This document shows, piece by piece, positions 1-64,000 of a DNA stretch of 64,000 nucleotides. Within the stretch, counting starts at the first letter, position 1; every line of letters starts with the position of its first letter. Made by a program: the position numbers and the translations under genes. The stretch comes from Frankineae bacterium MT45 (GTDB taxonomy: Bacteria; Actinomycetota; Actinomycetes; Mycobacteriales; Jatrophihabitantaceae), in the NCBI GenBank assembly GCA_900100325.1, contig LT629697.1, positions 3,283,423-3,347,422 on the forward strand, given 5' to 3'. The notes beneath the pieces were generated by a model. It was not told the DNA's origin. It ran no database searches and was given only the letters and a program-made list of their open reading frames with translations.

Positions 1-2
1 GC

Positions 3-881
3 ACGGACCCGGCGACCGAACTCCTGGACTACGCCGAGGTTCGGCGAATGGCCCAGGAATTCAAGCCGTTGATCCTCATCGCCGGCTACTCGGCCTACCC
101 GCGCCGGGTCAACTTCGCCAAGATGCGGGAGATCGCCGACGAGGTCGGGGCCACGCTGATGGTCGACATGGCGCACTTCGCCGGCTTGGTGGCCGGAAAG
201 GTCTTCACCGGCGATTTCAACCCGGTTCCGTTCGCGCACGTCACCACGACGACGACACACAAGTCGCTGCGCGGTCCGCGTGGTGGCATGGTGCTCTGCC
301 AGCCGGAGTACGCCGACTCCGTCGACCGCGGTTGCCCGATGGTGCTGGGGGGGCCGCTCGGCCAGGTGATGGCGGCCAAGGCGGTTGCCCTGGCCGAGGC
401 GCGTCAGCCGGAGTTCGCGAACTACGCCCAGGCCGTGGCCGACAACGCCGTCTCGCTGGCCGAGGGGCTGAGCTCGCGTGGCGCTCGACTCGTCACCGGT
501 GGCACCGACAATCACCTGGTGCTGCTGGACGTCACGTCGTTCGGCCTTACCGGCCGGCAGGCCGAGTCGGCCCTGGTCGAGTCGGGGATCGTCACCAACC
601 GCAACGCCATCCCGCGCGACCCGAACGGCGCCTGGTACACCTCGGGCGTGCGCCTCGGGACGCCGGCGCTGACCAGCCGGGGCTTCACCGGTGGCGACCT
701 GGATCGGGTCGCCGAGCTGATCGTCGACGTCCTCACCGCGGCGACGCCCACCGCCACCGCCGACGGCGGCGCATCGAAGGCCAAGTACACGATCGCCGAC
801 GGCGTCGCCGCCCGTACTCAAGCCGCGGCCTCGGAACTGCTCGACGCACACCCGCTCTACCCGGGCATCGACCTCAGCTAG
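3..881 (+). CDS. glyA: Serine hydroxymethyltransferase, 3' part (5' end outside window)
   Basis: The frame is open from the first bases of the window, so only the C-terminal part is present. The enzyme interconverts serine and glycine with tetrahydrofolate, using pyridoxal phosphate, in the cytosol. The PLP lysine lies in the motif [11 protein letters not shown], with its codon at 261-263. Upstream the segment [14 protein letters not shown] carries the Asp and His of the PLP pocket. An internal ATG at 48 is only a Met inside the protein, not the start. The gene ends at a TAG followed by a strong hairpin at 902-934, shared with the convergent gnd gene. Confidence 0.95.
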
Positions 882-901
882 GACACACCGCCCAGATGTA
901 G

Positions 902-934
902 CAGGGCCCGACACCGCTCCGGTGTCGGGCCCTG
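902..934. terminator. Bidirectional intrinsic terminator between glyA and gnd
   Basis: There is a perfect 14-bp inverted repeat (902-915 with 921-934) around a 5-nt loop. It lies 20 nt after the glyA stop and 33 nt beyond the gnd stop on the other strand. The stem is GC-rich and the T-tract is weak, as is usual in high-GC actinobacteria. It can serve both convergent genes. Confidence 0.8.
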
Positions 935-967
935 TTCATGTCTTGGCGGTGCCTATTGCGTTGCTGC

Positions 968-1984
968 CTATTTGCTGGGCAGCTCGTGGTGGCCGCCGAA
1001 CTGCTGGCGCATCGCGGAGAGCAACTGGTCGGCGAAGAGGGCCTCACCGCGGGAGCTGAACCGCTGGAAGAGCGAGGCGGCGAGTACCGGGGCCGGCACA
1101 CCCTCGTCGATTGCCGCATCGATCGTCCAGCGTCCCTCCCCAGAGTCCGAGACGCGACCGCCCAGACCCTCCAGGGTCGGGTTCTGCGCGAGCGCGGCGG
1201 CGGTCAGATCAAGCAGCCAGGAGGCGACCACACTCCCCCGTCGCCATACTTCGGCGACCTCGGCCGTGTCGATGTCGTACTGGTAGAACTCCGGAAACTC
1301 CAACGGGCTGGTCTCGGCCGAGGCCTCAGCCGAGACCTTGCCAACGTTCGCCTTGTGCAGGATGTTCAGCCCCTCGGCGTAGGCGGCCATCATGCCGTAC
1401 TCGATGCCGTTGTGCACCATCTTCACGAAGTGTCCGGCGCCGTTCGGACCGCAGTGCAGGTAACCCTGCTCGGCGGTGCTCCGCTCGCCACTGCGGCCGG
1501 GAGTCCGTTCCGCGTCCCCGGTGCCCGGCGCGATCGTCTTGAAGATCGGGTCGAGGTGGCTGATGACCTCCGCCTCGCCGCCGATCATCAGGCAGAAGCC
1601 CCGCTCAAGGCCGAAGACACCACCGCTGGTGCCGACGTCGACGTAGTGAATGCCCTTCTCTTTCAGGGCTTTGGCCCGCCTGATGTCGTCGTGGTAACGG
1701 CTGTTGCCGCCGTCGATGATGATGTCGCCCTCGCCGAGGAGCTCACCGAGCTCATCCACCGTCCTTCCGGTGATCCCGGCCGGGATCATCACCCAGACTG
1801 CCTTCGGGCCGGTCAACTTCGCCACGAAGTCGGCCATGCTGGAGGCGCCGACCGCCCCTTCGCCGACCATCGTCGTCACCGCATCCGGGCTCACGTCGAA
1901 GACGACGCACTCGTGGCCGTCACGCATGAGGCGGCGGACGATGTTGGCTCCCATTCGGCCTAGACCGACCATTCCTAGCTGCAT
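968..1984 (-). CDS. gnd: 6-phosphogluconate dehydrogenase, decarboxylating (short form)
   Basis: This enzyme oxidises 6-phosphogluconate to ribulose 5-phosphate and CO2 in the pentose phosphate pathway. The 338-aa protein begins with a Rossmann motif ([15 protein letters not shown]). It has the substrate segments [13 protein letters not shown] and [16 protein letters not shown], whose Lys and Asn are the usual catalytic residues. The length matches the short, typically NAD-preferring GndA class rather than the 470-aa NADP class; that cofactor preference is inference. A GGAGA ribosome site precedes the ATG. pgi lies 78 nt upstream on the same strand, so the two probably share a transcript. Confidence 0.93.
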
Positions 1985-2062
1985 CTGGTTCTCCTGCTTT
2001 CGTCTCGAATCGGTCGCGGATCGTTGGTGCAGATCGTTGCTGAAGATCGTTGCTGGGAAGCG

Positions 2063-3709
2063 TTACGGCTGGCTTGCGTTGGCCGCGCGGTAACGCCGGA
2101 TGAGGGCGTTCGTCGAGCTGTCGTGCTGCAGTTCGGGCTCCCCGGACGCGTTCAGCTCGTCGGCGACCTTCTTGGCCAGCACCTTGCCGAGCTCGACACC
2201 CCACTGGTCGAAGGAGTTGACGTTCCAGACGACTCCTTGCACGAAGACGCTGTGTTCGTAGAGGGCGATGAGGCTGCCGAGCGCCCGTGGGGTGAGTCGC
2301 TCCAACAGCAGCGTGTTCGAGGGTCGATTCCCGGTGAAGACCCGGTGCGGGACCAGCCAGTCGGCGGTGCCCTCAGCGGCCACGTCGTGAGCCGTCTTGC
2401 CGAAGGCCAGCGCCTCGCCCTGAGCGAATACGTTCGCGTTCAGCAAGGCGTGGTGATTTCCCAGCGGGTTAAGCGAATGGGTGAAGCCGATGAAGTCGAC
2501 CGGTATCAGCTTCGTTCCCTGATGGATCAGCTGGTAGAAGCTGTGCTGGCCGTTCGTCCCGGGCTCACCCCAGTACACCGGCGACGTCTCGTAGTCGACC
2601 TGGGTGCCGGCCAGCGTCACCGACTTGCCGTTCGACTCCATGGTCAACTGCTGCAGATAGGCCGGAAAGCGCTTCAGATACTGGTCGTACGGGAGTACGG
2701 CCTGCGTCTGCGCGTCGAAGAAGTCGCTGTACCAGACCGTCAGCAGCCCGAGGATCGCCGGCAGGTTCGCTTCCAGCGGGGTGTTTCGGAAGTGCTCGTC
2801 CATGCCGTGGAAGCCGGCCAGCATCTCGCTGAAGCCGTCCGCGCCTACGGCCAGCATCGTCGAGAGGCCGATCGCCGAGTCCATCGAGTAGCGCCCGCCG
2901 ACCCAGTCCCAGAAGCCGAACATGTTCATCACGTCGATGCCGAAGGCGGTCACGGCGTCGGCGTTCGTCGAGACGGCGACGAAGTGACGGGCCACCGCTG
3001 CGTCGTCACCCAGGGCAGCCAGGGACCACTCCCGCGCGGTGTGCGCGTTCGTCATGGTCTCCAGCGTGGTGAACGTCTTCGAGGAGATGATGAAGAGCGT
3101 CTCTTGGGGATCGAGGTCCGCGGTCGCCTCGGCGAAGTCGGTGCCGTCGACATTGGAGACGAAGCGGAAAGTCAGCTCCCGGGCGCTGTAGTGCCGAAGC
3201 GCCTCGTAGGCCATCACCGGCCCGAGATCCGATCCACCGATGCCGATGTTCACGATGCTGCGGATCGGCTTGCCGGTGTGCCCGAGCCAGCGCCCGCTGC
3301 GCACCTGGTCGGTGAACTCGCGCATCCGCCCCAGCACCTCATGCACAGCCGGGACGACGTCGATCCCGTCGACGTAGATGCGGGTACCGGCCGGTGCCCG
3401 CAGCGCAGTGTGCAGGACGGCCCGGTCTTCGGTGACGTTGATCTTCTCGCCGGTGAACATCGCCTCGATCCGCTCACCGAGGCCGGCCTCGCGGGCCAGC
3501 GCGATGAGCAGGCTCATCGTCTCGTCGGTGATGCGGTTCTTGGAGTAGTCGAGGTAGATCCCCTCGGCCTCGACGCTGAGCCGCTCGCCCCGTCCGTCGT
3601 CCTCGGCGAAGAGGTCGCGCAGGTGCTTGGACCCGATCTCGGCGTGGTGCTGCAGCAACCGGGCCCAGCCTGGGCGGTCTCGGAGCGGCAACGTCTGCGG
3701 ACTCGACAT
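2063..3709 (-). CDS. pgi: Glucose-6-phosphate isomerase
   Basis: This glycolytic enzyme interconverts glucose 6-phosphate and fructose 6-phosphate. The 548-aa length is normal for the bacterial family. Both family signatures are visible: [14 protein letters not shown] in the middle and [14 protein letters not shown] near the C-terminus, the latter carrying the active-site lysine. It sits just upstream of gnd on the same strand, which puts the glycolysis/pentose-phosphate branch point in one unit. It is divergent from the UDP-glucose dehydrogenase gene across a 151-nt gap that should hold both promoters; I see no convincing -35/-10 pair there. Confidence 0.95.
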
Positions 3710-3860
3710 GCGATCAACCTCGGATTCTCGACGGTCTCGGTGGATCCCCGCTAAGCATTTCAGTAGGCCGTGAGCGCTTTCACTCCAGGGGCGGCGAATT
3801 GGTCACGCGAGACGGGATAGCCTTGTCGCTTGGACCCAGCTAAGCAAAGGATGACCTTTC

Positions 3861-5183
3861 GTGACTGACCGACCAAAGCTATCGGTAATCGGCACCGGAT
3901 ATCTAGGCGCGACCCACGCGGTCTGCATGGTCGAACTCGGGTACGACGTCATCGGCCTGGATGTCGATGAGAGCAAGATCGAGACCCTGCGGGCCGGCCG
4001 CATCCCGTTCTTCGAGCCCGGGCTGCCCGAGTTGCTCGCCAAGCACCTGGATAGCGGGCGCCTGCGATTCACCACGTCCTACCAAGAGGTAGCCGACTTC
4101 GCCGACGTCCACTTCGTCTGCGTGGGCACCCCGCAGTCCAAGGGCTCCGACGCGGCCGACATGACCTACGTCAACGCCGCCTTCAGCTCGTTGGCCCCGC
4201 TGCTCACCCGCCGGGCCCTGGTCGTCGGCAAGTCGACCGTCCCGGCCGGTACCGCGGCTCGGATCGAGAAGCTGATCCAGTCCCTGGCCCCGAGCGACGA
4301 GGTCGAGCTGGCCTGGAACCCGGAATTCCTGCGTGAGGGCTTCGCCGTCCAGGACACGCTGCGCCCGGATCGTCTCGTCTTCGGTGTTCACTCCGCGTGG
4401 GCCGAGAAGCAGCTGCGAGCCGCCTTCGAGCCGGTGATCGAGTCCGGCACGCCGGTCGTCATCACCGACTTCGCCACCGCTGAACTGGTCAAGGTCGCCG
4501 CTAACTCGTTCCTGGCCACCAAGATCTCCTTCATCAACGCGATGGCTGAGATCTGTGAGGTCACCGGAGCCGACGTGGTGGCCCTGGCCGGCGCGATCGG
4601 TCACGACGAGCGCATCGGCAAGCGGTTCCTCAACGCCGGCCTCGGCTTCGGCGGCGGCTGCCTCCCCAAGGACATCCGCGCCTTCATGGCCCGCGCCGCC
4701 GAGCTCGAGGTCGATCAGGCCGTCTCCTTCCTGCGCGAGGTCGACCAGATCAACCTGCGGCGCCGGGCCCGTACCGTCGACCTCGGCCTGGAGCTCGTCG
4801 ACGGTGACTACCAGGGCAAGCGGGTTGCCGTCCTCGGTGCGGCCTTCAAGCCGAACTCCGACGACATTCGCGACTCCCCCGCGCTCGACGTGGCCGCCTC
4901 CATCCACAAGCTCGGCGCCGACGTAGTCGTCTACGACCCGGAGGCGATGGAGAATGCCCGTCGCGCTCACCCGGAGCTGACGTATGCCGGCTCCCTGCGC
5001 GAGGCACTCACCGGCGCTGAGCTGACCCTGCTGCTCACCGAATGGCAGGAGTTCCGGGCGCTGGACCCGGCCACGGTGGCCACCATGGTGGCCGAGCCGC
5101 GCCTGGTCGACGGCCGCAACATCCTGAACCCGGTGACCTGGCGCGAGGCCGGCTTCCACTATCGGGCACTGGGTCGCCCCTAG
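3861..5183 (+). CDS. UDP-glucose 6-dehydrogenase
   Basis: This is a 440-aa nucleotide-sugar dehydrogenase that oxidises UDP-glucose to UDP-glucuronate in two NAD-dependent steps, for cell-envelope polysaccharides. The N-terminus has the dinucleotide fold VIGTGYLGATHAVCMVE. The catalytic cysteine lies in GFGGGCLPKDIRAF, and the C-terminal binding domain begins near VAVLGAAFKPNSDDIRDSP. The start is GTG at 3861, preceded by AGGATGA. UDP-mannose or UDP-N-acetyl sugars are possible alternative substrates, but the motif set fits UDP-glucose best. A small SnoaL-like gene follows after 11 nt. Confidence 0.9.
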   Translation: MTDRPKLSVIGTGYLGATHAVCMVELGYDVIGLDVDESKIETLRAGRIPFFEPGLPELLAKHLDSGRLRFTTSYQEVADFADVHFVCVGTPQSKGSDAADMTYVNAAFSSLAPLLTRRALVVGKSTVPAGTAARIEKLIQSLAPSDEVELAWNPEFLREGFAVQDTLRPDRLVFGVHSAWAEKQLRAAFEPVIESGTPVVITDFATAELVKVAANSFLATKISFINAMAEICEVTGADVVALAGAIGHDERIGKRFLNAGLGFGGGCLPKDIRAFMARAAELEVDQAVSFLREVDQINLRRRARTVDLGLELVDGDYQGKRVAVLGAAFKPNSDDIRDSPALDVAASIHKLGADVVVYDPEAMENARRAHPELTYAGSLREALTGAELTLLLTEWQEFRALDPATVATMVAEPRLVDGRNILNPVTWREAGFHYRALGRP

Positions 5184-5194
5184 TCCCGGGTCGC

Positions 5195-5653
5195 GTGTCC
5201 AACGTCGACGAGCCAGTCAGGTCGGTGGCAGCCGACCGCATCGAGATCGCCGCGATTGTGCGTACGTTCTTCGAGGCCTTCACGTCCGGTCCGGACGTGA
5301 AGGCCCGTTTGGAGGCGATGCGCAGGACGTTCCTCCCGGAGGCTGTGATCGTCCGAACGTGCGGCACCGAACCCACCGTCTACGGCGTGGAGAGCTTCAT
5401 CGCTCCTCGGCTGGCCCTGCTCACCGGCGGGACGCTCACCGAGTTCAGTGAGTGGGAGCTACAAGGCAGGATCGAGACCTTCGGTGACATCGCGCAGTAC
5501 TTCGGCAGCTACGCGAAAGCCGGCGTCCAGGACGGAGTCCCGTTCACCGCAAAGGGCATGAAGACCCTGCAATTTGTTCGCACTTCGGCCGGCTGGCGGA
5601 TCAGCGCCGCCGCCTGGGACGACGAACGGGCCGGTCTCCAAGTACCGGTCTGA
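5195..5653 (+). CDS. SnoaL-like / DUF4440-type small protein
   Basis: This is a 152-aa protein with the layout of the NTF2-like alpha+beta barrel family: an N-terminal helix pair (IEIAAIVRTFFEAFTSG), then strands ending in MKTLQFVRTSAGWRISAAAWDDER. Members range from small isomerases to plain ligand-binding proteins, so no reaction can be assigned. I chose the GTG at 5195 because it lies just after the UDP-glucose dehydrogenase stop; the frame is open further upstream but would run deep into that gene. It is probably cotranscribed with that gene and converges on the ABC permease at 5679. Confidence 0.75.
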   Translation: MSNVDEPVRSVAADRIEIAAIVRTFFEAFTSGPDVKARLEAMRRTFLPEAVIVRTCGTEPTVYGVESFIAPRLALLTGGTLTEFSEWELQGRIETFGDIAQYFGSYAKAGVQDGVPFTAKGMKTLQFVRTSAGWRISAAAWDDERAGLQVPV

Positions 5654-5678
5654 CGACCGCCGATAGCCGCAGGACCGG

Positions 5679-6647
5679 TCAGCTGGTGATGTCTTTCGTG
5701 TCGAATCGCCGCCAGGCGAGCGCGAAGAAGACGGCGGAGTAGACGAGGGCAAGCCCCGTGCCTCTCGTCATATCGGACCAGCTCATCGACGGTCCGAGCG
5801 CGTCCAGCCAGGAGTATTGAAAGTGCGTCGGCAGGAAGCGCCGGTACGGGTCGAGCGCGGTGATGGAGTCAAGGATGTTGCTCACCACGTAGAGCATCAC
5901 CGCACCCCCGACGGCCCCCAGCGGCGCGTCGGTCAGCACGCCCAGCAGGAAGGCCAGGGCGGCCACGATGAGCGCCTGGCCGCTCGCGTAGCCAACCACG
6001 ATCGCCAACCGGGTCAGCGCTTCGGAGGTGGTGAAGGTGCCACTGACCGGCGAGCGGGCCGGCGCCCAGCCGAAGAAGACCCCACCGACGAGGAAGGCCC
6101 AGACCGGCAGCAGCAGGTTCGCACCCAGACTCAACGAGAGCGCCACGACGAGCTTCTGACGCAGCAGCCGTGACCGCGGGACCGGAATGGCCAGCAAATA
6201 CCGCAGTGACGACCAGCTCGCCTCGCTGGCCACCGTGTCCCCACAGAAGAGCGCGACAATCACGACCAGCAGGAAGCCGACCGACGCGAACTCGGCGAAG
6301 AGCGCGAAGTTCCCCGCCCCCACCGTGGCCAGGCCGACCAGGGCGGAGCTGTTGCCGTTCGAGTCGTCACCGGCGCCGCCGACCTTGAAGGCCAGCGCCA
6401 TGATGATCGGCAGGAGCAGCACCACCGCGAAGCTGAGCTGAGTGCGGCGCCGCTTGAGCTGGCGCAGCGCCTCCACCCGTAGGGGCAGCGTCTTGTTCGG
6501 CGTGATGCTGGCCAGCGACTCCGGCTGCGTCGAGAGTGGCAGCGCGGCGAGACGGTCGTGCACGCCGCGGCGGGTCGCCGCCGTCTCGGTGCCGCTGTGA
6601 CCGACCGGCGCGTGAGCGACCGGCGCCAGGCCGTTGGGTTCGGTCAC
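5679..6647 (-). CDS. ABC-2 type transporter permease
   Basis: This is a 322-aa membrane protein with about six hydrophobic segments, starting near LSFAVVLLLPIIMALAF. A soluble stretch of about 75 residues precedes the first one. The pattern is that of ABC-2 permeases that pair with a cytoplasmic ATPase. Its start codon overlaps by 4 nt the stop of the upstream fusion gene, which carries an ABC ATPase domain, so the two almost certainly form one transporter. The substrate is unknown. ABC-2 systems of this shape export drugs, lipids or polymers. Confidence 0.85.
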   Translation of the reverse strand: MTEPNGLAPVAHAPVGHSGTETAATRRGVHDRLAALPLSTQPESLASITPNKTLPLRVEALRQLKRRRTQLSFAVVLLLPIIMALAFKVGGAGDDSNGNSSALVGLATVGAGNFALFAEFASVGFLLVVIVALFCGDTVASEASWSSLRYLLAIPVPRSRLLRQKLVVALSLSLGANLLLPVWAFLVGGVFFGWAPARSPVSGTFTTSEALTRLAIVVGYASGQALIVAALAFLLGVLTDAPLGAVGGAVMLYVVSNILDSITALDPYRRFLPTHFQYSWLDALGPSMSWSDMTRGTGLALVYSAVFFALAWRRFDTKDITS

Positions 6648-9316
6648 GAGTCATCCCCTCCGACGAGGTCCAGGAATACGTCCTCCAGCGCCCGGCGCAC
6701 CGGCACCTGCCGGGTGCTGATACCGGCGGCGGCCAGCACTCGTTCCGCCTCCGAAGGGTCGGCCACAGCCAGTTGGGTTCCGCCGGCGCCGGCGATGTCG
6801 GCCACCGACCCGGCCGCCACCAGCTGCCCCTTGTGCATGACCACGACGTGGGTGCAGGTCTGCTCGACCTCGGCCAGCAGGTGGCTGGAGACCACGACGG
6901 TGCGCCCGGTGTCGGCGTAACTGCGCAGCACCTCACGCATCTCGGCGATCTGCGGCGGGTCCAGGCCATTGGTCGGCTCGTCCAGCACCAGGAGCTCCGG
7001 CAGTCCGAGCATCGCCTGAGCGATGGCCAGGCGCTGCCGCATCCCCTGGCTATAGGTCTTCACCTTGCGATCGACCGACGATCCCAGCCCGGCGATCTCA
7101 AGTGCCGTCTCGAACTGCGCGTACTTCTCGTCCCGCCCCGAGGCCGCCCAGAAAAGGTGCAGATTCTCGCGCCCGGAGAGGTGCGGCAAGAACCCCGGAC
7201 CCTCGATGAAGGCGCCCAGACGGGAGAGGACCGGCGCCCCCGGGGTGACGAGATGACCGAAGACGTGCACCTGGCCGCTGGTGGGGCGGATGAGCCCGAC
7301 GAGCACCCGGAGCGTGGTCGTCTTCCCGGCCCCGTTCGGGCCCAGCAGCCCGACGACCTGTCCGCGTTCGACGGTGAAGCTGGGTCCGTCGACGGCTCGA
7401 TAACCGTCGCTGTACTCCTTCACCAGGTTGCTGACCGAGATGGGGGTGTTCAGCAACTCCGGCACCGGGGTGTCGGCCCGGCGCCGGCGGATCCCGCGCA
7501 GCACCGCCCAGCCGATGCAGAGCAGCATCGCGATTACCCCGACGATCAACCACGGCAGCGCCGAGCCCGAATGGACGATCTCGGCGTCGATTCCCGGCAC
7601 CGTCAGCTGCCCGGTGTCGCTGGCCAGCGCAATCCGGTACTCCCGGGGATCAATCGGAGTCTGGTAGGCCAGGTCGGTGGTGGCGACGACCAGACGGATC
7701 CGGTGGCCCGCGGCGATGTCGGTGACGATCGCCGGCAACTGCACCTCGACGGTGGTCGCCACCCCAGGGGTGAGCCCAGTGAGCTGGACCGGTTCGACGA
7801 GGGCGGCTGGAGTGCGTGTAGTGCCGTCGGCCGAGAGATCGACCAAGGAAACAAAGAGGGTTGCGTCAGAACTGCCGAGCGGGGTCACCGTCAATCGCAC
7901 CCGGGATGCGCCGGCGATGCGCTGGCGTTGCTTCAGCACGGGCGAGTCAAAGACGGCGTTCTGGCCGTCCACCGCCCCCAGCCCGAGGTCACTCCCAACG
8001 CCGGACGCCGCGCCGAGGGTGGCGACCTGTTCCAGCAGGCTCCCGAGCCCGGGCAGCGAGGAGACGGCGGCCGGATTGCCGCCGGCCGGAGCGCTGATCG
8101 TCTGAGATTTGTTGCTCAGCGTGACGCTGCTGGTGGGGGCCGGCGGGGCCTGCACTCCCGGGTACCCCGCCGTCGCCCGCAGCGTCTGGTTGATCCGCTG
8201 CCCCGACGAACTCGACAGCGCCGATCCCTGCAGCGCGAGCTCGAAGGAGGTGTCAGCGGTCCCGACGCCCTTGAGGTGCGCGTCGAACCAGCTCTGCGCC
8301 GCCGCCGTGCTGGTGGAGGACGCTCCCCCGGCATCGTGCCCACCGGCCCGCCAGATCACCCGCACCGGCGTGCCGCTGGCGGCGATGGCCCGGGCGTTGG
8401 CGTCGGCCTCGGTGAGTGGGAAGAGCGAGTCCTGCTCACCCTGGCTCAGCAGGGTCGGCGCCTTGATGCGCCCGTCGACCGAGGCCGGGCTGGATGCGGC
8501 CAGGAGGGCAGCGGTGGCGGCGTTGGGGACGCCACTCTGGGCCGCCTGCTGGAACGCGGCACAGACGTCGGCCGCCACCCGTCCGCAGGCCGCCGACTGC
8601 TCGGCCTGTGGGCCGGAGCCGCGGGCGGACTGGAAGAGGTACCCGGTCCAGAGCTTCTTGAAGACGCCCGGCTGGGTACCGGCCCCGTTCGGAAAGAGCG
8701 AGTTCTGCAGGCTGTTCCAGGTGATGTCGGCGGCCACCGCGTCGATCCGCGGGTCACTCCCGGCCAGCAGCAGGGCCAGCCCGCCGCCGTAAGAGGCACC
8801 GGCGACGCCGACGACCGGGTCACCCGGCGCGGTGGTGCGTACCTGCGGCAGGGTGGCCAGGTAGGAGACCAGCAGCTTGGCGTCGGCCACCTCGTAGGCT
8901 GGGGCGTCGAGATGGACCAGACCACCGGAGGCGCCGAAGCCCCGAGCGGTGTACGCCAGCACGACGTAGCCGTCCTTGGCCAGCGCTTCGGCCTGGGAGT
9001 TGAGATCCCGTTTGGTACCACCCAGGCCGTGGGCCAGCAGGATCGCCGGCGCCGGGGATGAGGTGTTCGGGAAGTAGAGGGTGGTGTCGAGCTTGACCGG
9101 AACACCGGCCGCCGGGCCACTCGCCTCCGGGGTGGCCGGGAGCATCGCGCTGCGGGTGCGGATGGCGGCTGGCGCGGTGACGACGAAAATGACGCCGGCC
9201 ACCAGGAGCACGCAGAGCGTCAATGCGCCGGCGATGCTCCAACCCCGGTGCCTCCGCAGTACCGCCCACCCCGCACGGGCCCGGCCACTGAATCGTCTCG
9301 GGCGCGGGGAGGTCAC
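6644..9316 (-). CDS. Fusion protein: CocE/X-Pro-peptidase-like hydrolase + ABC transporter ATPase
   Basis: One 890-aa reading frame joins two enzymes. Residues 28-49 are a membrane segment. From about 70 to 350 lies an alpha/beta-hydrolase with HGLGG at 96-100, nucleophile Ser175 (GASYGG), likely acid Asp296 and His327 (GGHD). Residues about 470-580 resemble the CocE C-terminal beta-sandwich. A second membrane segment is at 587-608. The ABC ATPase follows from about 625 to 845, with Walker A GPNGAGKTT at 659-667, signature YSQGM at 755-759 and Walker B LLVLDEPTNGLDP. The hydrolase would thus sit outside the membrane and the ATPase inside. The start is GTG; it overlaps the purE stop by 1 nt. 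The permease partner follows with a 4-nt overlap. The substrate is unknown. Confidence 0.88.
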   Translation of the reverse strand: MTSPRPRRFSGRARAGWAVLRRHRGWSIAGALTLCVLLVAGVIFVVTAPAAIRTRSAMLPATPEASGPAAGVPVKLDTTLYFPNTSSPAPAILLAHGLGGTKRDLNSQAEALAKDGYVVLAYTARGFGASGGLVHLDAPAYEVADAKLLVSYLATLPQVRTTAPGDPVVGVAGASYGGGLALLLAGSDPRIDAVAADITWNSLQNSLFPNGAGTQPGVFKKLWTGYLFQSARGSGPQAEQSAACGRVAADVCAAFQQAAQSGVPNAATAALLAASSPASVDGRIKAPTLLSQGEQDSLFPLTEADANARAIAASGTPVRVIWRAGGHDAGGASSTSTAAAQSWFDAHLKGVGTADTSFELALQGSALSSSSGQRINQTLRATAGYPGVQAPPAPTSSVTLSNKSQTISAPAGGNPAAVSSLPGLGSLLEQVATLGAASGVGSDLGLGAVDGQNAVFDSPVLKQRQRIAGASRVRLTVTPLGSSDATLFVSLVDLSADGTTRTPAALVEPVQLTGLTPGVATTVEVQLPAIVTDIAAGHRIRLVVATTDLAYQTPIDPREYRIALASDTGQLTVPGIDAEIVHSGSALPWLIVGVIAMLLCIGWAVLRGIRRRRADTPVPELLNTPISVSNLVKEYSDGYRAVDGPSFTVERGQVVGLLGPNGAGKTTTLRVLVGLIRPTSGQVHVFGHLVTPGAPVLSRLGAFIEGPGFLPHLSGRENLHLFWAASGRDEKYAQFETALEIAGLGSSVDRKVKTYSQGMRQRLAIAQAMLGLPELLVLDEPTNGLDPPQIAEMREVLRSYADTGRTVVVSSHLLAEVEQTCTHVVVMHKGQLVAAGSVADIAGAGGTQLAVADPSEAERVLAAAGISTRQVPVRRALEDVFLDLVGGDDS

Positions 9317-9819
9317 TAAGGCAGCGTACGGAGAAGCTCGGCCAGGGCGGCGTTCTTGCTGTGGGCACTCTCAGCTAGCACGTCCTGGAAGACCCGCATC
9401 TTGCCGGCCAGCAACTCGTCACTGGTCGCGAGGATGCGGACCGCAAGCAGACCGGCGTTGCGCGCCCCGCCGATCGAGACGGTGGCCACCGGGACCCCGG
9501 CCGGCATCTGCACGATCGACAGCAGCGAATCCATCCCGTCCAGGTACTTGAGCGGAACCGGCACGCCGATGACCGGCAGCGTCGTCATCGAGGCGACCAT
9601 TCCGGGCAGGTGGGCCGCCCCGCCGGCACCGGCGATGATGACCCGGATGCCACGTCCGGCGGCGGCCTGGGCGAACTCGGCCATCAGCTGTGGGGTGCGA
9701 TGGGCCGACACCACCGCCACCTCATGCTCGACGTCGAACTCGTTGAGGGCGGCCGCGGCCTGGCTCATCACCTCCCAGTCCGAATCGCTGCCCATGATCA
9801 CCGCGACTCGAGCGCTCAT
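9316..9819 (-). CDS. purE: N5-carboxyaminoimidazole ribonucleotide mutase
   Basis: This 167-aa class I PurE rearranges N5-CAIR to CAIR in purine synthesis. Diagnostic segments are [21 protein letters not shown] (catalytic His) and [12 protein letters not shown]. The frame is open far upstream, but the ATG at 9819 gives the normal length. It overlaps the purK stop as ATGA, which shows translational coupling. Its own stop overlaps the fusion hydrolase/ATPase start by one base, so the transporter may be read through from the pur genes. Confidence 0.96.
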
Positions 9820-10988
9820 GCCTGCACATCTCCATTCACCAGATAATCCGCGGCGGCGGCGGCCCGTCCCCGCACCTCGTCCAGGGCATCGCCCAACGCC
9901 GTGACGTGCCCGACCTTGCGACCCGGACGAAACCCCTTGCCGTAAAGGTGAATCTTCACGTCCGGCCACTTGGCCATGCAGTGGTGCACCCGCTCGTCGA
10001 TGCGCTTCGGGGTGACGTCGTCGCCACTGGCCAGCAGGTTCGCCATCACCACCACCGGCGCGGTGAGGGTCGTCGCGCCGAGCGGGTAGTCGAGGACGGC
10101 GCGCAGATGCTGCTCGAACTGTGAGGTGCGGGAACCTTCGATACTCCAGTGGCCGGAGTTGTGGGGGCGCATCGCCAGCTCGTTGACCAGCAGCTCCCCG
10201 TCGGCCGTCTCGAAGAGTTCGACGGCCAGCACTCCGGTGACGCCCAACTCGACGGCGATCCGCAGGGCCAGCGCCTGCGCCTCGTCGGCCCGGTCGGAGT
10301 CCAGGCCAGGGGCCGGGGCGATCACCTCGACACAGATGCCGTCCCGCTGCACCGTCTCCACCACCGGCCACGCGGCGCCCTGGCCGAAGGGCGAGCGGGC
10401 GACGACGGCGGCGAGTTCGCGACGGATGGCGACCTTGGCCTCGGCTAGCAACGGTGTGCCGGAGTCCAGAAGTGGTTGGGCGTCGGCGATGGAGTCGACG
10501 ACCCAGACGCCCTTGCCGTCGTAGCCGCCGGTGCTGGCCTTGAGCACCAGGGGCCAGCCGACCCTTGCTCCGAAGGACTGCAGCGCCGCCTGCGGGTCGC
10601 TCTCGGCGCTGAGGTCGATCCACGGCATCGCCGCGACCCCGAGGTCGGTGAGGCGGCGGCGCATCTGGGACTTGTCCTGGGCGTAGCGCAGAGCTCCGGC
10701 TCCCGGCTGGACCGACGTCACCTCGGCCAGCGCCCGGACGTGATCGTTGGGGACGTGCTCGTGGTCGAAGGTGACCACGTCACACCCCTCGGCGAAGCGC
10801 AGCAGGTCGTCGAGGTTGCGGTAGTCGCCGACCACGACGTCCCGGGCGACCATGGCCGCACCGTCGTCCAGCGAGTCAGCCAGCACCCGCAGCGACTGCC
10901 CGAGCGGGATCCCCGCCTGGTGCGTCATTCGGGCCAACTGACCCGCCCCCACCATTCCGACTACGGGCAATCCGGTGCGCTCATCCAC
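9816..10988 (-). CDS. purK: 5-(carboxyamino)imidazole ribonucleotide synthase
   Basis: This 390-aa ATP-grasp enzyme makes N5-CAIR from AIR, bicarbonate and ATP, the step just before PurE. The N-terminus [16 protein letters not shown] is the family's nucleotide-binding turn. The central [17 protein letters not shown] and later [16 protein letters not shown] are typical PurK ATP-grasp segments. It starts a minus-strand operon, purK-purE-fusion-permease, and is divergent from the GtrA gene across a 94-nt gap. Confidence 0.96.
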
Positions 10989-11082
10989 GCCTCAGAGCGT
11001 AGCCGGGGCGACCGCGGCCCCCGAACGGCCGGTTCCGGCGTACGACCGAGCACTCAAAGCGAGCAGGTAGAGTGCATCGACT

Positions 11083-11589
11083 GTGACCCCGCCAATCCAG
11101 ACGCACTCGCTGGGTCGGCGCCTGCGCGACTCGTGGCGAATCCTGCTGAAGGAGATGACCTCCTTCGGGGTCGTCGGCGCGATCGGCCTGATCGTGGACC
11201 TCGGCACGTTCCACTTCCTGCTGGAGCACGGCCGGATCAAGGCGAAGATCATCTCCACGATCCTGGCCACGATCGTTACCTACGTCGGAAACCGGTACTT
11301 CTCCTTCTCCCACCGGGCCCGCTCCGGGCTGCGCCGGGAGGCCGGCTTCTTCCTGGCCATCAACGTCATCGTGCTGATGGCCAGCCTCGTCGTGATCTGG
11401 TTCTTCTCCTACCCGCTCGGGTTCGACGAGAACACCACCCACGACCGGGCCGTCATTCAGATCGTGAACCTCTTCACAATCGGGCTGGGAACGATCTTCC
11501 GCTTCTGGGCCTACAAGCGCTTCGTCTTCCTGCACCCCGACCGGGTGCACTCGCCCGACGTCAACCTCGACGAGGAACTCGCCGAGTAG
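11083..11589 (+). CDS. GtrA family membrane protein
   Basis: This is a 168-aa protein with four predicted membrane helices, starting with SFGVVGAIGLIVDLGTFHFLL. The conserved stretches TYVGNRYFSF and FRFWAYKRFVF match the GtrA family (PF04138). Members help move lipid-linked sugars across the membrane for surface glycans or teichoic/arabinogalactan modification. The exact substrate cannot be read. The start is GTG at 11083. It ends 5 nt before the convergent radical SAM gene. Confidence 0.88.
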   Translation: MTPPIQTHSLGRRLRDSWRILLKEMTSFGVVGAIGLIVDLGTFHFLLEHGRIKAKIISTILATIVTYVGNRYFSFSHRARSGLRREAGFFLAINVIVLMASLVVIWFFSYPLGFDENTTHDRAVIQIVNLFTIGLGTIFRFWAYKRFVFLHPDRVHSPDVNLDEELAE

Positions 11590-11594
11590 GCGGG

Positions 11595-13529
<1,935 letters not shown>

Positions 13530-13565
13530 CAAGGTTACCGGCCTTGGCGGGCTTCTGAACCCGCC

Positions 13566-14753
13566 TCAGTTCTCCCTGGCCTGCCGGTCGATGCCGAGGA
13601 GCAGGCCGAGGGCTATCCCCTGCGCGAACATCGACGACCCGCCGTAGGAGACGAAGGGCAGCGGGAGACCGGTGACCGGCGTGAGCCCGAGGTTCATGCC
13701 GATGTTCTGGAAGGCCTGAAAGGCGATCCAGCAGATCACCCCGGCCGCGACGAGACGCCCGATCAGGTCGGCCCGGGCCGCGATGCGCAGTGCCCGCCAG
13801 CAGAGGAGGGCGAAGAGGCCGATGATGACCGAAGCCCCGACGAAACCGAACTCCTCACCGGCCACGCTGTAGACGAAGTCCGTCTGCTGCTCCGGGACGA
13901 AGGCACCGCGGGTCTGCGGCCCGTGGAAGAGGCCGGCTCCCCAGAGGCCGCCGTGCGCGATCGCGATGTGGGCCTGGGTGACGTTGTAGGAGGCGCCCTG
14001 CGGGTCGAGGTTCGGGTGCGTGAAGCTACCGAACCGGGCCAGCTGGTACTCGGCCAGCACCCCGCCCTTGACGGCCAGGATGGCACCGAGCACACCGAAG
14101 AGGATGAGCCCGATCGTCCAGCGGGCCCGAACGCCGGCGGCGATCAGCAGCCCGAACGCGGCCGCCGACAGCACCATCGCGGAGCCGAGGTCGGGCTGCA
14201 GCATGATGAGGCCGAGCGGCACGGCGGCCAGCAGCAGGCAGATCAGCACGTCCGAGGTGCGCGGGGCGGCCGACTCCTCACCGCTGATCCGCCCGGAGGC
14301 GCGCTGGGCGAAGGTGACCGCCATCCCGATGATGAGCCCGAGTTTCATGAACTCGGCCGGCTGGAGTTCGAAGCCGCCACCGAGGCGGATCCAGGCGTGG
14401 GCGCCGTTGATCGTGGAGCCGACCACGAAGACGGCGAGCAGCCCGAGCAGGCTCAGAACGTAGATGGCCGGACCGAGCAGCCGCAGCAGCCGGGAGTCCA
14501 GGCGCGACGTCAAGTAGAGCAGCACGGAGGCCACCAGCAGGTTGAAGAGGTGCCGGTAAAGGTAGCTCTGCGGGTTCTGCCCGCTCTCCTCGAGACGGGT
14601 GCGGGTGGCCGACCAGACCAGGATCGCCCCGATCAGCGACAGCGCCAGCGCGGTGCCGATCAGCACCCAGTCCGGGCGGACCCGGATGCTGCGGCGCATC
14701 GCCGGCGCAACGTCGCGGGTCAGCGGGCTCATCGGGTCACGGAGCAGGACCAT
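13566..14753 (-). CDS. rodA: Rod-shape peptidoglycan glycosyltransferase RodA (SEDS family)
   Basis: This is a 395-aa polytopic SEDS protein with about ten membrane helices. It polymerises lipid II glycan strands during cell elongation, paired with a class B PBP. Family landmarks include GGGFELQPAEFMKLGLI in the middle and the C-terminal GLPLPFVSYGGSSM. The start overlaps the mrdA stop by one base (TGATG), so the polymerase and its transpeptidase partner are translationally coupled. It is the last gene of the mreBCD-mrdA-rodA operon. Confidence 0.93.
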   Translation of the reverse strand: MVLLRDPMSPLTRDVAPAMRRSIRVRPDWVLIGTALALSLIGAILVWSATRTRLEESGQNPQSYLYRHLFNLLVASVLLYLTSRLDSRLLRLLGPAIYVLSLLGLLAVFVVGSTINGAHAWIRLGGGFELQPAEFMKLGLIIGMAVTFAQRASGRISGEESAAPRTSDVLICLLLAAVPLGLIMLQPDLGSAMVLSAAAFGLLIAAGVRARWTIGLILFGVLGAILAVKGGVLAEYQLARFGSFTHPNLDPQGASYNVTQAHIAIAHGGLWGAGLFHGPQTRGAFVPEQQTDFVYSVAGEEFGFVGASVIIGLFALLCWRALRIAARADLIGRLVAAGVICWIAFQAFQNIGMNLGLTPVTGLPLPFVSYGGSSMFAQGIALGLLLGIDRQAREN

Positions 14754-16840
14754 CAGTCACCCGCCGCGATCTTCGGCAGCTTGGTCGGTGCATTGCCGCC
14801 CGGCAGGACCTTCGGCTGACCGACGCCGAAGAGGCCGTCGTAGACCATGCGAACCATCGGTGCGGCGGCACTGGCGCCGGTGCCGGCCTGCTCGATCATT
14901 CCGACCACGACGAACTTGGCGTGGTTGGTGCCCTTGCTGTCGACGGTGATGGGGCCCCAGGAGGCCAGCCAGGAGGTGTCCAGTTTTCCCTCGACCTCAG
15001 CGGTACCGGTCTTGCCGCCGATCTGCGTCTGATACGAGGACCCGTCGAAGGCCAGCGCACCGGAGACCGCGTGATTCGCCTGGAAATGCAGGGCATCCGC
15101 GAAGTACGTGAGCGTCGACTTGCTCACCGGGATCTTGTTCTTCACCGTCGGGTTGATCGTCTTGACGACCTTGCCGGCCGAGTTGACGATCCCCCAGCCC
15201 AGCGTCGGGTTCCAGAGCGTCCCGCCGTTGATCATCGCCGAGTAGGCCGCCGCCAACTGCAGCGGCGAGACCGTCGTCTCCCCCTGCCCGATCGCCATGT
15301 CGGCGTTGTCACCGGCGCGGTAACGGAAGCCGTCGGTGCAGTTCTCCCGGGCCAGTTCGGTGAGGTACGCCCGCTGGGATGGGTCGGGCTCGTTCGGGTA
15401 GCCGGTCTTCGCCGCCTGGCAGTAGTCGGACTTGTTGGCGTTCCAGCCGGCCAGCCGGGTCTCGCGGTCGGCGTAGCTGCCGGTGGCCTGCTCGTCGGTG
15501 GGGAGGTCGACGCCCGGGATGCTGCCGACCCCGTAGGCGGCCGCCATCTTCTGCAGGAGTTCGGTGGGCTTCTTCCCCTGGGCGATGCGATCCTGGTCGG
15601 CGTAGTACTCGTTCGCCTCAGGGGCGTAGAAGAAGGTGTCGCAGGAGACCTGCAGGGCCTGTCGGAGGGTCAGCGGGTAGGCGAAGCTCTCGGAGTCGTA
15701 GTTGGTCTTCACCCGGCCGTCGACGCTCAGTGACCCCGGGCACGGGTAGGTGCCGTCCGTGCTGATCTCGTTGTTGGTGACCAGTGACGACGAGGTGATG
15801 AGCTTGAAGGTGGAGCCGGGGGCGTACTGCCCGGCGATGGCCCGTCCGACCAGCGGGTCGCCCGAGCCGGGGGCGGTCAGCGCCTTGTAGTCGGCGACCG
15901 AGATGCCGCCGACGAAGACCTGCGGGTCATAGGTCGGGTAACTGGCGATGGCTAGGATCCGACCGGTGTTGGGGTCCATCACCACCAGCGCCCCGGAGGT
16001 GGCGGGCTTCCCCTTCGCCCGGGCCGCGGCGATCTCGTCGGCCAGGGACTTCTCGACCAGGGCCTGCAGCTTGGCGTCGATGCTCGTCACCAGGGTGTCG
16101 CCCTGCTGGGGGGCAATGGTCTTGTCGACGCCCACCGCATACCCGCGGGCATCGAGGTTCATCAACTGCTCGCCGTCCACCCCGCGCAGGAAGCTGTCGT
16201 ACTCCTCCTCCAGGCCACTGCGCCCGATCGAGTCGGCGTCGGCCAGTTTCGGGTTGCTCTTCTGGTCATCCGCGCTCACCGCCCCGGAGTAGCCGAGGAC
16301 GTGTGCGGCCAGACTCCCGCCGGGGTAGTCCCGGACGGTCTGGGTACTGACGGCCACGCCCGGGTAGAGCTCGCGGTGCTCGCTGATGGCCAGCACCGCC
16401 GCCGTCGGCGCATCGGTAGAGATCGGAACCGGCTGGAAGGGCTCACCGGTCCAGCAGGGCGCGGGGACGTTGACGCCGCAGGGCGTGATCTCCTGCCCGA
16501 GGGAGGTGGCGCTCTGCTGGAGCAGGGTGGCTAACCGCGCTAGCACCGCGCTCCCCTTGTCGGCCGACTCACGCAGCGTCTCACCGTCCACCGTGATCAC
16601 GTGGGTCGGGCGGTTCGTGACCAGCGCGACCCCGGTCGAGTCGACGATCTCGCCCCGCGGGGCGGGGACGACGATCACGCCGTCGTGGAGCAGGCCGGCC
16701 GTCTGCTGGGGCTTGTGCGGGTCGAGGACCTGCACGTAATACAGGCGGGCCAGCAGCGTCGCGATGAGGGTGACCACCAGGACGCCGATGAGCCCGAGGC
16801 GGCGCAGCCCCGGATCGGTGGAGCGGACCATGGCGCTCAT
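14753..16840 (-). CDS. mrdA: Penicillin-binding protein 2 (elongasome transpeptidase)
   Basis: This 695-aa class B PBP cross-links peptidoglycan for lateral wall growth. One N-terminal membrane helix (LGLIGVLVVTLIATLLARLY) is followed by the pedestal domain beginning at APRGEIVDSTG. The transpeptidase has active serine STFK (Ser343 from this start), SCD in the SxN position, and KTGTAEVEG as the third motif. The ATG at 16840 overlaps the mreD stop as ATGA. An in-frame ATG three codons upstream (16849) would overlap mreD more and is less likely. Confidence 0.93.
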   Translation of the reverse strand: MSAMVRSTDPGLRRLGLIGVLVVTLIATLLARLYYVQVLDPHKPQQTAGLLHDGVIVVPAPRGEIVDSTGVALVTNRPTHVITVDGETLRESADKGSAVLARLATLLQQSATSLGQEITPCGVNVPAPCWTGEPFQPVPISTDAPTAAVLAISEHRELYPGVAVSTQTVRDYPGGSLAAHVLGYSGAVSADDQKSNPKLADADSIGRSGLEEEYDSFLRGVDGEQLMNLDARGYAVGVDKTIAPQQGDTLVTSIDAKLQALVEKSLADEIAAARAKGKPATSGALVVMDPNTGRILAIASYPTYDPQVFVGGISVADYKALTAPGSGDPLVGRAIAGQYAPGSTFKLITSSSLVTNNEISTDGTYPCPGSLSVDGRVKTNYDSESFAYPLTLRQALQVSCDTFFYAPEANEYYADQDRIAQGKKPTELLQKMAAAYGVGSIPGVDLPTDEQATGSYADRETRLAGWNANKSDYCQAAKTGYPNEPDPSQRAYLTELARENCTDGFRYRAGDNADMAIGQGETTVSPLQLAAAYSAMINGGTLWNPTLGWGIVNSAGKVVKTINPTVKNKIPVSKSTLTYFADALHFQANHAVSGALAFDGSSYQTQIGGKTGTAEVEGKLDTSWLASWGPITVDSKGTNHAKFVVVGMIEQAGTGASAAAPMVRMVYDGLFGVGQPKVLPGGNAPTKLPKIAAGD

Positions 16841-17397
16841 ACCGGCCACCCCGGGCTGTACGTCGGCGTCGGCGCCTTCGCCACGGGCTTGCCGGACGCC
16901 GCCCCCACCCTCCGCAGCGACTCGGAGGAGGCGGCCCGGCTCACCAGCGGGGTGACGAGCGCGGCCAGCAGCAGGTCGGCGAGGAGCAGTGGCAGGAAGC
17001 CGGTGAGGATCGACTCGAAGGCGATGCCGGCCTTGCCGAGAACGACCAGGAGAAGGGCAACCAGCGTCGAGGCCAGCGTCGAGGCCAGCCCGACGAAGAG
17101 GATCTCGGCCCGTCGGCCGCGGAGCATCTCAGCCAGTGCAGCCGAGACGATCCCCAGCCCCATCCAGGTCAAGGCAAGGACGCCGACCGGGTGGGCCGAG
17201 CCGAGGTCGGCCAGCAGCCCGGTGGTGAAGCCGACCGAGATCCCAGCCCCCGCACCGCAGCGAACCCCGATGGCGGCGACCAGCACGGCCGGCAGGCTCA
17301 CCGGCACCCAGGGCGAGAGCGGCGCGATGAGGGTCGCCTGCAGCAGCAGCGCGGTGAGGATCGCCGCGGTGGCGGCGGCCAGTCGCTGGAACGTCAT
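16837..17397 (-). CDS. mreD: Rod shape-determining membrane protein MreD
   Basis: This is a 186-aa hydrophobic protein with about five membrane helices, in the right place and size for MreD, which scaffolds the elongasome with MreC and PBP2. Sequence conservation in this family is low, so the call rests on topology and on its position between mreC and mrdA, with ATGA overlaps on both sides. At 17061-17084 a 12-bp unit is repeated exactly, giving LASTLAST inside a helix, a minor local duplication. Confidence 0.88.
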   Translation of the reverse strand: MTFQRLAAATAAILTALLLQATLIAPLSPWVPVSLPAVLVAAIGVRCGAGAGISVGFTTGLLADLGSAHPVGVLALTWMGLGIVSAALAEMLRGRRAEILFVGLASTLASTLVALLLVVLGKAGIAFESILTGFLPLLLADLLLAALVTPLVSRAASSESLRRVGAASGKPVAKAPTPTYSPGWPV

Positions 17398-18236
17398 CGC
17401 GGGGCCAGGGCGTTGGCCGACGCTCCGGCGTCAGCGAGGATGATCCCGACCAGATCCACCGCGGTCGGCGAGGCGGCCGGTCGCACCTTGGCCGTGGTGG
17501 CGCCGTCGGCGCTGGTCCGGACCGCAGTGATCGTGCCGAGCGGGATGTCGCCGACGTAGGTGCTCTCACCGACCGGCCCGGTGCGCAGCTCGTCACCGAC
17601 TTTGAGGTCGGCCACCGGGTCGAGCGGACTCAGCGTGAACCCGCTGGAGCCGGCACCGGTCGCCACCGCGAGTTGCCCGGAGCGAACGTCACGAACACCC
17701 ACGCCCGAGCCGGGGTCGGCGGCCAGTAGCACCACCGAGGAGTCGGCACTCGCCCGCAGCACCCGTCCGACCAGCCCGACGCCGTCGGTGACGGTCTGAT
17801 CCACCGCCACCCCATCCGAACTCCCCACGCCCAGCGTGATCGTCCACTCGAAGCCCTGCCCGGGGCCGAATGCGGTGACCCGGGCCGGGAGCACCCTCTT
17901 CCCCAGCGTGTCGGCCCGCGCCTGCAGGCGGGAGAGCTGAGCGGCCATCGTCGCGTCTGTGGAGTCGCGCACCAACTGCGAGCGCAGCGCCGCGTTCTCC
18001 CGCTCCAGCTGCTGGACCTTGTCGGCGTTACTGCCGGCGTGGGGAAGCCCCTGCAGCAGCCGGCGGGCCGGTCCCATCACCGAGTCGGTGCCGCGGTAAA
18101 GCGATCCGAGGGCGCCCTGGGCGCCGCTGTGGGCGCCGGCCAGCGAACCGCCGGTGAGATCGAGGGTGATGAAGCAGACGCTCAACGCCGCCAGCACCAG
18201 GGCAGCGAGTCGCTGACGTCCGCTCAGCCGCCGCAC
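17394..18236 (-). CDS. mreC: Rod shape-determining protein MreC
   Basis: This is a 280-aa protein with one N-terminal membrane helix (RLAALVLAALSVCFITLDLT). A coiled coil follows (NADKVQQLERENAALRSQL), then the double beta-barrel of MreC with VGRVLRASADSSVVLL and VGDELRTG segments. It links cytoplasmic MreB to periplasmic PBP2. The GTG at 18236 starts 4 nt after the mreB stop; the frame is open upstream only as antisense-free overlap with mreB and is not used. The stop overlaps mreD as ATGA. Confidence 0.92.
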   Translation of the reverse strand: MRRLSGRQRLAALVLAALSVCFITLDLTGGSLAGAHSGAQGALGSLYRGTDSVMGPARRLLQGLPHAGSNADKVQQLERENAALRSQLVRDSTDATMAAQLSRLQARADTLGKRVLPARVTAFGPGQGFEWTITLGVGSSDGVAVDQTVTDGVGLVGRVLRASADSSVVLLAADPGSGVGVRDVRSGQLAVATGAGSSGFTLSPLDPVADLKVGDELRTGPVGESTYVGDIPLGTITAVRTSADGATTAKVRPAASPTAVDLVGIILADAGASANALAPR

Positions 18237-18240
18237 GGGG

Positions 18241-19311
18241 TCACCGTCGGGGGCCGTCGATGACGACCTTCTGCAGCGCGTCGAAGTGCTCAACCACGGT
18301 TCCGGTGCCGAGCACGACCGAATCCAGCGGGCGCTCCGCGACGAGTACCGGGATACCGATCTCGTGCTGCACTCGGGCGGCCAGGCCCCGCAGCAGCGCG
18401 CCGCCACCGGTGAGGACCACGCCCCGCGAGACGAGATCCCCGGCGAGCTCGGGCGGGCAGCGGTCCAGGGTGGCCCGTACCGCGCCGATGATGCGACTGA
18501 TCGGCGCGTCCATGGCCCGGCGCAGTTCGTCGCCGGCGACGGTGACGTTGCGGGGCAGGCCGCTGGCGACGTCGCGTCCGCGGATCTCGGCCCGTGCGGG
18601 TCCCGCGACCGGGAAGGCCGAGCCGACCGAGATCTTCAGCTCCTCGGCGGTGCGCTCACCGATGAGCAGCGAGAACTCCTGCCGGATGTGTTCCACGATC
18701 GCCTCGTCGAGGGCGTTTCCGGCGACGCGCAGGCTGGTGCTGGCCACGATGCCGCCGAGGGCGATGACCGCCACCTCGGTGGTGCCGCCGCCGATGTCGA
18801 TCACCATCGAGCCGGCCGGTTGATTCACCGGCAGTCCGGCGCCGATCGCGGCCGCCATCGGCTCGCTGATGATGTGGACCCGTCGCGCGCCGGCGGCGTA
18901 GGCGGTCTCACTGACGGCCCGCTGCTCGACGTTGGTGATCCCGGACGGGACGCAGATGACGACCCGGGGGCCGGTGAACATGCTGGGGCGGCGCAGTACC
19001 TTGCGCACGAAGTAGCGCAGCATCTCGGCGGTGATGTCGTAGTCGGCGATGACCCCGGCCTGGAGGGGACGGACCGCGCGAATGTGGCCGGGGGTGCGGC
19101 CGATCATCCGCTTCGCCTCGACCCCCACCGCGACGACCGCGTTGCTGGTGGTGTCGACGGCGACGACGGACGGCTCGTTGAGCAGGATGCCGCGTCCGCG
19201 GACGTAGACCAGGGTGTTTGCGGTGCCGAGATCGATGGCGAGGTCACCTCCGAGAATCTCACCGCTGCGTTGGGTCACCAACGACAGTCGTGCGAGCGGG
19301 GTGAACGCCAC
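18241..19311 (-). CDS. mreB: Rod shape-determining actin-like protein MreB
   Basis: This 356-aa actin-fold ATPase polymerises under the membrane and steers lateral wall synthesis. Phosphate loops are visible as DLAIDLGTANTLVYV and MVIDIGGGTTEVAVI. The adenine-binding segment is VLTGGGALLRGL. It is the first gene of mreB-mreC-mreD-mrdA-rodA. The upstream gap to ndk (19312-19513) must hold the promoter. Presence of this full cluster suggests rod or hyphal/spore-wall morphology. Confidence 0.96.
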   Translation of the reverse strand: MAFTPLARLSLVTQRSGEILGGDLAIDLGTANTLVYVRGRGILLNEPSVVAVDTTSNAVVAVGVEAKRMIGRTPGHIRAVRPLQAGVIADYDITAEMLRYFVRKVLRRPSMFTGPRVVICVPSGITNVEQRAVSETAYAAGARRVHIISEPMAAAIGAGLPVNQPAGSMVIDIGGGTTEVAVIALGGIVASTSLRVAGNALDEAIVEHIRQEFSLLIGERTAEELKISVGSAFPVAGPARAEIRGRDVASGLPRNVTVAGDELRRAMDAPISRIIGAVRATLDRCPPELAGDLVSRGVVLTGGGALLRGLAARVQHEIGIPVLVAERPLDSVVLGTGTVVEHFDALQKVVIDGPRR

Positions 19312-19474
19312 GGAGTTGGTCCTTAACCTCAGTCATGAGCTAGTGCACTGACGTGCCGGTGGCCCAGAGCGCTGCCACTCGGCATCCCACTGGTCGTCAA
19401 GCGATCGTATGGTCTCGGTGACCGACGGGACGGTTGCGACGCGCGGGTTTCAGGTGACATTTGAGGTTTTTGGG

Positions 19475-19501
19475 ACTGGTGTTACTGGTGTGGCTGGTGT
19501 T
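19475..19501. repeat. Three tandem 9-bp units downstream of ndk
   Basis: The unit ACTGGTGTT occurs three times in a row with one or two changes, ending 12 nt before the ndk stop codon on the opposite strand's downstream side. It lies in the ndk-mreB gap. The role is unknown; it may be simple slippage. The rest of 19312-19513 shows no gene and no clear terminator. Confidence 0.5.
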
Positions 19502-19513
19502 ACCAACTGGTCG

Positions 19514-19939
19514 CTAGAGGGCCGGGAACCAGATCCCGATCTCGCGGGCCGCCGACTCCGGCGAATCGGAGCCGTGCACCAGGTTCTGCTGAACCTTCAG
19601 ACCCCAATCCCGCCCAAGATCACCGCGAATCGTGCCGGGCGCGGCACCGGTCGGCTCGGTGGCGCCGGCCAGTGACCGGAACCCCTCGATGACCCGCTGC
19701 CCCTCGGCGACGATCGCCACCAGCGGGCCGGAGGACATGAAGTCGACCAGCGGCTGGTAGAACGGTTTCCCCTCGTGCTCGGCGTAGTGCGCGGCCAGTT
19801 CAGCCTGGGTGGCCCGGCGCAGTTCGACGGCAGCGATGGTGTAGCCCTTCGCCTCGACCCGAGCCAGGATTGCTCCGACCAGGCCCCGGGCCACGCCGTC
19901 CGGCTTCACAAGGATGAGAGTGCGTTCGAGTTCAGTCAC
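19514..19939 (-). CDS. ndk: Nucleoside diphosphate kinase
   Basis: This 141-aa enzyme transfers gamma-phosphate between nucleoside tri- and diphosphates through a phosphohistidine. The catalytic His122 is in NLVHGSDSPESA, the invariant family motif, and the N-terminus ERTLILVKPDGVARGLVG is typical. It is the last gene of folC-DUF4233-ndk, a conserved actinobacterial order, starting 10 nt after the DUF4233 stop. Confidence 0.96.
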   Translation of the reverse strand: MTELERTLILVKPDGVARGLVGAILARVEAKGYTIAAVELRRATQAELAAHYAEHEGKPFYQPLVDFMSSGPLVAIVAEGQRVIEGFRSLAGATEPTGAAPGTIRGDLGRDWGLKVQQNLVHGSDSPESAAREIGIWFPAL

Positions 19940-19949
19940 GCTAGGAAGG

Positions 19950-20363
19950 CTAGCTGATGAGAATGCGCCAATCCCCCGGCGTTCCGACCAGTTCGCGGCG
20001 AAGGTTGAGCACGTAGAGCCAGATCCCGATGAAGAGCGCGGCGATGATGAAGAAGGCGCTCGTCCACAGTCCGATGGCGATTAGGGGCAGCTGCAGCACC
20101 GAGCCCAGGCCGATCCCCCACGGCCGGCGCAGCATGAACCCCGCCACGATGAGGACGATCGCGAAGCCGACGAGCGTCCAGGTCTTGCCGGCGCCGAGCC
20201 CGACCGAGGATTGGGCGATCGCGCGCGGGACCAGGAGCACGCAGAACGCCTCGAGGCAGAGGACCGCGGCCAGCGCGCCCCGGGTCGACTTGTCGGCCCG
20301 CTTGGCCCGGGCCGCGTACTGCTCCGGCGTCGGCCCGCTTGGCTGAACCGGGGTTTCGCTCAT
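19950..20363 (-). CDS. DUF4233 membrane protein
   Basis: This is a 137-aa protein with about four membrane helices (for example ALAAVLCLEAFCVLLVPRAI and TWTLVGFAIVLIVAGFML). It matches the DUF4233 family found between folC and ndk in many actinobacteria. No function is established. The ATG overlaps the folC stop as ATGA, so it is translated with folC. Confidence 0.85.
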   Translation of the reverse strand: MSETPVQPSGPTPEQYAARAKRADKSTRGALAAVLCLEAFCVLLVPRAIAQSSVGLGAGKTWTLVGFAIVLIVAGFMLRRPWGIGLGSVLQLPLIAIGLWTSAFFIIAALFIGIWLYVLNLRRELVGTPGDWRILIS

Positions 20364-21736
20364 GACTCGTCCCGGACGAGGAGGGTGCGCGCCTCGCCCA
20401 CGGTTACCACGGAGCCCGTGATCAGCACGCCGGCTCCGGCCAGGATGCCGTCGGCGTTCTCCTCGGCCAGCCGCACCGCCGTCTCGATGGCGTCGTCCAG
20501 TCGCGGCTCGACGGTGACCCGGTCCGAGCCGAAGATCGGCACGGCGTCGGCGGCCAGGTCGTCGGCCTCCAACGCCCGGCTGGAGCTGTTCTGGGTCACC
20601 ACGATCTCATCCAGCACCGGCTCGAGGAGTTCCAACAGCCCGCTGGCGTCCTTGTCGGCCAGCACCGCGACGACCCCGATGAGGCGCCGGAAGTCGTACT
20701 CCTCGCTGATCGCCTCGACGGTGGCGGTCATCCCGGCCACGTTGTGGGCGGCGTCCAGGATCACCGTCGGTGCGGTGCGCACCGTCTCCAGGCGGCCGGG
20801 GGAGGCGACCGCGGCGAAGGCCTCGCGCACGATGTCGATGTCGATCGGTCCCTGCTCAGCGCCAGCGCCGAAGAAGACCTCGACGGCGGCCAGGGCCAGG
20901 CCGGCATTCTGCGCCTGATGGGCTCCGTGCAGCGGCAGGAAGATGTCGCGGTACTCCCCGCCCAGCCCCTGCAGCGCGATCAGCTGACCGCCGACGGCCA
21001 TCTGCCGGTCCAGCACGCCGAACTCCAGGCCCTCCCGGGCCACGGCGGCCTCCACCTCGACGCTGCGGCGTAGCAGTTCGCCCGCGGCCTCATTCGGCTG
21101 CGCGGCCAGTACCGCGGTGGCGCCGGCCTTGATGATCCCGGCCTTCTCGCGGGCGATCTCCTCGACGGTGCCGCCGAGCACCTTGACGTGGTCGAGGGCG
21201 ATCGGGGTGACCACGGCGATCTCCGCGTCGATGACATTGGTCGCGTCCCACTCGCCGCCGAGCCCGACCTCCACCACCGCTACGTCGACCGGGGTGTCGG
21301 CGAATATCGCGTAAGCCAGCGCCGTCATGATCTCGAAGAAGCTTAGTTTTATGTCGAATTGAGCGTCGACCATGTCGATGTACGGCGCGATGTCGGCGTA
21401 GGCCTCGACGAAGGTACGGTCGGAGACCTCGTCGCCGTCGAGCACGATCCGCTCGTTGATGCGGGAGAGATGCGGGCTCGTGTAACGGCCGGTGCGCAGC
21501 CCGAAGGCGCGCAGCAACTCCTCGATCATCCGGGCCGTGCTGGTCTTGCCGTTGGTCCCGGTGATGTGGATCGCGCGGTAGGCCCGCTGCGGCTCACCGA
21601 GCAGGTCCAGCAACGCGACGATGCGCTCCTTCGTCGGGTCCATCCGGCCCTCACCCCAGCGTGAGGTGATCTCGGCCTCCACCCGCCCTAGCAGCGCCGC
21701 GTACTTCTCTGCCTCAGTTTTCGCCACGTCGGGCAA
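20360..21736 (-). CDS. folC: Dihydrofolate synthase / folylpolyglutamate synthase
   Basis: This is a 458-aa Mur-ligase-type enzyme that adds glutamate to dihydropteroate and folates. The P-loop is HITGTNGKTSTARMIEELL near residue 60. Other family segments are GLGGEWDATNVIDAEIAVVTPIALDH (Mg site), and VILDAAHNVAGM in the C-terminal domain. It heads the folC-DUF4233-ndk run. valS, its frequent neighbour in other genomes, is instead at 34459-37050 here. Confidence 0.94.
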   Translation of the reverse strand: MPDVAKTEAEKYAALLGRVEAEITSRWGEGRMDPTKERIVALLDLLGEPQRAYRAIHITGTNGKTSTARMIEELLRAFGLRTGRYTSPHLSRINERIVLDGDEVSDRTFVEAYADIAPYIDMVDAQFDIKLSFFEIMTALAYAIFADTPVDVAVVEVGLGGEWDATNVIDAEIAVVTPIALDHVKVLGGTVEEIAREKAGIIKAGATAVLAAQPNEAAGELLRRSVEVEAAVAREGLEFGVLDRQMAVGGQLIALQGLGGEYRDIFLPLHGAHQAQNAGLALAAVEVFFGAGAEQGPIDIDIVREAFAAVASPGRLETVRTAPTVILDAAHNVAGMTATVEAISEEYDFRRLIGVVAVLADKDASGLLELLEPVLDEIVVTQNSSSRALEADDLAADAVPIFGSDRVTVEPRLDDAIETAVRLAEENADGILAGAGVLITGSVVTVGEARTLLVRDES

Positions 21737-21763
21737 TTCTACGGACGCGGGCGACCCGGCCGG

Positions 21764-22963
21764 TCACGGTCGGCTGAACGGGTTGGCCAGCAGCCCCTTG
21801 AAGGCCAATTCGGCCGCGCCCAGCAGCGAGGAGTCCTGCCCAAGGCCGGCGCCGCAGAGTTGCAGCGAGCCGTGCGCGGTGTCGAAGGCGTGCTTGTTGA
21901 GGGCCGCCTCGACGTCCTCCTGAGCCACCTCGATCACCGCAGCCAGCAGGCCGCCGAGTACTACCCGCTGCGGGTTCAGCACGTTCACCAGGTTGGCCAG
22001 CGTGCGTCCGAGCGGATTGGCGATCGAGCGCAGTCCGGTGATGGCCGCCTCGTCGCCGCTGCGCACCAGCGACTGCAGCCAGGCCGCGGCGCTGGAGGTG
22101 GTGCCGGCCTTCTGCCCGACCGTGGCCAGCACGGCGGCCTGGCCGATGTAGGTCTCCGCGCAGCCACGGTTGCCGCAGTGGCAGAGCGGTCCGGCCGGGT
22201 CGAGGACGACGTGGCCGATCTCGCCGGCCCGTCCGTCGTGTCCGCGCAGCGCCACACCGTTGGTGACGATTCCGGCGCCGACCCCGATACGTCCGGTCAG
22301 ATAGACGACGTCCTCGCAGTCCCGGGCCGCCCCGCGCAGGTGTTCGGCCATCACGCCGAGGTCGGCGTCGTTGCCCAGTTCGATCGGCAGCTGGACCGGC
22401 TGCTCTTCGTGGAGGCGGTCGGCGATCATGGCGGCGAAGGCCAGGTCACGCCAATTCAGGTTGGGCGAGAGCGAGATGCAGAGCCCGTCCCGGGTCACCG
22501 TGCCGGGGACGCTGATCCCGACGCCGACCGGCCAGGACTCCCCCGCGGCGCCGGCGATCAGCGACTTCACGTGCGAGGCGATGACGCCGGCGACGTGGGA
22601 GGCACCACGCTCACTTGGTTCCAGCGTGGATTCCTGCCGATTCAGGACCTGACCGGTGAGACCGACCGCAGCGCTGGCGACCCGATCCACCTCGATGTCG
22701 ACGGCGACCGCGAACGGGCCGTCGCCGCTCGGGCCGACCATGTGTGACGGCCGGCCGGCCCGATCTCTGCGGCTCGGTACGAACTCCGAGACGAGCCCGA
22801 GTTCGGTCAGATCAGCTACCAGAACGCCGATGGTGGAGCGGTTGAGGCCGAGCCGCTGCGTCAGCTCGGCTCTCGACAGCTCACCGTGGCGGTGGATCTC
22901 CTCCAGCAACAGGCCCAGGTTGTGACGTCTTATGTCATCCGGGCGAGCAGCTGAGCGAAGCAT
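21764..22963 (-). CDS. ROK family transcriptional regulator (sugar operon, transporter side)
   Basis: This is a 399-aa ROK repressor. An N-terminal winged helix (GELSRAELTQRLGLNRSTIGVLVADL) is followed by a sugar-kinase fold with the ROK zinc motif CHCGNRGCAE. Such proteins release DNA on binding a sugar. I chose the ATG at 22963 (MLRSAARPDDIRRHN) because it begins at the usual family start and lies 10 nt after the permease stop. As the last gene of the lipoprotein-ATPase-permease operon it probably controls that operon. It is a different protein from the second ROK gene at 29459. Confidence 0.88.
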   Translation of the reverse strand: MLRSAARPDDIRRHNLGLLLEEIHRHGELSRAELTQRLGLNRSTIGVLVADLTELGLVSEFVPSRRDRAGRPSHMVGPSGDGPFAVAVDIEVDRVASAAVGLTGQVLNRQESTLEPSERGASHVAGVIASHVKSLIAGAAGESWPVGVGISVPGTVTRDGLCISLSPNLNWRDLAFAAMIADRLHEEQPVQLPIELGNDADLGVMAEHLRGAARDCEDVVYLTGRIGVGAGIVTNGVALRGHDGRAGEIGHVVLDPAGPLCHCGNRGCAETYIGQAAVLATVGQKAGTTSSAAAWLQSLVRSGDEAAITGLRSIANPLGRTLANLVNVLNPQRVVLGGLLAAVIEVAQEDVEAALNKHAFDTAHGSLQLCGAGLGQDSSLLGAAELAFKGLLANPFSRP

Positions 22964-22973
22964 CTGCGTCCAG

Positions 22974-24428
22974 CTACCTAGCCGCTGTGGCGCGTCTGCG
23001 CGACAGCGCGTCGACACTGGCCGCGAGCAGCAGGAATCCACCCGTGATCATGTACTCGTACTCGGGGCCGAGACCCTTCAGGCCGAGCCCGTTGGGGATC
23101 ATCGCGATGACCAGCGCACCGATGATGCCGTCGCGGATCTTGCCTCGCCCACCGAATAGCGAAGTTCCACCGATGACGGCGGCGCCCACCGCGTACAGCT
23201 GGTCGGTGTGAGCGCCGAAGTCCGACGGAACACCACCCTGCTTCGACGCACCGATGATGCCGGCCAGCCCGGCCATGCCGGAGGCGATGATGAAGACCGA
23301 CAGGCGGATCCGCCGCACGTCGATACCGGCCCGACGGGCCGCCTCCGTGTTACCACCGGTGGCATAGATGTAGCGGCCGTAGCGGGTCTTTGTCGTGACC
23401 AGCGTCCAGAGGACGAAGACGACCGCGACGATCGGGATGACCCACGGCACGCCCTCGAGGGTGGCGAAGACACTGCGGGCCCGGTTCTGGTTCAGGACGT
23501 AGACGGCCAGGCCGGTCGTCACCGTGATCAGCACCGCGCGCAGGATCACCAGATCCAGTGGCTCACCGGTGAGCTTCGCCCTGCGCTTGCTCACCGAGCG
23601 GCCGATCGTGAAGGCGGCATAGAGCGCCATCGAGATGGCCCATAGCGTCCACGACAGACCGATGGTCATGTTGCCGTTCTCGATGTTGTTCACGAGGTTG
23701 AACTGCCGCGTCGGGATCGCATTGCTGGCGCCGATGAACTTCAGCAACACGCCCTGGAATGCCAGGAAGAGGGCCAGCGTCACGATGAAGGATGGGATTC
23801 CGATATGCGCCACCAGGAAGCCGATGGTCGTGCCGATCGAGACACCGACGGCGATCGCGACGAACATCGCGAGCAACTGGTACTGATCCAGCTTGGTGAC
23901 GATGCAGATGATGCCGGCCAGAATGATGGCCAACGGAATCCACAGCCGATAGAAGGTGGCGATCCCGGCGGCCAGGACGAAGAAGGCCAGGAAGACGACG
24001 TAGGTCGTCGTGCCGAGGGCGGCGTTCAGGTCGCCCTTGTGATTGAGAGCCAGCGCCATCGTCACGGCCGCGACACCACTAGCGGTACCGATCGACAGGT
24101 CGATCTCGCCGAGAAGCAGCACGAAGATCGTGCCCATGGCCAGGATCGCGTACGGCGCGGCCTGGGTCAGGAAGTTGGCGAAGTTCGCCTTGGAGAGGAA
24201 GAGATTGTTGGCCGTGTAGAAGATCGCGACCAGCACCAGCACACCGACGACGGCCGGCAGTGCGCCGACGTCGCCGCCGCGCACCTTCTGCTGATAGTTA
24301 CGGAACGCCTCGCCGATGTTCTTCGCGCCGACGTCGTTGGCAAAGTCCGAAGCGGCGACCGTGGGCGGGGTGGCTGCGGTGGCGTTGGTGGACCCGGAGG
24401 TCAGGAGGTCTTTTTCGGAATCAGTCAT
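22974..24428 (-). CDS. Sugar ABC transporter permease (XylH/FrcC-like)
   Basis: This is a 484-aa membrane protein of the ribose/xylose BPD_transp_2 class with about ten or more helices. Landmarks are GTIFVLLLGEIDLSIGTASG near the N-terminus, the GGNTEAARRAGID cytoplasmic loop and VIGGTSLFGGRGKIRDG near the C-terminus. The ATG at 24428 gives a hydrophilic N-tail rich in Ala/Thr. It imports a monosaccharide, most likely D-xylose given the divergent xylA and xylB. It lies between the ATPase and the ROK regulator. Confidence 0.9.
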   Translation of the reverse strand: MTDSEKDLLTSGSTNATAATPPTVAASDFANDVGAKNIGEAFRNYQQKVRGGDVGALPAVVGVLVLVAIFYTANNLFLSKANFANFLTQAAPYAILAMGTIFVLLLGEIDLSIGTASGVAAVTMALALNHKGDLNAALGTTTYVVFLAFFVLAAGIATFYRLWIPLAIILAGIICIVTKLDQYQLLAMFVAIAVGVSIGTTIGFLVAHIGIPSFIVTLALFLAFQGVLLKFIGASNAIPTRQFNLVNNIENGNMTIGLSWTLWAISMALYAAFTIGRSVSKRRAKLTGEPLDLVILRAVLITVTTGLAVYVLNQNRARSVFATLEGVPWVIPIVAVVFVLWTLVTTKTRYGRYIYATGGNTEAARRAGIDVRRIRLSVFIIASGMAGLAGIIGASKQGGVPSDFGAHTDQLYAVGAAVIGGTSLFGGRGKIRDGIIGALVIAMIPNGLGLKGLGPEYEYMITGGFLLLAASVDALSRRRATAAR

Positions 24429-24447
24429 GGCTGCGTGGTCAGTCCTC

Positions 24448-25227
24448 TCACATGCTCGCGTTTGCGGTGGCCGCAGAGAGGCCGAGGTCTCCGGAGCGCC
24501 CGGAGGTGATGAGCTCGACCAGCTGACTCGTCGAACTGTTCTTGATCTCCACCTCCGCCGCGATCCGGCCGAGGAACAAGGCGTCGGCCCGGTCACAGAC
24601 CTCCATGACGTCGTTCATGTTGTGCGAGATGAGCACAACCCCGACGCCGGAGTCGGCAAGGCGCCGGACGAGGTCGAGCACCTGGCGCGTCTGGGCGACA
24701 CCGAGGGCTGCGGTCGGCTCATCCAGGAAGACGACCTGTGATTTCCAGAGCGCGGCCTTGGCGATCGCTACCGTCTGCCGCTGCCCACCGGAGAGGCTGG
24801 CGACGAGCTGGCGGACGGACTTGACGGTGCGCACCGAGAGGCTGGCCAGCGTCTCGCGGGCCTGCATCTCCATGGTGGACTCGTCGATCGAACCGAACTT
24901 GGTCTTCAGCTCGCGACCCAGGAACATGTTCTGCACGATGTCGAGGTTGTCGCAGAGGGCGAGGTCCTGGTACACGATCTCGATACCCAACGCCGAGGCG
25001 TCACGCGGGCCGTGGATGTTCACCGGCTTCCCCTCGAAGAGGAACTCCCCGTTGTCGACCGGGTAAATACCCGCGATGCACTTGACCAGGGTGGACTTGC
25101 CGGCACCGTTGTCACCGATGAGGGCCGTCACCTCCCCCGGATAGACGGCGAAGTCCACGTCATGCAACACATGGACCGGGCCAAAGCTCTTGTTAACTCC
25201 GCGCAACTGCAGAATCGGATCAGGCAT
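24448..25227 (-). CDS. Sugar ABC transporter ATP-binding protein, single domain
   Basis: This is a 259-aa ABC ATPase with Walker A GDNGAGKST, signature LSGGQRQTVAIAKAAL and Walker B VVFLDEPTAALG. Carbohydrate importers of this class often have two fused ATPase domains of about 500 aa; this one has a single domain, like the FrcA type, and would act as a homodimer. The ATG at 25227 follows the lipoprotein gene after a 178-nt gap that carries a hairpin. It ends 19 nt before the permease start. Confidence 0.9.
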   Translation of the reverse strand: MPDPILQLRGVNKSFGPVHVLHDVDFAVYPGEVTALIGDNGAGKSTLVKCIAGIYPVDNGEFLFEGKPVNIHGPRDASALGIEIVYQDLALCDNLDIVQNMFLGRELKTKFGSIDESTMEMQARETLASLSVRTVKSVRQLVASLSGGQRQTVAIAKAALWKSQVVFLDEPTAALGVAQTRQVLDLVRRLADSGVGVVLISHNMNDVMEVCDRADALFLGRIAAEVEIKNSSTSQLVELITSGRSGDLGLSAATANASM

Positions 25228-25335
25228 CGAAACTCCTCGCCTTGAAGAAGGTCTTGTGGTTCCCGTTGTACACCCGCGCCGCTCCAACCGAGCGCATACC
25301 CGTCGGTGTCACAGAGTCGGGTCGAAACGCAGAGC

Positions 25336-25366
25336 GGCGGGGACCGGAATCACTCCGATCCCCGCC
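25336..25366 (-). terminator. Stem-loop between the sugar-binding lipoprotein gene and its ATPase gene
   Basis: A 13-bp stem with one mismatch (25336-25348 with 25354-25366) surrounds a 5-nt loop. It lies 40 nt downstream of the lipoprotein stop on the minus strand, without a T-tract. Such intercistronic hairpins are known to stabilise upstream mRNA or partly stop transcription, so that the binding protein is made in excess over the membrane parts. That role is inferred here. Confidence 0.6.
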
Positions 25367-25405
25367 ACTCAGCTTGAAGCAGCTCCTGAAGTCAGGAGAT
25401 CTTGA

Positions 25406-26518
25406 TTAGGAGATTCCAGCCTTGGTGCAAGCCGCGGCGTAGGCCGGCGTGCACAGGTCCGAGGCCTTGACGAACCCGTCGCTGACCGGCTTGGAGATGT
25501 TGGAGATGTTGACCGCAACCGGGGTCAGCAGCACCGACGGGACGTCGCGGTTGCCCGTGGCGTCGTGGACGGTGCCCGTGGTCTTGCCGGTCTCGCCCTT
25601 GAGGAGCGAGATCGCCAGGGCCGCGAGGGCGTTGGCCTCATCCGCGATCGGCTTGTAGACCGTCATGCACTGGTCGCCGGCGAGGATGTTCTGCAGACCC
25701 TGGACGGTGGCGTCCTGTCCGGTGACCGGAACCTGCAGGTGGTTCTTCTTGAGCACGGTGATCGCGGCGTTGCCGAGGCCGTCGTTGGCGGCGAGAACGC
25801 CGTCAACCTTGCCGCCGGCAGCGGTGAGCAGCTGCTCGAAGATGGTGCCGGCCTGCGCGTTGTCCCAGTTCGGAACGCTCTGGTTGCCGGCCTTCACGAG
25901 GGTGCCGTTCGCGTACAGCGGGTCGAGGACCGAGTTGTAGCCCTGCGCGAAGAGCGTCGCGTTGTTGTCCGTCGGCGAGCCGTTGAGCTCGATGACCTTC
26001 GCCTTGGGGATGTTCTTGGCCTTGATGCAGGAGACCAGACCCTGGCCCTGCAGCTCGCCGACCTTCACGTTGTCGAAGGAGACGTAGTAGTCGGCCGTAC
26101 CACCGAGGGTCAGTCGGTCGTAGTCGATCGTCTTGACGCCAGCCGCCTTGGCCGTCGCCTCGATCTGCGCGCCGGTGGTGCTGTCCAGGTTGACGATCGC
26201 GAGGACGGAGACGCCCTCGGTGATCATCGACTGGGCGATGGTGATCATCTTGCTCTTGTCACCGAGTGCGTTCTGAATGTCAGCCTGGACGCCGGCGGTC
26301 GCAAAGGCCTTCGTCAGCAGCGGCTTGTCGAAGCTCTCCCAGCGAGCCGAGGACTGCGTGTCCGGCAGGATCACGCCGACCTTGCCCTTGACGGTGCTTC
26401 CCGACGAGGAGGCTGAACCTGTACTGCTCGAACTCGACTTCTTGCTGCTGCTGCATCCGGTGAGCACGAGTGCTACGGCCAGACCACCAGTGACGAGGCC
26501 AATGACGCTCTTGCGCAT
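25406..26518 (-). CDS. Sugar ABC transporter substrate-binding lipoprotein (XylF-like)
   Basis: This is a 370-aa protein of the periplasmic-binding-protein type I class (D-xylose/ribose group). The N-terminus is a lipoprotein signal, MRKSVIGLVTGG then lipobox LTGC with Cys22. A Ser/Lys-rich linker follows before the fold begins at VKGKVGVILPDTQSSARWE. The ATG at 26518 is preceded by a purine-rich site. Divergence from xylA makes xylose the best guess. It is the first gene of the leftward operon and should be the most expressed, given the hairpin after it. Confidence 0.9.
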   Translation of the reverse strand: MRKSVIGLVTGGLAVALVLTGCSSSKKSSSSSTGSASSSGSTVKGKVGVILPDTQSSARWESFDKPLLTKAFATAGVQADIQNALGDKSKMITIAQSMITEGVSVLAIVNLDSTTGAQIEATAKAAGVKTIDYDRLTLGGTADYYVSFDNVKVGELQGQGLVSCIKAKNIPKAKVIELNGSPTDNNATLFAQGYNSVLDPLYANGTLVKAGNQSVPNWDNAQAGTIFEQLLTAAGGKVDGVLAANDGLGNAAITVLKKNHLQVPVTGQDATVQGLQNILAGDQCMTVYKPIADEANALAALAISLLKGETGKTTGTVHDATGNRDVPSVLLTPVAVNISNISKPVSDGFVKASDLCTPAYAAACTKAGIS

Positions 26519-26593
26519 GGGCACTACCGCCTTTCGCGGGGCATGTGATCGACCCCAGCCACGGGGCGTGCTGGGTCTTCGATCAGGAATGAA

Positions 26594-26610
26594 TGTTGTG
26601 GGCGACAACA
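26594..26610. promoter_or_regulatory. Palindromic operator candidate in the divergent xylose control region
   Basis: There is an inverted repeat of TGTTGT and ACAACA arms with a 5-nt spacer, 76 nt upstream of the lipoprotein start. It lies in the 264-nt region between the leftward transporter operon and rightward xylA. A second near-palindrome, AACCAATTTGTT, is at 26644-26655. AT-rich palindromes of this size suit ROK/XylR repressors. Which of the two ROK proteins binds is unknown. Confidence 0.5.
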
Positions 26611-26782
26611 TATCCCACGAGTCGGTGACCCAGACAACACTGCAACCAATTTGTTATACGAAGGATTCATTCATGAAACGCAAGGCTTCGATATGTTCAG
26701 AGGAACCCAACCTTGCTCCACGCCCTCCCGGGGGATACTGTGGGCTCATTAGTTGAGTCCCTAAACAAAAGAAGGCGACACC

Positions 26783-27973
26783 ATGACGCAGACCCCCACC
26801 AAGGCCGACAAGTTCAGTTTCGGAATGTGGACGGTCGGGTGGCGAGCGCAGGATCCGTTCGGAGACGCGACCCGCCCCGCCCTTGACCCCGTCGAGTCGG
26901 TTCACCGGCTGGCCGAACTCGGCGCCTGGGGCATCACCTTCCACGACAACGACCTGATTCCCTTCGACGCCACCGCGGCGGAGCGGGACCGGCTGATCGC
27001 CCGCTTCAAGGACGCTCTCAACGAGACCGGCCTGCAGACGCCGATGCTCACCACCAACCTCTTCACCCACCCGGTCTTCAAGGACGGCGGCTTCACCAGC
27101 AACGATCGATCGGTGCGCCGATTCGCGCTGCGCAAGGTGATCCGCAATATCGATCTGGCCGCCGAACTAGGCGCAAAAACCTACGTGTTCTGGGGCGGCC
27201 GCGAGGGCGCCGAGTACGACGGCGCCAAGGACGTCGGCGCCGCACTGGACCGCTATCGCGAGGGGATCGACCTGCTCGCCTCCTACGTGAAGGAGCGCAA
27301 CTACGACCTGCGCTTCGCGCTGGAGCCGAAGCCGAACGAGCCCCGCGGCGACATCCTGCTGCCGACGGTCGGGCACGCCCTCGCCTTCATCGCCGAGCTC
27401 GAACACGGTGACATGGTCGGGGTCAACCCCGAGGTCGGGCACGAGCAGATGGCCGGGCTGAACTTCTCGGCCGGCATCGCGCAGGCGCTCTGGTCGAAGA
27501 AGCTCTTCCACATCGACCTCAATGGCCAGCGGGGCATCAAGTTCGACCAGGACCTGGTCTTCGGTCACGGCGACCTGATCAACGCGTTTTTCCTGGTCGA
27601 TCTCCTCGAGAACGGAGCCGTCGACGGCGGCCCGACCTACGACGGCCCGCGTCACTTCGACTACAAGCCCTCGCGCACCGAGGACATCACCGGCGTCTGG
27701 GACTCGGCCGCGGCCAACATGAGCATGTACCTGATGCTCAAGCAGCGTGCCGCCGCCTACCGGGCCGACCCGGAGGTGATCGAGGCGCGTGAGCAGGCGG
27801 GTGTGAGCACGCTCAGCACCCCGACCCTCAACCCGGGCGAGACGCTCGCGGATCTCCTCTCCGACACCGGCGCGTTCGAAGACTTCGACGCCACCAAGGC
27901 CGCCGAGCGGGGCTTCGGTTTCGTCCGCCTGCACCAGTTGGCGATGGAGCACATCCTCGGAGAGCGCAACTAG
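26783..27973 (+). CDS. xylA: Xylose isomerase
   Basis: This is a 396-aa isomerase of the short actinobacterial (class I) type, converting D-xylose to D-xylulose with two divalent metals. The catalytic His is in [10 protein letters not shown]. The metal ligands are in [17 protein letters not shown], with further ligands in [15 protein letters not shown] and HIDLNGQ. An AAGAAGG ribosome site precedes the ATG. It begins the rightward xylA-xylB-ROK operon and stops 2 nt before xylB. Confidence 0.96.
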
Positions 27974-27975
27974 CG

Positions 27976-29400
27976 ATGGAGTTGGTCGCCGGCGTCGACT
28001 CCTCGACGCAGTCGTGCAAGGTCGTGATCCGCGACGCCGCCAGCGGCGAGCTGCTCCGGGAGGGGCGGGCCGCCCATCCGGACGGCACGGCCATCGACCC
28101 CGAGCACTGGTGGGTGGCGCTGCAGATGGCGATCACCGACGCCGGCGGTCTGCAGGACGTAGCCGCGGTCTCGGTCGGCGGCCAGCAGCACGGGATGGTC
28201 TGCCTTGACTCCAGCGGCGAGGTGATCCGCGACGCCCTGCTCTGGAACGACACCCGATCCTCGGGCGCGGCGCTGGACCTCATCGGCGAACTAGGCGGGG
28301 CGCGGGCCTGGGCCGAGGCGGTCGGCTCAGTTCCGGTCGCCTCGTACACGGTCACCAAGCTGCGCTGGCTGCAGGACCACGAACCGGCGAACGCGGCCCG
28401 CACCGCCGCCGTCTGCCTCCCCCACGACTGGCTCACCTGGCGACTGGCCGGGAGTCCGGGCCTGGAGGCGCTCACCACCGACCGCGGTGACGCCAGCGGC
28501 ACCGGGTATTGGTCGCCGGCTAGCGGCGAGTACCGCCACGACATCGTCGACCTGGCCCTCGGGCACGACGTGCGACTGCCCCGGGTGTTGGGACCGGCCG
28601 AATCGGCCGGCCAGTTGGCACCGGCACTGAGCGGCGCCGCTCCCGCCCTGCTCGGGCCGGGCAGCGGTGACAATGCCGCCGCCGCGCTCGGCCTCGGCGC
28701 GGTGGAGGGGGACGTCATCATCTCCATCGGCACCTCCGGCGTCGTCTGCGCGGTGAGCTCGACCCCGGTGGCCGACGCCAGTGGCACGGTCTCGGGTTTC
28801 GCCTCGGCAACCGGCAGCTTCCTACCCCTGATCGCCACCCTGAACGCGGCCCGGGTGCTGGATGCCACGGCGGAACTGCTCGGGGTCGATCACGAGGAGC
28901 TCTCCCGTCTCGCCCTCAGCGCCGAGCCCGGCGCCGGCGGACTCACCATGATTCCTTACCTGGAGGGCGAGCGGACGCCCAACCGCCCCGACTCCACCGG
29001 CGCCCTGCACGGCATGCGGATGGCCAACATGACGCCGGCCAACCTGGCCCGGGCCGCCGTCGAGGGGCTGCTCTGCGGCCTGGCCGACGGCATGGATGCC
29101 CTGGTTTCACAGGGTGTTCAGATCGACCGGGCCATCCTCATCGGCGGCGGCGCGAAGTCGGAGGCGGTCTGCCGGATCGCTCCCAGCATCTTCGGCCGGC
29201 CGGTGATGGTGCCGGCCCCGGGCGAGTACGTAGCCGACGGCGCGGCCCGGCAGGCGGCCTGGGTGCTGAACCGCAGCCGCGACGAATCCGCCGCACCGCC
29301 GTCCTGGGTGCGGGCCGGATCCCGGACATTTGAAGGAGAAGCGAGCAAGCAGGTGCGTGATCGCTACGCCGAGGTGCGCGACCTCACCGCGAATCGTTGA
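27976..29400 (+). CDS. xylB: Xylulokinase
   Basis: This 474-aa FGGY kinase phosphorylates D-xylulose for entry into the pentose phosphate pathway. The N-terminal phosphate loop is [14 protein letters not shown] and the substrate segment is [11 protein letters not shown] followed by ALLWNDTRS. The second ATP-site segment is [14 protein letters not shown]. It starts 2 nt after xylA and is clearly cotranscribed. A ROK regulator gene follows after 58 nt. Confidence 0.95.
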
Positions 29401-29458
29401 TCCGCGAACTATCTCGGATGTGCTGGCATTGTCGGCCCGCACCCAGGAGACTGTTGTG

Positions 29459-30634
29459 ATGACCGCACCAGCCGGACAGCACACCATCCGTGAGCACAAC
29501 CTGGCTCTGGTCATGCGCAGCATCGCCGACGGACCGCGCCGCTCACGGGCCCAACTGGCGGAGGCCACCGGACTGACCCGGGCCACCATCTCAGGGCTGG
29601 TGGACGAGCTGATCACCAGCGATTTACTGATCGAACTCGAACCGGACCGGAGTTCGCGCGGGCGCCCCGGCAGCCCGATCACGCTCAACCCGAACGGGCC
29701 GGCCGGGCTCGGCATCGAGGTGAACGTCGACTACACCAGTGCCTGCGTGGTTGACCTCACCGGCGAGGTCCGCTCGCAGCGCACCGAACTGTTGGACAAC
29801 CGGAAGGTCAGCCCCGAGCAGGGAATGCGCCACGCCGTCACGCTGGCCAACGAAGTGCGGGACGAGGTCGGCAAGCTCGGGATCGCCGGCGCGACCGTCG
29901 CACTCCCCGGACTGGTCGACTCTGACGGCCTGCTGAGGCGTGCACCCAACCTGCCGCGCTGGCAGGACCTCGACGTGGCCGGTGAGTTCAGCCAGCTCCT
30001 CGGCCTCGATGTGCAGGTCGACAACGAGGCGAACCTGGCCGCCCTGGCCGAGCTCTGGTACGGCGAACCCCGCGATGACTTCGTCCTCGTGTCGGCCGAC
30101 ATCGGCATCGGCGCCGGAATCGTGCTGAACCGCCGTCTTTATAGAGGTGTTCGCGGTCGGGCCGGCGAGCTGGGGCACGTCGTGGTGGATCCGGCCGGGC
30201 CGCCCTGCGGCTGCGGTTCCAACGGCTGCCTCGAGCAGTTGGCCGGGCAGGAAGCGTTGCTCCGCGCGGCGGGGGTGACGGTCGGTGACATCGGAACCTC
30301 GGTCGCCGACCCGCACGGCGCCGCGGAGGAACTGAGCCTGCGGGCCCGCAGCGGTGACGGGCGCACCCTGAAGGCGCTGACCGACGCCGGCTCCGCCCTA
30401 GGCGTGGCGCTGGCCGGAATGGTGAATCTGCTGGACATTCCGGCGATCATCCTCGGCGGCATCTACGCCGACCTCGGCGATTGGCTGATGCCGACCATCG
30501 AGGCGGAGCTGCGTCGCCGGGTACTCGCCTCGAACTCGCACGTCGAGCTGAGCCTGGCCACCCTCGGCTCCGGTGCGGCCGTACGGGGCAGCGCCGGCAG
30601 CGTGGTCGCCGGGTTGATAGCCAAGCCCCACTGA
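29459..30634 (+). CDS. ROK family transcriptional regulator (XylR-like)
   Basis: This is a 391-aa ROK repressor with N-terminal winged helix (RSRAQLAEATGLTRATISGLVDEL) and zinc motif CGCGSNGCLE in the sugar-binding fold. Its place behind xylA-xylB suggests a xylose repressor. An AGGAGA ribosome site ends 8 nt before the ATG at 29459; a GTG one codon earlier is also possible. The frame is open into xylB, but those upstream Met codons have no role. With the other ROK gene, two such proteins flank one sugar regulon. Confidence 0.9.
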   Translation: MTAPAGQHTIREHNLALVMRSIADGPRRSRAQLAEATGLTRATISGLVDELITSDLLIELEPDRSSRGRPGSPITLNPNGPAGLGIEVNVDYTSACVVDLTGEVRSQRTELLDNRKVSPEQGMRHAVTLANEVRDEVGKLGIAGATVALPGLVDSDGLLRRAPNLPRWQDLDVAGEFSQLLGLDVQVDNEANLAALAELWYGEPRDDFVLVSADIGIGAGIVLNRRLYRGVRGRAGELGHVVVDPAGPPCGCGSNGCLEQLAGQEALLRAAGVTVGDIGTSVADPHGAAEELSLRARSGDGRTLKALTDAGSALGVALAGMVNLLDIPAIILGGIYADLGDWLMPTIEAELRRRVLASNSHVELSLATLGSGAAVRGSAGSVVAGLIAKPH

Positions 30635-30684
30635 TCCAGAGCCCCACTAAGCGGCGATGGACCCTAAGCCAACCCTCGAAACGG

Positions 30685-33189
30685 CTAGGCGGCCAACTCG
30701 CTGATAGAGCGAGCGGGAGGCTTTAGGGCCGCAATGACTGTGGACGCTGCCGCCGCCAACAGGGCAAGAAGCGTCAACCGCTGGTAGGGAATCGTCAGCA
30801 TGAAGTCAACCCCCTCAGTTCGCGCCAGTCGAAGGCCCAAACAGATCCCTAACCCGAATCCGAGCGCCGTACCGACGAGACTGAGAACAAGAGCCTGTCG
30901 GGCAAGGATCGCGCGTTGGCTACGTCCGGAGACCCCGAGAGCAAACATGCTCTGGAAGAACGGTCGTGCATCCTCGGAGAGCGCCAACACGGCAAGACTT
31001 GTCCCGACTACCACCAGGCAGCAGGACGCCAGAACGACCAGTCGCCAATCGAGCGGGAACGGCAGCAGTGCTACGACAGGAAACAGGACCTCGTCAGCGG
31101 CAATGCCATGGGCTTCGGCCACGCCTCCGATCCGATCCCCAAGACCGGGGTCAATTCGTCCAGGGATCCAGGCGAAATAGGCATCAATCCGGGTCGGGAT
31201 GTGATTGACCAATCCAAAGGACTGAGGCACCACCACCTGAGCGTCTATGTGAGCCTCATCGACTGATCCGTCCCGAGCGATCGCGGCCAGCGGAATGGCT
31301 CGAACGGGCGCGGCGCTGGTGCCTCCAAGGGTCTGCGGGACGGCGGTCAATCCGCCTGCGCGGACCGAGTCCTTGAGGACGACCGCGGTGCCGGCGGAGA
31401 TAGCCTGCCACTCTCGAGCCGTGGGAGGACGGCCGGCGACCGCCTCAAATCCGGCCCGATCGCTAACGACATCGATCGATGCAGAGGATCCCGACACGTC
31501 CTGCGCCTGCCAGCGAAGCCCGCTAAGCAGATTCTGTGGAGGATTCGGGCCAGCCAACAGGGTGGAGATCTGGGCTACCTTGGCGTCTGGTCCGGCGGCC
31601 GCAACAACGGACCGCGTCAGTTCCGCAGAGCTGTCGACGCGTCGAAGAGGAAGCTCGGCGAACCCTGGATGCACGGTGCCGACATTTGAGAGTTCAGCAC
31701 CAGCGAGTTTCGTGTCGTAGTACACGAGCTCTGCGCTGGCGGCACCCATAGCAAGCAGCGCCACGGCCATCGCGATCACCGGGCGCGTGCGGTCACGAAC
31801 CAGTTGCCTCAAGGCGATCCTCGTCCGGTGGCCGCCGACCCGGTCGGCGGCTGCGGAGAGAGCACGCAGCAGGGCCAATACCAACACAATGCCACCGACA
31901 CCGGCCACTCCAAGGGCAAGCCAGGATCCAGCACCGCCGATTCTTACGCCAGCCAGAGCGCCACCGAACAGCATCGCCGCGCCGACGATGCTCGGCCAAG
32001 CGCCAGCTGACGGAGTCGGTGGCCGTCCGTCGAACGACGCCACACCCCGTCGTGCGACACGCGCGGGTATCCATGCAGCTAAGACCGCTACTGCGGTTAC
32101 AAGAAATACCGTGACGCAGGCAACCGAAAGGGATGCTGGATCAGCGTTCAACTGATGCCCGGCGATACCGCGAATAGACGAAGCGACCGTCCAAGAGAGT
32201 GCAGATGCCAGAACAACCCCCAAGGTCGCACCCCAGAAGCTCGCAGACAGCGCTGCGGCACGAGCTGACCAAACGATCGTAGAGCCACGAACGCCGATAG
32301 CAAGCAAGATCGCGAATTGACGAGAACTTCGCCTTACCCGTACTACGGTCGCCATGGATGTAAGTGTCGCCACCAGGACCATGCCCGGAATTAGTACCAC
32401 CATGAAATTGGTGCGAAAGATCCTGGCATCGGCCGATTCGACGAGTGCCTTGCGGGTCTGTACCCCGACACCAACCTCGATCGCCTCGCGTGCAAGCTGC
32501 TCAACCGTAGCGGCCGACCCGCTAACGAGATAGTTGGTCTGATAAACAGTGTTGGCGTCCAGAGATGTTGTTATCAGCCGAATGCTCCTCGGCAAGATGA
32601 TTCGCTCGGCCGCGAAGCGCGACTGGTCCAGAAATATGCCGACGATGCGTTGCGGCTGGTGCACACTCTCCAACCTGACCGTCGATCCGACAACCCACTT
32701 GTACCGACTCGCGAGGGCAGCCGAAATCGCGGCGTCGCCCGCCTTAACGGGCCAACTACCTCGCTGCAACGTGTCGAAAGATCTGAAGACCGGCAATGAC
32801 CAGTTGCCGGTCATCACTTCCACGTTCCGACGCAGACTACCCACGTAGACGTTAGCCCGGCCAATGAGATATGACTCGACTTCGACCGGCGTAGCTAGAG
32901 ACGCCGTAAGATCCGCGATCTCAGATCCAGACCGTCGGCTACCCTCAGCCTCTTCTACTCCGACCTTCGCATCGAGTCCGCTGACGATCGCCTGCGCAGA
33001 GCCCATCCTGTGATTCGCAGTTACCTCGGGGTTGGTGCCGAGCCCGGAGACAACGAAGGTCGCGACGAAAATCAGGATTGCCGGAACCGCGAACAACAGA
33101 AGTGGTGCGATCATTCGAGTGCCGCGGCCGATGACCACCGACCGCGCAATGCGTGGGATAAGGCGCCACTGTTGGCTAGCGGTGGTCAC
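30685..33189 (-). CDS. MacB/FtsX-type ABC transporter permease
   Basis: This is an 834-aa protein with the double FtsX layout. A first helix lies near MIAPLLLFAVPAILIFVATFVV, then a large extracytoplasmic domain and three helices, a middle helix pair, a second extracytoplasmic domain and three C-terminal helices. The GTG at 33189 has GGAGG 7 nt upstream, which decides the start; it overlaps the ATPase gene by 14 nt. Such permeases export peptides, lipoproteins or drugs, or sense the envelope. The region is richer in A/T than its flanks. Partner genes are the ATPase at 33176 and the I36-like protein at 33898. Confidence 0.87.
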   Translation of the reverse strand: MTTASQQWRLIPRIARSVVIGRGTRMIAPLLLFAVPAILIFVATFVVSGLGTNPEVTANHRMGSAQAIVSGLDAKVGVEEAEGSRRSGSEIADLTASLATPVEVESYLIGRANVYVGSLRRNVEVMTGNWSLPVFRSFDTLQRGSWPVKAGDAAISAALASRYKWVVGSTVRLESVHQPQRIVGIFLDQSRFAAERIILPRSIRLITTSLDANTVYQTNYLVSGSAATVEQLAREAIEVGVGVQTRKALVESADARIFRTNFMVVLIPGMVLVATLTSMATVVRVRRSSRQFAILLAIGVRGSTIVWSARAAALSASFWGATLGVVLASALSWTVASSIRGIAGHQLNADPASLSVACVTVFLVTAVAVLAAWIPARVARRGVASFDGRPPTPSAGAWPSIVGAAMLFGGALAGVRIGGAGSWLALGVAGVGGIVLVLALLRALSAAADRVGGHRTRIALRQLVRDRTRPVIAMAVALLAMGAASAELVYYDTKLAGAELSNVGTVHPGFAELPLRRVDSSAELTRSVVAAAGPDAKVAQISTLLAGPNPPQNLLSGLRWQAQDVSGSSASIDVVSDRAGFEAVAGRPPTAREWQAISAGTAVVLKDSVRAGGLTAVPQTLGGTSAAPVRAIPLAAIARDGSVDEAHIDAQVVVPQSFGLVNHIPTRIDAYFAWIPGRIDPGLGDRIGGVAEAHGIAADEVLFPVVALLPFPLDWRLVVLASCCLVVVGTSLAVLALSEDARPFFQSMFALGVSGRSQRAILARQALVLSLVGTALGFGLGICLGLRLARTEGVDFMLTIPYQRLTLLALLAAAASTVIAALKPPARSISELAA

Positions 33190-33904
33190 TGCGGCGCCTC
33201 CGTGTGAGCTCACCCTCAAACGCTCCGTCGACGAGACGGAGCCGCCGATCCGCAGCTATGGCTACCACATCGTTGTGCGTGCAGACCAGCGTCGCGATAC
33301 CCAACTCGCAGACGTCACGAAGTACCTGGATGACCACCTCTGTGTTCGCCGAGTCGAGCGCGCCCGTTGGCTCATCCGCGAGCAACAAGCGCCGCTCTCC
33401 GACAACCGCACGCGCGATAGCCGCACGCTGGCGCTCCCCGCCGCTGACCTGTCCCGGGTAGCGGTTGCCCAAGCTCAGAATTCCGACTACTTCGAGTTTC
33501 TCTGCCGCGGCGAGAGCCGCCACCTTGCGGGTCGCCCCTGCCGCCTCCAGCGGTAACGCTACGTTCTCGAGAATCGTCAGATCTGGCAGCAGATTGATGT
33601 TCTGAAAAACAAAGCCGATCTTGTGAAGACGCAGGTTCGCCAGATCATTTGCCGAGTGCCGGGCCAGGTCCATTCCGAGGACCTCGACCAGTCCCGACGT
33701 CGCGGAGTCGATGCCAGACAGGATGTTGAGCAGTGTCGACTTTCCCGACCCACTCGACCCGACGACCGCTACGAATTCGCCTGCCGCGAGATCAAGGTCT
33801 ATACCCCGCAAGGCAGAGACATCGGACTGTCCATCGCGGAAAACGCGAGTCGCGCCTCGTACTCGAACCACGGGCCAATCCGGCTCCCGTGGTGCGACTA
33901 GCAC
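33176..33904 (-). CDS. MacB/LolD-type ABC transporter ATPase
   Basis: This is a 242-aa ATPase with Walker A GSSGSGKST, signature VSGGERQRAAIARAV and Walker B LLLADEPTGALD. The GALDS wording is typical of the LolD/MacB exporter branch. The GTG start at 33904 overlaps the stop of the secreted-protein gene by 7 nt, and its end overlaps the permease start by 14 nt. All three proteins should therefore be made together. Confidence 0.92.
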   Translation of the reverse strand: MLVAPREPDWPVVRVRGATRVFRDGQSDVSALRGIDLDLAAGEFVAVVGSSGSGKSTLLNILSGIDSATSGLVEVLGMDLARHSANDLANLRLHKIGFVFQNINLLPDLTILENVALPLEAAGATRKVAALAAAEKLEVVGILSLGNRYPGQVSGGERQRAAIARAVVGERRLLLADEPTGALDSANTEVVIQVLRDVCELGIATLVCTHNDVVAIAADRRLRLVDGAFEGELTRRRRSDHR

Positions 33905-34281
33905 GCTCGACTGTCTGGAAAGATTTGAAGCGAGCTAGCCTTGTCGTTCTCGACACTACCGACCCAGCTAACGTAGACGTTCACCGGCATGCAGTGCGAC
34001 GTTCCAGTTTCATTTCCATCTGTCCACCACTTTGCGGTCTTCACATAGTAGTTCGTCCACGACGACATTCGATCGTTGAACGACGTCAGATTCTCGTTGT
34101 CAGTTGTGAATCCGAGCCATTCTCTAAGGAAGTATGCGCCGCCAGCGTTCAGATCTGTGTAGAGGCAGAGTTCGTGCGACGCACATCCTGGCGGCACAGC
34201 TTCAGCATCAGTCGTCGCGATCGCTGCTTGTGCCGACACAATGATTGCGACAGCACCGATCATTCGGCTTACTTTGTTCAC
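33898..34281 (-). CDS. Secreted peptidase-inhibitor (I36) family-like protein
   Basis: This is a 127-aa protein with a Sec signal peptide (MIGAVAIIVSAQAAIATTDAEA, cut after about residue 28). A mature part of about 100 aa follows with four Cys, starting CASHELCLYTDLNAGG and ending DSRAC. The C...LCLY...GG pattern and the aromatic WTNYYVK segment resemble the peptidase inhibitor I36 (SMI-like, beta/gamma-crystallin fold) proteins of Streptomyces. That is a family resemblance, not proof of inhibition. An AGGGGAGG site 7 nt upstream fixes the GTG start at 34281. The first gene of its operon, it is coupled to an ABC exporter. Confidence 0.75.
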   Translation of the reverse strand: MNKVSRMIGAVAIIVSAQAAIATTDAEAVPPGCASHELCLYTDLNAGGAYFLREWLGFTTDNENLTSFNDRMSSWTNYYVKTAKWWTDGNETGTSHCMPVNVYVSWVGSVENDKASSLQIFPDSRAC

Positions 34282-34367
34282 GTGGGCCCCTCCCCTAAAG
34301 CCGCTGCACTTTGCGGCACCTGCGCTATGCACCTTACCCAACGAGGGGAGATAAGCGCGCAGACTTC

Positions 34368-34384
34368 TGAGGAGTTACACCTCA
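34368..34384. promoter_or_regulatory. Near-perfect 17-bp palindrome upstream of the I36/ABC operon
   Basis: TGAGGAGTTACACCTCA has matching 5-bp outer arms and matching inner pairs. It lies 84 nt upstream of the secreted-protein start, in a 177-nt gap bounded by valS. Its size and place suit a dimeric repressor site. A small hairpin (34300-34317) lies in the presumed leader just upstream of the ribosome site. No regulator gene is adjacent. Confidence 0.45.
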
Positions 34385-34458
34385 CCCGTCTGAACTGTTG
34401 CGATGTCTAAATCGCTGTACATCGAACCATAGGAGGCATGCCGCCGAATACCGCGACG

Positions 34459-37050
34459 CTACCGCAGGGCACTAAGCGCGGCGGTGATCCGCTCAATGTC
34501 GGCCCTGGCCGCGTCCAGCCGACCCTGCACCTTGGCGATGACCGGCGGCGGGGCCTTGGCGGTGAAGGCCTCATTGGCCAGCTTCGCCTCGTTGGTGGCC
34601 AGTTCCTTCTCGGCCGCGGCCAGCGCCTTGGTGAGGCGGGCGCGCTCAGCGTCGACGTCGATGGCCGTCGAGAGGTCGAGCTCGATCAGTACCCCGGACG
34701 CGGTGGTGAGGGACGCGGTTGCCGCGAACTCGGCCGCCGGTTCGGTGAGGCGCAGCAGTGAGGCGATCGCCGGTTGGGCGGAGCCAGCACCGGTGATGCG
34801 CCCCGGCACGGCCTTGGACGGCGGGAGCCCCTGATCGGAGCGGAAGCGCCGCACCTCGGTGACGACACTCTGCACGGTCGCGATCTCCGCCTCGGCTCCG
34901 GCGTCGGCCCGGGTCGGGTCGGCCACCGGCCAGGGCGCCACCACGATCGACTCGCCACCGGTGAGGGAGATCCAGAGCTCCTCGGTGACGAACGGGATGA
35001 TCGGGTGCAGCATCTTCAGCAGCGCACTGAGCACCTCCCCCAGTACCCGGCGCGTCGCCTCGGCGCCCTCGCCGCTGAAGGAGAGCTTGGCCAGCTCCAC
35101 GTACCAGTCGCAGACCTCATCCCAGGCGAAGTGGTACAGCAGGTCGGCGACCTTGGCGAACTCGTAGTTCTCGTAGAGGTCGTCGACCTCGGCGATGACC
35201 GCGTTGAGCCGCGAGATGATCCAGGCGTCGGCTCCGGTGAGTTCGGCCGGCAGCTCGCCGGCGACGGTGGCGCCGTTCATCAGCGCGAAGCGGGTCGCGT
35301 TCCAGAGCTTGGTGGTGAAGCTGCGCGAGGCCTGCACCCAGTCCTCGCCGATCGGCACGTCGGTGCCCGGGTTCGCCCCGCGGGCCATCGTGAAGCGCAC
35401 CGCGTCGGCACCGTAGGCGTCGATCCACTCCAGCGGGTCGACGACGTTCCCCTTTGACTTACTCATCTTCGCGCCGAACTGATCGCGGACCAGACCGGTC
35501 AGCACGATGGTGTGGAAGGGCACCTCATCCATCGCGTAGAGCCCGAACATCATCATCCGGACGACCCAGAAGAAGATGATGTCGTAGCCGGTGAGGAGCA
35601 CATCGGTGGGGTAGAACTTCTTGAGGTCCGCACTCTGCTCAGGCCAACCCAGCGTTGAGAAGGGCCAGAGAGCCGAGGAGAACCAGGTGTCGAGGACGTC
35701 CGGGTCCTGCACCCAACCCTCCGGCGCGGTCTCGCCCGGGCCGAAGCAGGCCTGCTCCCCGGTCGGCGAGTACCAGACCGGAATTCGGTGCCCCCACCAC
35801 AGCTGGCGGCTGATGCACCAGTCATGCATGTTGTCGGTCCAGCTGAAGTAGCGCGGGGCCAGCGACGCCGGCTCGATCTTGGTCCGCCCGTCACGCACGG
35901 CATCGCCGGCGGCCTGACTCAGCGACTCGACCTTCACCCACCACTGCAGCGACAGTCTCGGCTCGATGACCGCGCCGCAGCGCGAGCAGTGCCCCACCGA
36001 ATGGACGTACGGGCGCTTCTCGGCGACGATCCGCCCCTCGGCCCGCAGCGCCTCGACCACAGCGGCACGGGCGGCGAAGCGATCCAACCCGAGGAACGGC
36101 CCGGGCACGGTGACGATGGCTTGCTCGTCCATGATCGTCAGCATCGGCAGGCCGTGCCGCTGGCCGATGGCGAAGTCGTTGGGGTCGTGGGCTGGGGTGA
36201 CCTTCACGGCGCCGGTCCCGAAGCTCGGGTCGACGTGGGCGTCGGCGACGACCGGGATCGAACGGTCGGTCAGCGGGAGACTGATCATCGTGCCGACCAG
36301 GTGGGCGTAGCGCTCGTCCTCGGGGTGCACCGCGATGGCCGTGTCACCGAGCATCGTCTCGGCCCGGGTAGTGGCCACCACGATCGAGTCGTCGCCGTCG
36401 CCGTAGCGGATCGAGACGAGTTCCCCGTCGTCCTCGGAGTGCTCGACCTCGGCGTCGGAGAGGGCGGTGAGGTTCACCGGGCACCAGTTGATGATCCGCT
36501 CGGCCCGGTAGATCAGCCCGTCGTCGTAGAGGCGCTTGAAGATCGTCTGGACGGCATCCGAGAGCCCGTCGTCGAGGGTGAAGCGCTGCCGCGACCAATC
36601 GACGCCGTCACCCAACCGGCGCATCTGGGCCAGGATGCGGCCGCCGTAGGTGTTGGTCCACTCCCAGGCCTTGCCCATGAACTCGTCACGGGTGTACTCG
36701 AAGCGCGACTTCCCCTCCGTCTCCTTCAGGTGCCGCTCGACCAGCGTCTGGACCGCGATACTGGCGTGGTCCATGCCGGGGAGCCAGAGCACCTCGAAGC
36801 CCTGCATGCGCTTGCGGCGGGTGAGGGCGTCCATGAGGGTGTGCCCAAGAGCGTGGCCGACGTGCAGGCTGCCGGTGACGTTCGGCGGGGGGATGACGAT
36901 GGTGTACGGCGGCTTCTCGCTGTCGGGGTCAGCCGTGAAGTAGCCCCGCTCGACCCACCGCTCGTACATCGGCCCCTCTACCTCCGAAGGCACGAAGTGC
37001 GTCGGAAGTTCGGTGGAGGCGGAGGTGGGTGCGCTTGCTGCTTCGGTCAC
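34459..37050 (-). CDS. valS: Valyl-tRNA synthetase
   Basis: This is an 863-aa class I synthetase that charges tRNA-Val and edits Thr errors. The HIGH-type motif is [12 protein letters not shown] and the KMSKS motif is [14 protein letters not shown]. The editing domain is the segment with [15 protein letters not shown]. The C-terminus is the usual coiled-coil arm ([21 protein letters not shown]). The gene stands alone here; in many actinobacteria it precedes folC. Confidence 0.97.
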
Positions 37051-37118
37051 CGCTGCATTCTACGGACCCGCGGATATTGAGGTGACGCCTCGCAGTGCCG
37101 CCCGGCATCATCGTTGCT

Positions 37119-37967
37119 ATGGCGATCGACAACGGCTTGAACCTGACCAGTGACCCGTCGGCGATCTGCTCGATTCTCGACGCGATCGTGGCCGCCGAGC
37201 CGGTGATCGGGACCACGCTGGGAACGCTGGTGAACGTGCTGGCCGATGACGCGGAATCGACGCCCCACCCGACTGCCCACCCAACTGCTTGGTGTGCCCA
37301 CCTCGACCTGGAAGGGCCGGCTGCCAGTCGGCCGGTGGCTGCGCGCTCCGGTGACCGCACCCACGTGGTGGTCTTCGGGGAGTGGCCGGCGAGCGCACTC
37401 CCCGCGCTGGCCGCGGCCCTGCGGGAGCTGCCGCAACTGCGGGGCATCGTCGGTGAACCGCCCGTCGTCGAGCGACTCGACGAGCTCATCGGCCGGTCAG
37501 GTGTTCGCGTCGACGAGCGGCTCTTCCGCCTCGACGAGCTCACCCCGCCGCAGGTGCCGGGGTCAGCCCAGCGGGCCGGCGCTACGGAGCGCGAACTGCT
37601 GATCGCCTGGTACGAAGCCTTTGGGGTGGATGCCGGGCTCCCTGGATTCGACGCCGCCGCTCTTTCCGACCTCATGCTGCGGACCGGGAGCGTCTGGATC
37701 TGGCGCGATGAGGGCGGCCGCCCGGTGAGCATGGCTGGTCGCCGCCCGCTGACCCATGGGAGCGCACGGATCGGGCCGGTCTACACGCCGGATGCGGCTC
37801 GTGGACACGGTTACGGAAGCGCGGTGACGGCGGCCGCAACCACCGAGATCCTGCAGCAGGGTGCCATTCCGGTGCTCTTCACCGATCTGGCCAACCCGAC
37901 CTCGAACGCGATCTATCAGCGCCTCGGCTACCGACCGGTGGCCAGCCGCCTCAACCTGACGTACTGA
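37119..37967 (+). CDS. GNAT family N-acetyltransferase with an extra N-terminal domain
   Basis: This is a 282-aa protein. The C-terminal half (from about GATERELLIAW) is a GNAT fold. It has the acetyl-CoA loop segment ARIGPVYTPDAARGHGYGSAV and the closing FTDLANPTSNAIYQRLGYRPV. The N-terminal 140 residues resemble a degenerate GNAT-like domain without the CoA loop. The acceptor is unknown. The ATG at 37119 is preferred; an ATG eight codons upstream is possible. It is divergent from valS and converges on clpX with a 6-nt gap. Confidence 0.85.
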   Translation: MAIDNGLNLTSDPSAICSILDAIVAAEPVIGTTLGTLVNVLADDAESTPHPTAHPTAWCAHLDLEGPAASRPVAARSGDRTHVVVFGEWPASALPALAAALRELPQLRGIVGEPPVVERLDELIGRSGVRVDERLFRLDELTPPQVPGSAQRAGATERELLIAWYEAFGVDAGLPGFDAAALSDLMLRTGSVWIWRDEGGRPVSMAGRRPLTHGSARIGPVYTPDAARGHGYGSAVTAAATTEILQQGAIPVLFTDLANPTSNAIYQRLGYRPVASRLNLTY

Positions 37968-37973
37968 GCTGGC

Positions 37974-39257
37974 TCAGGCCGACTTCTCGCGGCGCTCGCG
38001 CTTGGGGGCAGCGTCGCGGGGAACGAGGGTCGGGTAGACGTGATCGAGCACCGTGTCCCGGTTGATGACCACACGAGCGACATCCTCACGCGAGGGGAGC
38101 TCGTACATCACCGAGAGGAGGACCTCCTCCATGATGGCGCGCAGCCCACGGGCACCGGTGCCCCGCATGACGGCCTGATCGGCGATGGCTCCGAGAGCGT
38201 CCTCGTCGAACTCCAGCTCGACATTGTCGAGCTCGAAGAGCTTCGCGTACTGCTTGACCAGCGCGTTGCGTGGCTCGGTGAGGATCTGGACCAGCGCGTC
38301 GCGGTCGAGGGGCCGCACCGAGGTGATGACCGGAAGACGGCCGATGAACTCAGGGATGAGCCCGAACTTGATCAGGTCCTCCGGCATGACCTCACCGAAG
38401 ATGTCTCGGGTGTCGCGCTCGAACTTGGTCTTGAGCTCAGCCCCGAAGCCGAGGCCCTTCTTGCCGGCCCGCGACTCGATGATCGTGTCGAGTCCGGCGA
38501 AGGCGCCACCGACGATGAAGAGGACGTTCGTGGTGTCGATCTGGATGAACTCCTGGTGCGGGTGCTTGCGGCCACCCTGCGGCGGGACCGAGGCCGACGT
38601 GCCCTCAAGAATCTTCAGCAGCGCCTGCTGGACGCCCTCACCGGAGACGTCGCGCGTGATCGACGGGTTCTCGGCCTTACGGGCGATCTTGTCGACCTCG
38701 TCGATGTAGATGATGCCGGTCTCGGCCCGCTTGACGTCGTAGTCAGCGGCCTGGATGAGCTTCAGCAGGATGTTCTCGACGTCCTCACCGACGTAGCCGG
38801 CCTCAGTCAGCGCCGTAGCGTCGGCGATGGCGAAGGGGACGTTCAGCATTCGGGCCAGCGTCTGGGCCAGCAGCGTCTTGCCGGAGCCGGTCGGGCCAAG
38901 CAGCAGGATGTTCGACTTCGCGAGCTCGACGGCGGAGTCGGCCGAGCGGGGCTTCCCCTCACCGACCTGGACGCGCTTGTAGTGGTTGTAGACCGCGACC
39001 GCGAGGGTCCGCTTGGCCTGGTCCTGGCCGACGATGTAGCTGTTCAGGAAATCGAAGATCTCCTTGGGCTTCGGCAGCTCGTCGAAGCTGAACTCGCTGG
39101 TCTCGGCGAGTTCCTCCTCGATGATCTCGTTGCAGAGGTCGATGCACTCGTCACAGATGTATACGCCGGGGCCGGCAATCAATTTCTTGACCTGTTTCTG
39201 GCTCTTTCCGCAGAAAGAGCACTTGAGCAGATCGCCTGTCTCGCCGACACGTGCCAC
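37974..39257 (-). CDS. clpX: ATP-dependent Clp protease ATP-binding subunit ClpX
   Basis: This is a 427-aa AAA+ unfoldase. The N-terminal zinc-binding domain has [11 protein letters not shown] and CDECIDLC. Walker A is [11 protein letters not shown] and Walker B is [11 protein letters not shown]. The pore and sensor regions match the family. It feeds substrates to ClpP1P2, encoded just upstream. The 172-nt gap to clpP2 holds a long hairpin (39373-39413), so clpX probably has its own promoter too. Confidence 0.97.
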
Positions 39258-39372
39258 GCGTGAATCGTCCCCTCTAGAAGCAACTAAGCCTGATGCGGCT
39301 CGGCCGCCTTCGATGTACCTCGGACTTGAAAATCGGGCCGCTACGGCCCATCAACTGGACGCTACCCGCAAA

Positions 39373-39413
39373 CCGCGCTGAAGTCTTGGAGAAATGCCAT
39401 TTCTTCAGCGCGG
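39373..39413 (-). terminator. Hairpin between clpP2 and clpX
   Basis: An 11-bp perfect stem (39373-39383 with 39403-39413) encloses a 15-bp near-palindrome, AGAAATG-C-CATTTCT, at 39390-39404. It starts 17 nt after the clpP2 stop on the minus strand. It lacks a clear T-tract. It may be a terminator, an mRNA-stabilising structure or a protein site that separates clpP1P2 from clpX expression. Confidence 0.6.
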
Positions 39414-39429
39414 CCCGCCTGGGTCATAT

Positions 39430-40098
39430 TTACGTATTGTCCAGCTTCCGGGTGGTGATGACCTGGTCGATGATGCCGTAGTCCTTGGCCTGCGCGGCGG
39501 TGAAGATCTTGTCGCGCTCGACGTCGGCCCGGACGGTCTCGATCGACTGGCCGGTGTGTCGGGCCAGGATCTCCTCCATCAGATCACGCATGCGCAGGAT
39601 CTCCTTGGCCTGGATGTCCAGGTCGGAGATCTGCATGGCACCCTCGGTACCGCCTGAGGGCTGGTGAATCAGCACCCGCGACTGCGGCAGCGCGTACCGC
39701 TTCCCCTTGGTGCCGGCGGCCAGCAGGACGGCGGCGGCCGAGGCGGCCTGACCCATGCAGTACGTCTGCACCTCGGGGCGGATGTACTGCATCGTGTCGT
39801 AAATGGCCGTCAGCGCGGTGAAGGAACCGCCCGGCGAGTTGATGTAGATCTGGATGTCGCGGTCGGGGTCAGTGGACTCCAGCACGATGAGCTGGGCCAT
39901 GACGTCGTTGGCCACCACATCGTCGATCGGCGCACCGAGGAAGATGATGCGCTCCTCGAAGAGCTTGTTGTACGGGTTGGACTCCTTGACGCCGTAGTTC
40001 GTGCGCTCGACGAAGGACGGGAGCACGTAGCGGGCGGAGGCCTCGCGGGTGCTCATGCCGGTCGGAGTGAGGCCGAAAGGGCTGATGTAGTTCGACAT
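39430..40098 (-). CDS. clpP2: ATP-dependent Clp protease proteolytic subunit ClpP2
   Basis: This is a 222-aa serine protease subunit. The catalytic Ser is in [16 protein letters not shown], His in VLIHQPSGG, and Asp in ERDKIF. In actinobacteria ClpP1 and ClpP2 form a mixed two-ring barrel that is active only together; the adjacent clpP1 fits this. The ATG at 40098 lies just past the clpP1 stop. An ATG five codons upstream (40113) would overlap clpP1 and is the alternative. Confidence 0.95.
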
Positions 40099-40099
40099 G

Positions 40100-40735
40100 T
40101 CAGACACTCTCATTCGCAGGGGCGATGCCGCCGGGAACCTCGCTGGCGCGCGTCACGATGTGGTCAACGAAACCGTAATCCAGCGCCTCCTTGGCGGTGA
40201 ACCAGCGGTCGCGGTCACCGTCGGCGGTGATCTTCTCCACCGTCTGTCCGGTGTGCAGGGCGGTGATCTCCGACATCTCGACCTTGGTCAGGTTCCACTG
40301 CTCGGCCTGGATGCGGATGTCCGAGGCGGTGCCGCCGAGGCCGGCCGAACCCTGGTGCATCAGGATGCGGGCGTGCGGGAGGGCGTAGCGCTTCCCCTTG
40401 GCTCCGGCCGAGAGGAGGAACTGCCCCATCGACGCGGCCAGCCCCATCGCCCAGGTGGCGACGTCACACGGGATGAGCTCCATGGTGTCGAAGATGGCCA
40501 TACCGGCCGTCACCGAGCCACCCGGCGAGTTGATGTAGAGGTTGATGTCGCGGGTGTCGTCCTCAGCTGAGAGGAGCAGCAGCTGCGCGCAGATCTGGTT
40601 CGCGATCGTGTCGTCCACCGGCTGGCCGAGGAAAATGATGCGCTCGCGGAGCAACCGGTCATAGACCGAGTCGTTGAGGTTCATACCGCCACCGGCGCTG
40701 CGGCGCATCTCGGGGATGGACTGGAAACTACTCAC
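40100..40735 (-). CDS. clpP1: ATP-dependent Clp protease proteolytic subunit ClpP1
   Basis: This is a 211-aa serine protease subunit with catalytic Ser in [12 protein letters not shown], His in [10 protein letters not shown] and Asp in DGDRDRWF. The start used is GTG at 40735 ([12 protein letters not shown]), which gives the short propeptide typical of actinobacterial ClpP1. The frame is open 53 codons further upstream, but that stretch looks non-coding. The promoter should lie in the 218-nt gap before tig, where a ClgR-like site and a terminator hairpin are visible. Confidence 0.93.
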
Positions 40736-40835
40736 GGCGTCCGGACCTTCTTTCGCAGGAGAGAGCAGGAATTTCAATTTGGTGCTACCGACCCTAGTGG
40801 TCGACGGTCGCGCAGCGCCGTCCGACGCCACTTGT

Positions 40836-40850
40836 TTCGCTGTTGGCGGA
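40836..40850. promoter_or_regulatory. Possible ClgR-type site upstream of clpP1P2
   Basis: TTCGCTGTTGGCGGA resembles the ClgR operator pattern (CGC-Y-N4-GCG) known upstream of clpP1P2 in Corynebacterium and Streptomyces. It lies about 100 nt before the clpP1 start. The match is imperfect in the outer bases. Just beyond, at 40852-40878, a 9-nt unit CAGACCGAY is repeated about three times. Confidence 0.35.
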
Positions 40851-40879
40851 TCAGACCGACCAGACCGATCAGACGCAGA

Positions 40880-40926
40880 ACGGGCGGGTGCCACGGGGAA
40901 TCATCTCCCCCGCGGCTCCCGCCCGT
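40880..40926 (-). terminator. Terminator hairpin after tig
   Basis: Two 19-nt arms (40880-40898 and 40908-40926) pair with two mismatches around a 9-nt loop. The hairpin begins 28 nt beyond the tig stop on the minus strand. It is very GC-rich and without a T-run, as usual for this type of genome. It separates tig from clpP1P2. Confidence 0.7.
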
Positions 40927-40953
40927 AGGCTGCGGTCCGGTTGGCGGCCTGGA

Positions 40954-42312
40954 TCAGACCTCGTCGAGCTCCGCGTCGACGTCCTGGATCAGGTGGCCCG
41001 GGCTGAGCTGGGCCAGATCGACGGTGTTGCCCGAGGCGTCGGTGATGACGGCCTTCTCCAGCACGCTGGCCAGGGCCTTGTTGCGGCGCACGTCGGCGAC
41101 CAGCGCCGGGAGGTTGCCCCCTTCGATGACCTGGTTCGCGAACTCCTGCGGGGCCATCTCGTAACGAGCCGCCTGGCGGACCAGGTACTCGGTGAGCTCG
41201 GCGTCGCCCACGTTGAGCTGCTCGGCGTCGGCGATGGCGTCCAGCACGAACTGGGCCCGGACCGAACGCTCGGCGTTGGCCCGCAGCTCGTCGGTGAACT
41301 CTTCCTTGGTCTTGCCGGCGTCGGCCAGGTACTGCTCGAAGAGGGTGTCGTCGTGGTTGAGCGAGTGCACGATGTCGTGCTCGCGGTAGCCGACCTCACT
41401 GTCGACGACCGACTTCGGCAGGGCGACGTCGACGGAGTCGATGAGCTTCTCGAGGACCAGGTCACGGGCCTGGCTGCCCTGCTGCAGCGCCTTGACGCGC
41501 TCGACCCGGGTACGCACGTCTTCGCGGAGCTCCTCGACCGTGTCGAACTCGCTGGCCAGCTGGGCGAAGTCGTCGTCGAGGGCGGGGAGTTCCTTCTCCT
41601 TGACCGAGTTGAGGGTAGCCACCACCTCGGCGTCCTTGCCCGCCTCGTCGCCGGCCTGCAGCTTGGTCGTGAAGGTGACGGTGTCGCCGGCCGACTTGCC
41701 GGTGACGGCCTCGTCGAGTCCGTCGACCAGGTCGTTGGAACCCACCTGGTAGGAGATGTTGCTGGCGGTGCCGCCGTCGATCTCGACGCCCTCAACCGTG
41801 GCGTTCAGGTCGAGAGTGAGGTAATCGCCCTCGGCCGCGGCGCGCTCGACGTCCTTCAGCGTTCCGAAGCGGTCACGCAGCGAGTCGAGCTGCTCGTCGA
41901 TGTCGGCGTCGCTGACGGCGACGTCGTCGACGCTGACCTCGAGGCCGTCGAGGGCGGGGAGCACGATCTCGGGACGAATGTCGACCTCGGCCGTGAAGTT
42001 CAGCGTGACGCCGTCTTCGAGCTTGGTGACCTCGACCTCGGGCTGGCCGACGGCCTGCACGCTGTTCTCACGGACGGCCTCGACGTAGGCCTTGCCCAGG
42101 GCGTCGTTGACGACCTCTTCCAGGACGGCGGAGCGTCCGACGCGCTGGTCGATGACCCGCGCCGGGATCTTGCCCGGACGGAAGCCCGGAACCTTGACCT
42201 GAGCCCCGATCTTCTTGTAGGCGGCGTCGAAGCTTGGCTTGAGTTCGTCGAATGGAACCTCGACTGCCAGCCGGACGCGAGTGGGGTCCAGGGTTTCGAC
42301 GGTGCTCTTCAC
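40954..42312 (-). CDS. tig: Trigger factor, ribosome-associated chaperone
   Basis: This is a 452-aa chaperone that binds nascent chains at the ribosome exit. The ribosome-binding tail signature is GFRPGKIPARVIDQRVG near residue 45. A PPIase domain follows (AAEGDYLTLDLNATVEG to about residue 250), then the long helical C-terminal arms with an acidic end. It precedes clpP1P2-clpX on the same strand, the classic tig-clp order, but a terminator divides them. Confidence 0.96.
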   Translation of the reverse strand: MKSTVETLDPTRVRLAVEVPFDELKPSFDAAYKKIGAQVKVPGFRPGKIPARVIDQRVGRSAVLEEVVNDALGKAYVEAVRENSVQAVGQPEVEVTKLEDGVTLNFTAEVDIRPEIVLPALDGLEVSVDDVAVSDADIDEQLDSLRDRFGTLKDVERAAAEGDYLTLDLNATVEGVEIDGGTASNISYQVGSNDLVDGLDEAVTGKSAGDTVTFTTKLQAGDEAGKDAEVVATLNSVKEKELPALDDDFAQLASEFDTVEELREDVRTRVERVKALQQGSQARDLVLEKLIDSVDVALPKSVVDSEVGYREHDIVHSLNHDDTLFEQYLADAGKTKEEFTDELRANAERSVRAQFVLDAIADAEQLNVGDAELTEYLVRQAARYEMAPQEFANQVIEGGNLPALVADVRRNKALASVLEKAVITDASGNTVDLAQLSPGHLIQDVDAELDEV

Positions 42313-42377
42313 TATGGGGATCGCTCCTTGGCGTTCATTGACGTGTCGGTGTTGGAGAGGAATGGCGAACTACTGCG

Positions 42378-42451
42378 TCGGGGTGACAGGATTTGAACCT
42401 GCGACTTCTCGCTCCCAAAGCGAACGCGCTACCAAGCTGCGCCACACCCCG
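42378..42451 (-). tRNA. tRNA-Pro (anticodon UGG)
   Basis: Read on the minus strand, a 7-bp acceptor stem CGGGGTG/CACCCCG with discriminator A is followed by D arm GCGC...GCGC. The anticodon arm loop is TTTGGGA (anticodon TGG), and the T arm has TTCAAAT. No CCA is encoded; the next bases are CGC. It lies 65 nt upstream of tig. Short ORFs over it are spurious. Confidence 0.95.
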
Positions 42452-42614
42452 GGCGTGGACAAATGTTGAGTGTACTTCCACCGCGGAGGGCGTTTCGACC
42501 ATCCAGCGGGGGTGCTGGCGGTTGAGGTTGGCCGCCGCCAGGCCCGGGGTGGCGCGAGAGTGCTCGCCGACAAGGTAATCTGTTCGACGCATGCGGGCGA
42601 ATTCGCGCCCGTAC

Positions 42615-42688
42615 GCGGGCGTAGCTCAATGGTAGAGTCTCAGTCTTCCAAACTGATTGTGCGGGTTCGATTCCCGTCGCCCGCTCCA
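42615..42688 (+). tRNA. tRNA-Gly (anticodon UCC), CCA encoded
   Basis: Acceptor GCGGGCG/CGCCCGC, D arm GCTC...GAGT, anticodon loop CTTCCAA (anticodon TCC), T loop TTCGATT, discriminator T and an encoded CCA at 42686-42688. The 3' half lies antisense to the last codons of the SDR gene at 42640-43488, so the two transcripts collide. Confidence 0.96.
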
Positions 42689-43488
42689 GCTCTTTGGGCC
42701 GGTGGCTCGCTGCCACGCTCCTCCATGATCGAGTTCCCGCCGTCGACCACGATCACCTGGCCGGTGAGATACGACGCACCCTCGCTCGCGAGATACGCCG
42801 CGAGGCTCGCCACCTCCTCCGGCCGGCCCGGACGCCCGACCGGGGTGGCCAGGCCCATCCGGTTCTCGTGCTCGGTCGCGGAGGCGGTGGCGATCCAACC
42901 GGGCGCGATCGCGTTCACGGTGATGCCACGTCCGGCAACCTCCAGCGCCACCGAGCGGGTGAGACCGACCGCGGCGGCCTTGGCGGCGTGGTAGGCCACG
43001 TCGCCGCGGAAGGCGAGAATTGGACCGGAGACCGAAGCGATATTGACGATTCGGCCGTAGCCGGCGTCGAGCATCGCCGGAAGGGCTGCACGGATCATGA
43101 AGAACATCGTGTCGAGGTTGCGGGACAGCGATGTGTGCCACTGCTCGTCGCTCACTTCCAGGGCGCCGCCGCTCTCGGCGGGCCTGGAGACCGACGTCAT
43201 GCCTGCGTTGTTGACGAGGATGTCGAGACGGCCGTAGCTCTCGACGGCCAGACGCACCAATTCCTGCGCCGAGGCGGTGTCGGTCAGGTCGGCCACGAAG
43301 GGTTGGACGGTCGCACCTCCGCCTCGCAACTCGGTTGCCCGCTCGTCGATGCGGTCTGTGGTCGAGGTGATGACGAGCCGGGCGCCCCGCTGCGCCAGCA
43401 GGCGCGCCGTGGCGAAGCCGATCCCATCCGCGCTGCCGGCACCGGTGACCAGCGCGACCGACCCCGACTCCACCGACCCCGACTTCAC
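42640..43488 (-). CDS. SDR family oxidoreductase, C-terminus overlapping a tRNA gene
   Basis: This is a 282-aa short-chain dehydrogenase with TGAGSADGIG (cofactor loop), NNAG, the catalytic Ser in IVNIASVSG and YHAAK for Tyr/Lys. The end of the fold, GQVIVVDGGNSIMEE, is reached normally. After it the frame continues through about 24 residues, of which the last 15 (from GDGNRTRT) are antisense to tRNA-Gly. This suggests the native stop was lost or replaced. The start overlaps the aminotransferase stop by 4 nt, so the two act in one pathway, perhaps oxidising an amino-alcohol or keto product. The substrate is unknown. Confidence 0.85.
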   Translation of the reverse strand: MKSGSVESGSVALVTGAGSADGIGFATARLLAQRGARLVITSTTDRIDERATELRGGGATVQPFVADLTDTASAQELVRLAVESYGRLDILVNNAGMTSVSRPAESGGALEVSDEQWHTSLSRNLDTMFFMIRAALPAMLDAGYGRIVNIASVSGPILAFRGDVAYHAAKAAAVGLTRSVALEVAGRGITVNAIAPGWIATASATEHENRMGLATPVGRPGRPEEVASLAAYLASEGASYLTGQVIVVDGGNSIMEERGSEPPAQRAGAGDGNRTRTISLED

Positions 43489-44837
43489 CCGAGGAGGTCC
43501 ACGGTCGCGGCTCGCGTCAGCTCAAGGTGCAGCGCCACATCCTCAGCCGTCGTCTCCGGGCACATCAACGCCATGTTGTGAAACGGCGTCAGGAGCACGC
43601 CGCGGTTCGCCAGATAGAGGTGGAAGTAGTCGTCGAGCTCCGAGTCCAGTGCACGGCGTGATTCGGTGCCGTTCTGCGGTGGCGTCGGCGTGAACCGGTA
43701 CTCAGCCCGCGCGCCGAGCTGGCTGATCGACCAGGGCGCGCCTGTCTCGGTGAAGATGCTCCGGACGCCGTCTGCGTAGGTGGTCGCCAGCGCCGTCATC
43801 TGATCGAAGGCTTTATCGGTGAGCACGTGTTCCAACGTTGCCCGCACCGCCGCCACCGACAGGGCATTCCCCGCCATCGTTCCGCCGACGCCACCCATGT
43901 CGACGAGGTCCAGGTCGGTCCGGCTGAGCACGCGCTCGGCGAATTCGTCGGTCATGCCGTAGGCACCGGCCGGGATGCCGCCGCCGATCGCCTTGCCGAT
44001 CACCACGAGATCAGGCTCCAGCCCCCAGGCGCGCGTGCAGCCGCCTGGCCCGGCGGAGAAGGTGTGCGTCTCGTCGTTGATCAACAGCGATCCGTGGCGG
44101 CGGGTCAGCTCGCGGACTCCGTCGAGGTAGCCGGGTTCGGGCAAAACGATCCCGATGTTGGTGAGCGCCGGCTCCATCAGCACCGCGGCGACATCGCCAT
44201 GTTCCAGCTCGCGCTCCAGGCCGGCCAGATCGTTGAACTCCGCCACCCGGCTGGTCATGGTGACGTCGCAGGGTGCGCCGACGTTGCCTTCGCGGCTGGC
44301 GCCTGCGCCGTCGGGGCCGACCACGATCAGCGACTCGTCGACGCTGCCGTGATAGCAGTAGCTGTTGACCAGGATCTTCGGCCGGCCGGTGACGGCGCGA
44401 GCAATCCGGATCGACCAGCGGTTGGCGTCGGTGGCGGTGAGCGACAGGCTCCAGCGCGTTGGGCCGAAGCGGCGGCTGAGTTCCTGGCCGACCCACTCGG
44501 CGTCCTCGGTCGGCATCATCGCGGTCGCCCCACCGAGCTCCCCGAAGCGCCGGTTGACCGCCTCCACGGTCGCAGCGGGTGAGTGCCCGGCCATCGCTGC
44601 GGTGTCGCCCAGGGCGAAGTCGGAGTAGCTGACTCCGTCGATGTCGGTGACGGTTGAGCCACGCGCGCTCTGCAGGTAGAGCGGGAAGGCACCGGCCCGC
44701 ATGTTCATCCACGTCATAGGCACGCCGCCGAAGAGGTGCTCGGCGGCCGCGTAGGCCTGCCGGGAGCGGGGGTGCAGCGCGATGAATTCATTGCGCTCTC
44801 GGATGAGTAGCGCTGCCAGCCGGTCCCTGTCGATCAC
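43485..44837 (-). CDS. Class III (PLP) aminotransferase, GSA-aminomutase-like
   Basis: This is a 450-aa PLP enzyme of the omega/beta-aminotransferase group. The PLP Asp is in LLINDETHTF and the Schiff-base Lys is in LVVIGKAIGGGIPAGAYG. The N-terminal YSDFALGDTAAMAGHSP segment resembles glutamate-1-semialdehyde aminomutase and beta-amino-acid transaminases. The missing hem genes around it argue against heme synthesis. It shares an operon with the SDR (4-nt overlap) and lies 116 nt downstream of the LuxR regulator gene. The substrate is unknown; a beta-amino acid or amino ketone is plausible. Confidence 0.85.
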   Translation of the reverse strand: MIDRDRLAALLIRERNEFIALHPRSRQAYAAAEHLFGGVPMTWMNMRAGAFPLYLQSARGSTVTDIDGVSYSDFALGDTAAMAGHSPAATVEAVNRRFGELGGATAMMPTEDAEWVGQELSRRFGPTRWSLSLTATDANRWSIRIARAVTGRPKILVNSYCYHGSVDESLIVVGPDGAGASREGNVGAPCDVTMTSRVAEFNDLAGLERELEHGDVAAVLMEPALTNIGIVLPEPGYLDGVRELTRRHGSLLINDETHTFSAGPGGCTRAWGLEPDLVVIGKAIGGGIPAGAYGMTDEFAERVLSRTDLDLVDMGGVGGTMAGNALSVAAVRATLEHVLTDKAFDQMTALATTYADGVRSIFTETGAPWSISQLGARAEYRFTPTPPQNGTESRRALDSELDDYFHLYLANRGVLLTPFHNMALMCPETTAEDVALHLELTRAATVDLLG

Positions 44838-44913
44838 TGCCTCGGTCCTCTCGATCGTGCTACGCGTCGAGTATGACGAGGGCAGCTAGAGCCGCCGCCG
44901 CGGGGCACAGCAG

Positions 44914-44933
44914 ATCGGAGCCGGGCTCCCGAT
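44914..44933 (-). terminator. Weak hairpin between the LuxR regulator and aminotransferase genes
   Basis: An 8-bp stem with one bulge (ATCGGAGC with GCTCC-C-GAT) around a 3-nt loop lies 20 nt downstream of the regulator stop. There is no T-tract. It may end the regulator transcript. Confidence 0.35.
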
Positions 44934-44953
44934 GTGCACCCCGCGCCACGAGT

Positions 44954-47900
44954 TCAGCCGATGCCCTCCCGACGCGAGATGGCTCCGGCCTCCGTCCGGC
45001 TGCTGGCCCCGAGCTTGGCCAGAATGTTGGAGACGTGCACGCTCACCGTCTTCTCGCTGATGTAGAGCTCCTTCGCGATCTGACGGTTGGTGCGTCCCTG
45101 CTCCAGGAAGGCGAGCACCTCCCGCTCGCGGCCGGTGAGGCTCTGCGCTCCGCTGGCGGTCGGCGCCGCCTCGACCCGCCGGCTCGTACCGAGTGCCCTT
45201 AGTTCGGCCAACAGCGGTGCCGCCCCCAGTTCACGGGCCGTGTCACGCGCGGCGGCAGCCAGTTCGGAGGCCTCCGCGCTCCGGCCCGCAGCTCGCAGCA
45301 CCGTGGCCAGCCTCGTCTGGGAGCGGGCGACCTCATACCGGTCGCCGTAGCTGAACGCCTCGATCGACAGCTCCCACGCCGCGACCTGCTCCTCCAGCGT
45401 CGGTGCCTCAAGGCCGGCCAGCCAGCGCAGTCGCAGCCACTCCGCCTCGACCCGCCGGGCCCAGGCGTGGCTCTCCGCCCCCAGTTTCCGTTCGGGTCGC
45501 TGCTGATCGGCGAGCACGGCCCGGACCGCCGTGACGTACTCCGACCCGCGTTCGACGATCTCCGGGCGTCCGGACTGCGGCAGGTCGGAGACCATGCTGG
45601 AGAGCGTCGCGAGAGCGATCGCTGAGATTCTGACCTGAGACGGGATGAGCGCCGTCTGCCAGAGCCCGGTGAGTTCCAGGATCAACCAGTCGAGATGTTC
45701 GAGCGCGCGCTGGGGTTGACCGGCGCAGACGAAGAGATCGGCGGCCGGAACCGTCTGCACGGCGACCATCGTCTCGCGAAGACTCCACGAGCGCAGCGCC
45801 GGAAGGAGTTCCAGGCTCGTCACCTCGCCGCGACCGGCGGCCACTGCGAGGCCGGCCGCCTTGATCATCGCCTCGGCCAGCGGCGAGGGTGACTCACCCA
45901 CCACCGACGCGTGGGCGGCGCTGCGATCCCAATCGCCCAACTGGTAGCGGGTCAGCACCGACATGACGCGACTCTCGATCGCATAGGAGGACCAGGGCCG
46001 GCCTGCCTCCTGGGCCCGGGCCGCGTTCGCCTCATAGGCCTCGACCGCCTTCTCCAATTCGCCCAACTCGAAGTACAGGCCACCCAGGCTGTAGGAGCTA
46101 CGCAGCTCGGCGGTGAGGTTCCCGCGCTCGCGGGCTTCGGCGCGGACGGCCAGCAGGCTCTCGGCTGCACTGACCGGGTCACCCGTGCGCTGATCGAGCA
46201 CCGCGAGCGTGGTGCTCGCCTCAGCCACGGCCTCCGGATCGGCGACCCGCGTGCCGAGCATCAGGGCCTCCTGCCCCCAGCGGGCGGCGTCCGCGTAGCG
46301 CCCGAGCATCAGCAGGCAGCGCGCATGCACCACGGCGATTCGAGCCCGCAGTGCGGTCGGCGGATCGATCGGGACCAGCCGTAGCGCCTCGTCGGTCGAC
46401 TCGAGCGCGTCGGTCTCGGAGTCGACCGGCATGCCGTACCGGGCCCGGCCGAGTAGCAACTCGGCGCGCAGCTGAGGTGGGGCGTCGGCCGGGAGGTCGG
46501 CCACCGCCTGCTTGCCCAGGGCGACGGCGCGGAAAACGTGACCGGCGACCGACGCCGCGTTGGCGGCCTTCGCCGCCACGGTGCTGGCCGGGTACTCGAT
46601 CTCCGCTGGCGCATGTGCCGCAAGTTCAAGGGCATTCTCGTAGTAGCGCATCGCGTCCTCGGCGGCGGCGACGGTCATCGCCTCGTCGCCGGCGCGCACA
46701 CTGGCCGCGAAGGCCATCGGCAGGTCGTGTGACTCGTGAGCGTGGCGGGAGAGTTCGGCGGCACTGCCGGTCGCGGTTCGGGTGAGGGCCGCCGCGTAGC
46801 TCGCGTGCAGACGTACCCGCTCACCGGGCAGCAGATCGGCGTAGACGGCCTCGGCCAGCAGCGCATGCCGGAAGCCGTACCCCTCACTCCCTCGTGGTTC
46901 GAGGAGGTGGGCGTCGACCGCCTCGCGGAGGGCGGCCTCAAGCGCGTCCGGCGGCAGTTCGACAACGGCGGCCAGCAGTTCGTGGCGCACCCGCCGCCCG
47001 GCCACCGCCGCGGCCCGAACCGCCAGTCGGGCCTCGGCCGAGAGGCGGTCCAGGCGCACCAGCAGCAGGTCGGCGAGTTCGGCCGGGACGGTCGAGGCGC
47101 GGTCATCGTCGGCGGCGGCGGCTAGGAGTTGCTCAGCGAAGAAGGCGTTCCCGCCGGAGCGCTGGATGATGCGCTCGATCGTCTGCTCGGGGAGCGGGAC
47201 CGGGCGCACGTCGCTGATGAGTGCGCGGATCTCTTCGGCGGTCAGCGGGGGCAGTTGGAGGCGGGTCACTCCCGGCAGTCGGGCCCACTCGGCGGCGACG
47301 GCGCGCAGCGGATGGCGGCGGTGCAGGTCTTCGCTGCGGTAACTGACGACGATCGCGATGTTTCGCTCGCCACGGAGCCGGGCGAAGAGGAAGCCGAGGA
47401 GATCGCGGGTGGCCTGATCGGCCCAGTGCACGTCCTCGACGATGAGCAGTACCGGCTGGGTCGCCGAGACTGCCTCCAGCGCGCCGAGCACGGCGTCGAA
47501 GAGCGGGCCGCGTTCGACCCGATCGTCGAAGGCTGCGGTCTGCTGGACCAGGCGTCGGTGCGCCGGCAGCAGGCGCGCCAGCGGCGCGAATTCGGCGACA
47601 AGCGACTCGACTAGCTCCGGACGGTCACGCTCCAACGCGCCGAAGGCCTCGCTGATGGGCAGGTAGGGAAGGCCGGCATCGCCGAAGTCGATACAGTGCC
47701 CGACCATCCGCAGCCAGCCGCGGTCCGACGCCTGAGCCGATGCTTCGATGAGCAGGCGAGTCTTACCTACGCCGGCATCGCCGACGACCAGCATGGCCCG
47801 CGCGCTCTCGCCGACCGCCTCTTCGAGAACGGCCTGCATGGTGGCGAGTTCGTCACTTCGTCCGACGATCGGGGTGAGCGGTCGGGCCATGCCTGCAATC

Positions 47901-48007
47901 GTGCCGTCTACCTCTGACAATGTGAACTGGATTTCAGTGAACTGGACTTCAGTGAACTGGATTTCCGGAGCCGCGCCGGTTGGGTGCAGCTCCGTAACCG
48001 ACCCCAT
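44954..48007 (-). CDS. Large ATP-binding LuxR family transcriptional regulator
   Basis: This is a protein of about 1017 aa of the LAL type. An N-terminal AAA-like ATPase has Walker A VVGDAGVGKTRLL and Walker B LLIVEDVHWAD. A long helical-repeat middle and a C-terminal LuxR helix-turn-helix (LTGREREVLAFLEQGRTNRQIAKELYISEKTVSVHV) follow. The start is uncertain. ATG 48007 overlaps the stop of a 59-aa ORF as TGATG, which supports coupling and places a 15-nt triple repeat inside the gene. ATG 47890 (MARPLTPIVGR) is a common family start and would put the repeat in the leader. It may control the aminotransferase/SDR pair downstream. Confidence 0.88.
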   Translation of the reverse strand: MGSVTELHPTGAAPEIQFTEVQFTEIQFTLSEVDGTIAGMARPLTPIVGRSDELATMQAVLEEAVGESARAMLVVGDAGVGKTRLLIEASAQASDRGWLRMVGHCIDFGDAGLPYLPISEAFGALERDRPELVESLVAEFAPLARLLPAHRRLVQQTAAFDDRVERGPLFDAVLGALEAVSATQPVLLIVEDVHWADQATRDLLGFLFARLRGERNIAIVVSYRSEDLHRRHPLRAVAAEWARLPGVTRLQLPPLTAEEIRALISDVRPVPLPEQTIERIIQRSGGNAFFAEQLLAAAADDDRASTVPAELADLLLVRLDRLSAEARLAVRAAAVAGRRVRHELLAAVVELPPDALEAALREAVDAHLLEPRGSEGYGFRHALLAEAVYADLLPGERVRLHASYAAALTRTATGSAAELSRHAHESHDLPMAFAASVRAGDEAMTVAAAEDAMRYYENALELAAHAPAEIEYPASTVAAKAANAASVAGHVFRAVALGKQAVADLPADAPPQLRAELLLGRARYGMPVDSETDALESTDEALRLVPIDPPTALRARIAVVHARCLLMLGRYADAARWGQEALMLGTRVADPEAVAEASTTLAVLDQRTGDPVSAAESLLAVRAEARERGNLTAELRSSYSLGGLYFELGELEKAVEAYEANAARAQEAGRPWSSYAIESRVMSVLTRYQLGDWDRSAAHASVVGESPSPLAEAMIKAAGLAVAAGRGEVTSLELLPALRSWSLRETMVAVQTVPAADLFVCAGQPQRALEHLDWLILELTGLWQTALIPSQVRISAIALATLSSMVSDLPQSGRPEIVERGSEYVTAVRAVLADQQRPERKLGAESHAWARRVEAEWLRLRWLAGLEAPTLEEQVAAWELSIEAFSYGDRYEVARSQTRLATVLRAAGRSAEASELAAAARDTARELGAAPLLAELRALGTSRRVEAAPTASGAQSLTGREREVLAFLEQGRTNRQIAKELYISEKTVSVHVSNILAKLGASSRTEAGAISRREGIG
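47922..47966. repeat. Three tandem 15-nt units in the LuxR gene N-terminus or leader
   Basis: The 15-nt unit GTGAACTGGATTTCA is repeated three times with one change in copy two and one at the end of copy three. In the minus-strand reading it encodes EIQFT, EVQFT, EIQFT in a row. If the regulator starts at 47890 instead, it is a triple leader element, perhaps an operator array. Confidence 0.85.
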
Positions 48008-48186
48008 CAGCGGTGGCGAAGCGTCCGCATCCTGAGCAGGTGCTGCCACGACCGCGGACGAGCGCCACGGGTGGCCATCTGGTGCTCCCGGCGCAGTGCG
48101 CTGCTGGACCGGTGCAGATCTTCGCCGATCCGCTCCTGCCGGTAGTTCATCTCCGCCTGTGCAATCTCCGTCTGGTACACGTTCAT
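48007..48186 (-). CDS. Small 59-aa protein coupled to the LuxR regulator
   Basis: The ORF MNVYQTEIAQAEMNYRQE... is basic and helical, with an N-terminus like short actinobacterial proteins beginning MNxYxT-x-AQ. It has a good ribosome site (GAGGGG, 8 nt before the ATG) and its TGA overlaps an ATG of the regulator. I do not recognise a function. A role as a coupled leader peptide or partner of the regulator is inference. Confidence 0.6.
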   Translation of the reverse strand: MNVYQTEIAQAEMNYRQERIGEDLHRSSSALRREHQMATRGARPRSWQHLLRMRTLRHR

Positions 48187-48207
48187 TTTCTTGCCCCTCT
48201 GGCCTAT

Positions 48208-48226
48208 GGATTCCTTTGATGAATCC
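48208..48226. promoter_or_regulatory. Inverted repeat in the leader of the small ORF/LuxR operon
   Basis: GGATTC and GAATCC arms flank a 7-nt spacer, 22 nt upstream of the small ORF's ATG. It could be a repressor site or RNA hairpin. The rest of 48187-48381 shows no gene. Confidence 0.4.
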
Positions 48227-48381
48227 ACAATGCGCGTCTAAGGGGGGTACCTACATCGGGAGAATTACCTAGATGTGAGCAGCACCGCGACGGAGGTTCT
48301 TAGGCGTCCGGGGACTGGGCAGGTTGGCACGGTCGATCAGCATCCTGAGGAAGGTCGGCATGCCTGAGGTGAACCGGAGGC

Positions 48382-48467
48382 GCGGGTCCGTCTACGGCCG
48401 CGAGCCGCCGGGTGATGGGTCACAGACGCGGGTGCGTCTACGGCCGCTACCCGCCGGGTGGTGGGTC
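48382..48467. repeat. Imperfect 40-bp direct repeat at the 3' end of the HNH gene
   Basis: Two copies (48382-48421 and 48428-48467) differ at only a few positions, with a 46-bp period. The right copy includes the last codons and stop of the DUF222/HNH gene; the left copy lies beyond the stop. It looks like duplication of the gene's tail. Confidence 0.8.
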
Positions 48468-49808
48468 GGGGTCGCTGGTGGGTGGGGTGGTGGATTGGTA
48501 TTGGTGTCCGGTTTTGGTGGTCCAGTGGTGGTTGCCGGCGGTGTCCTTGTGAGTGATCTTCCAGCCGAGGTGGTGTTTGAGTCGGTGATGCTTGCGGCAC
48601 AACGCGCTCAAGTTGGCTGCACTGGTCGCTCCGGCGGGATAGGGGATTCGATGATCCAGATCGCAGCGTCTCGCACTTCTACTGCAGGTAGGGAAGGCGC
48701 AGGTTTGGTCGCGGGTGATGACGTGGTCGGCCAGGTTGCGTGGTGGCTTGTAGGTGGTGCGGCCGTAGTCGAGGAGGGTTCCGGTGACGGGGTCGGTGAC
48801 CAGCCTGCGCCAGGTTCCGGTCGGGTCGGCGGCGATCTTGCGGGCGAGCGCGGCGGGGATGGGGCCGTACCCGTCCAACTCACCCGGCAGTTCATCGAGG
48901 TTGAGGAGTGTGGTGGCGGCGATGGTGACCTGAACACTGGGGCGCATCCCGTGGGCTTTCGGCAACGTCGGGTCATTGAGCGCTTGTAGGGCGATGGACA
49001 GGAACGCGTCCGCGCGGCGCTGGTCCGCCGTCCGGTCATCGTCCGGGGAGTCGGTTTTCGCCTGGTCGGCGACGGCGTTGACTGCGACCATCACGGCGTC
49101 GGCGGCGTCGGCGGGGAGGTAGGCCCAGATCGCGGCCATCCCATCATCGTGCGGGAACCGCGCGACCCGCCGCTCGAGGACGGCATCTTCGTGCTTCTGG
49201 GTCTCGGTCTTCGGGTTGTACTTCGCAACGGCCCGGCGGACAGTGTTGGTGAACTGGGCCGGGGTCTGATGCTCCACTTTCGGCAACACCGCCGCCTCCA
49301 CCCGCTCGACGATCTCAGGCTCGGGGATGTTCGTGACCGCGCCGACGAGGGTCATCGCGTGCCGGGCCGTGGTCCGACCTTCAGCCAGCAACTGGTGGGT
49401 GGTCGGGATCCGCTGCACCAACGTGCTCGCATGGAACAGCGACCACGACGCCCGGGTCGAGGGGATCTGCAACGCGCAGGAGACGTCGGCTTCGGCTGCT
49501 TCCCACGCCAACTGCGGATCCGGCGCCAACTCCTCCGCATGATCGCTGATTGAGGCGAGCAGGGACGCTTCGGTCGCCGCGAACCAGGCCTGCTGCCGGC
49601 GGACCGCGATCAGCATGTCCACCCGACCGACATGACTCAACCGCTCGGGATCAAGAACGCCGAGCAGCGCCCCGGTCTCCGGACCTGGCTCATGCACCGC
49701 CAACCAGCTGGCAACGCTATCCGGGGACATCACCGCATCCGCGAACGACGGACGACGAAGGTCTGAATCTGCGCCCTCATCCGCGAAGTCGTCGAGTGTT
49801 CCCTCCAT
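48447..49808 (-). CDS. DUF222 / HNH endonuclease domain protein (13E12-repeat family)
   Basis: This is a 453-aa protein. A DUF222 domain fills roughly residues 40-330. An HNH nuclease-like zinc domain follows with CAFPTCSRSARRCDLDHRIPY and LSALCRKHHRLKHHLGW. These proteins are multicopy in mycobacteria and relatives (13E12 repeat) and are thought to be mobile or recombination-prone; function is not established. The C-tail after the HNH is low-complexity (Pro/Asp/Thr). Repeats lie at both flanks (48382-48467 and 49899-49963), supporting local instability. Confidence 0.9.
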   Translation of the reverse strand: MEGTLDDFADEGADSDLRRPSFADAVMSPDSVASWLAVHEPGPETGALLGVLDPERLSHVGRVDMLIAVRRQQAWFAATEASLLASISDHAEELAPDPQLAWEAAEADVSCALQIPSTRASWSLFHASTLVQRIPTTHQLLAEGRTTARHAMTLVGAVTNIPEPEIVERVEAAVLPKVEHQTPAQFTNTVRRAVAKYNPKTETQKHEDAVLERRVARFPHDDGMAAIWAYLPADAADAVMVAVNAVADQAKTDSPDDDRTADQRRADAFLSIALQALNDPTLPKAHGMRPSVQVTIAATTLLNLDELPGELDGYGPIPAALARKIAADPTGTWRRLVTDPVTGTLLDYGRTTYKPPRNLADHVITRDQTCAFPTCSRSARRCDLDHRIPYPAGATSAANLSALCRKHHRLKHHLGWKITHKDTAGNHHWTTKTGHQYQSTTPPTSDPDPPPGG

Positions 49809-50225
49809 AGCTCTAATCGTACAGGTGTACTACGACAAAAAGTAGCTCGCGCCAGAGAAAGGCGTGGAAAATGCGGATGGTTCGTCGTCAGCCTCGCCGG
49901 ATCCCCGATCCGGATCCCCGATCCGGATCCCCGATCCCGGTCCCCGATCCCGGTCCCCGATCGACATCGGGCCGTTCTTTGGCGGCGACGGCTTCAAGAA
50001 CCGCGTCCGGCGGAGACGACCGCACCGCATCTCGTCATGTCCGCGCGCTGGCAAGAAGCCCGCCGACCAACGGTCGTCATCTCACGGGCCTTCGACACAA
50101 CGTCTCCACCGCAGATGTATCGCCGACGGCGATGATGTCGAGGTCGAGGTCGAGATTGCGGCGCAAACTCAGAGCATTCGCGCGAAGCCTGGGCCCGGCC
50201 AACCGCAGTGCATAGGGTAGGCGCC
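49809..50225. other. 417-nt gap without a convincing gene
   Basis: Several open frames cross this stretch, but they are proline/arginine-rich shadows created by the 13-bp repeat inside it, with no ribosome site and no family resemblance. Besides the minisatellite at 49899-49963 I see nothing I can name. The promoter of the HNH gene should lie at its left end and that of the cupin gene at its right end. Confidence 0.6.
49899..49963. repeat. Minisatellite, five 13-bp units
   Basis: GGATCCCCGATCC occurs three times exactly, followed by two copies of CGGTCCCCGATCC/G. The 13-bp period would shift the frame at each copy, so it is not a normal coding repeat. GATC-containing half-sites recur every 6 to 7 bp. 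Confidence 0.9.
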
Positions 50226-50705
50226 ATGAGCTATCCGGAACCGTCGTACCTCGGAGAGGGCGGCGAGGTGAGCGCCACGTACCGGCCCGCCGCCCATCCT
50301 CCCGAACTCACCTACGCCTCAGGCAACAGCGTCCACTACCTCTCCACCGGCGCCAGCACGGGCGGGCTCTTCGGCCTGTATCGCTGGGAGATGGGTCCCG
50401 GCCGCAGCGGACCCGATCCACATTTCCACCGGTCGATCTCCGAGTCGTTCTACATCCTCGCCGGGACGGTCGCGATTTACGACGGAACCCGCTGGATCGA
50501 CACCGAACCCGGCGATTGGGTGCACGTGCCGATCGGCGGCCTGCACGGATTCCGCAACGTCTCGGAGAAGCCAGCATCAATGTTGCTGCATTTTGCACCC
50601 GGAGCCGACCGAGAGGCCTACTTCGAACAGCTCCCGGATCTCTCCGAGAAGTCCCCGGCCGAACGGGATGCCTTCTTCCGCGAGCACGACAACTTCTGGG
50701 TCTGA
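50226..50705 (+). CDS. Cupin domain protein
   Basis: This is a 159-aa single-cupin protein. Motif 1 is GPDPHFHRSISESFYILAG, with two His and a Glu as metal ligands. Motif 2 is GDWVHVPIGGLHGFRN with the fourth His. It is probably a small metal-binding dioxygenase, isomerase or binding protein; the substrate is unknown. The ATG at 50226 is the natural start. It converges on the GNAT gene at 50722. Confidence 0.88.
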   Translation: MSYPEPSYLGEGGEVSATYRPAAHPPELTYASGNSVHYLSTGASTGGLFGLYRWEMGPGRSGPDPHFHRSISESFYILAGTVAIYDGTRWIDTEPGDWVHVPIGGLHGFRNVSEKPASMLLHFAPGADREAYFEQLPDLSEKSPAERDAFFREHDNFWV

Positions 50706-50721
50706 CCTCAGCTCAGAAAGC

Positions 50722-51339
50722 TCAAGAAAGCGGCATTCGGGCCGGCCGCCACATCCCGGTAACCACGTGACCGGACGGGATCGTGATCTTGGCATGCTCG
50801 GTAAACCCGACACTGCGGTATCGCTCGTCGTTGGCCGGGTTGCTCGACTCGAGGTACGCCGCCGCACCCAACGCGTCGATCCGAGCGAGGTTCTCCCGTA
50901 GCAGCCGCATGCCGAAGCCCGCGCCTCGATACCGATCATGGGTGGCGAAGAGGCTGAGGTAGAAGTGCGGCTCGGTCGGATGAACAGCCTCGAAACGCTC
51001 GAGAATGTCCAGGATTCCCTGGGCAATCGAGGCGCCGGCCGTGGTGACTAGAAACGATTCGAACCCCGCCGCCTCGGCGTCATCGAGCTCAGTGCCGCCG
51101 GGTGGAATCCAGAGCGCCGCCGACTCCACGCCACCGGTCACCAGCATCCACGGATACCGCTGAGCCGACGTCACCACGAGGCGCCAGAAGGCCCCAGCCT
51201 GCGTCGCCCGCTGATCGACATCGGTGAAGACCGGACCCCAGGTGGGATCGTTGAAGAAGGCGGTGGTGATCGTCTCGACGATCGCGTCGACGTCGGCCGG
51301 CGTCGATTCCCGGACGGAGAACTCTGCGCTCGGCTCCAT
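50722..51339 (-). CDS. GNAT family N-acetyltransferase
   Basis: This is a 205-aa GNAT protein. The N-terminus SVRESTPADVDAIVETITTAF is the typical first strand and helix. The acetyl-CoA loop region is FATHDRYRGAGFGMRLLREN, and AYLESSNPANDERYRSVGF is the closing motif. It resembles the puromycin/aminoglycoside-like small acetyltransferases, but the acceptor is unknown. It lies 29 nt downstream of the amidohydrolase gene on the same strand. Confidence 0.88.
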   Translation of the reverse strand: MEPSAEFSVRESTPADVDAIVETITTAFFNDPTWGPVFTDVDQRATQAGAFWRLVVTSAQRYPWMLVTGGVESAALWIPPGGTELDDAEAAGFESFLVTTAGASIAQGILDILERFEAVHPTEPHFYLSLFATHDRYRGAGFGMRLLRENLARIDALGAAAYLESSNPANDERYRSVGFTEHAKITIPSGHVVTGMWRPARMPLS

Positions 51340-51368
51340 CGCTCCAGCTTAGGTCGACTCGCAGAGAC

Positions 51369-52979
51369 TCACCCTCCGGCCAGGGCCAGGCGGCCCTCGC
51401 GGATCAACTCGGGAAGATTCCGTTCGTGCTTCAGCTGGTCGAAGTAGGCCGGGTTATCGACCGCGGTCAGCGGGTCGAGCGTCAGCGGTATGAGCGGCCG
51501 GGGCTTGGCCGCGGTCGCCGTGGGGCGGCTACTCGGCCCGGTCGGCACACCCTTGTAGGGCAGGTGCGGACGAGAGGACATGTGGTTGTCGATGACCCCG
51601 TCCACCGCCAACACGAAGCCCCCGGACGACGGCGGCGCCGCGACCTTCGGCGTGGTCGAGCCAAGGGCGCCGAGGGCCGCGGTGAGGATGCTGACCATCT
51701 GGGCCACTGACACCGCCTCGACGCTGGGATCGGCCGAGGCCTGGGCCAGGTTCAACACCCGCTTCTGGCCCGCAACCGTGGTCTCGTCATCGCCGGCGAG
51801 GCCGAGTTGGCTCATGATCGAAGCCGTGCCACAGCGCGGTATCCCGTTGATGGCAACCAACGCCAGGTCGGATTCGTTGGCCTCGATCAACGTGTCGTAA
51901 GGATCCTGGGAAGCCCCGTCGACGACGATCAGGTCGCAGCGCTTGCCGGCCTCCAGGCTCCCCAAGTGCTGCTCCCACCCCAGCATCGCTGCCGGTGTCG
52001 AGGTAACCATCGCAACCAGATCGGAGCCGGTGAGGGTGGCGCCGGCCCCGGTCGCGGCCAGCTTCGCCACCTTCAACTCCCCCAGCAGGTTCTTGCTCCC
52101 GGACGGAGCCCAGTCCGATCCCAATGCCACCGGTACACCGTGCGCGATCGCCGCTCCCAGATTGGCCGTCTTGCCGTAGAGGAGCAGATTCGACAGCGGG
52201 GACCAGACCATGCTGCCGCCGTGCTCGGCGAAGATCGCGAAGTCGGCGTCGGTGAGCCCCACACAGTGGATACCGATGAGGTTCGGGGTGATCGCCCACT
52301 TGTCCTTCGCGTACTCCAGGGCCAGAAAGTGGTTGCGGGCGGCGTCGTCGGTCCCCTCGCTGAGATGCAGGATCAGTTTCTGTTTGCCCGAGAGGCGGGC
52401 CAGGAAGTGCTCGGCATCGGCCGCCTCGACGTCGGCGATGTGGGTGGTCGCGGGCGGCAGGTCGGGGTCACCGGTGGCTTCGACATTGCGGACCAGACCG
52501 CGGAAATGCTTGACGATTCCGCTGTCACTGGCCAGCGCTACGCCCTGGCTGGTCGTCGTTCCGGCCAGCAGACAGCGCAGCTCGACGTAGCGGACCACAG
52601 CCGGCACCACCGACTCATCACGGCCGAGCACGCCCATCGGCCCACTTATCAACTGGTGGTAGTCGGGTGTCGACGAACCACTCCACTGATCGCGATTGCC
52701 ATATAGTTTCGGCACATTCCAAAGACCCAGCACCCCATACGGCAGATGGTTGTGCAGCTCGATAAGGCCCGGGAAGATGGTTCCTCCGGTCGGGATCGGT
52801 TTGACCTGCTCGAAGCCCGCCGGCGGCGGTGCGTCACTGGGGAGCACTGCCGTAATGCCACCGTCGCGGGCGTAGACCGTCCCCTCAGGCAGCACAGTGC
52901 GGTCGGCGTCCATCGTCACGACTCGTCCGCTCAGGGCCATCGGAGCACTTATCGCAGGGTCGATCACCGTCGAAGCCAT
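51369..52979 (-). CDS. Amidohydrolase family protein
   Basis: This is a 536-aa metal hydrolase of the cytosine-deaminase/chlorohydrolase-like class. The first metal motif is ELHNHLPYG (HxH). Further ligands are His in LILHLSEGTD, His in IGIHCVGLTD and Asp in VALGSDWAPSGSKNLLG. The C-terminal 120 residues contain an Ala/Pro/Ser-rich segment beyond the usual fold. It has GGAGG 4 nt before the ATG at 52979, preferred to the upstream ATG at 53006. The substrate, a cyclic amide or amino-heterocycle, is unknown. Confidence 0.86.
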   Translation of the reverse strand: MASTVIDPAISAPMALSGRVVTMDADRTVLPEGTVYARDGGITAVLPSDAPPPAGFEQVKPIPTGGTIFPGLIELHNHLPYGVLGLWNVPKLYGNRDQWSGSSTPDYHQLISGPMGVLGRDESVVPAVVRYVELRCLLAGTTTSQGVALASDSGIVKHFRGLVRNVEATGDPDLPPATTHIADVEAADAEHFLARLSGKQKLILHLSEGTDDAARNHFLALEYAKDKWAITPNLIGIHCVGLTDADFAIFAEHGGSMVWSPLSNLLLYGKTANLGAAIAHGVPVALGSDWAPSGSKNLLGELKVAKLAATGAGATLTGSDLVAMVTSTPAAMLGWEQHLGSLEAGKRCDLIVVDGASQDPYDTLIEANESDLALVAINGIPRCGTASIMSQLGLAGDDETTVAGQKRVLNLAQASADPSVEAVSVAQMVSILTAALGALGSTTPKVAAPPSSGGFVLAVDGVIDNHMSSRPHLPYKGVPTGPSSRPTATAAKPRPLIPLTLDPLTAVDNPAYFDQLKHERNLPELIREGRLALAGG

Positions 52980-53099
52980 GGATCCTCCACACCAGGTCGC
53001 GCTCATGGGAAGTGCGGCCAGTCTGACGCGCAGAGCTGACCGACGTCAATGAAGAGCAGGCGGGCGCCGATTTAGTACGCCGAACATTGCCGCGGGCGA

Positions 53100-53140
53100 G
53101 GAGAGACTGGGGAGAGACTGGGGAGAGACTGGGGAGAGAG
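53100..53140. repeat. 11-bp tandem repeat between the exporter and amidohydrolase genes
   Basis: GGAGAGACTGG is repeated about 3.7 times without change. It ends 6 nt from the stop codon of the ABC exporter gene, in its 3' untranslated side, and gives a pyrimidine-rich run on the minus strand. It may vary in copy number. Confidence 0.85.
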
Positions 53141-53146
53141 CCGTGA

Positions 53147-55201
53147 TCAGGTGCGGACCGGGACCCCGGCTTCGGAATCCTCCTCGATTCCCTGGGTGAA
53201 CTGCGAGTTGTACAGCGAGTAGTACGCCCCGCGTGCCTCGAGCAACTCCTCATGGGTGCCCTGCTCGACGATGCTCCCGCTCTCCATCACCAGGATGAGG
53301 TGTGCGTCCCGGATGGTGGAGAGGCGGTGCGCGATGACGAAACTGGTGCGGTCTTCACGCAGCGCCGCCATCGCCCGCTGCAGCAGCACCTCGGTGCGGG
53401 TGTCGACGGAGCTCGTCGCCTCGTCCAGGATGAGCAGCGACGGATTCGCCAGGAAGGCGCGGGCGATCGTGATGAGCTGCTTCTCCCCCGCGCTGACGTT
53501 GCTCCCCTCCGAGTCGATCACGGTGTCATAGCCGTCCGGGAGGGTGCGGACAAAGCGATCCACGAACGTCGCCGTGGCCGCGGCCAGGATCTCCGCCTCG
53601 GTCGCCTCAGGATTGCCGTACGCGATGTTCTCGCGGATCGTGCCGCCGAAGAGCCAGGTGTCCTGCAGCACCATGCCGATTCGGGAGCGGAGGTCGTCGC
53701 GGCGCAGCTTGGTGATGTCCACGCCGTCCAGGGTGATCCGCCCCGAGTCGAGCTCATAGAAGCGCATTACCAGATTCACCAGAGTCGTCTTGCCGGCCCC
53801 GGTCGGGCCGACGATCGCGACTGTGTGCCCGGGCTCGGCCACCAGCGACAGGTCGTGGATGAGCGGACGGTCGGGGACGTAGCGGAAGGAGACCGCTTCA
53901 AACTCGACCCGGCCGTGCGACTCGGTGATCCGAGGCGCGTCGCTGGCATCCGGAGTCTGCTCGGAGGCGTCCATCAGGTCGAAGACGCGCTCCGCCGACG
54001 CGACCCCGGACTGGAGCAGGTTGGCCATCGAGGCGACCTGGGTCAGCGGCTGGGTGAACTGACGCGAGTACTGGATGAACGCCTGCACGTCACCCAGGCT
54101 CATCGCTCCGGAGGCGACCCGCAGTCCGCCGACGACAGCGATGACGACGTAGCTCAGGTTCCCGATGAACATCATCGACGGCATGATGATGCCGGAGATG
54201 AACTGGGCCCCGAAGCTGGCGTTGTAGAGGTTCTCGTTCTTCTGATCGAAGACGGCCTGGACCTCGCGCTGCCGGCCGAAGACCTTCACCAGCTCGTGCC
54301 CGGTGAAGGCCTCCTCGATCTCGGCATTGAGAATGCCGGTGTTCGTCCATTGCGCGATGAACTGCTTCTGCGACCGCTTGGCGATCTGCTTCGTCACGAC
54401 CATCGACAGCGGCACCGCGATCAGAGCGATGATGGCCAGCAGCGGCGAGATGAAGAACATCATCCCGAGCACGCCGACCACGGTCAGCAGTGAGGTCAGC
54501 AGCTGGCTCAGCGTCTGCTGCAGGGTCTGGGCGATGTTGTCGATGTCGTTGGTGACCCGGCTGAGCAGCTCACCGCGGGGCTGGTTGTCGAAGTAGGGCA
54601 GCGGCAGCCGGTTGAGCTTCGCCTCGACGTCGGTGCGCATCCGCCGGATCGTGCTCTGCACCAGCCCGTTGAGGAGGAATCCCTGTAGCCAGGCGAGCAC
54701 GCTGGAGGCGACGTAGAGCGTCAGGGCCAGCATCAGAATGCTGCCGAGCTTGTTGAAGTCGATGCCGCTCCCCGGCGTCACCGTCATACCGCTCAGCAGG
54801 TCGGCCACGTGATTGTCGCCGGTGGCCCGGGCGTGGTCGATGACCTGCTGCTGCGTCAACCCGGCCGGCAGTTGCTTACCGACGACGCCGGCGAAGATGA
54901 CGTCGGTGGCCTTGCCGAGCAGGCGCGGCCCGAGCACGCTGAAGAAGACGCTGGTGACAGCCAGCGCGAACACCAGCAGCAACTGCACCTTGTGCGGGCT
55001 CATCCGGCGCATCAGGCGCTTGGCCGAGGGCCAGAAGTCCATCGACTTCTCCGTCGGCATGCCGGCGCTCATCCACGGCGGGCCGCCACCGGGTGGGCGG
55101 CGCCCGGCCGCCGGGAGACGCTGCGGCATCACCGCGGGCTTCTGCAGGGTGACGCCCTCCCCGGGACGGCTCCCCTTCGCCGCGGGCGGGTTCTCGGTCA
55201 T
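53147..55201 (-). CDS. ABC exporter half-transporter, second subunit of a heterodimer
   Basis: This is a 684-aa fused membrane/ATPase protein. About 80 Pro-rich residues precede six helices (first near [19 protein letters not shown]). The ATPase has Walker [10 protein letters not shown], Walker [13 protein letters not shown] with the catalytic Glu, but a degenerate signature, VSAGEKQ. It complements the upstream partner, whose Walker B lacks the Glu. This is the TM287/288-BmrCD type. The ATG at 55201 overlaps the partner's stop by 4 nt; the open frame upstream is a shadow of that gene. The substrate is unknown (drugs or lipids). Confidence 0.93.
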
Positions 55202-56931
55202 GCCGGCACCTCCGCCGCAAGCTGGGAACCGACGATCTCGGCGTAGGTCTCGCAGGTCTCGAGCAGCTCGTCGTGCCGCCCGATCCCGACGATCTCGCCG
55301 TCCTCCAGCACGATGATCTGGTCGGCGTCGACGATCGTGGAGACGCGCTGGGCGACGATCACCACCGCGGCGTCGCGGGTCACCTTCTTCAGCTCGCCGC
55401 GCAGCCGCGCGTCCGTGCCGAGGTCCAGCGCGGAGAAGGAGTCGTCGAAGAGATAAATCTCCGGCCGCCGGACCAGCGCCCGGGCGATGGCCAGACGCTG
55501 CCGCTGCCCGCCGGAGACGTTCGTGCCGCCCTGCGCGATCGGCGAGTCGAGGCCGTCGGGCATGGCCCGCACGAAATCCTCGGCCTGCGCGACTCGCAGC
55601 CACCGCCAGAGCTCCTCGTCGCTGGCGTCAGGGTTGCCGTAACGGAGGTTGCTGGCCACACTGCCGGAGAAGAGATACGGCTTCTGCGGCACCAACCCGA
55701 TCCGGCTCCAGAGGGTGTCCGGATCCAGGTCGCGCACATCCACGCCGTCCACCAGCACCGCTCCGCCGGTGGCGTCGAAGAGCCTGGGGATGAGGGATAT
55801 CAGGGTGGTCTTGCCGGCGCCGGTACTGCCGATGATCGCGGTGGTGCGCCCGGCCTCGGCGACGAAGTTGAGCCCGCGGAGCACCGGAGCGGCGGCGCCC
55901 GGGTACTCGAACTCGACGTCGGCGAACTCGAGGTGTCCGTGCTTCGAGGTGACCGTGACCGGGTTGGTCGGCGGGCGGACGGAAGATTCGGTGTCCAGCA
56001 CCTCGCTGATCCGCTCAGCACAGACGGCCGCCCGCGGCACCATCATGAGCATGAAGGTGGCCATCATGACCGACATCAGAATCTGCATCAGGTAACTGAG
56101 GAACGCCGTCAATGCTCCGATCTGGATCGCGCCCGAGTCGACCCGGGCGGCGCCGAACCAGAGCACGGCCACGCAGGAGACGTTCAGCACCAGCATGACG
56201 ACCGGGAAGATGGTGGCCATCAGGCGCCCGGCCCGCAGCGCGGTGAGCGTCAGCTCGTCGTTCGCCTCCCCGAAGCGCTTCTCCTCGTAAGGCTCGCGGA
56301 CGAAGGCCCGGACCACCCGGATACCGGCGATCTGCTCCCGCAGCACCCGGTTGACCGCGTCGATCCTGGTCTGCATGAGCCGGAACTGCGGCACCATGTT
56401 CCGGATGATCGTGCCGATCGCCACGATGAGGACGGGCACGCTGACCAGCATCAGCCAGGAGAGGCCGATGTCCTCCCGCAGCGCCATGATGATGCCGCCG
56501 ACGCACATGATCGGCGCCGCTACGAAGATCGTGCAGGCCATCACAACGAGCATCTGGACCTGCTGCACGTCGTTGGTGGTCCGGGTGATGAGCGACGGTG
56601 CGCCGAAGCCGGCGACCTCGCGCGAGGAGAAGGTGGCGACGCGGTGGAAGACCGTACCCCGCAGGTCCCGTCCGAAGGCCATCGCCGTCCGAGCGCCGAA
56701 GTAGACGGCGATGATCGAGCTGACGATCTGGACCCCGCTCACGAAGAGCATCCAGATGCCGGTACGCATTATGTAGGCGGTGTCGCCTCGCGCGATTCCC
56801 TTGTCGATGATGTCGGCGTTCAGGCTGGGTAGGTAGAGCGACGCCATCGTGCCGATGAGTTGAAGGCCGACAACCATCAGCAGCGGTTTGCGGTACGGCC
56901 GCAGATAGCGGCGTAACAGACTCAGCAGCAC
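55198..56931 (-). CDS. ABC exporter half-transporter, first subunit (degenerate ATP site)
   Basis: This is a 577-aa protein with six membrane helices then an ATPase. Walker A is GSTGAGKTT and the signature is a good [15 protein letters not shown]. The Walker B reads [10 protein letters not shown], so Asp replaces the catalytic Glu. With the downstream partner this makes one competent and one degenerate site. I use the GTG at 56931 ([13 protein letters not shown]), where homologues start; a TTG at 56964 is also in frame. It is divergent from a 68-aa ORF. Confidence 0.92.
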
Positions 56932-57052
56932 TCCATCAATATTGCCAGTGCGATGCAACTGCAAAAGCAGCGCGGGCTATGAGGCCCGGATACGGCCACC
57001 AATCGTGGGGCGCCTACTGGCGGCTGGGTCGCGAATCGGCGAACATCATCTG

Positions 57053-57259
57053 GTGGCCAACTCGAAGCAGAACCCCCGACGCACGGATCCGGCGGCCCGT
57101 ACCGAGCGGGCGCTGCACGAACTGGTCGGCGGCGGGCGCACACAGGTGTCGCTGAGCAAGGCGGCGCGGGCCCGGGACATCAATCGCCCGACCGAGCAGG
57201 AGCTGGCCGAGGCCGAACGCGACGTGACGATCGTCCGTCGCAACTGGCGCCCGACCTAG
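57053..57259 (+). CDS. Small conserved-looking 68-aa protein
   Basis: The frame runs from GTG 57053 and reads ANSKQNPRRTDPAARTERAL through DINRPTEQELAEAERD to VTIVRRNWRPT. It is highly charged, with no membrane segment. The regular helix pattern and clean end 8 nt before the convergent rpiB support a real gene. I do not recognise a family or a function. The frame is open upstream to 56942, but that part looks non-coding. Confidence 0.6.
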   Translation: MANSKQNPRRTDPAARTERALHELVGGGRTQVSLSKAARARDINRPTEQELAEAERDVTIVRRNWRPT

Positions 57260-57266
57260 CGCTGGG

Positions 57267-57725
57267 TCAGCCAGTGCTGCCGGTGGTCTCGTAGGCGGCG
57301 ACCTGCTCGATGCGCCGGATGTGGCGCGGGTCTTCGGAGAAGGCGGTGTCGACGAAGAGCTCGACGAAGCGCAGCGCATCCTCGGTGGGGTGGTTGCGGG
57401 CGCCGATGCTGATGATGTTGGCGTTGTTGTGCTGACGGGCCAGGGTCGCCGTGTCGTCACTCCAGACCAGCGCGGCCCGCACACCCTTCACCTTGTTGGC
57501 GGCGATCTGCTCGCCGTTGCCGGAGCCGCCGATGACGACACCCAGCGTGCCGGGCTCGGCCACCGTCCGCTCGGCCGCGTCGATACAGAAGGACGGGTAG
57601 TCATCCAGCGCGTCGTAGGTGAGCGCGCCACAGTCGACGGTGTCGTGGCCGAGCCCGGTCAGGTGCGCGATGAGCGCCGCCTTCAGCTCGAATCCGGCGT
57701 GGTCACTGCCCAGGAAGATCCGCAT
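57267..57725 (-). CDS. rpiB: Ribose-5-phosphate isomerase B
   Basis: This is a 152-aa LacAB/RpiB protein that interconverts ribose 5-phosphate and ribulose 5-phosphate. The N-terminus MRIFLGSDHAGFELK, the phosphate region VIGGSGNGEQIAANKV, the catalytic-Cys segment VDCGALTYDALDDYP and HNNANIISIGARN match the mycobacterial enzyme. The ATG at 57725 is the usual start; the longer open frame is a shadow. It is near the Rv2466c-like and pepN genes, as in mycobacteria (Rv2465c-Rv2467). Confidence 0.95.
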   Translation of the reverse strand: MRIFLGSDHAGFELKAALIAHLTGLGHDTVDCGALTYDALDDYPSFCIDAAERTVAEPGTLGVVIGGSGNGEQIAANKVKGVRAALVWSDDTATLARQHNNANIISIGARNHPTEDALRFVELFVDTAFSEDPRHIRRIEQVAAYETTGSTG

Positions 57726-57810
57726 GCCCCCATCATTCCAGCCCGTCGGCCGGACACCGGATCCGACCCGCGACCGGCGCCGGCCGACCGTCGGGTGCCA
57801 CCATGGAGGG

Positions 57811-58812
57811 GTGCACAACCTGAGTGAGAGCCTGCCACCGCCGACCGTCGGCGTGCTCTTCTCGCAGTGGTCGCTGCAGCCGTTCGCGCTGCTGGTGATC
57901 GCCGTCGCCGCGGTCTGGTGGGTGCGTTCGGTCCGGATCCTGCGGCGGCGCGGCACCCCCTGGCCGCTGCACCGCAGTATTGTCTTCGCGCTCGGCCTGT
58001 TCCTCTTCGGATGGGTGACCAACGGCTTCGCCCAGGCCTACTCGACGTCGGTCTTCTCGGTCTGGGTCTCCCAGAGCCTGCTCCTGCTGCTGGTGGTGCC
58101 GGCCGCGCTCGTCGCCGCCCAACCGGTCGAACTGGCCCGCCTGACGGTCGGCGACCGGGCCGTCCTGGTGCGTTTCGTCCGTTCCCGGGTCGGGCGCTTC
58201 CTCTCCAGCCCCTTCGTCGGACCGGCCATCGTCCCGGTGATCTGCACAGTGATCTTCTTCGGGTCAGTACCGGGGTGGGCCGTCCGCTACGAGTGGGTGA
58301 ACTGGTCGCTCGCCCTGGTGCTTGCGGTGGCCGGGGCGATGATCGTGCTGCCGCTACTCAGTTCCGAAGGCGGCTCGCAGGGCTCGCTGGTGGTTGGAAT
58401 CGCGCTCGGGGTCGGGCTCTTCGAGCTGATGGTCGACGCCGTTCCGGGGATCGTGATGCGCCTGCAGACGTCGATCTCCTCGACCTTCTTCGACTACCGG
58501 CCAATCCACCTCTGGACGGTGCCGGCGCTCACCGATCAGCAGGGCTCCGGCGCCATCCTCTGGGGTGCGGCGGAGCTGCTGGACCTGCCCTTCCTGCTGC
58601 TCATCTTCCATCGCTGGCTCATCGCCGATGCCCGGGACGCGGCCGAGATCGACACGGTCCTCGACGCCGAGCGGATCAGTCGGGGCGCGCTGGCCAGGGT
58701 TGAGGACGCCGTCGACGACGCGCCGGTGACGCCGGTGACGATCGGCGAGGCCGATCAGCCCTGGTGGCTGCAGGACCCGGTCATGCGGGAGCGGCTTCGG
58801 CGCCAGAACTGA
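57811..58812 (+). CDS. Cytochrome c oxidase assembly-like membrane protein (CtaG/Caa3 family)
   Basis: This is a 333-aa membrane protein with about seven to eight helices. Segments such as LHRSIVFALGLFLFGWVTN, QSLLLLLVVPAALVAAQPVEL and LWGAAELLDLPFLLLIFHRW match the Caa3_CtaG family (PF09678). Members assist copper-dependent oxidase assembly or copper handling. The GTG at 57811 follows a GGAGGG run almost directly, an unusually short spacing, so the start may differ. Its end overlaps the convergent TetR gene by 32 nt. Confidence 0.86.
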   Translation: MHNLSESLPPPTVGVLFSQWSLQPFALLVIAVAAVWWVRSVRILRRRGTPWPLHRSIVFALGLFLFGWVTNGFAQAYSTSVFSVWVSQSLLLLLVVPAALVAAQPVELARLTVGDRAVLVRFVRSRVGRFLSSPFVGPAIVPVICTVIFFGSVPGWAVRYEWVNWSLALVLAVAGAMIVLPLLSSEGGSQGSLVVGIALGVGLFELMVDAVPGIVMRLQTSISSTFFDYRPIHLWTVPALTDQQGSGAILWGAAELLDLPFLLLIFHRWLIADARDAAEIDTVLDAERISRGALARVEDAVDDAPVTPVTIGEADQPWWLQDPVMRERLRRQN

Positions 58813-59500
58813 TCCCGAGCTGGGCCGCGGTGAGGCGCAACTGGTAGTCGAAGAAGGCGTCGTAGGAGACGATCGCCCCTTCGAGGTGGCCGAAGAGTTC
58901 GAAGCTGATGAGGCCGATGATCTGGCTCCAGAGGGCGACCCCGCGGGCCATCGTCACCTCAGGGATCCCGGCGAAGTCCGGAAATTCGTTGAGTCGCTTC
59001 ATATCCGCTCGCACCGCCGCCGGCAGCCGGACTGGTCCGGGCGCGACGCTGAAGCCGGCCGCGGCGGCGTCCTGCAGAATCCGCCCGATTCGCAGCGGGA
59101 TCCGGGCCGCCGGGTCGACGGTCTCCTGGGGCGCGACGTAGCCCGGCACCGGGCTGCCGAAGACCAGCGCGTACTCAGCCGGATTCTGCCGGGCCCAGGA
59201 GCGCGCGCCGCGCCCGAGAGCCAGCACCCGACCCCGCAGATCGGTCCGGGAGACGGCCGATTCAGCCTCCTCAGCCACCGCGCCCACCGCGTTGTAGGCG
59301 TCGATGATGAGCGCGGTCAACAACTCGTCCCGGCTGGCGAAGTAGCGGTAGACGGCCGAGGAGACCATTCCCATGTCCCGGGCCACGGCGCGCAGCGACA
59401 GGTTCGCGCCGTCGCGGGCCAGGTGCTCACGGGCAATGGCCTTGATCTCGGAGATCATCTCGGCCCGTACGCGCGTCCGCACGGATTTTCCGGTGGCCAT
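58781..59500 (-). CDS. TetR/AcrR family transcriptional regulator
   Basis: This is a 239-aa repressor. The N-terminal HTH is ANLSLRAVARDMGMVSSAVYRYFASRDELLTALI. The C-terminal domain has the WHG-like character seen in many actinobacterial TetR proteins. The start ATG 59500 (MATGKSVRTRVRAEM) has AGGTG just upstream; an ATG six codons earlier is possible. Two palindromes directly upstream (59523-59554) suggest autoregulation. The target may be its own gene only, since the next gene upstream (59566) is on the same strand. Confidence 0.9.
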   Translation of the reverse strand: MATGKSVRTRVRAEMISEIKAIAREHLARDGANLSLRAVARDMGMVSSAVYRYFASRDELLTALIIDAYNAVGAVAEEAESAVSRTDLRGRVLALGRGARSWARQNPAEYALVFGSPVPGYVAPQETVDPAARIPLRIGRILQDAAAAGFSVAPGPVRLPAAVRADMKRLNEFPDFAGIPEVTMARGVALWSQIIGLISFELFGHLEGAIVSYDAFFDYQLRLTAAQLGISSGAEAAPA

Positions 59501-59522
59501 CACCTGAGCTTGCCACATCCGA

Positions 59523-59554
59523 GAGCAGTATGCTCCTTATCAGAGCGCTGCTCT
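59523..59554. promoter_or_regulatory. Twin palindromes upstream of the TetR gene
   Basis: GAGCA-GTA-TGCTC (59523-59535) and AGAGC-GCT-GCTCT (59542-59554) have centres 19 bp apart. Together they also form a larger inverted repeat with 9-bp arms (59520-59528 and 59548-59556). They lie 23-54 nt upstream of the TetR start, where a promoter must be. This is the pattern of a TetR operator bound by two dimers. Confidence 0.65.
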
Positions 59555-59565
59555 CGAAACTTGGG

Positions 59566-60183
59566 TCAGTCGAAGCGCGGTGATTCGGTGCGTGTGCGCT
59601 TCAGTTCGAAGAAGTAGGGGTACCCCGCGACGAGACGCGTCCCGTCCCAGATCTTCAGAGCATCCTCACCGCGGGGAATCCGGGTCAGGACGGGTCCGAA
59701 GAAGGCGACGCCCTCGACGTGGATGACCGGGGTGCCGACGTCCATACCCACAGCGTCCATGCCCTCGTGGTGCGAGGTGTCGAGGAGGGCGTCGTACTCA
59801 TCGGAGTCGGCCGCGTCAGCCAGCGATTCGGGGAGGCCGACCTCGCGAAGCGACTCGACGATCACCTCACGGTCCAGCGGCCGGTCATCGTTGTGCCGAC
59901 GTGTTCCGAGGGCGGTGTAGAGGTCGCGCAGCACGGCGGTTCCCGACTTCTGCTCGGCCGCGATGCAGACGCGCACCGGGCCCCAGGCCTTGTCCATCAT
60001 GGCCCGGTAGTCCGGCGGGAGGTCGCGACCGGTGTTCAGGATGGCGAGCGACATAACGTGAAAGTTGAGGTCGAGCGAGCGATGCTTCTCTACCTCGAGG
60101 ATCCAGCGGGAGGTGACCCAGGCGAAGGGGCAGAGCGGGTCAAACCAGAGATCAACCTTGGTGGGTGCATCGGAAGTGGTCAT
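59566..60183 (-). CDS. DsbA-fold protein, Rv2466c (mycothiol-dependent nitroreductase)-like, with CPFA active site
   Basis: This is a 205-aa thioredoxin/DsbA-fold protein strongly like mycobacterial Rv2466c. Shared segments include [54 protein letters not shown] and a C-terminal [12 protein letters not shown]. Rv2466c has a CPWC redox pair; here the codons give Cys18-Pro-Phe-Ala21, so the second Cys is absent. The protein should then work as a monothiol enzyme with mycothiol, or have changed role. It sits between a TetR gene and the Bcp gene, all minus strand. Confidence 0.88.
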
Positions 60184-60241
60184 GTCACCGACAGTAGCGC
60201 GCGAGCAGTACGCCCGGCAGCGGCACTGTCGCCCGGTTGGC

Positions 60242-60703
60242 CTACTTCAGGCCGCGGAGGGTGGCGAGCGCCTTGTCGGCGTGTACGTCCATGTTCAGCT
60301 CACTGCTGATCACCTCGATGATGCGGCGATCCTGGCCGATGACGAAGGTGCTGCGCTTGTTCGGCAGCGCACCGATCCGCCGCTTCACACCGAAGCTCTC
60401 GGCGACGCTGCGGTCGGTGTCGCTCAGCAACGGGTAGTCAAAGGAGTGCTTGTCGGAGAACTCCTTCTGCTTGGCCACCGAGTCCGCGCTGATCCCGACG
60501 CGCTGGGCGCCGAGTTCGGCGAACTCCGCGGCCAGGTCCCGGAAGTGGCAGCTCTCCTTGGTGCAGCCGGTCGTCATCGCCGCCGGGTAGAAGAAGAGCA
60601 CGACCGGCCCGGCGGCCGTCAGCTCGCTCAGCTTGCGGACGTTGCCGTCCTGGTCGGGGAGTTCGAAATCCGATACCACGTCACCTGTCTTCACATCGGC
60701 CAC
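60242..60703 (-). CDS. bcp: Peroxiredoxin, Bcp/PrxQ type (thiol peroxidase)
   Basis: This is a 153-aa peroxiredoxin that reduces hydroperoxides with thioredoxin. The peroxidatic Cys47 is in [11 protein letters not shown] and the resolving Cys52 is five residues on, the classic 1-Cys/atypical PrxQ layout. The N-terminus [12 protein letters not shown] is typical. It lies 58 nt upstream of the Rv2466c-like gene, so both may serve thiol redox defence. Confidence 0.95.
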
Positions 60704-60863
60704 AGTAGATGACGTTCGCTGTCAGCGTCGTCGTGGGCATCCGCCGCGACCGCGTGAAAGACTGATGGACATTGAGACCGGTGGCTATCTGCGGGTCGAC
60801 CGCAGGTACTCCCACGAGATCCCCTAACCATGCGCGAACGACAAAGCAGGAGTGAAGAAGCCA

Positions 60864-63443
60864 GTGGCCGTACCCAACCTGACCCGAGACGACGCCCGAG
60901 TTCGAGCCGCCCTCCTGGAGGTTGAGTCCTACGACATCGACCTCGATCTCACCGACGGGCACGGTAAGCCGACCGAGACGACCTTCACCGCCCGGACAAC
61001 GGTGCGTTTCAGCGCCCAGGCGTCTGGTCGCTCAACGTTTCTCGACGTCGTTGCCCAGAGCATCGAATCGGCAACCCTCAACGGCGAACCGGTGGACGTC
61101 TCCGACTACGAGCAGGAGCGCGGCATCGTGCTCGAGAACCTGGCGTTGGAGAACACCGTCGTCATCGAGTCGACGATGCTCTACACGAACACCGGCGAAG
61201 GCATGCATCGCTTCGTCGACCCGGTCGACGGCGAGGTGTACCTGTACACCCAGTTCGAAGCCTCGGACGCCAAGCGCGTCTACGCCTGCTTCGACCAGCC
61301 CGACCTGAAGGCCACCTTCACCTTTCACGTCACCGCGCCCCAGTCGTGGGAGGTCATCTCCAACTCACCCGTCACCAGCACCACCGACGACGGCTCGCAG
61401 AAGACGCTGCACTTCGCCACCACTGTGCGTATGAGTCCGTACATCACCGCGATCGTGGCCGGGCCGTACTACCACGTCCACCAGACGCACGACGGCATCG
61501 AGCTCGGCCTCTACTGCCGCAAGGGGTTCGCCGAATACCTCGAACCGGAGGAGAACTTCGAGACGACCAGGCAGGGATTCGACTGGTATCACGCCAACTT
61601 CGGCGTCCGCTACCCGTTCGGGAAGTACGACCAGCTCTTCGTCCCGGAGTTCAACGCCGGCGCCATGGAGAACGCCGGATGCGTGACCTTCAACGAGATC
61701 TACCTCTTCCGGGGGAAGGTCACCGAGGCCCGCCGCGAGCGTCGCGGCAGCACGATCCTGCACGAGATGGCGCACATGTGGTTCGGTGACCTGGTCACCA
61801 TGCGCTGGTTCGACGATCTCTGGCTCAACGAATCCTTCGCGACCTACGCCAGTGCACTCTCGCAGGCGAACGGGACCCGCTGGACCGACGCCTGGACCAC
61901 CTTCGCCAACGTCGAGAAGACCTGGGCCTACCGGCAGGATCAGCTCCCGTCGACGCACCCGATCGCGGCCGACGCCCCCGACGTCCAGACGGCCGAGACG
62001 AACTTCGACGGCATCACCTACGCCAAGGGGGCCAGCGTCCTGAAGCAGCTGGCCGCCTACGTCGGCGTCGAGGACTTCCTCGCCGCGCTGCGCGACTACT
62101 TCACCGAACATGCCTACGCCAACACGACCCTCAGCGACCTGCTGCGGGCCCTGGAGAAGACCTCCGGGCGCGACCTCAGCACTTGGTCGACGAGCTGGCT
62201 GGAGACGACCGGCATCAACACGATTCGCCCGGAATTCACGCTGGATTCGGCTGGGCACTACGCCAGTTTCGAGCTGGTGCAGGAGGCGCCGCGGCAGGTC
62301 GCGACGACCAACGTCGTCCGCCCGCACCGGCTGGCGATCGGCCTTTACAACCACGACCCGGCGACCTCGTCGCTGGTGCGCACTGGCCGCGTCGAACTCG
62401 ACCTCGACGCCGAGCGCACGCCGGTGGAGGAGCTCGTCGGAGTCAGTCAGCCGGACCTGCTGATGGTCAACGACGACGACCTCACCTACTGCAAGGCGCG
62501 CCTGGACGAGCGCAGCATCAAGACCCTGACCACCGGCGGAATCGCCGAGCTGACGGAGTCGCTGCCCCGCGCACTGGCCTGGTCCTCTGTGTGGGACATG
62601 ACCCGCGACGCCGAGGTTCCGGCCCGCGACTACATCGCCCTGGTCGTGGCCGGCGCGGCCGCCGAGAGCAATGTCGGGCTGCTCCAGTCGATCACTCGAC
62701 AGGCCCTGCGCGCGCTGGAGATCTACGCCGACCCGAGCTGGGCGCCGGCCGGCTACCAGGCACTGGCCGAGGAGTCACTGCGGGCACTGCACGCGAGTGA
62801 GCCGGGGTCAGACCACCAACTGGCCTGGGTGCACGCCTTCCTCGGCTCGGCCCGCAGCCCCGAACATGCCGAGATAATCAAGCAGTTGAGCACCGGGGCG
62901 TACGTCGTCGAGGGCCTGGCCGTCGACAACGAACTGCGCTGGTCGATCGTGCAGGCGCTGGCCTCCCGCGGCCTGATCGACGGTGACGGCATCGCCGCCG
63001 AACTAGAGCGGGACCCCTCCGACGCCGGGCACCGGCACGCCGACACCGCACGTGCCCTCATCCCGACGCCGGAGGCCAAGGCGGCGGCCTGGCGGATCGC
63101 GATCGAGGACGGCGGGGTCTCGAACTTCGTACAGAAGGCCGCGGTCGCCGGTTTCGGCACCTCGATCCATTCCGAGCTCCTCACCGGGTACGTCGAGAAG
63201 TACTTCGACGTCATCTCCGACGTCTGGAGCAACCGCAGTGGTGAGCTGGCCCAGACGGCGGTGGTCGGGCTCTTCCCACTCTGGTCCTCCACGGCCAACG
63301 AGACGACGCTGGCCGCGGCCGACGCGTTCCTGGCCCGCACCGACCTCCCCACCGCGCTGCGGCGCCTGGTCAGCGAGGGGCAGGCCGACATTCTCCGATC
63401 GCTGGCCGCCCGCAAGCGCGACGCCGAGGCCGGGGCGGCCTAA
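60864..63443 (+). CDS. pepN: Aminopeptidase N (M1 family)
   Basis: This 859-aa zinc metallopeptidase removes N-terminal residues from peptides in the cytosol. The substrate-gate motif is FNAGAMENAG. The zinc motif is HEMAHMWFGDLVTMRWFDDLWLNE. The ERAP1-like C-terminal domain fills the last third. I use GTG 60864 because AGGAG ends 11 nt upstream; GTG 60852 overlaps that site and gives four more residues. It is divergent from the Bcp gene and followed by a strong terminator. Confidence 0.95.
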   Translation: MAVPNLTRDDARVRAALLEVESYDIDLDLTDGHGKPTETTFTARTTVRFSAQASGRSTFLDVVAQSIESATLNGEPVDVSDYEQERGIVLENLALENTVVIESTMLYTNTGEGMHRFVDPVDGEVYLYTQFEASDAKRVYACFDQPDLKATFTFHVTAPQSWEVISNSPVTSTTDDGSQKTLHFATTVRMSPYITAIVAGPYYHVHQTHDGIELGLYCRKGFAEYLEPEENFETTRQGFDWYHANFGVRYPFGKYDQLFVPEFNAGAMENAGCVTFNEIYLFRGKVTEARRERRGSTILHEMAHMWFGDLVTMRWFDDLWLNESFATYASALSQANGTRWTDAWTTFANVEKTWAYRQDQLPSTHPIAADAPDVQTAETNFDGITYAKGASVLKQLAAYVGVEDFLAALRDYFTEHAYANTTLSDLLRALEKTSGRDLSTWSTSWLETTGINTIRPEFTLDSAGHYASFELVQEAPRQVATTNVVRPHRLAIGLYNHDPATSSLVRTGRVELDLDAERTPVEELVGVSQPDLLMVNDDDLTYCKARLDERSIKTLTTGGIAELTESLPRALAWSSVWDMTRDAEVPARDYIALVVAGAAAESNVGLLQSITRQALRALEIYADPSWAPAGYQALAEESLRALHASEPGSDHQLAWVHAFLGSARSPEHAEIIKQLSTGAYVVEGLAVDNELRWSIVQALASRGLIDGDGIAAELERDPSDAGHRHADTARALIPTPEAKAAAWRIAIEDGGVSNFVQKAAVAGFGTSIHSELLTGYVEKYFDVISDVWSNRSGELAQTAVVGLFPLWSSTANETTLAAADAFLARTDLPTALRRLVSEGQADILRSLAARKRDAEAGAA

Positions 63444-63460
63444 CCAGCAGCACAACGCAG

Positions 63461-63497
63461 ACGAGGGGCCTCGCTCGAATTGAGCGAGGCCCCTCGT
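63461..63497 (+). terminator. Intrinsic terminator after pepN
   Basis: A perfect 16-bp stem (63461-63476 with 63482-63497) with a 5-nt loop is followed by TTTTG. It lies 17 nt past the pepN stop and also faces the convergent gene at 63533. It is the clearest terminator in the window. Confidence 0.92.
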
Positions 63498-63532
63498 TTT
63501 GCTGGTACTTGGCGCGTGGGTGGGCTGAGTTA

Positions 63533-63946
63533 CTAGGGCCGACCCGCGGCGTCGGAGAGCATCCGCAGACCGGTGACGATGCCGCCGACCAGGTCACCGT
63601 TGGTGAAGGCGGCCCGCATGCCGAGCGCGGCCAGCGCGCACGCACGGTTCGGCAGCCGAGCACCGGAGATCTCGCCAGTGACGATCTGCAGGACTCGCTG
63701 CCCGGGCGATACCGCGACGAGCACTGAATCGGCGGAGAGCTTTCCGAAGAGGGTCTCCGCCGCCGCCCGCGAAGGGTCGGCCAGTTCGCCCAGATAGAGG
63801 GAGAAGGTGAGGCCGGTCTCGCGACTGGAGAGGGTGATCGCCTCGTCGATGCGAGTCAGCTGACGGGCATTGAACGGGCCGTCATGATCGAGCGGGTCCG
63901 CCGGTCCGTGCGCGACCGGCGCCATTGCTGAGGACTTACCACTCAC
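63533..63946 (-). CDS. DUF5130 / TPM-like domain protein
   Basis: This is a 137-aa soluble protein. The segments QLTRIDEAITLSSRETGLTFSLYLGEL, ESLF-like AETLFGKL, and VLVAVSPGQRVLQIVTG resemble DUF5130, related to the TPM phosphatase-like fold. Mycobacteria carry a similar protein next to pepN. No function is assigned. The GTG at 63946 has an AGGAGGAG site 5-8 nt upstream, which fixes the start. The remaining bases to 64000 hold no visible gene. Confidence 0.8.
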   Translation of the reverse strand: MSGKSSAMAPVAHGPADPLDHDGPFNARQLTRIDEAITLSSRETGLTFSLYLGELADPSRAAAETLFGKLSADSVLVAVSPGQRVLQIVTGEISGARLPNRACALAALGMRAAFTNGDLVGGIVTGLRMLSDAAGRP

Positions 63947-64000
63947 CGCTTGCTCCTCCTACCGCCTCGACCAGTGGGCTGGCCTGACCTGATTCGATGG

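What the first reader, a model, noticed from the sequence alone, without database searches (positions are those of the whole stretch)
30685..34281. A/T-richer island: secreted I36-like protein with a coupled MacB-type ABC exporter
The secreted protein, ATPase and permease genes overlap (7 nt and 14 nt), so their products are made in step. The island is less GC-rich than its surroundings: the 60-nt line at 32281 has 33 G/C, that at 20281 has 46. A 17-bp palindrome precedes the operon. A Sec-exported inhibitor-like protein tied to its own MacB-type pump suggests a toxin/immunity, bacteriocin-resistance or envelope-stress device. No regulator or modification enzyme is adjacent.
Basis: partly seen in the sequence, partly recalled or inferred. 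Interest (0 to 1): 0.55.

Follow-up and report, generated by a model that had tools for sequence, protein, structure and literature searches.

The report
Imported operon: secreted crystallin plus ABC
A small stretch of apparently foreign DNA gives an actinobacterium three linked genes: a secreted protein that looks like a calcium-binding crystallin, and an ATP-driven membrane machine of a kind that usually works with a partner outside the membrane; the pairing looks unusual but its job is not yet shown.

Summary
A 3.8-kb segment (30640-34457) carries, on the - strand, a secreted protein, a MacB/LolD-class ATPase and an 834-aa FtsX permease, overlapping by 7 and 14 nt. The sister species (87% DNA identity) has 8 nt at that site. 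GC3 (0.60-0.70 against 0.82-0.92) and codon usage are foreign to the host. The 17-nt palindrome is not above chance.

The "I36 inhibitor" is better described as a beta-gamma-crystallin: two N/D-N/D-x-x-S/T-S calcium motifs, clade profile matching clostrillin (E 8e-8). The permease looks YbbP-like (about ten helices, two large outside domains; Type VII ABC), so "exporter" is unlikely for a protein with its own signal peptide.

The same trio, with the same 7-nt overlap, occurs in a Pseudonocardiales MAG of another family (36-60% identity). Most I36 genes are solo: 78 of 80 windows lack a MacB-class ATPase. In 19 of 20 distant ABC-FtsX loci a PadR repressor precedes the ATPase; here the crystallin does.

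Best reading: a horizontally acquired Type VII ABC with a dedicated secreted crystallin partner acting at the envelope. Partnership and function are inferred, not shown.

The parts
30640..34457 (.). Inserted segment: absent from the sister species, where 8 nt lie between the same flanks
   Evidence: blastn of the window against sister locus L153; GC, GC3 and codon adaptation
33898..34281 (-). Secreted beta-gamma-crystallin / I36-like protein, 127 aa, 4 Cys (33, 39, 97, 127)
   Evidence: ORF (start trimmed to GTG 34281); PF03995 26.8 bits against cut-off 21.1; crystallin matches in the PDB; Cys positions
34198..34281 (-). Likely Sec signal peptide (residues 1-28, ends ...TTDAEA)
   Evidence: hydrophobic stretch at residues 4-22; cleavage site read by eye, no signal-peptide program was available
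34060..34077 (-). First calcium motif NDRMSS (residues 69-74)
   Evidence: motif definition N/D-N/D-X-X-S/T-S from PMC3551895
33931..33948 (-). Second calcium motif NDKASS (residues 112-117)
   Evidence: motif definition from PMC3551895
34287..34296 (-). Ribosome-binding-like AGGGGAGGGG before the secreted gene
   Evidence: sequence read
33176..33904 (-). ABC ATPase, 242 aa, with Walker A GSSGSGKST, signature SGGERQRAAIARA, Walker B LLLADEPTGALD
   Evidence: PF00005 7.5e-31; best NCBIfam matches LolD, FtsE, MacB, all below their cut-offs; motifs read from the translation (motif names recalled)
30685..33189 (-). FtsX-type permease, 834 aa, about ten helices, outside domains near residues 49-261 and 490-716
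   Evidence: PF02687, two stretches; hydropathy; profile match to LolC/E, MacB, YtrF, FtsX structures
33898..33904 (-). 7-nt stop/start overlap GTGCTAG between secreted gene and ATPase
   Evidence: GTGTTAG at the same junction in L009
30645..30653 (+). 9-bp direct repeat CACTAAGCG near the left border (second copy 34470-34478, inside the 3' end of valS)
   Evidence: about 3.6% of random pairs of 60-nt pieces share 9 bp or more, so weak

Best explanation
A 3.8-kb, three-gene operon was acquired horizontally and set between the convergent 3' ends of valS and a ROK gene. It encodes a secreted, cysteine-containing, calcium-type beta-gamma-crystallin (I36-family) protein and a Type VII (MacB/LolCDE/YbbAP superfamily) ABC complex. 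Proposed mechanism: Sec exports the crystallin; outside, it folds around Ca2+ and binds one or both outside domains of the ten-helix permease; ATP binding and hydrolysis by the ATPase pair move those domains, so the crystallin is an ATP-gated outside partner, as TesA is for YbbAP or EnvC/RipC for FtsEX. The likely task is at the envelope: clearing or sensing a hydrophobic or membrane-bound harmful molecule, or controlling the crystallin's binding to the wall. SHOWN: gene anatomy, the extra segment and its empty site, foreign composition, conservation of the trio and its 7-nt overlap in a second family, crystallin signature, Type VII relationship. INFERRED: gain rather than loss, disulphides, Ca2+ binding, physical partnership, ATP gating, envelope task.
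For: Same trio, same order and same 7-nt overlap in L009/L087 at only 36% (permease), 38% (secreted) and 60% (ATPase) identity, so the linkage outlived deep divergence. Clean empty site in the sister genome; GC3 and codon adaptation. Two calcium motifs and clostrillin / Protein S / M-crystallin / spherulin matches. Permease: two FtsX stretches, ten hydrophobic segments and two large outside domains, matches to LolC/E, MacB, YtrF, FtsX. 19 of 20 distant ABC-FtsX loci carry PadR directly before the ATPase; the window and L087 do not. Literature: Type VII systems typically pair with a periplasmic partner, and YbbP has ten helices with outside domains between helices 1-2 and 7-8 (PMC12646458; abstract, Results part 1 of 3 and Discussion read).
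Against: Only two trio loci are known, so co-variation between crystallin and outside domains cannot be tested. Both AlphaFold models failed (mean pLDDT 36 and 35), so neither fold was confirmed and no fold search was run. The closest other I36 proteins (L113, L114, L175) have no ABC beside them, so the crystallin does not need one. L087 keeps only one of the two calcium motifs intact. The N-terminus of the L087 protein is uncertain. YbbP did not appear among the PDB matches of the permease profile. The two halves of the permease do not align beyond shuffles.
Confidence: 0.45

Rival explanations
1. Self-protection unit: the crystallin is a secreted antimicrobial protein (some antimicrobial and killer proteins share this fold; recalled) and the ABC protects the producer, as BceAB- or YknXYZ-type transporters do against peptides.
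For: Mobile, foreign, compact operon; MacB-family transporters of Gram-positives protect against peptides and an endogenous toxin (PMC5985334, passages); one I36 relative, L184, has a sub-threshold match to the antimicrobial family MiAMP1, E 0.14.
Against: The secreted protein is not faster-evolving than the permease (39% against 36%). I36 proteins are usually solo. BceB lacks the first outside domain (PMC12646458), which this permease has. No PADLOC match beyond generic ATPase similarity.
Confidence: 0.2
2. Protease-inhibitor unit: the secreted protein is a true I36 metalloprotease inhibitor and the ABC is an envelope-stress device that happens to be co-transcribed.
For: PF03995 above cut-off in the window (26.8 bits) and in L087 (39.8 bits).
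Against: The match is weak in the window. Calcium motifs and PDB matches point to calcium-binding crystallins; no inhibitor structure is among the 14 matches. The inhibitory residues of SMPI were not looked for.
Confidence: 0.12
3. Chance neighbour: an unrelated secreted gene and an ABC pair were carried together by the same transfer and have no functional link.
For: 78 of 80 I36 windows lack a MacB-class ATPase, so the family is not tied to ABC genes.
Against: The same order and the same 7-nt overlap persist in a second family at 36-38% identity. Twenty control stretches of 20 kb contain neither a MacB-class ATPase nor an I36 domain.
Confidence: 0.13
4. Ancestral operon lost in the sister species rather than gained.
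For: A single sister genome cannot by itself tell gain from loss.
Against: Foreign GC3 and codon usage; no close permease in the other family genomes searched; no trio in the valS-folC interval of nine other family genomes.
Confidence: 0.07

Closest known systems
YbbAP-TesA (E. coli Type VII ABC with periplasmic hydrolase; PMC12646458)
   Same: Separate ATPase; single permease with about ten helices and two large outside domains between helices 1-2 and 7-8; a secreted partner encoded next door
   Different: The neighbour is a crystallin-type protein, not a GDSL hydrolase; here all three genes overlap on one strand; YbbP did not show up in the sequence-profile search
PadR-ABC-FtsX operons of the same class (L133-L152)
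   Same: Same ATPase class and same kind of permease (19-22% identity for the 12 aligned)
   Different: A cytoplasmic PadR repressor lies before the ATPase in 19 of 20; here a secreted crystallin is in that slot
Rv0986-Rv0988 / AttEFGH (PMC3982062, passages)
   Same: Horizontally acquired, GC-poor three-gene unit of an ABC ATPase, its permease and a third gene
   Different: Third protein is AttH-like, not crystallin; no sequence comparison was made here
Solo I36 / calcium-binding beta-gamma-crystallins (clostrillin, Protein S, M-crystallin, spherulin 3a)
   Same: Two half-domains, each with N/D-N/D-x-x-S/T-S
   Different: No MacB-class ATPase nearby in 78 of 80 I36 windows
BceAB / YknXYZ / MacAB of Gram-positives (PMC5985334, passages)
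   Same: MacB-superfamily ATPase and permease
   Different: BceB has one outside domain; YknXYZ and MacAB have an adaptor; none is present here. L131 shows an I36 gene upstream of an adaptor-like, ATPase, MacB set, a separate arrangement

Membership tests
Type VII (MacB superfamily) ABC complex | FtsX-type permease domain | tested here: met
   PF02687 35.1 bits against 25.5, two stretches; LolE 5.4e-12, MacB 4.4e-10, YtrF 7.7e-10 by profile
Type VII (MacB superfamily) ABC complex | ATPase of the LolD/FtsE/MacB class | tested here: met
   best NCBIfam scores LolD 205.8, FtsE 185.2, MacB 184.5, each under its equivalog cut-off
YbbAP-like | Ten helices with two large outside domains (1-2 and 7-8) | tested here: inconclusive
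   hydropathy gives 10 segments, one of them marginal, and gaps of about 213 and 227 aa; AlphaFold helix layout agrees but pLDDT is 35
YbbAP-like | TesA-like hydrolase partner | tested here: not met
   the neighbour is I36/crystallin
BceAB | No first outside domain; works with a histidine kinase | tested here: not met
   a gap of about 213 aa follows helix 1; no kinase in the inserted segment, which holds only the three genes
MacAB-type tripartite pump | Adaptor protein gene | tested here: not met
   no adaptor in the inserted segment
Peptidase inhibitor family I36 | PF03995 above the curated cut-off | tested here: met
   26.8 against 21.1 bits
Peptidase inhibitor family I36 | Inhibits metalloproteases | not testable with these tools
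   needs an enzyme assay
Calcium-binding beta-gamma-crystallin | N/D-N/D-x-x-S/T-S in each Greek key | tested here: met
   NDRMSS and NDKASS in the window protein; L087 keeps one of two
Calcium-binding beta-gamma-crystallin | Two-Greek-key fold | tested here: inconclusive
   profile E 7.7e-8 to clostrillin but the model failed
Toxin/immunity or bacteriocin operon | Toxic secreted product | not testable with these tools
   needs an activity assay

The most novel reading that the evidence does not exclude
A new class of Type VII ABC machine whose dedicated outside partner is a secreted calcium-binding beta-gamma-crystallin. Its gene stands where related operons keep a PadR repressor, so control of the complex may have moved from a transcription factor inside the cell to a calcium-responsive protein outside it.
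Probability: 0.3. Interest if true: 0.65.

Novelty: new variant of a known kind. Interest (0 to 1): 0.42.

Why it matters
I36/crystallin-type secreted proteins are common (121 of 394 genomes of the class sampled), yet our paper searches found nothing linking them to an ABC complex. A conserved, overlapping gene link to a Type VII ABC gives a concrete, testable partner. It would also widen the set of outside partners known for Type VII ABC complexes. The unit left a clean empty site in a sister species, so its effect can be compared between near relatives.

Tried and rejected
Palindrome as operator or att site: rejected, not above shuffles. Border direct repeat CACTAAGCG as target duplication: weak, about 3.6% by chance; nearest tRNA gene 7.9 kb away; no integrase-like ORF seen in the segment. 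Sigma-70 promoter or terminator in the leader: none found by a simple scan. Plasmid or phage origin: permease 0 plasmid records; secreted protein 0 phage records and 16 Streptomyces plasmid records at under 60% identity, neighbours not examined; permease 0 viral contigs. Wider hunt for the trio: genome contigs with the secreted protein found nothing; with the permease alignment only L087, whose contig length (40631) and genes equal those of G033:C83; order 298, class 394 and phylum 396 genomes gave no further close permease (only 2-3 candidates per genome were scored there). Family of G033: 1 of 2 genomes, G033 itself. AlphaFold on two-sequence alignments failed for both proteins; fold searches were therefore not run. 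I36 next to a MacB-class ATPase elsewhere: only L131 and L219, both genus g85 of family f25, a different architecture. Internal duplication of the permease by sequence: not beyond shuffles. Papers: I36 with ABC transporter and permease, crystallin with FtsX and ABC transporter, I36 with Streptomyces, and the I36 family name alone returned none; PadR with FtsX gave one paper, seen only in the listing; an SMPI/crystallin search gave nothing on the matter, listing only.
Full report
WHAT IS THERE. On the - strand three ORFs follow each other: a 127-aa secreted protein (34281..33898), a 242-aa ABC ATPase (33904..33176) and an 834-aa permease (33189..30685). The first two overlap by 7 nt (GTGCTAG); the last two overlap by 14 nt if the permease starts at the GTG with a GGAGG before it.

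IT IS AN EXTRA SEGMENT. The sister species (G001; ValS 92% identical) aligns at about 87% on both sides: window 21768-30639 and 34458-41724 are continuous in L153 with 8 nt between them. So 3818 nt, 30640-34457, are extra in the window's genome. Neither a permease relative nor an I36 gene was found elsewhere in G001. Of ten other family loci around valS (L154-L163), none shows the trio downstream of valS; L163 does not reach folC. The segment is 61.0% GC, below all 1052 same-length windows outside it. GC3 is 0.60 (secreted gene), 0.70 (ATPase) and 0.66 (permease), against 0.82-0.92 in the 11 flanking genes read in frame; a twelfth, xylF, was read out of frame in that script and is dropped. Codon adaptation to nine host genes is 0.33-0.39 for the trio, and 0.56-0.74 for each host gene against the rest. 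Gain rather than loss is inferred from composition and from absence in the family.

THE SECRETED PROTEIN. Pfam gives I36 at 26.8 bits, cut-off 21.1; L087's protein gives 39.8. A signal-peptide-like start (hydrophobic stretch at residues 4-22) and four cysteines are seen. It holds two motifs of the type N/D-N/D-X-X-S/T-S, NDRMSS and NDKASS, which PMC3551895 (passages) describes as canonical Ca2+-binding motifs of beta-gamma-crystallins. Among 90 I36 ORFs in the 80 sampled windows, 13 have two such motifs, 22 one and 55 none. A profile of seven related proteins matches clostrillin (7.7e-8), Protein S, Ciona crystallin, M-crystallin and spherulin 3a; the two-sequence profile gave only 0.012. In a FastTree of 92 domains the window and L087 proteins pair with 0.66 support, inside a five-member group with L113, L114 and L175 at 0.90; the node joining the pair to L113 and L114 has only 0.38.

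THE ABC COMPLEX. The ATPase scores best against LolD, FtsE and MacB but below each equivalog cut-off. The permease has two FtsX stretches. Hydropathy shows ten segments (one marginal) and two outside domains near residues 49-261 and 490-716. A 14-sequence profile matches LolC/E, LolF, MacB, YtrF and FtsX structures; four claudin-4 entries also appear at E 0.003-0.008 and are taken as composition effects. This layout is that described for YbbP (PMC12646458; abstract, Results part 1 of 3 and Discussion read). An internal alignment of the two halves was not beyond shuffles (score 63, highest of 200 shuffles 68), so a duplication is not shown by sequence.

RELATIVES. One other locus has the trio: L009 = G033:C83, also retrieved as L087, contig QHCD01000083.1 of a Pseudonocardiales MAG. 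It has the same gene order and the same 7-nt overlap (GTGTTAG), with identities of 36% (permease), 38% (secreted) and 60% (ATPase, over 206 residues). The mature secreted part is 39% identical, the outside domains 28% and 35%, the helical parts 40-48%, so the secreted protein is not the fast partner. No further close permease appeared in 298 genomes of the order, 394 of the class or 396 of the phylum. These scans score few candidates per genome, and the genome-contig scan used only two peptide patterns, so the trio may be commoner than seen.

IS THE LINK GENERAL? No. I took 80 windows (up to 14 kb, some cut by contig ends) around I36 genes: 79 from the class search, mainly from the upper part of its list, and one from the family search. 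All 80 show I36 by my profile; only 2 (L131, L219) hold a MacB-class ATPase at phmmer E below 1e-40, and both are from one genus. Weaker ATPase matches, of other kinds or further off, lie in 7 more windows. Twenty control stretches of 20 kb had neither. L131 reads I36, unknown protein, a protein with a sub-threshold peptidoglycan-binding match, ATPase, MacB-type permease; in L219 the I36 gene is on the other strand.

THE REGULATOR SLOT. In 20 distantly related ABC-FtsX loci (L133-L152, taken from the better hits), 19 have a PadR regulator directly before or overlapping the ATPase frame; L145 does not; the window and L087 have none. PadR identity was checked by Pfam in two of them. So 'no regulator is adjacent' is a real difference: a secreted protein stands in the slot.

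HOW IT MAY WORK. Type VII complexes typically pair with a protein outside the membrane and are thought to pass mechanical force rather than substrate across it (PMC12646458). A protein with its own signal peptide does not need the ABC for export. The most economical reading is therefore a crystallin partner bound to or controlled by the permease's outside domains. This is inference by analogy; nothing here shows binding. A similar mobile three-gene unit, Rv0986-0988, is described in PMC3982062 (passages); no sequence comparison with it was made.

LIMITS. Both structure predictions failed. The order of the evidence is: segment and anatomy strong; Type VII and crystallin relationships good; partnership moderate; function weak.

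Noticed in passing
window 21764-34458, and L153-L162: The valS-folC interval is a variable site in this family: nearly empty (under 200 nt) in six of nine genomes with both genes on the fetched stretch, other genes over 1.4-2.9 kb in three, a xylose-use cluster with two ROK genes in the sister, and that cluster plus the trio in the window's genome.
   Followed up: partly
L131 5789-10459; L219 about 6000-10200: In one other genus an I36 gene sits near a separate adaptor-like, ATPase, MacB set, same strand in L131 and opposite strand in L219.
   Followed up: partly
L009 320-388: The secreted gene of the Antarctic MAG has a ribosome-site-like stretch and ATG in a different frame upstream of the open frame, so its N-terminus as deposited is doubtful.
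   Followed up: no
L113 2910-3425, L114 2202-2714, L175 near 6005-6400: Closest solo relatives of the secreted protein; all carry two calcium motifs and none has an ABC beside it.
   Followed up: partly
window 48447-49808: ORF of 453 aa whose C-terminal part looks like the HNH-type domain of actinobacterial DUF222 proteins (recalled, not searched).
   Followed up: no
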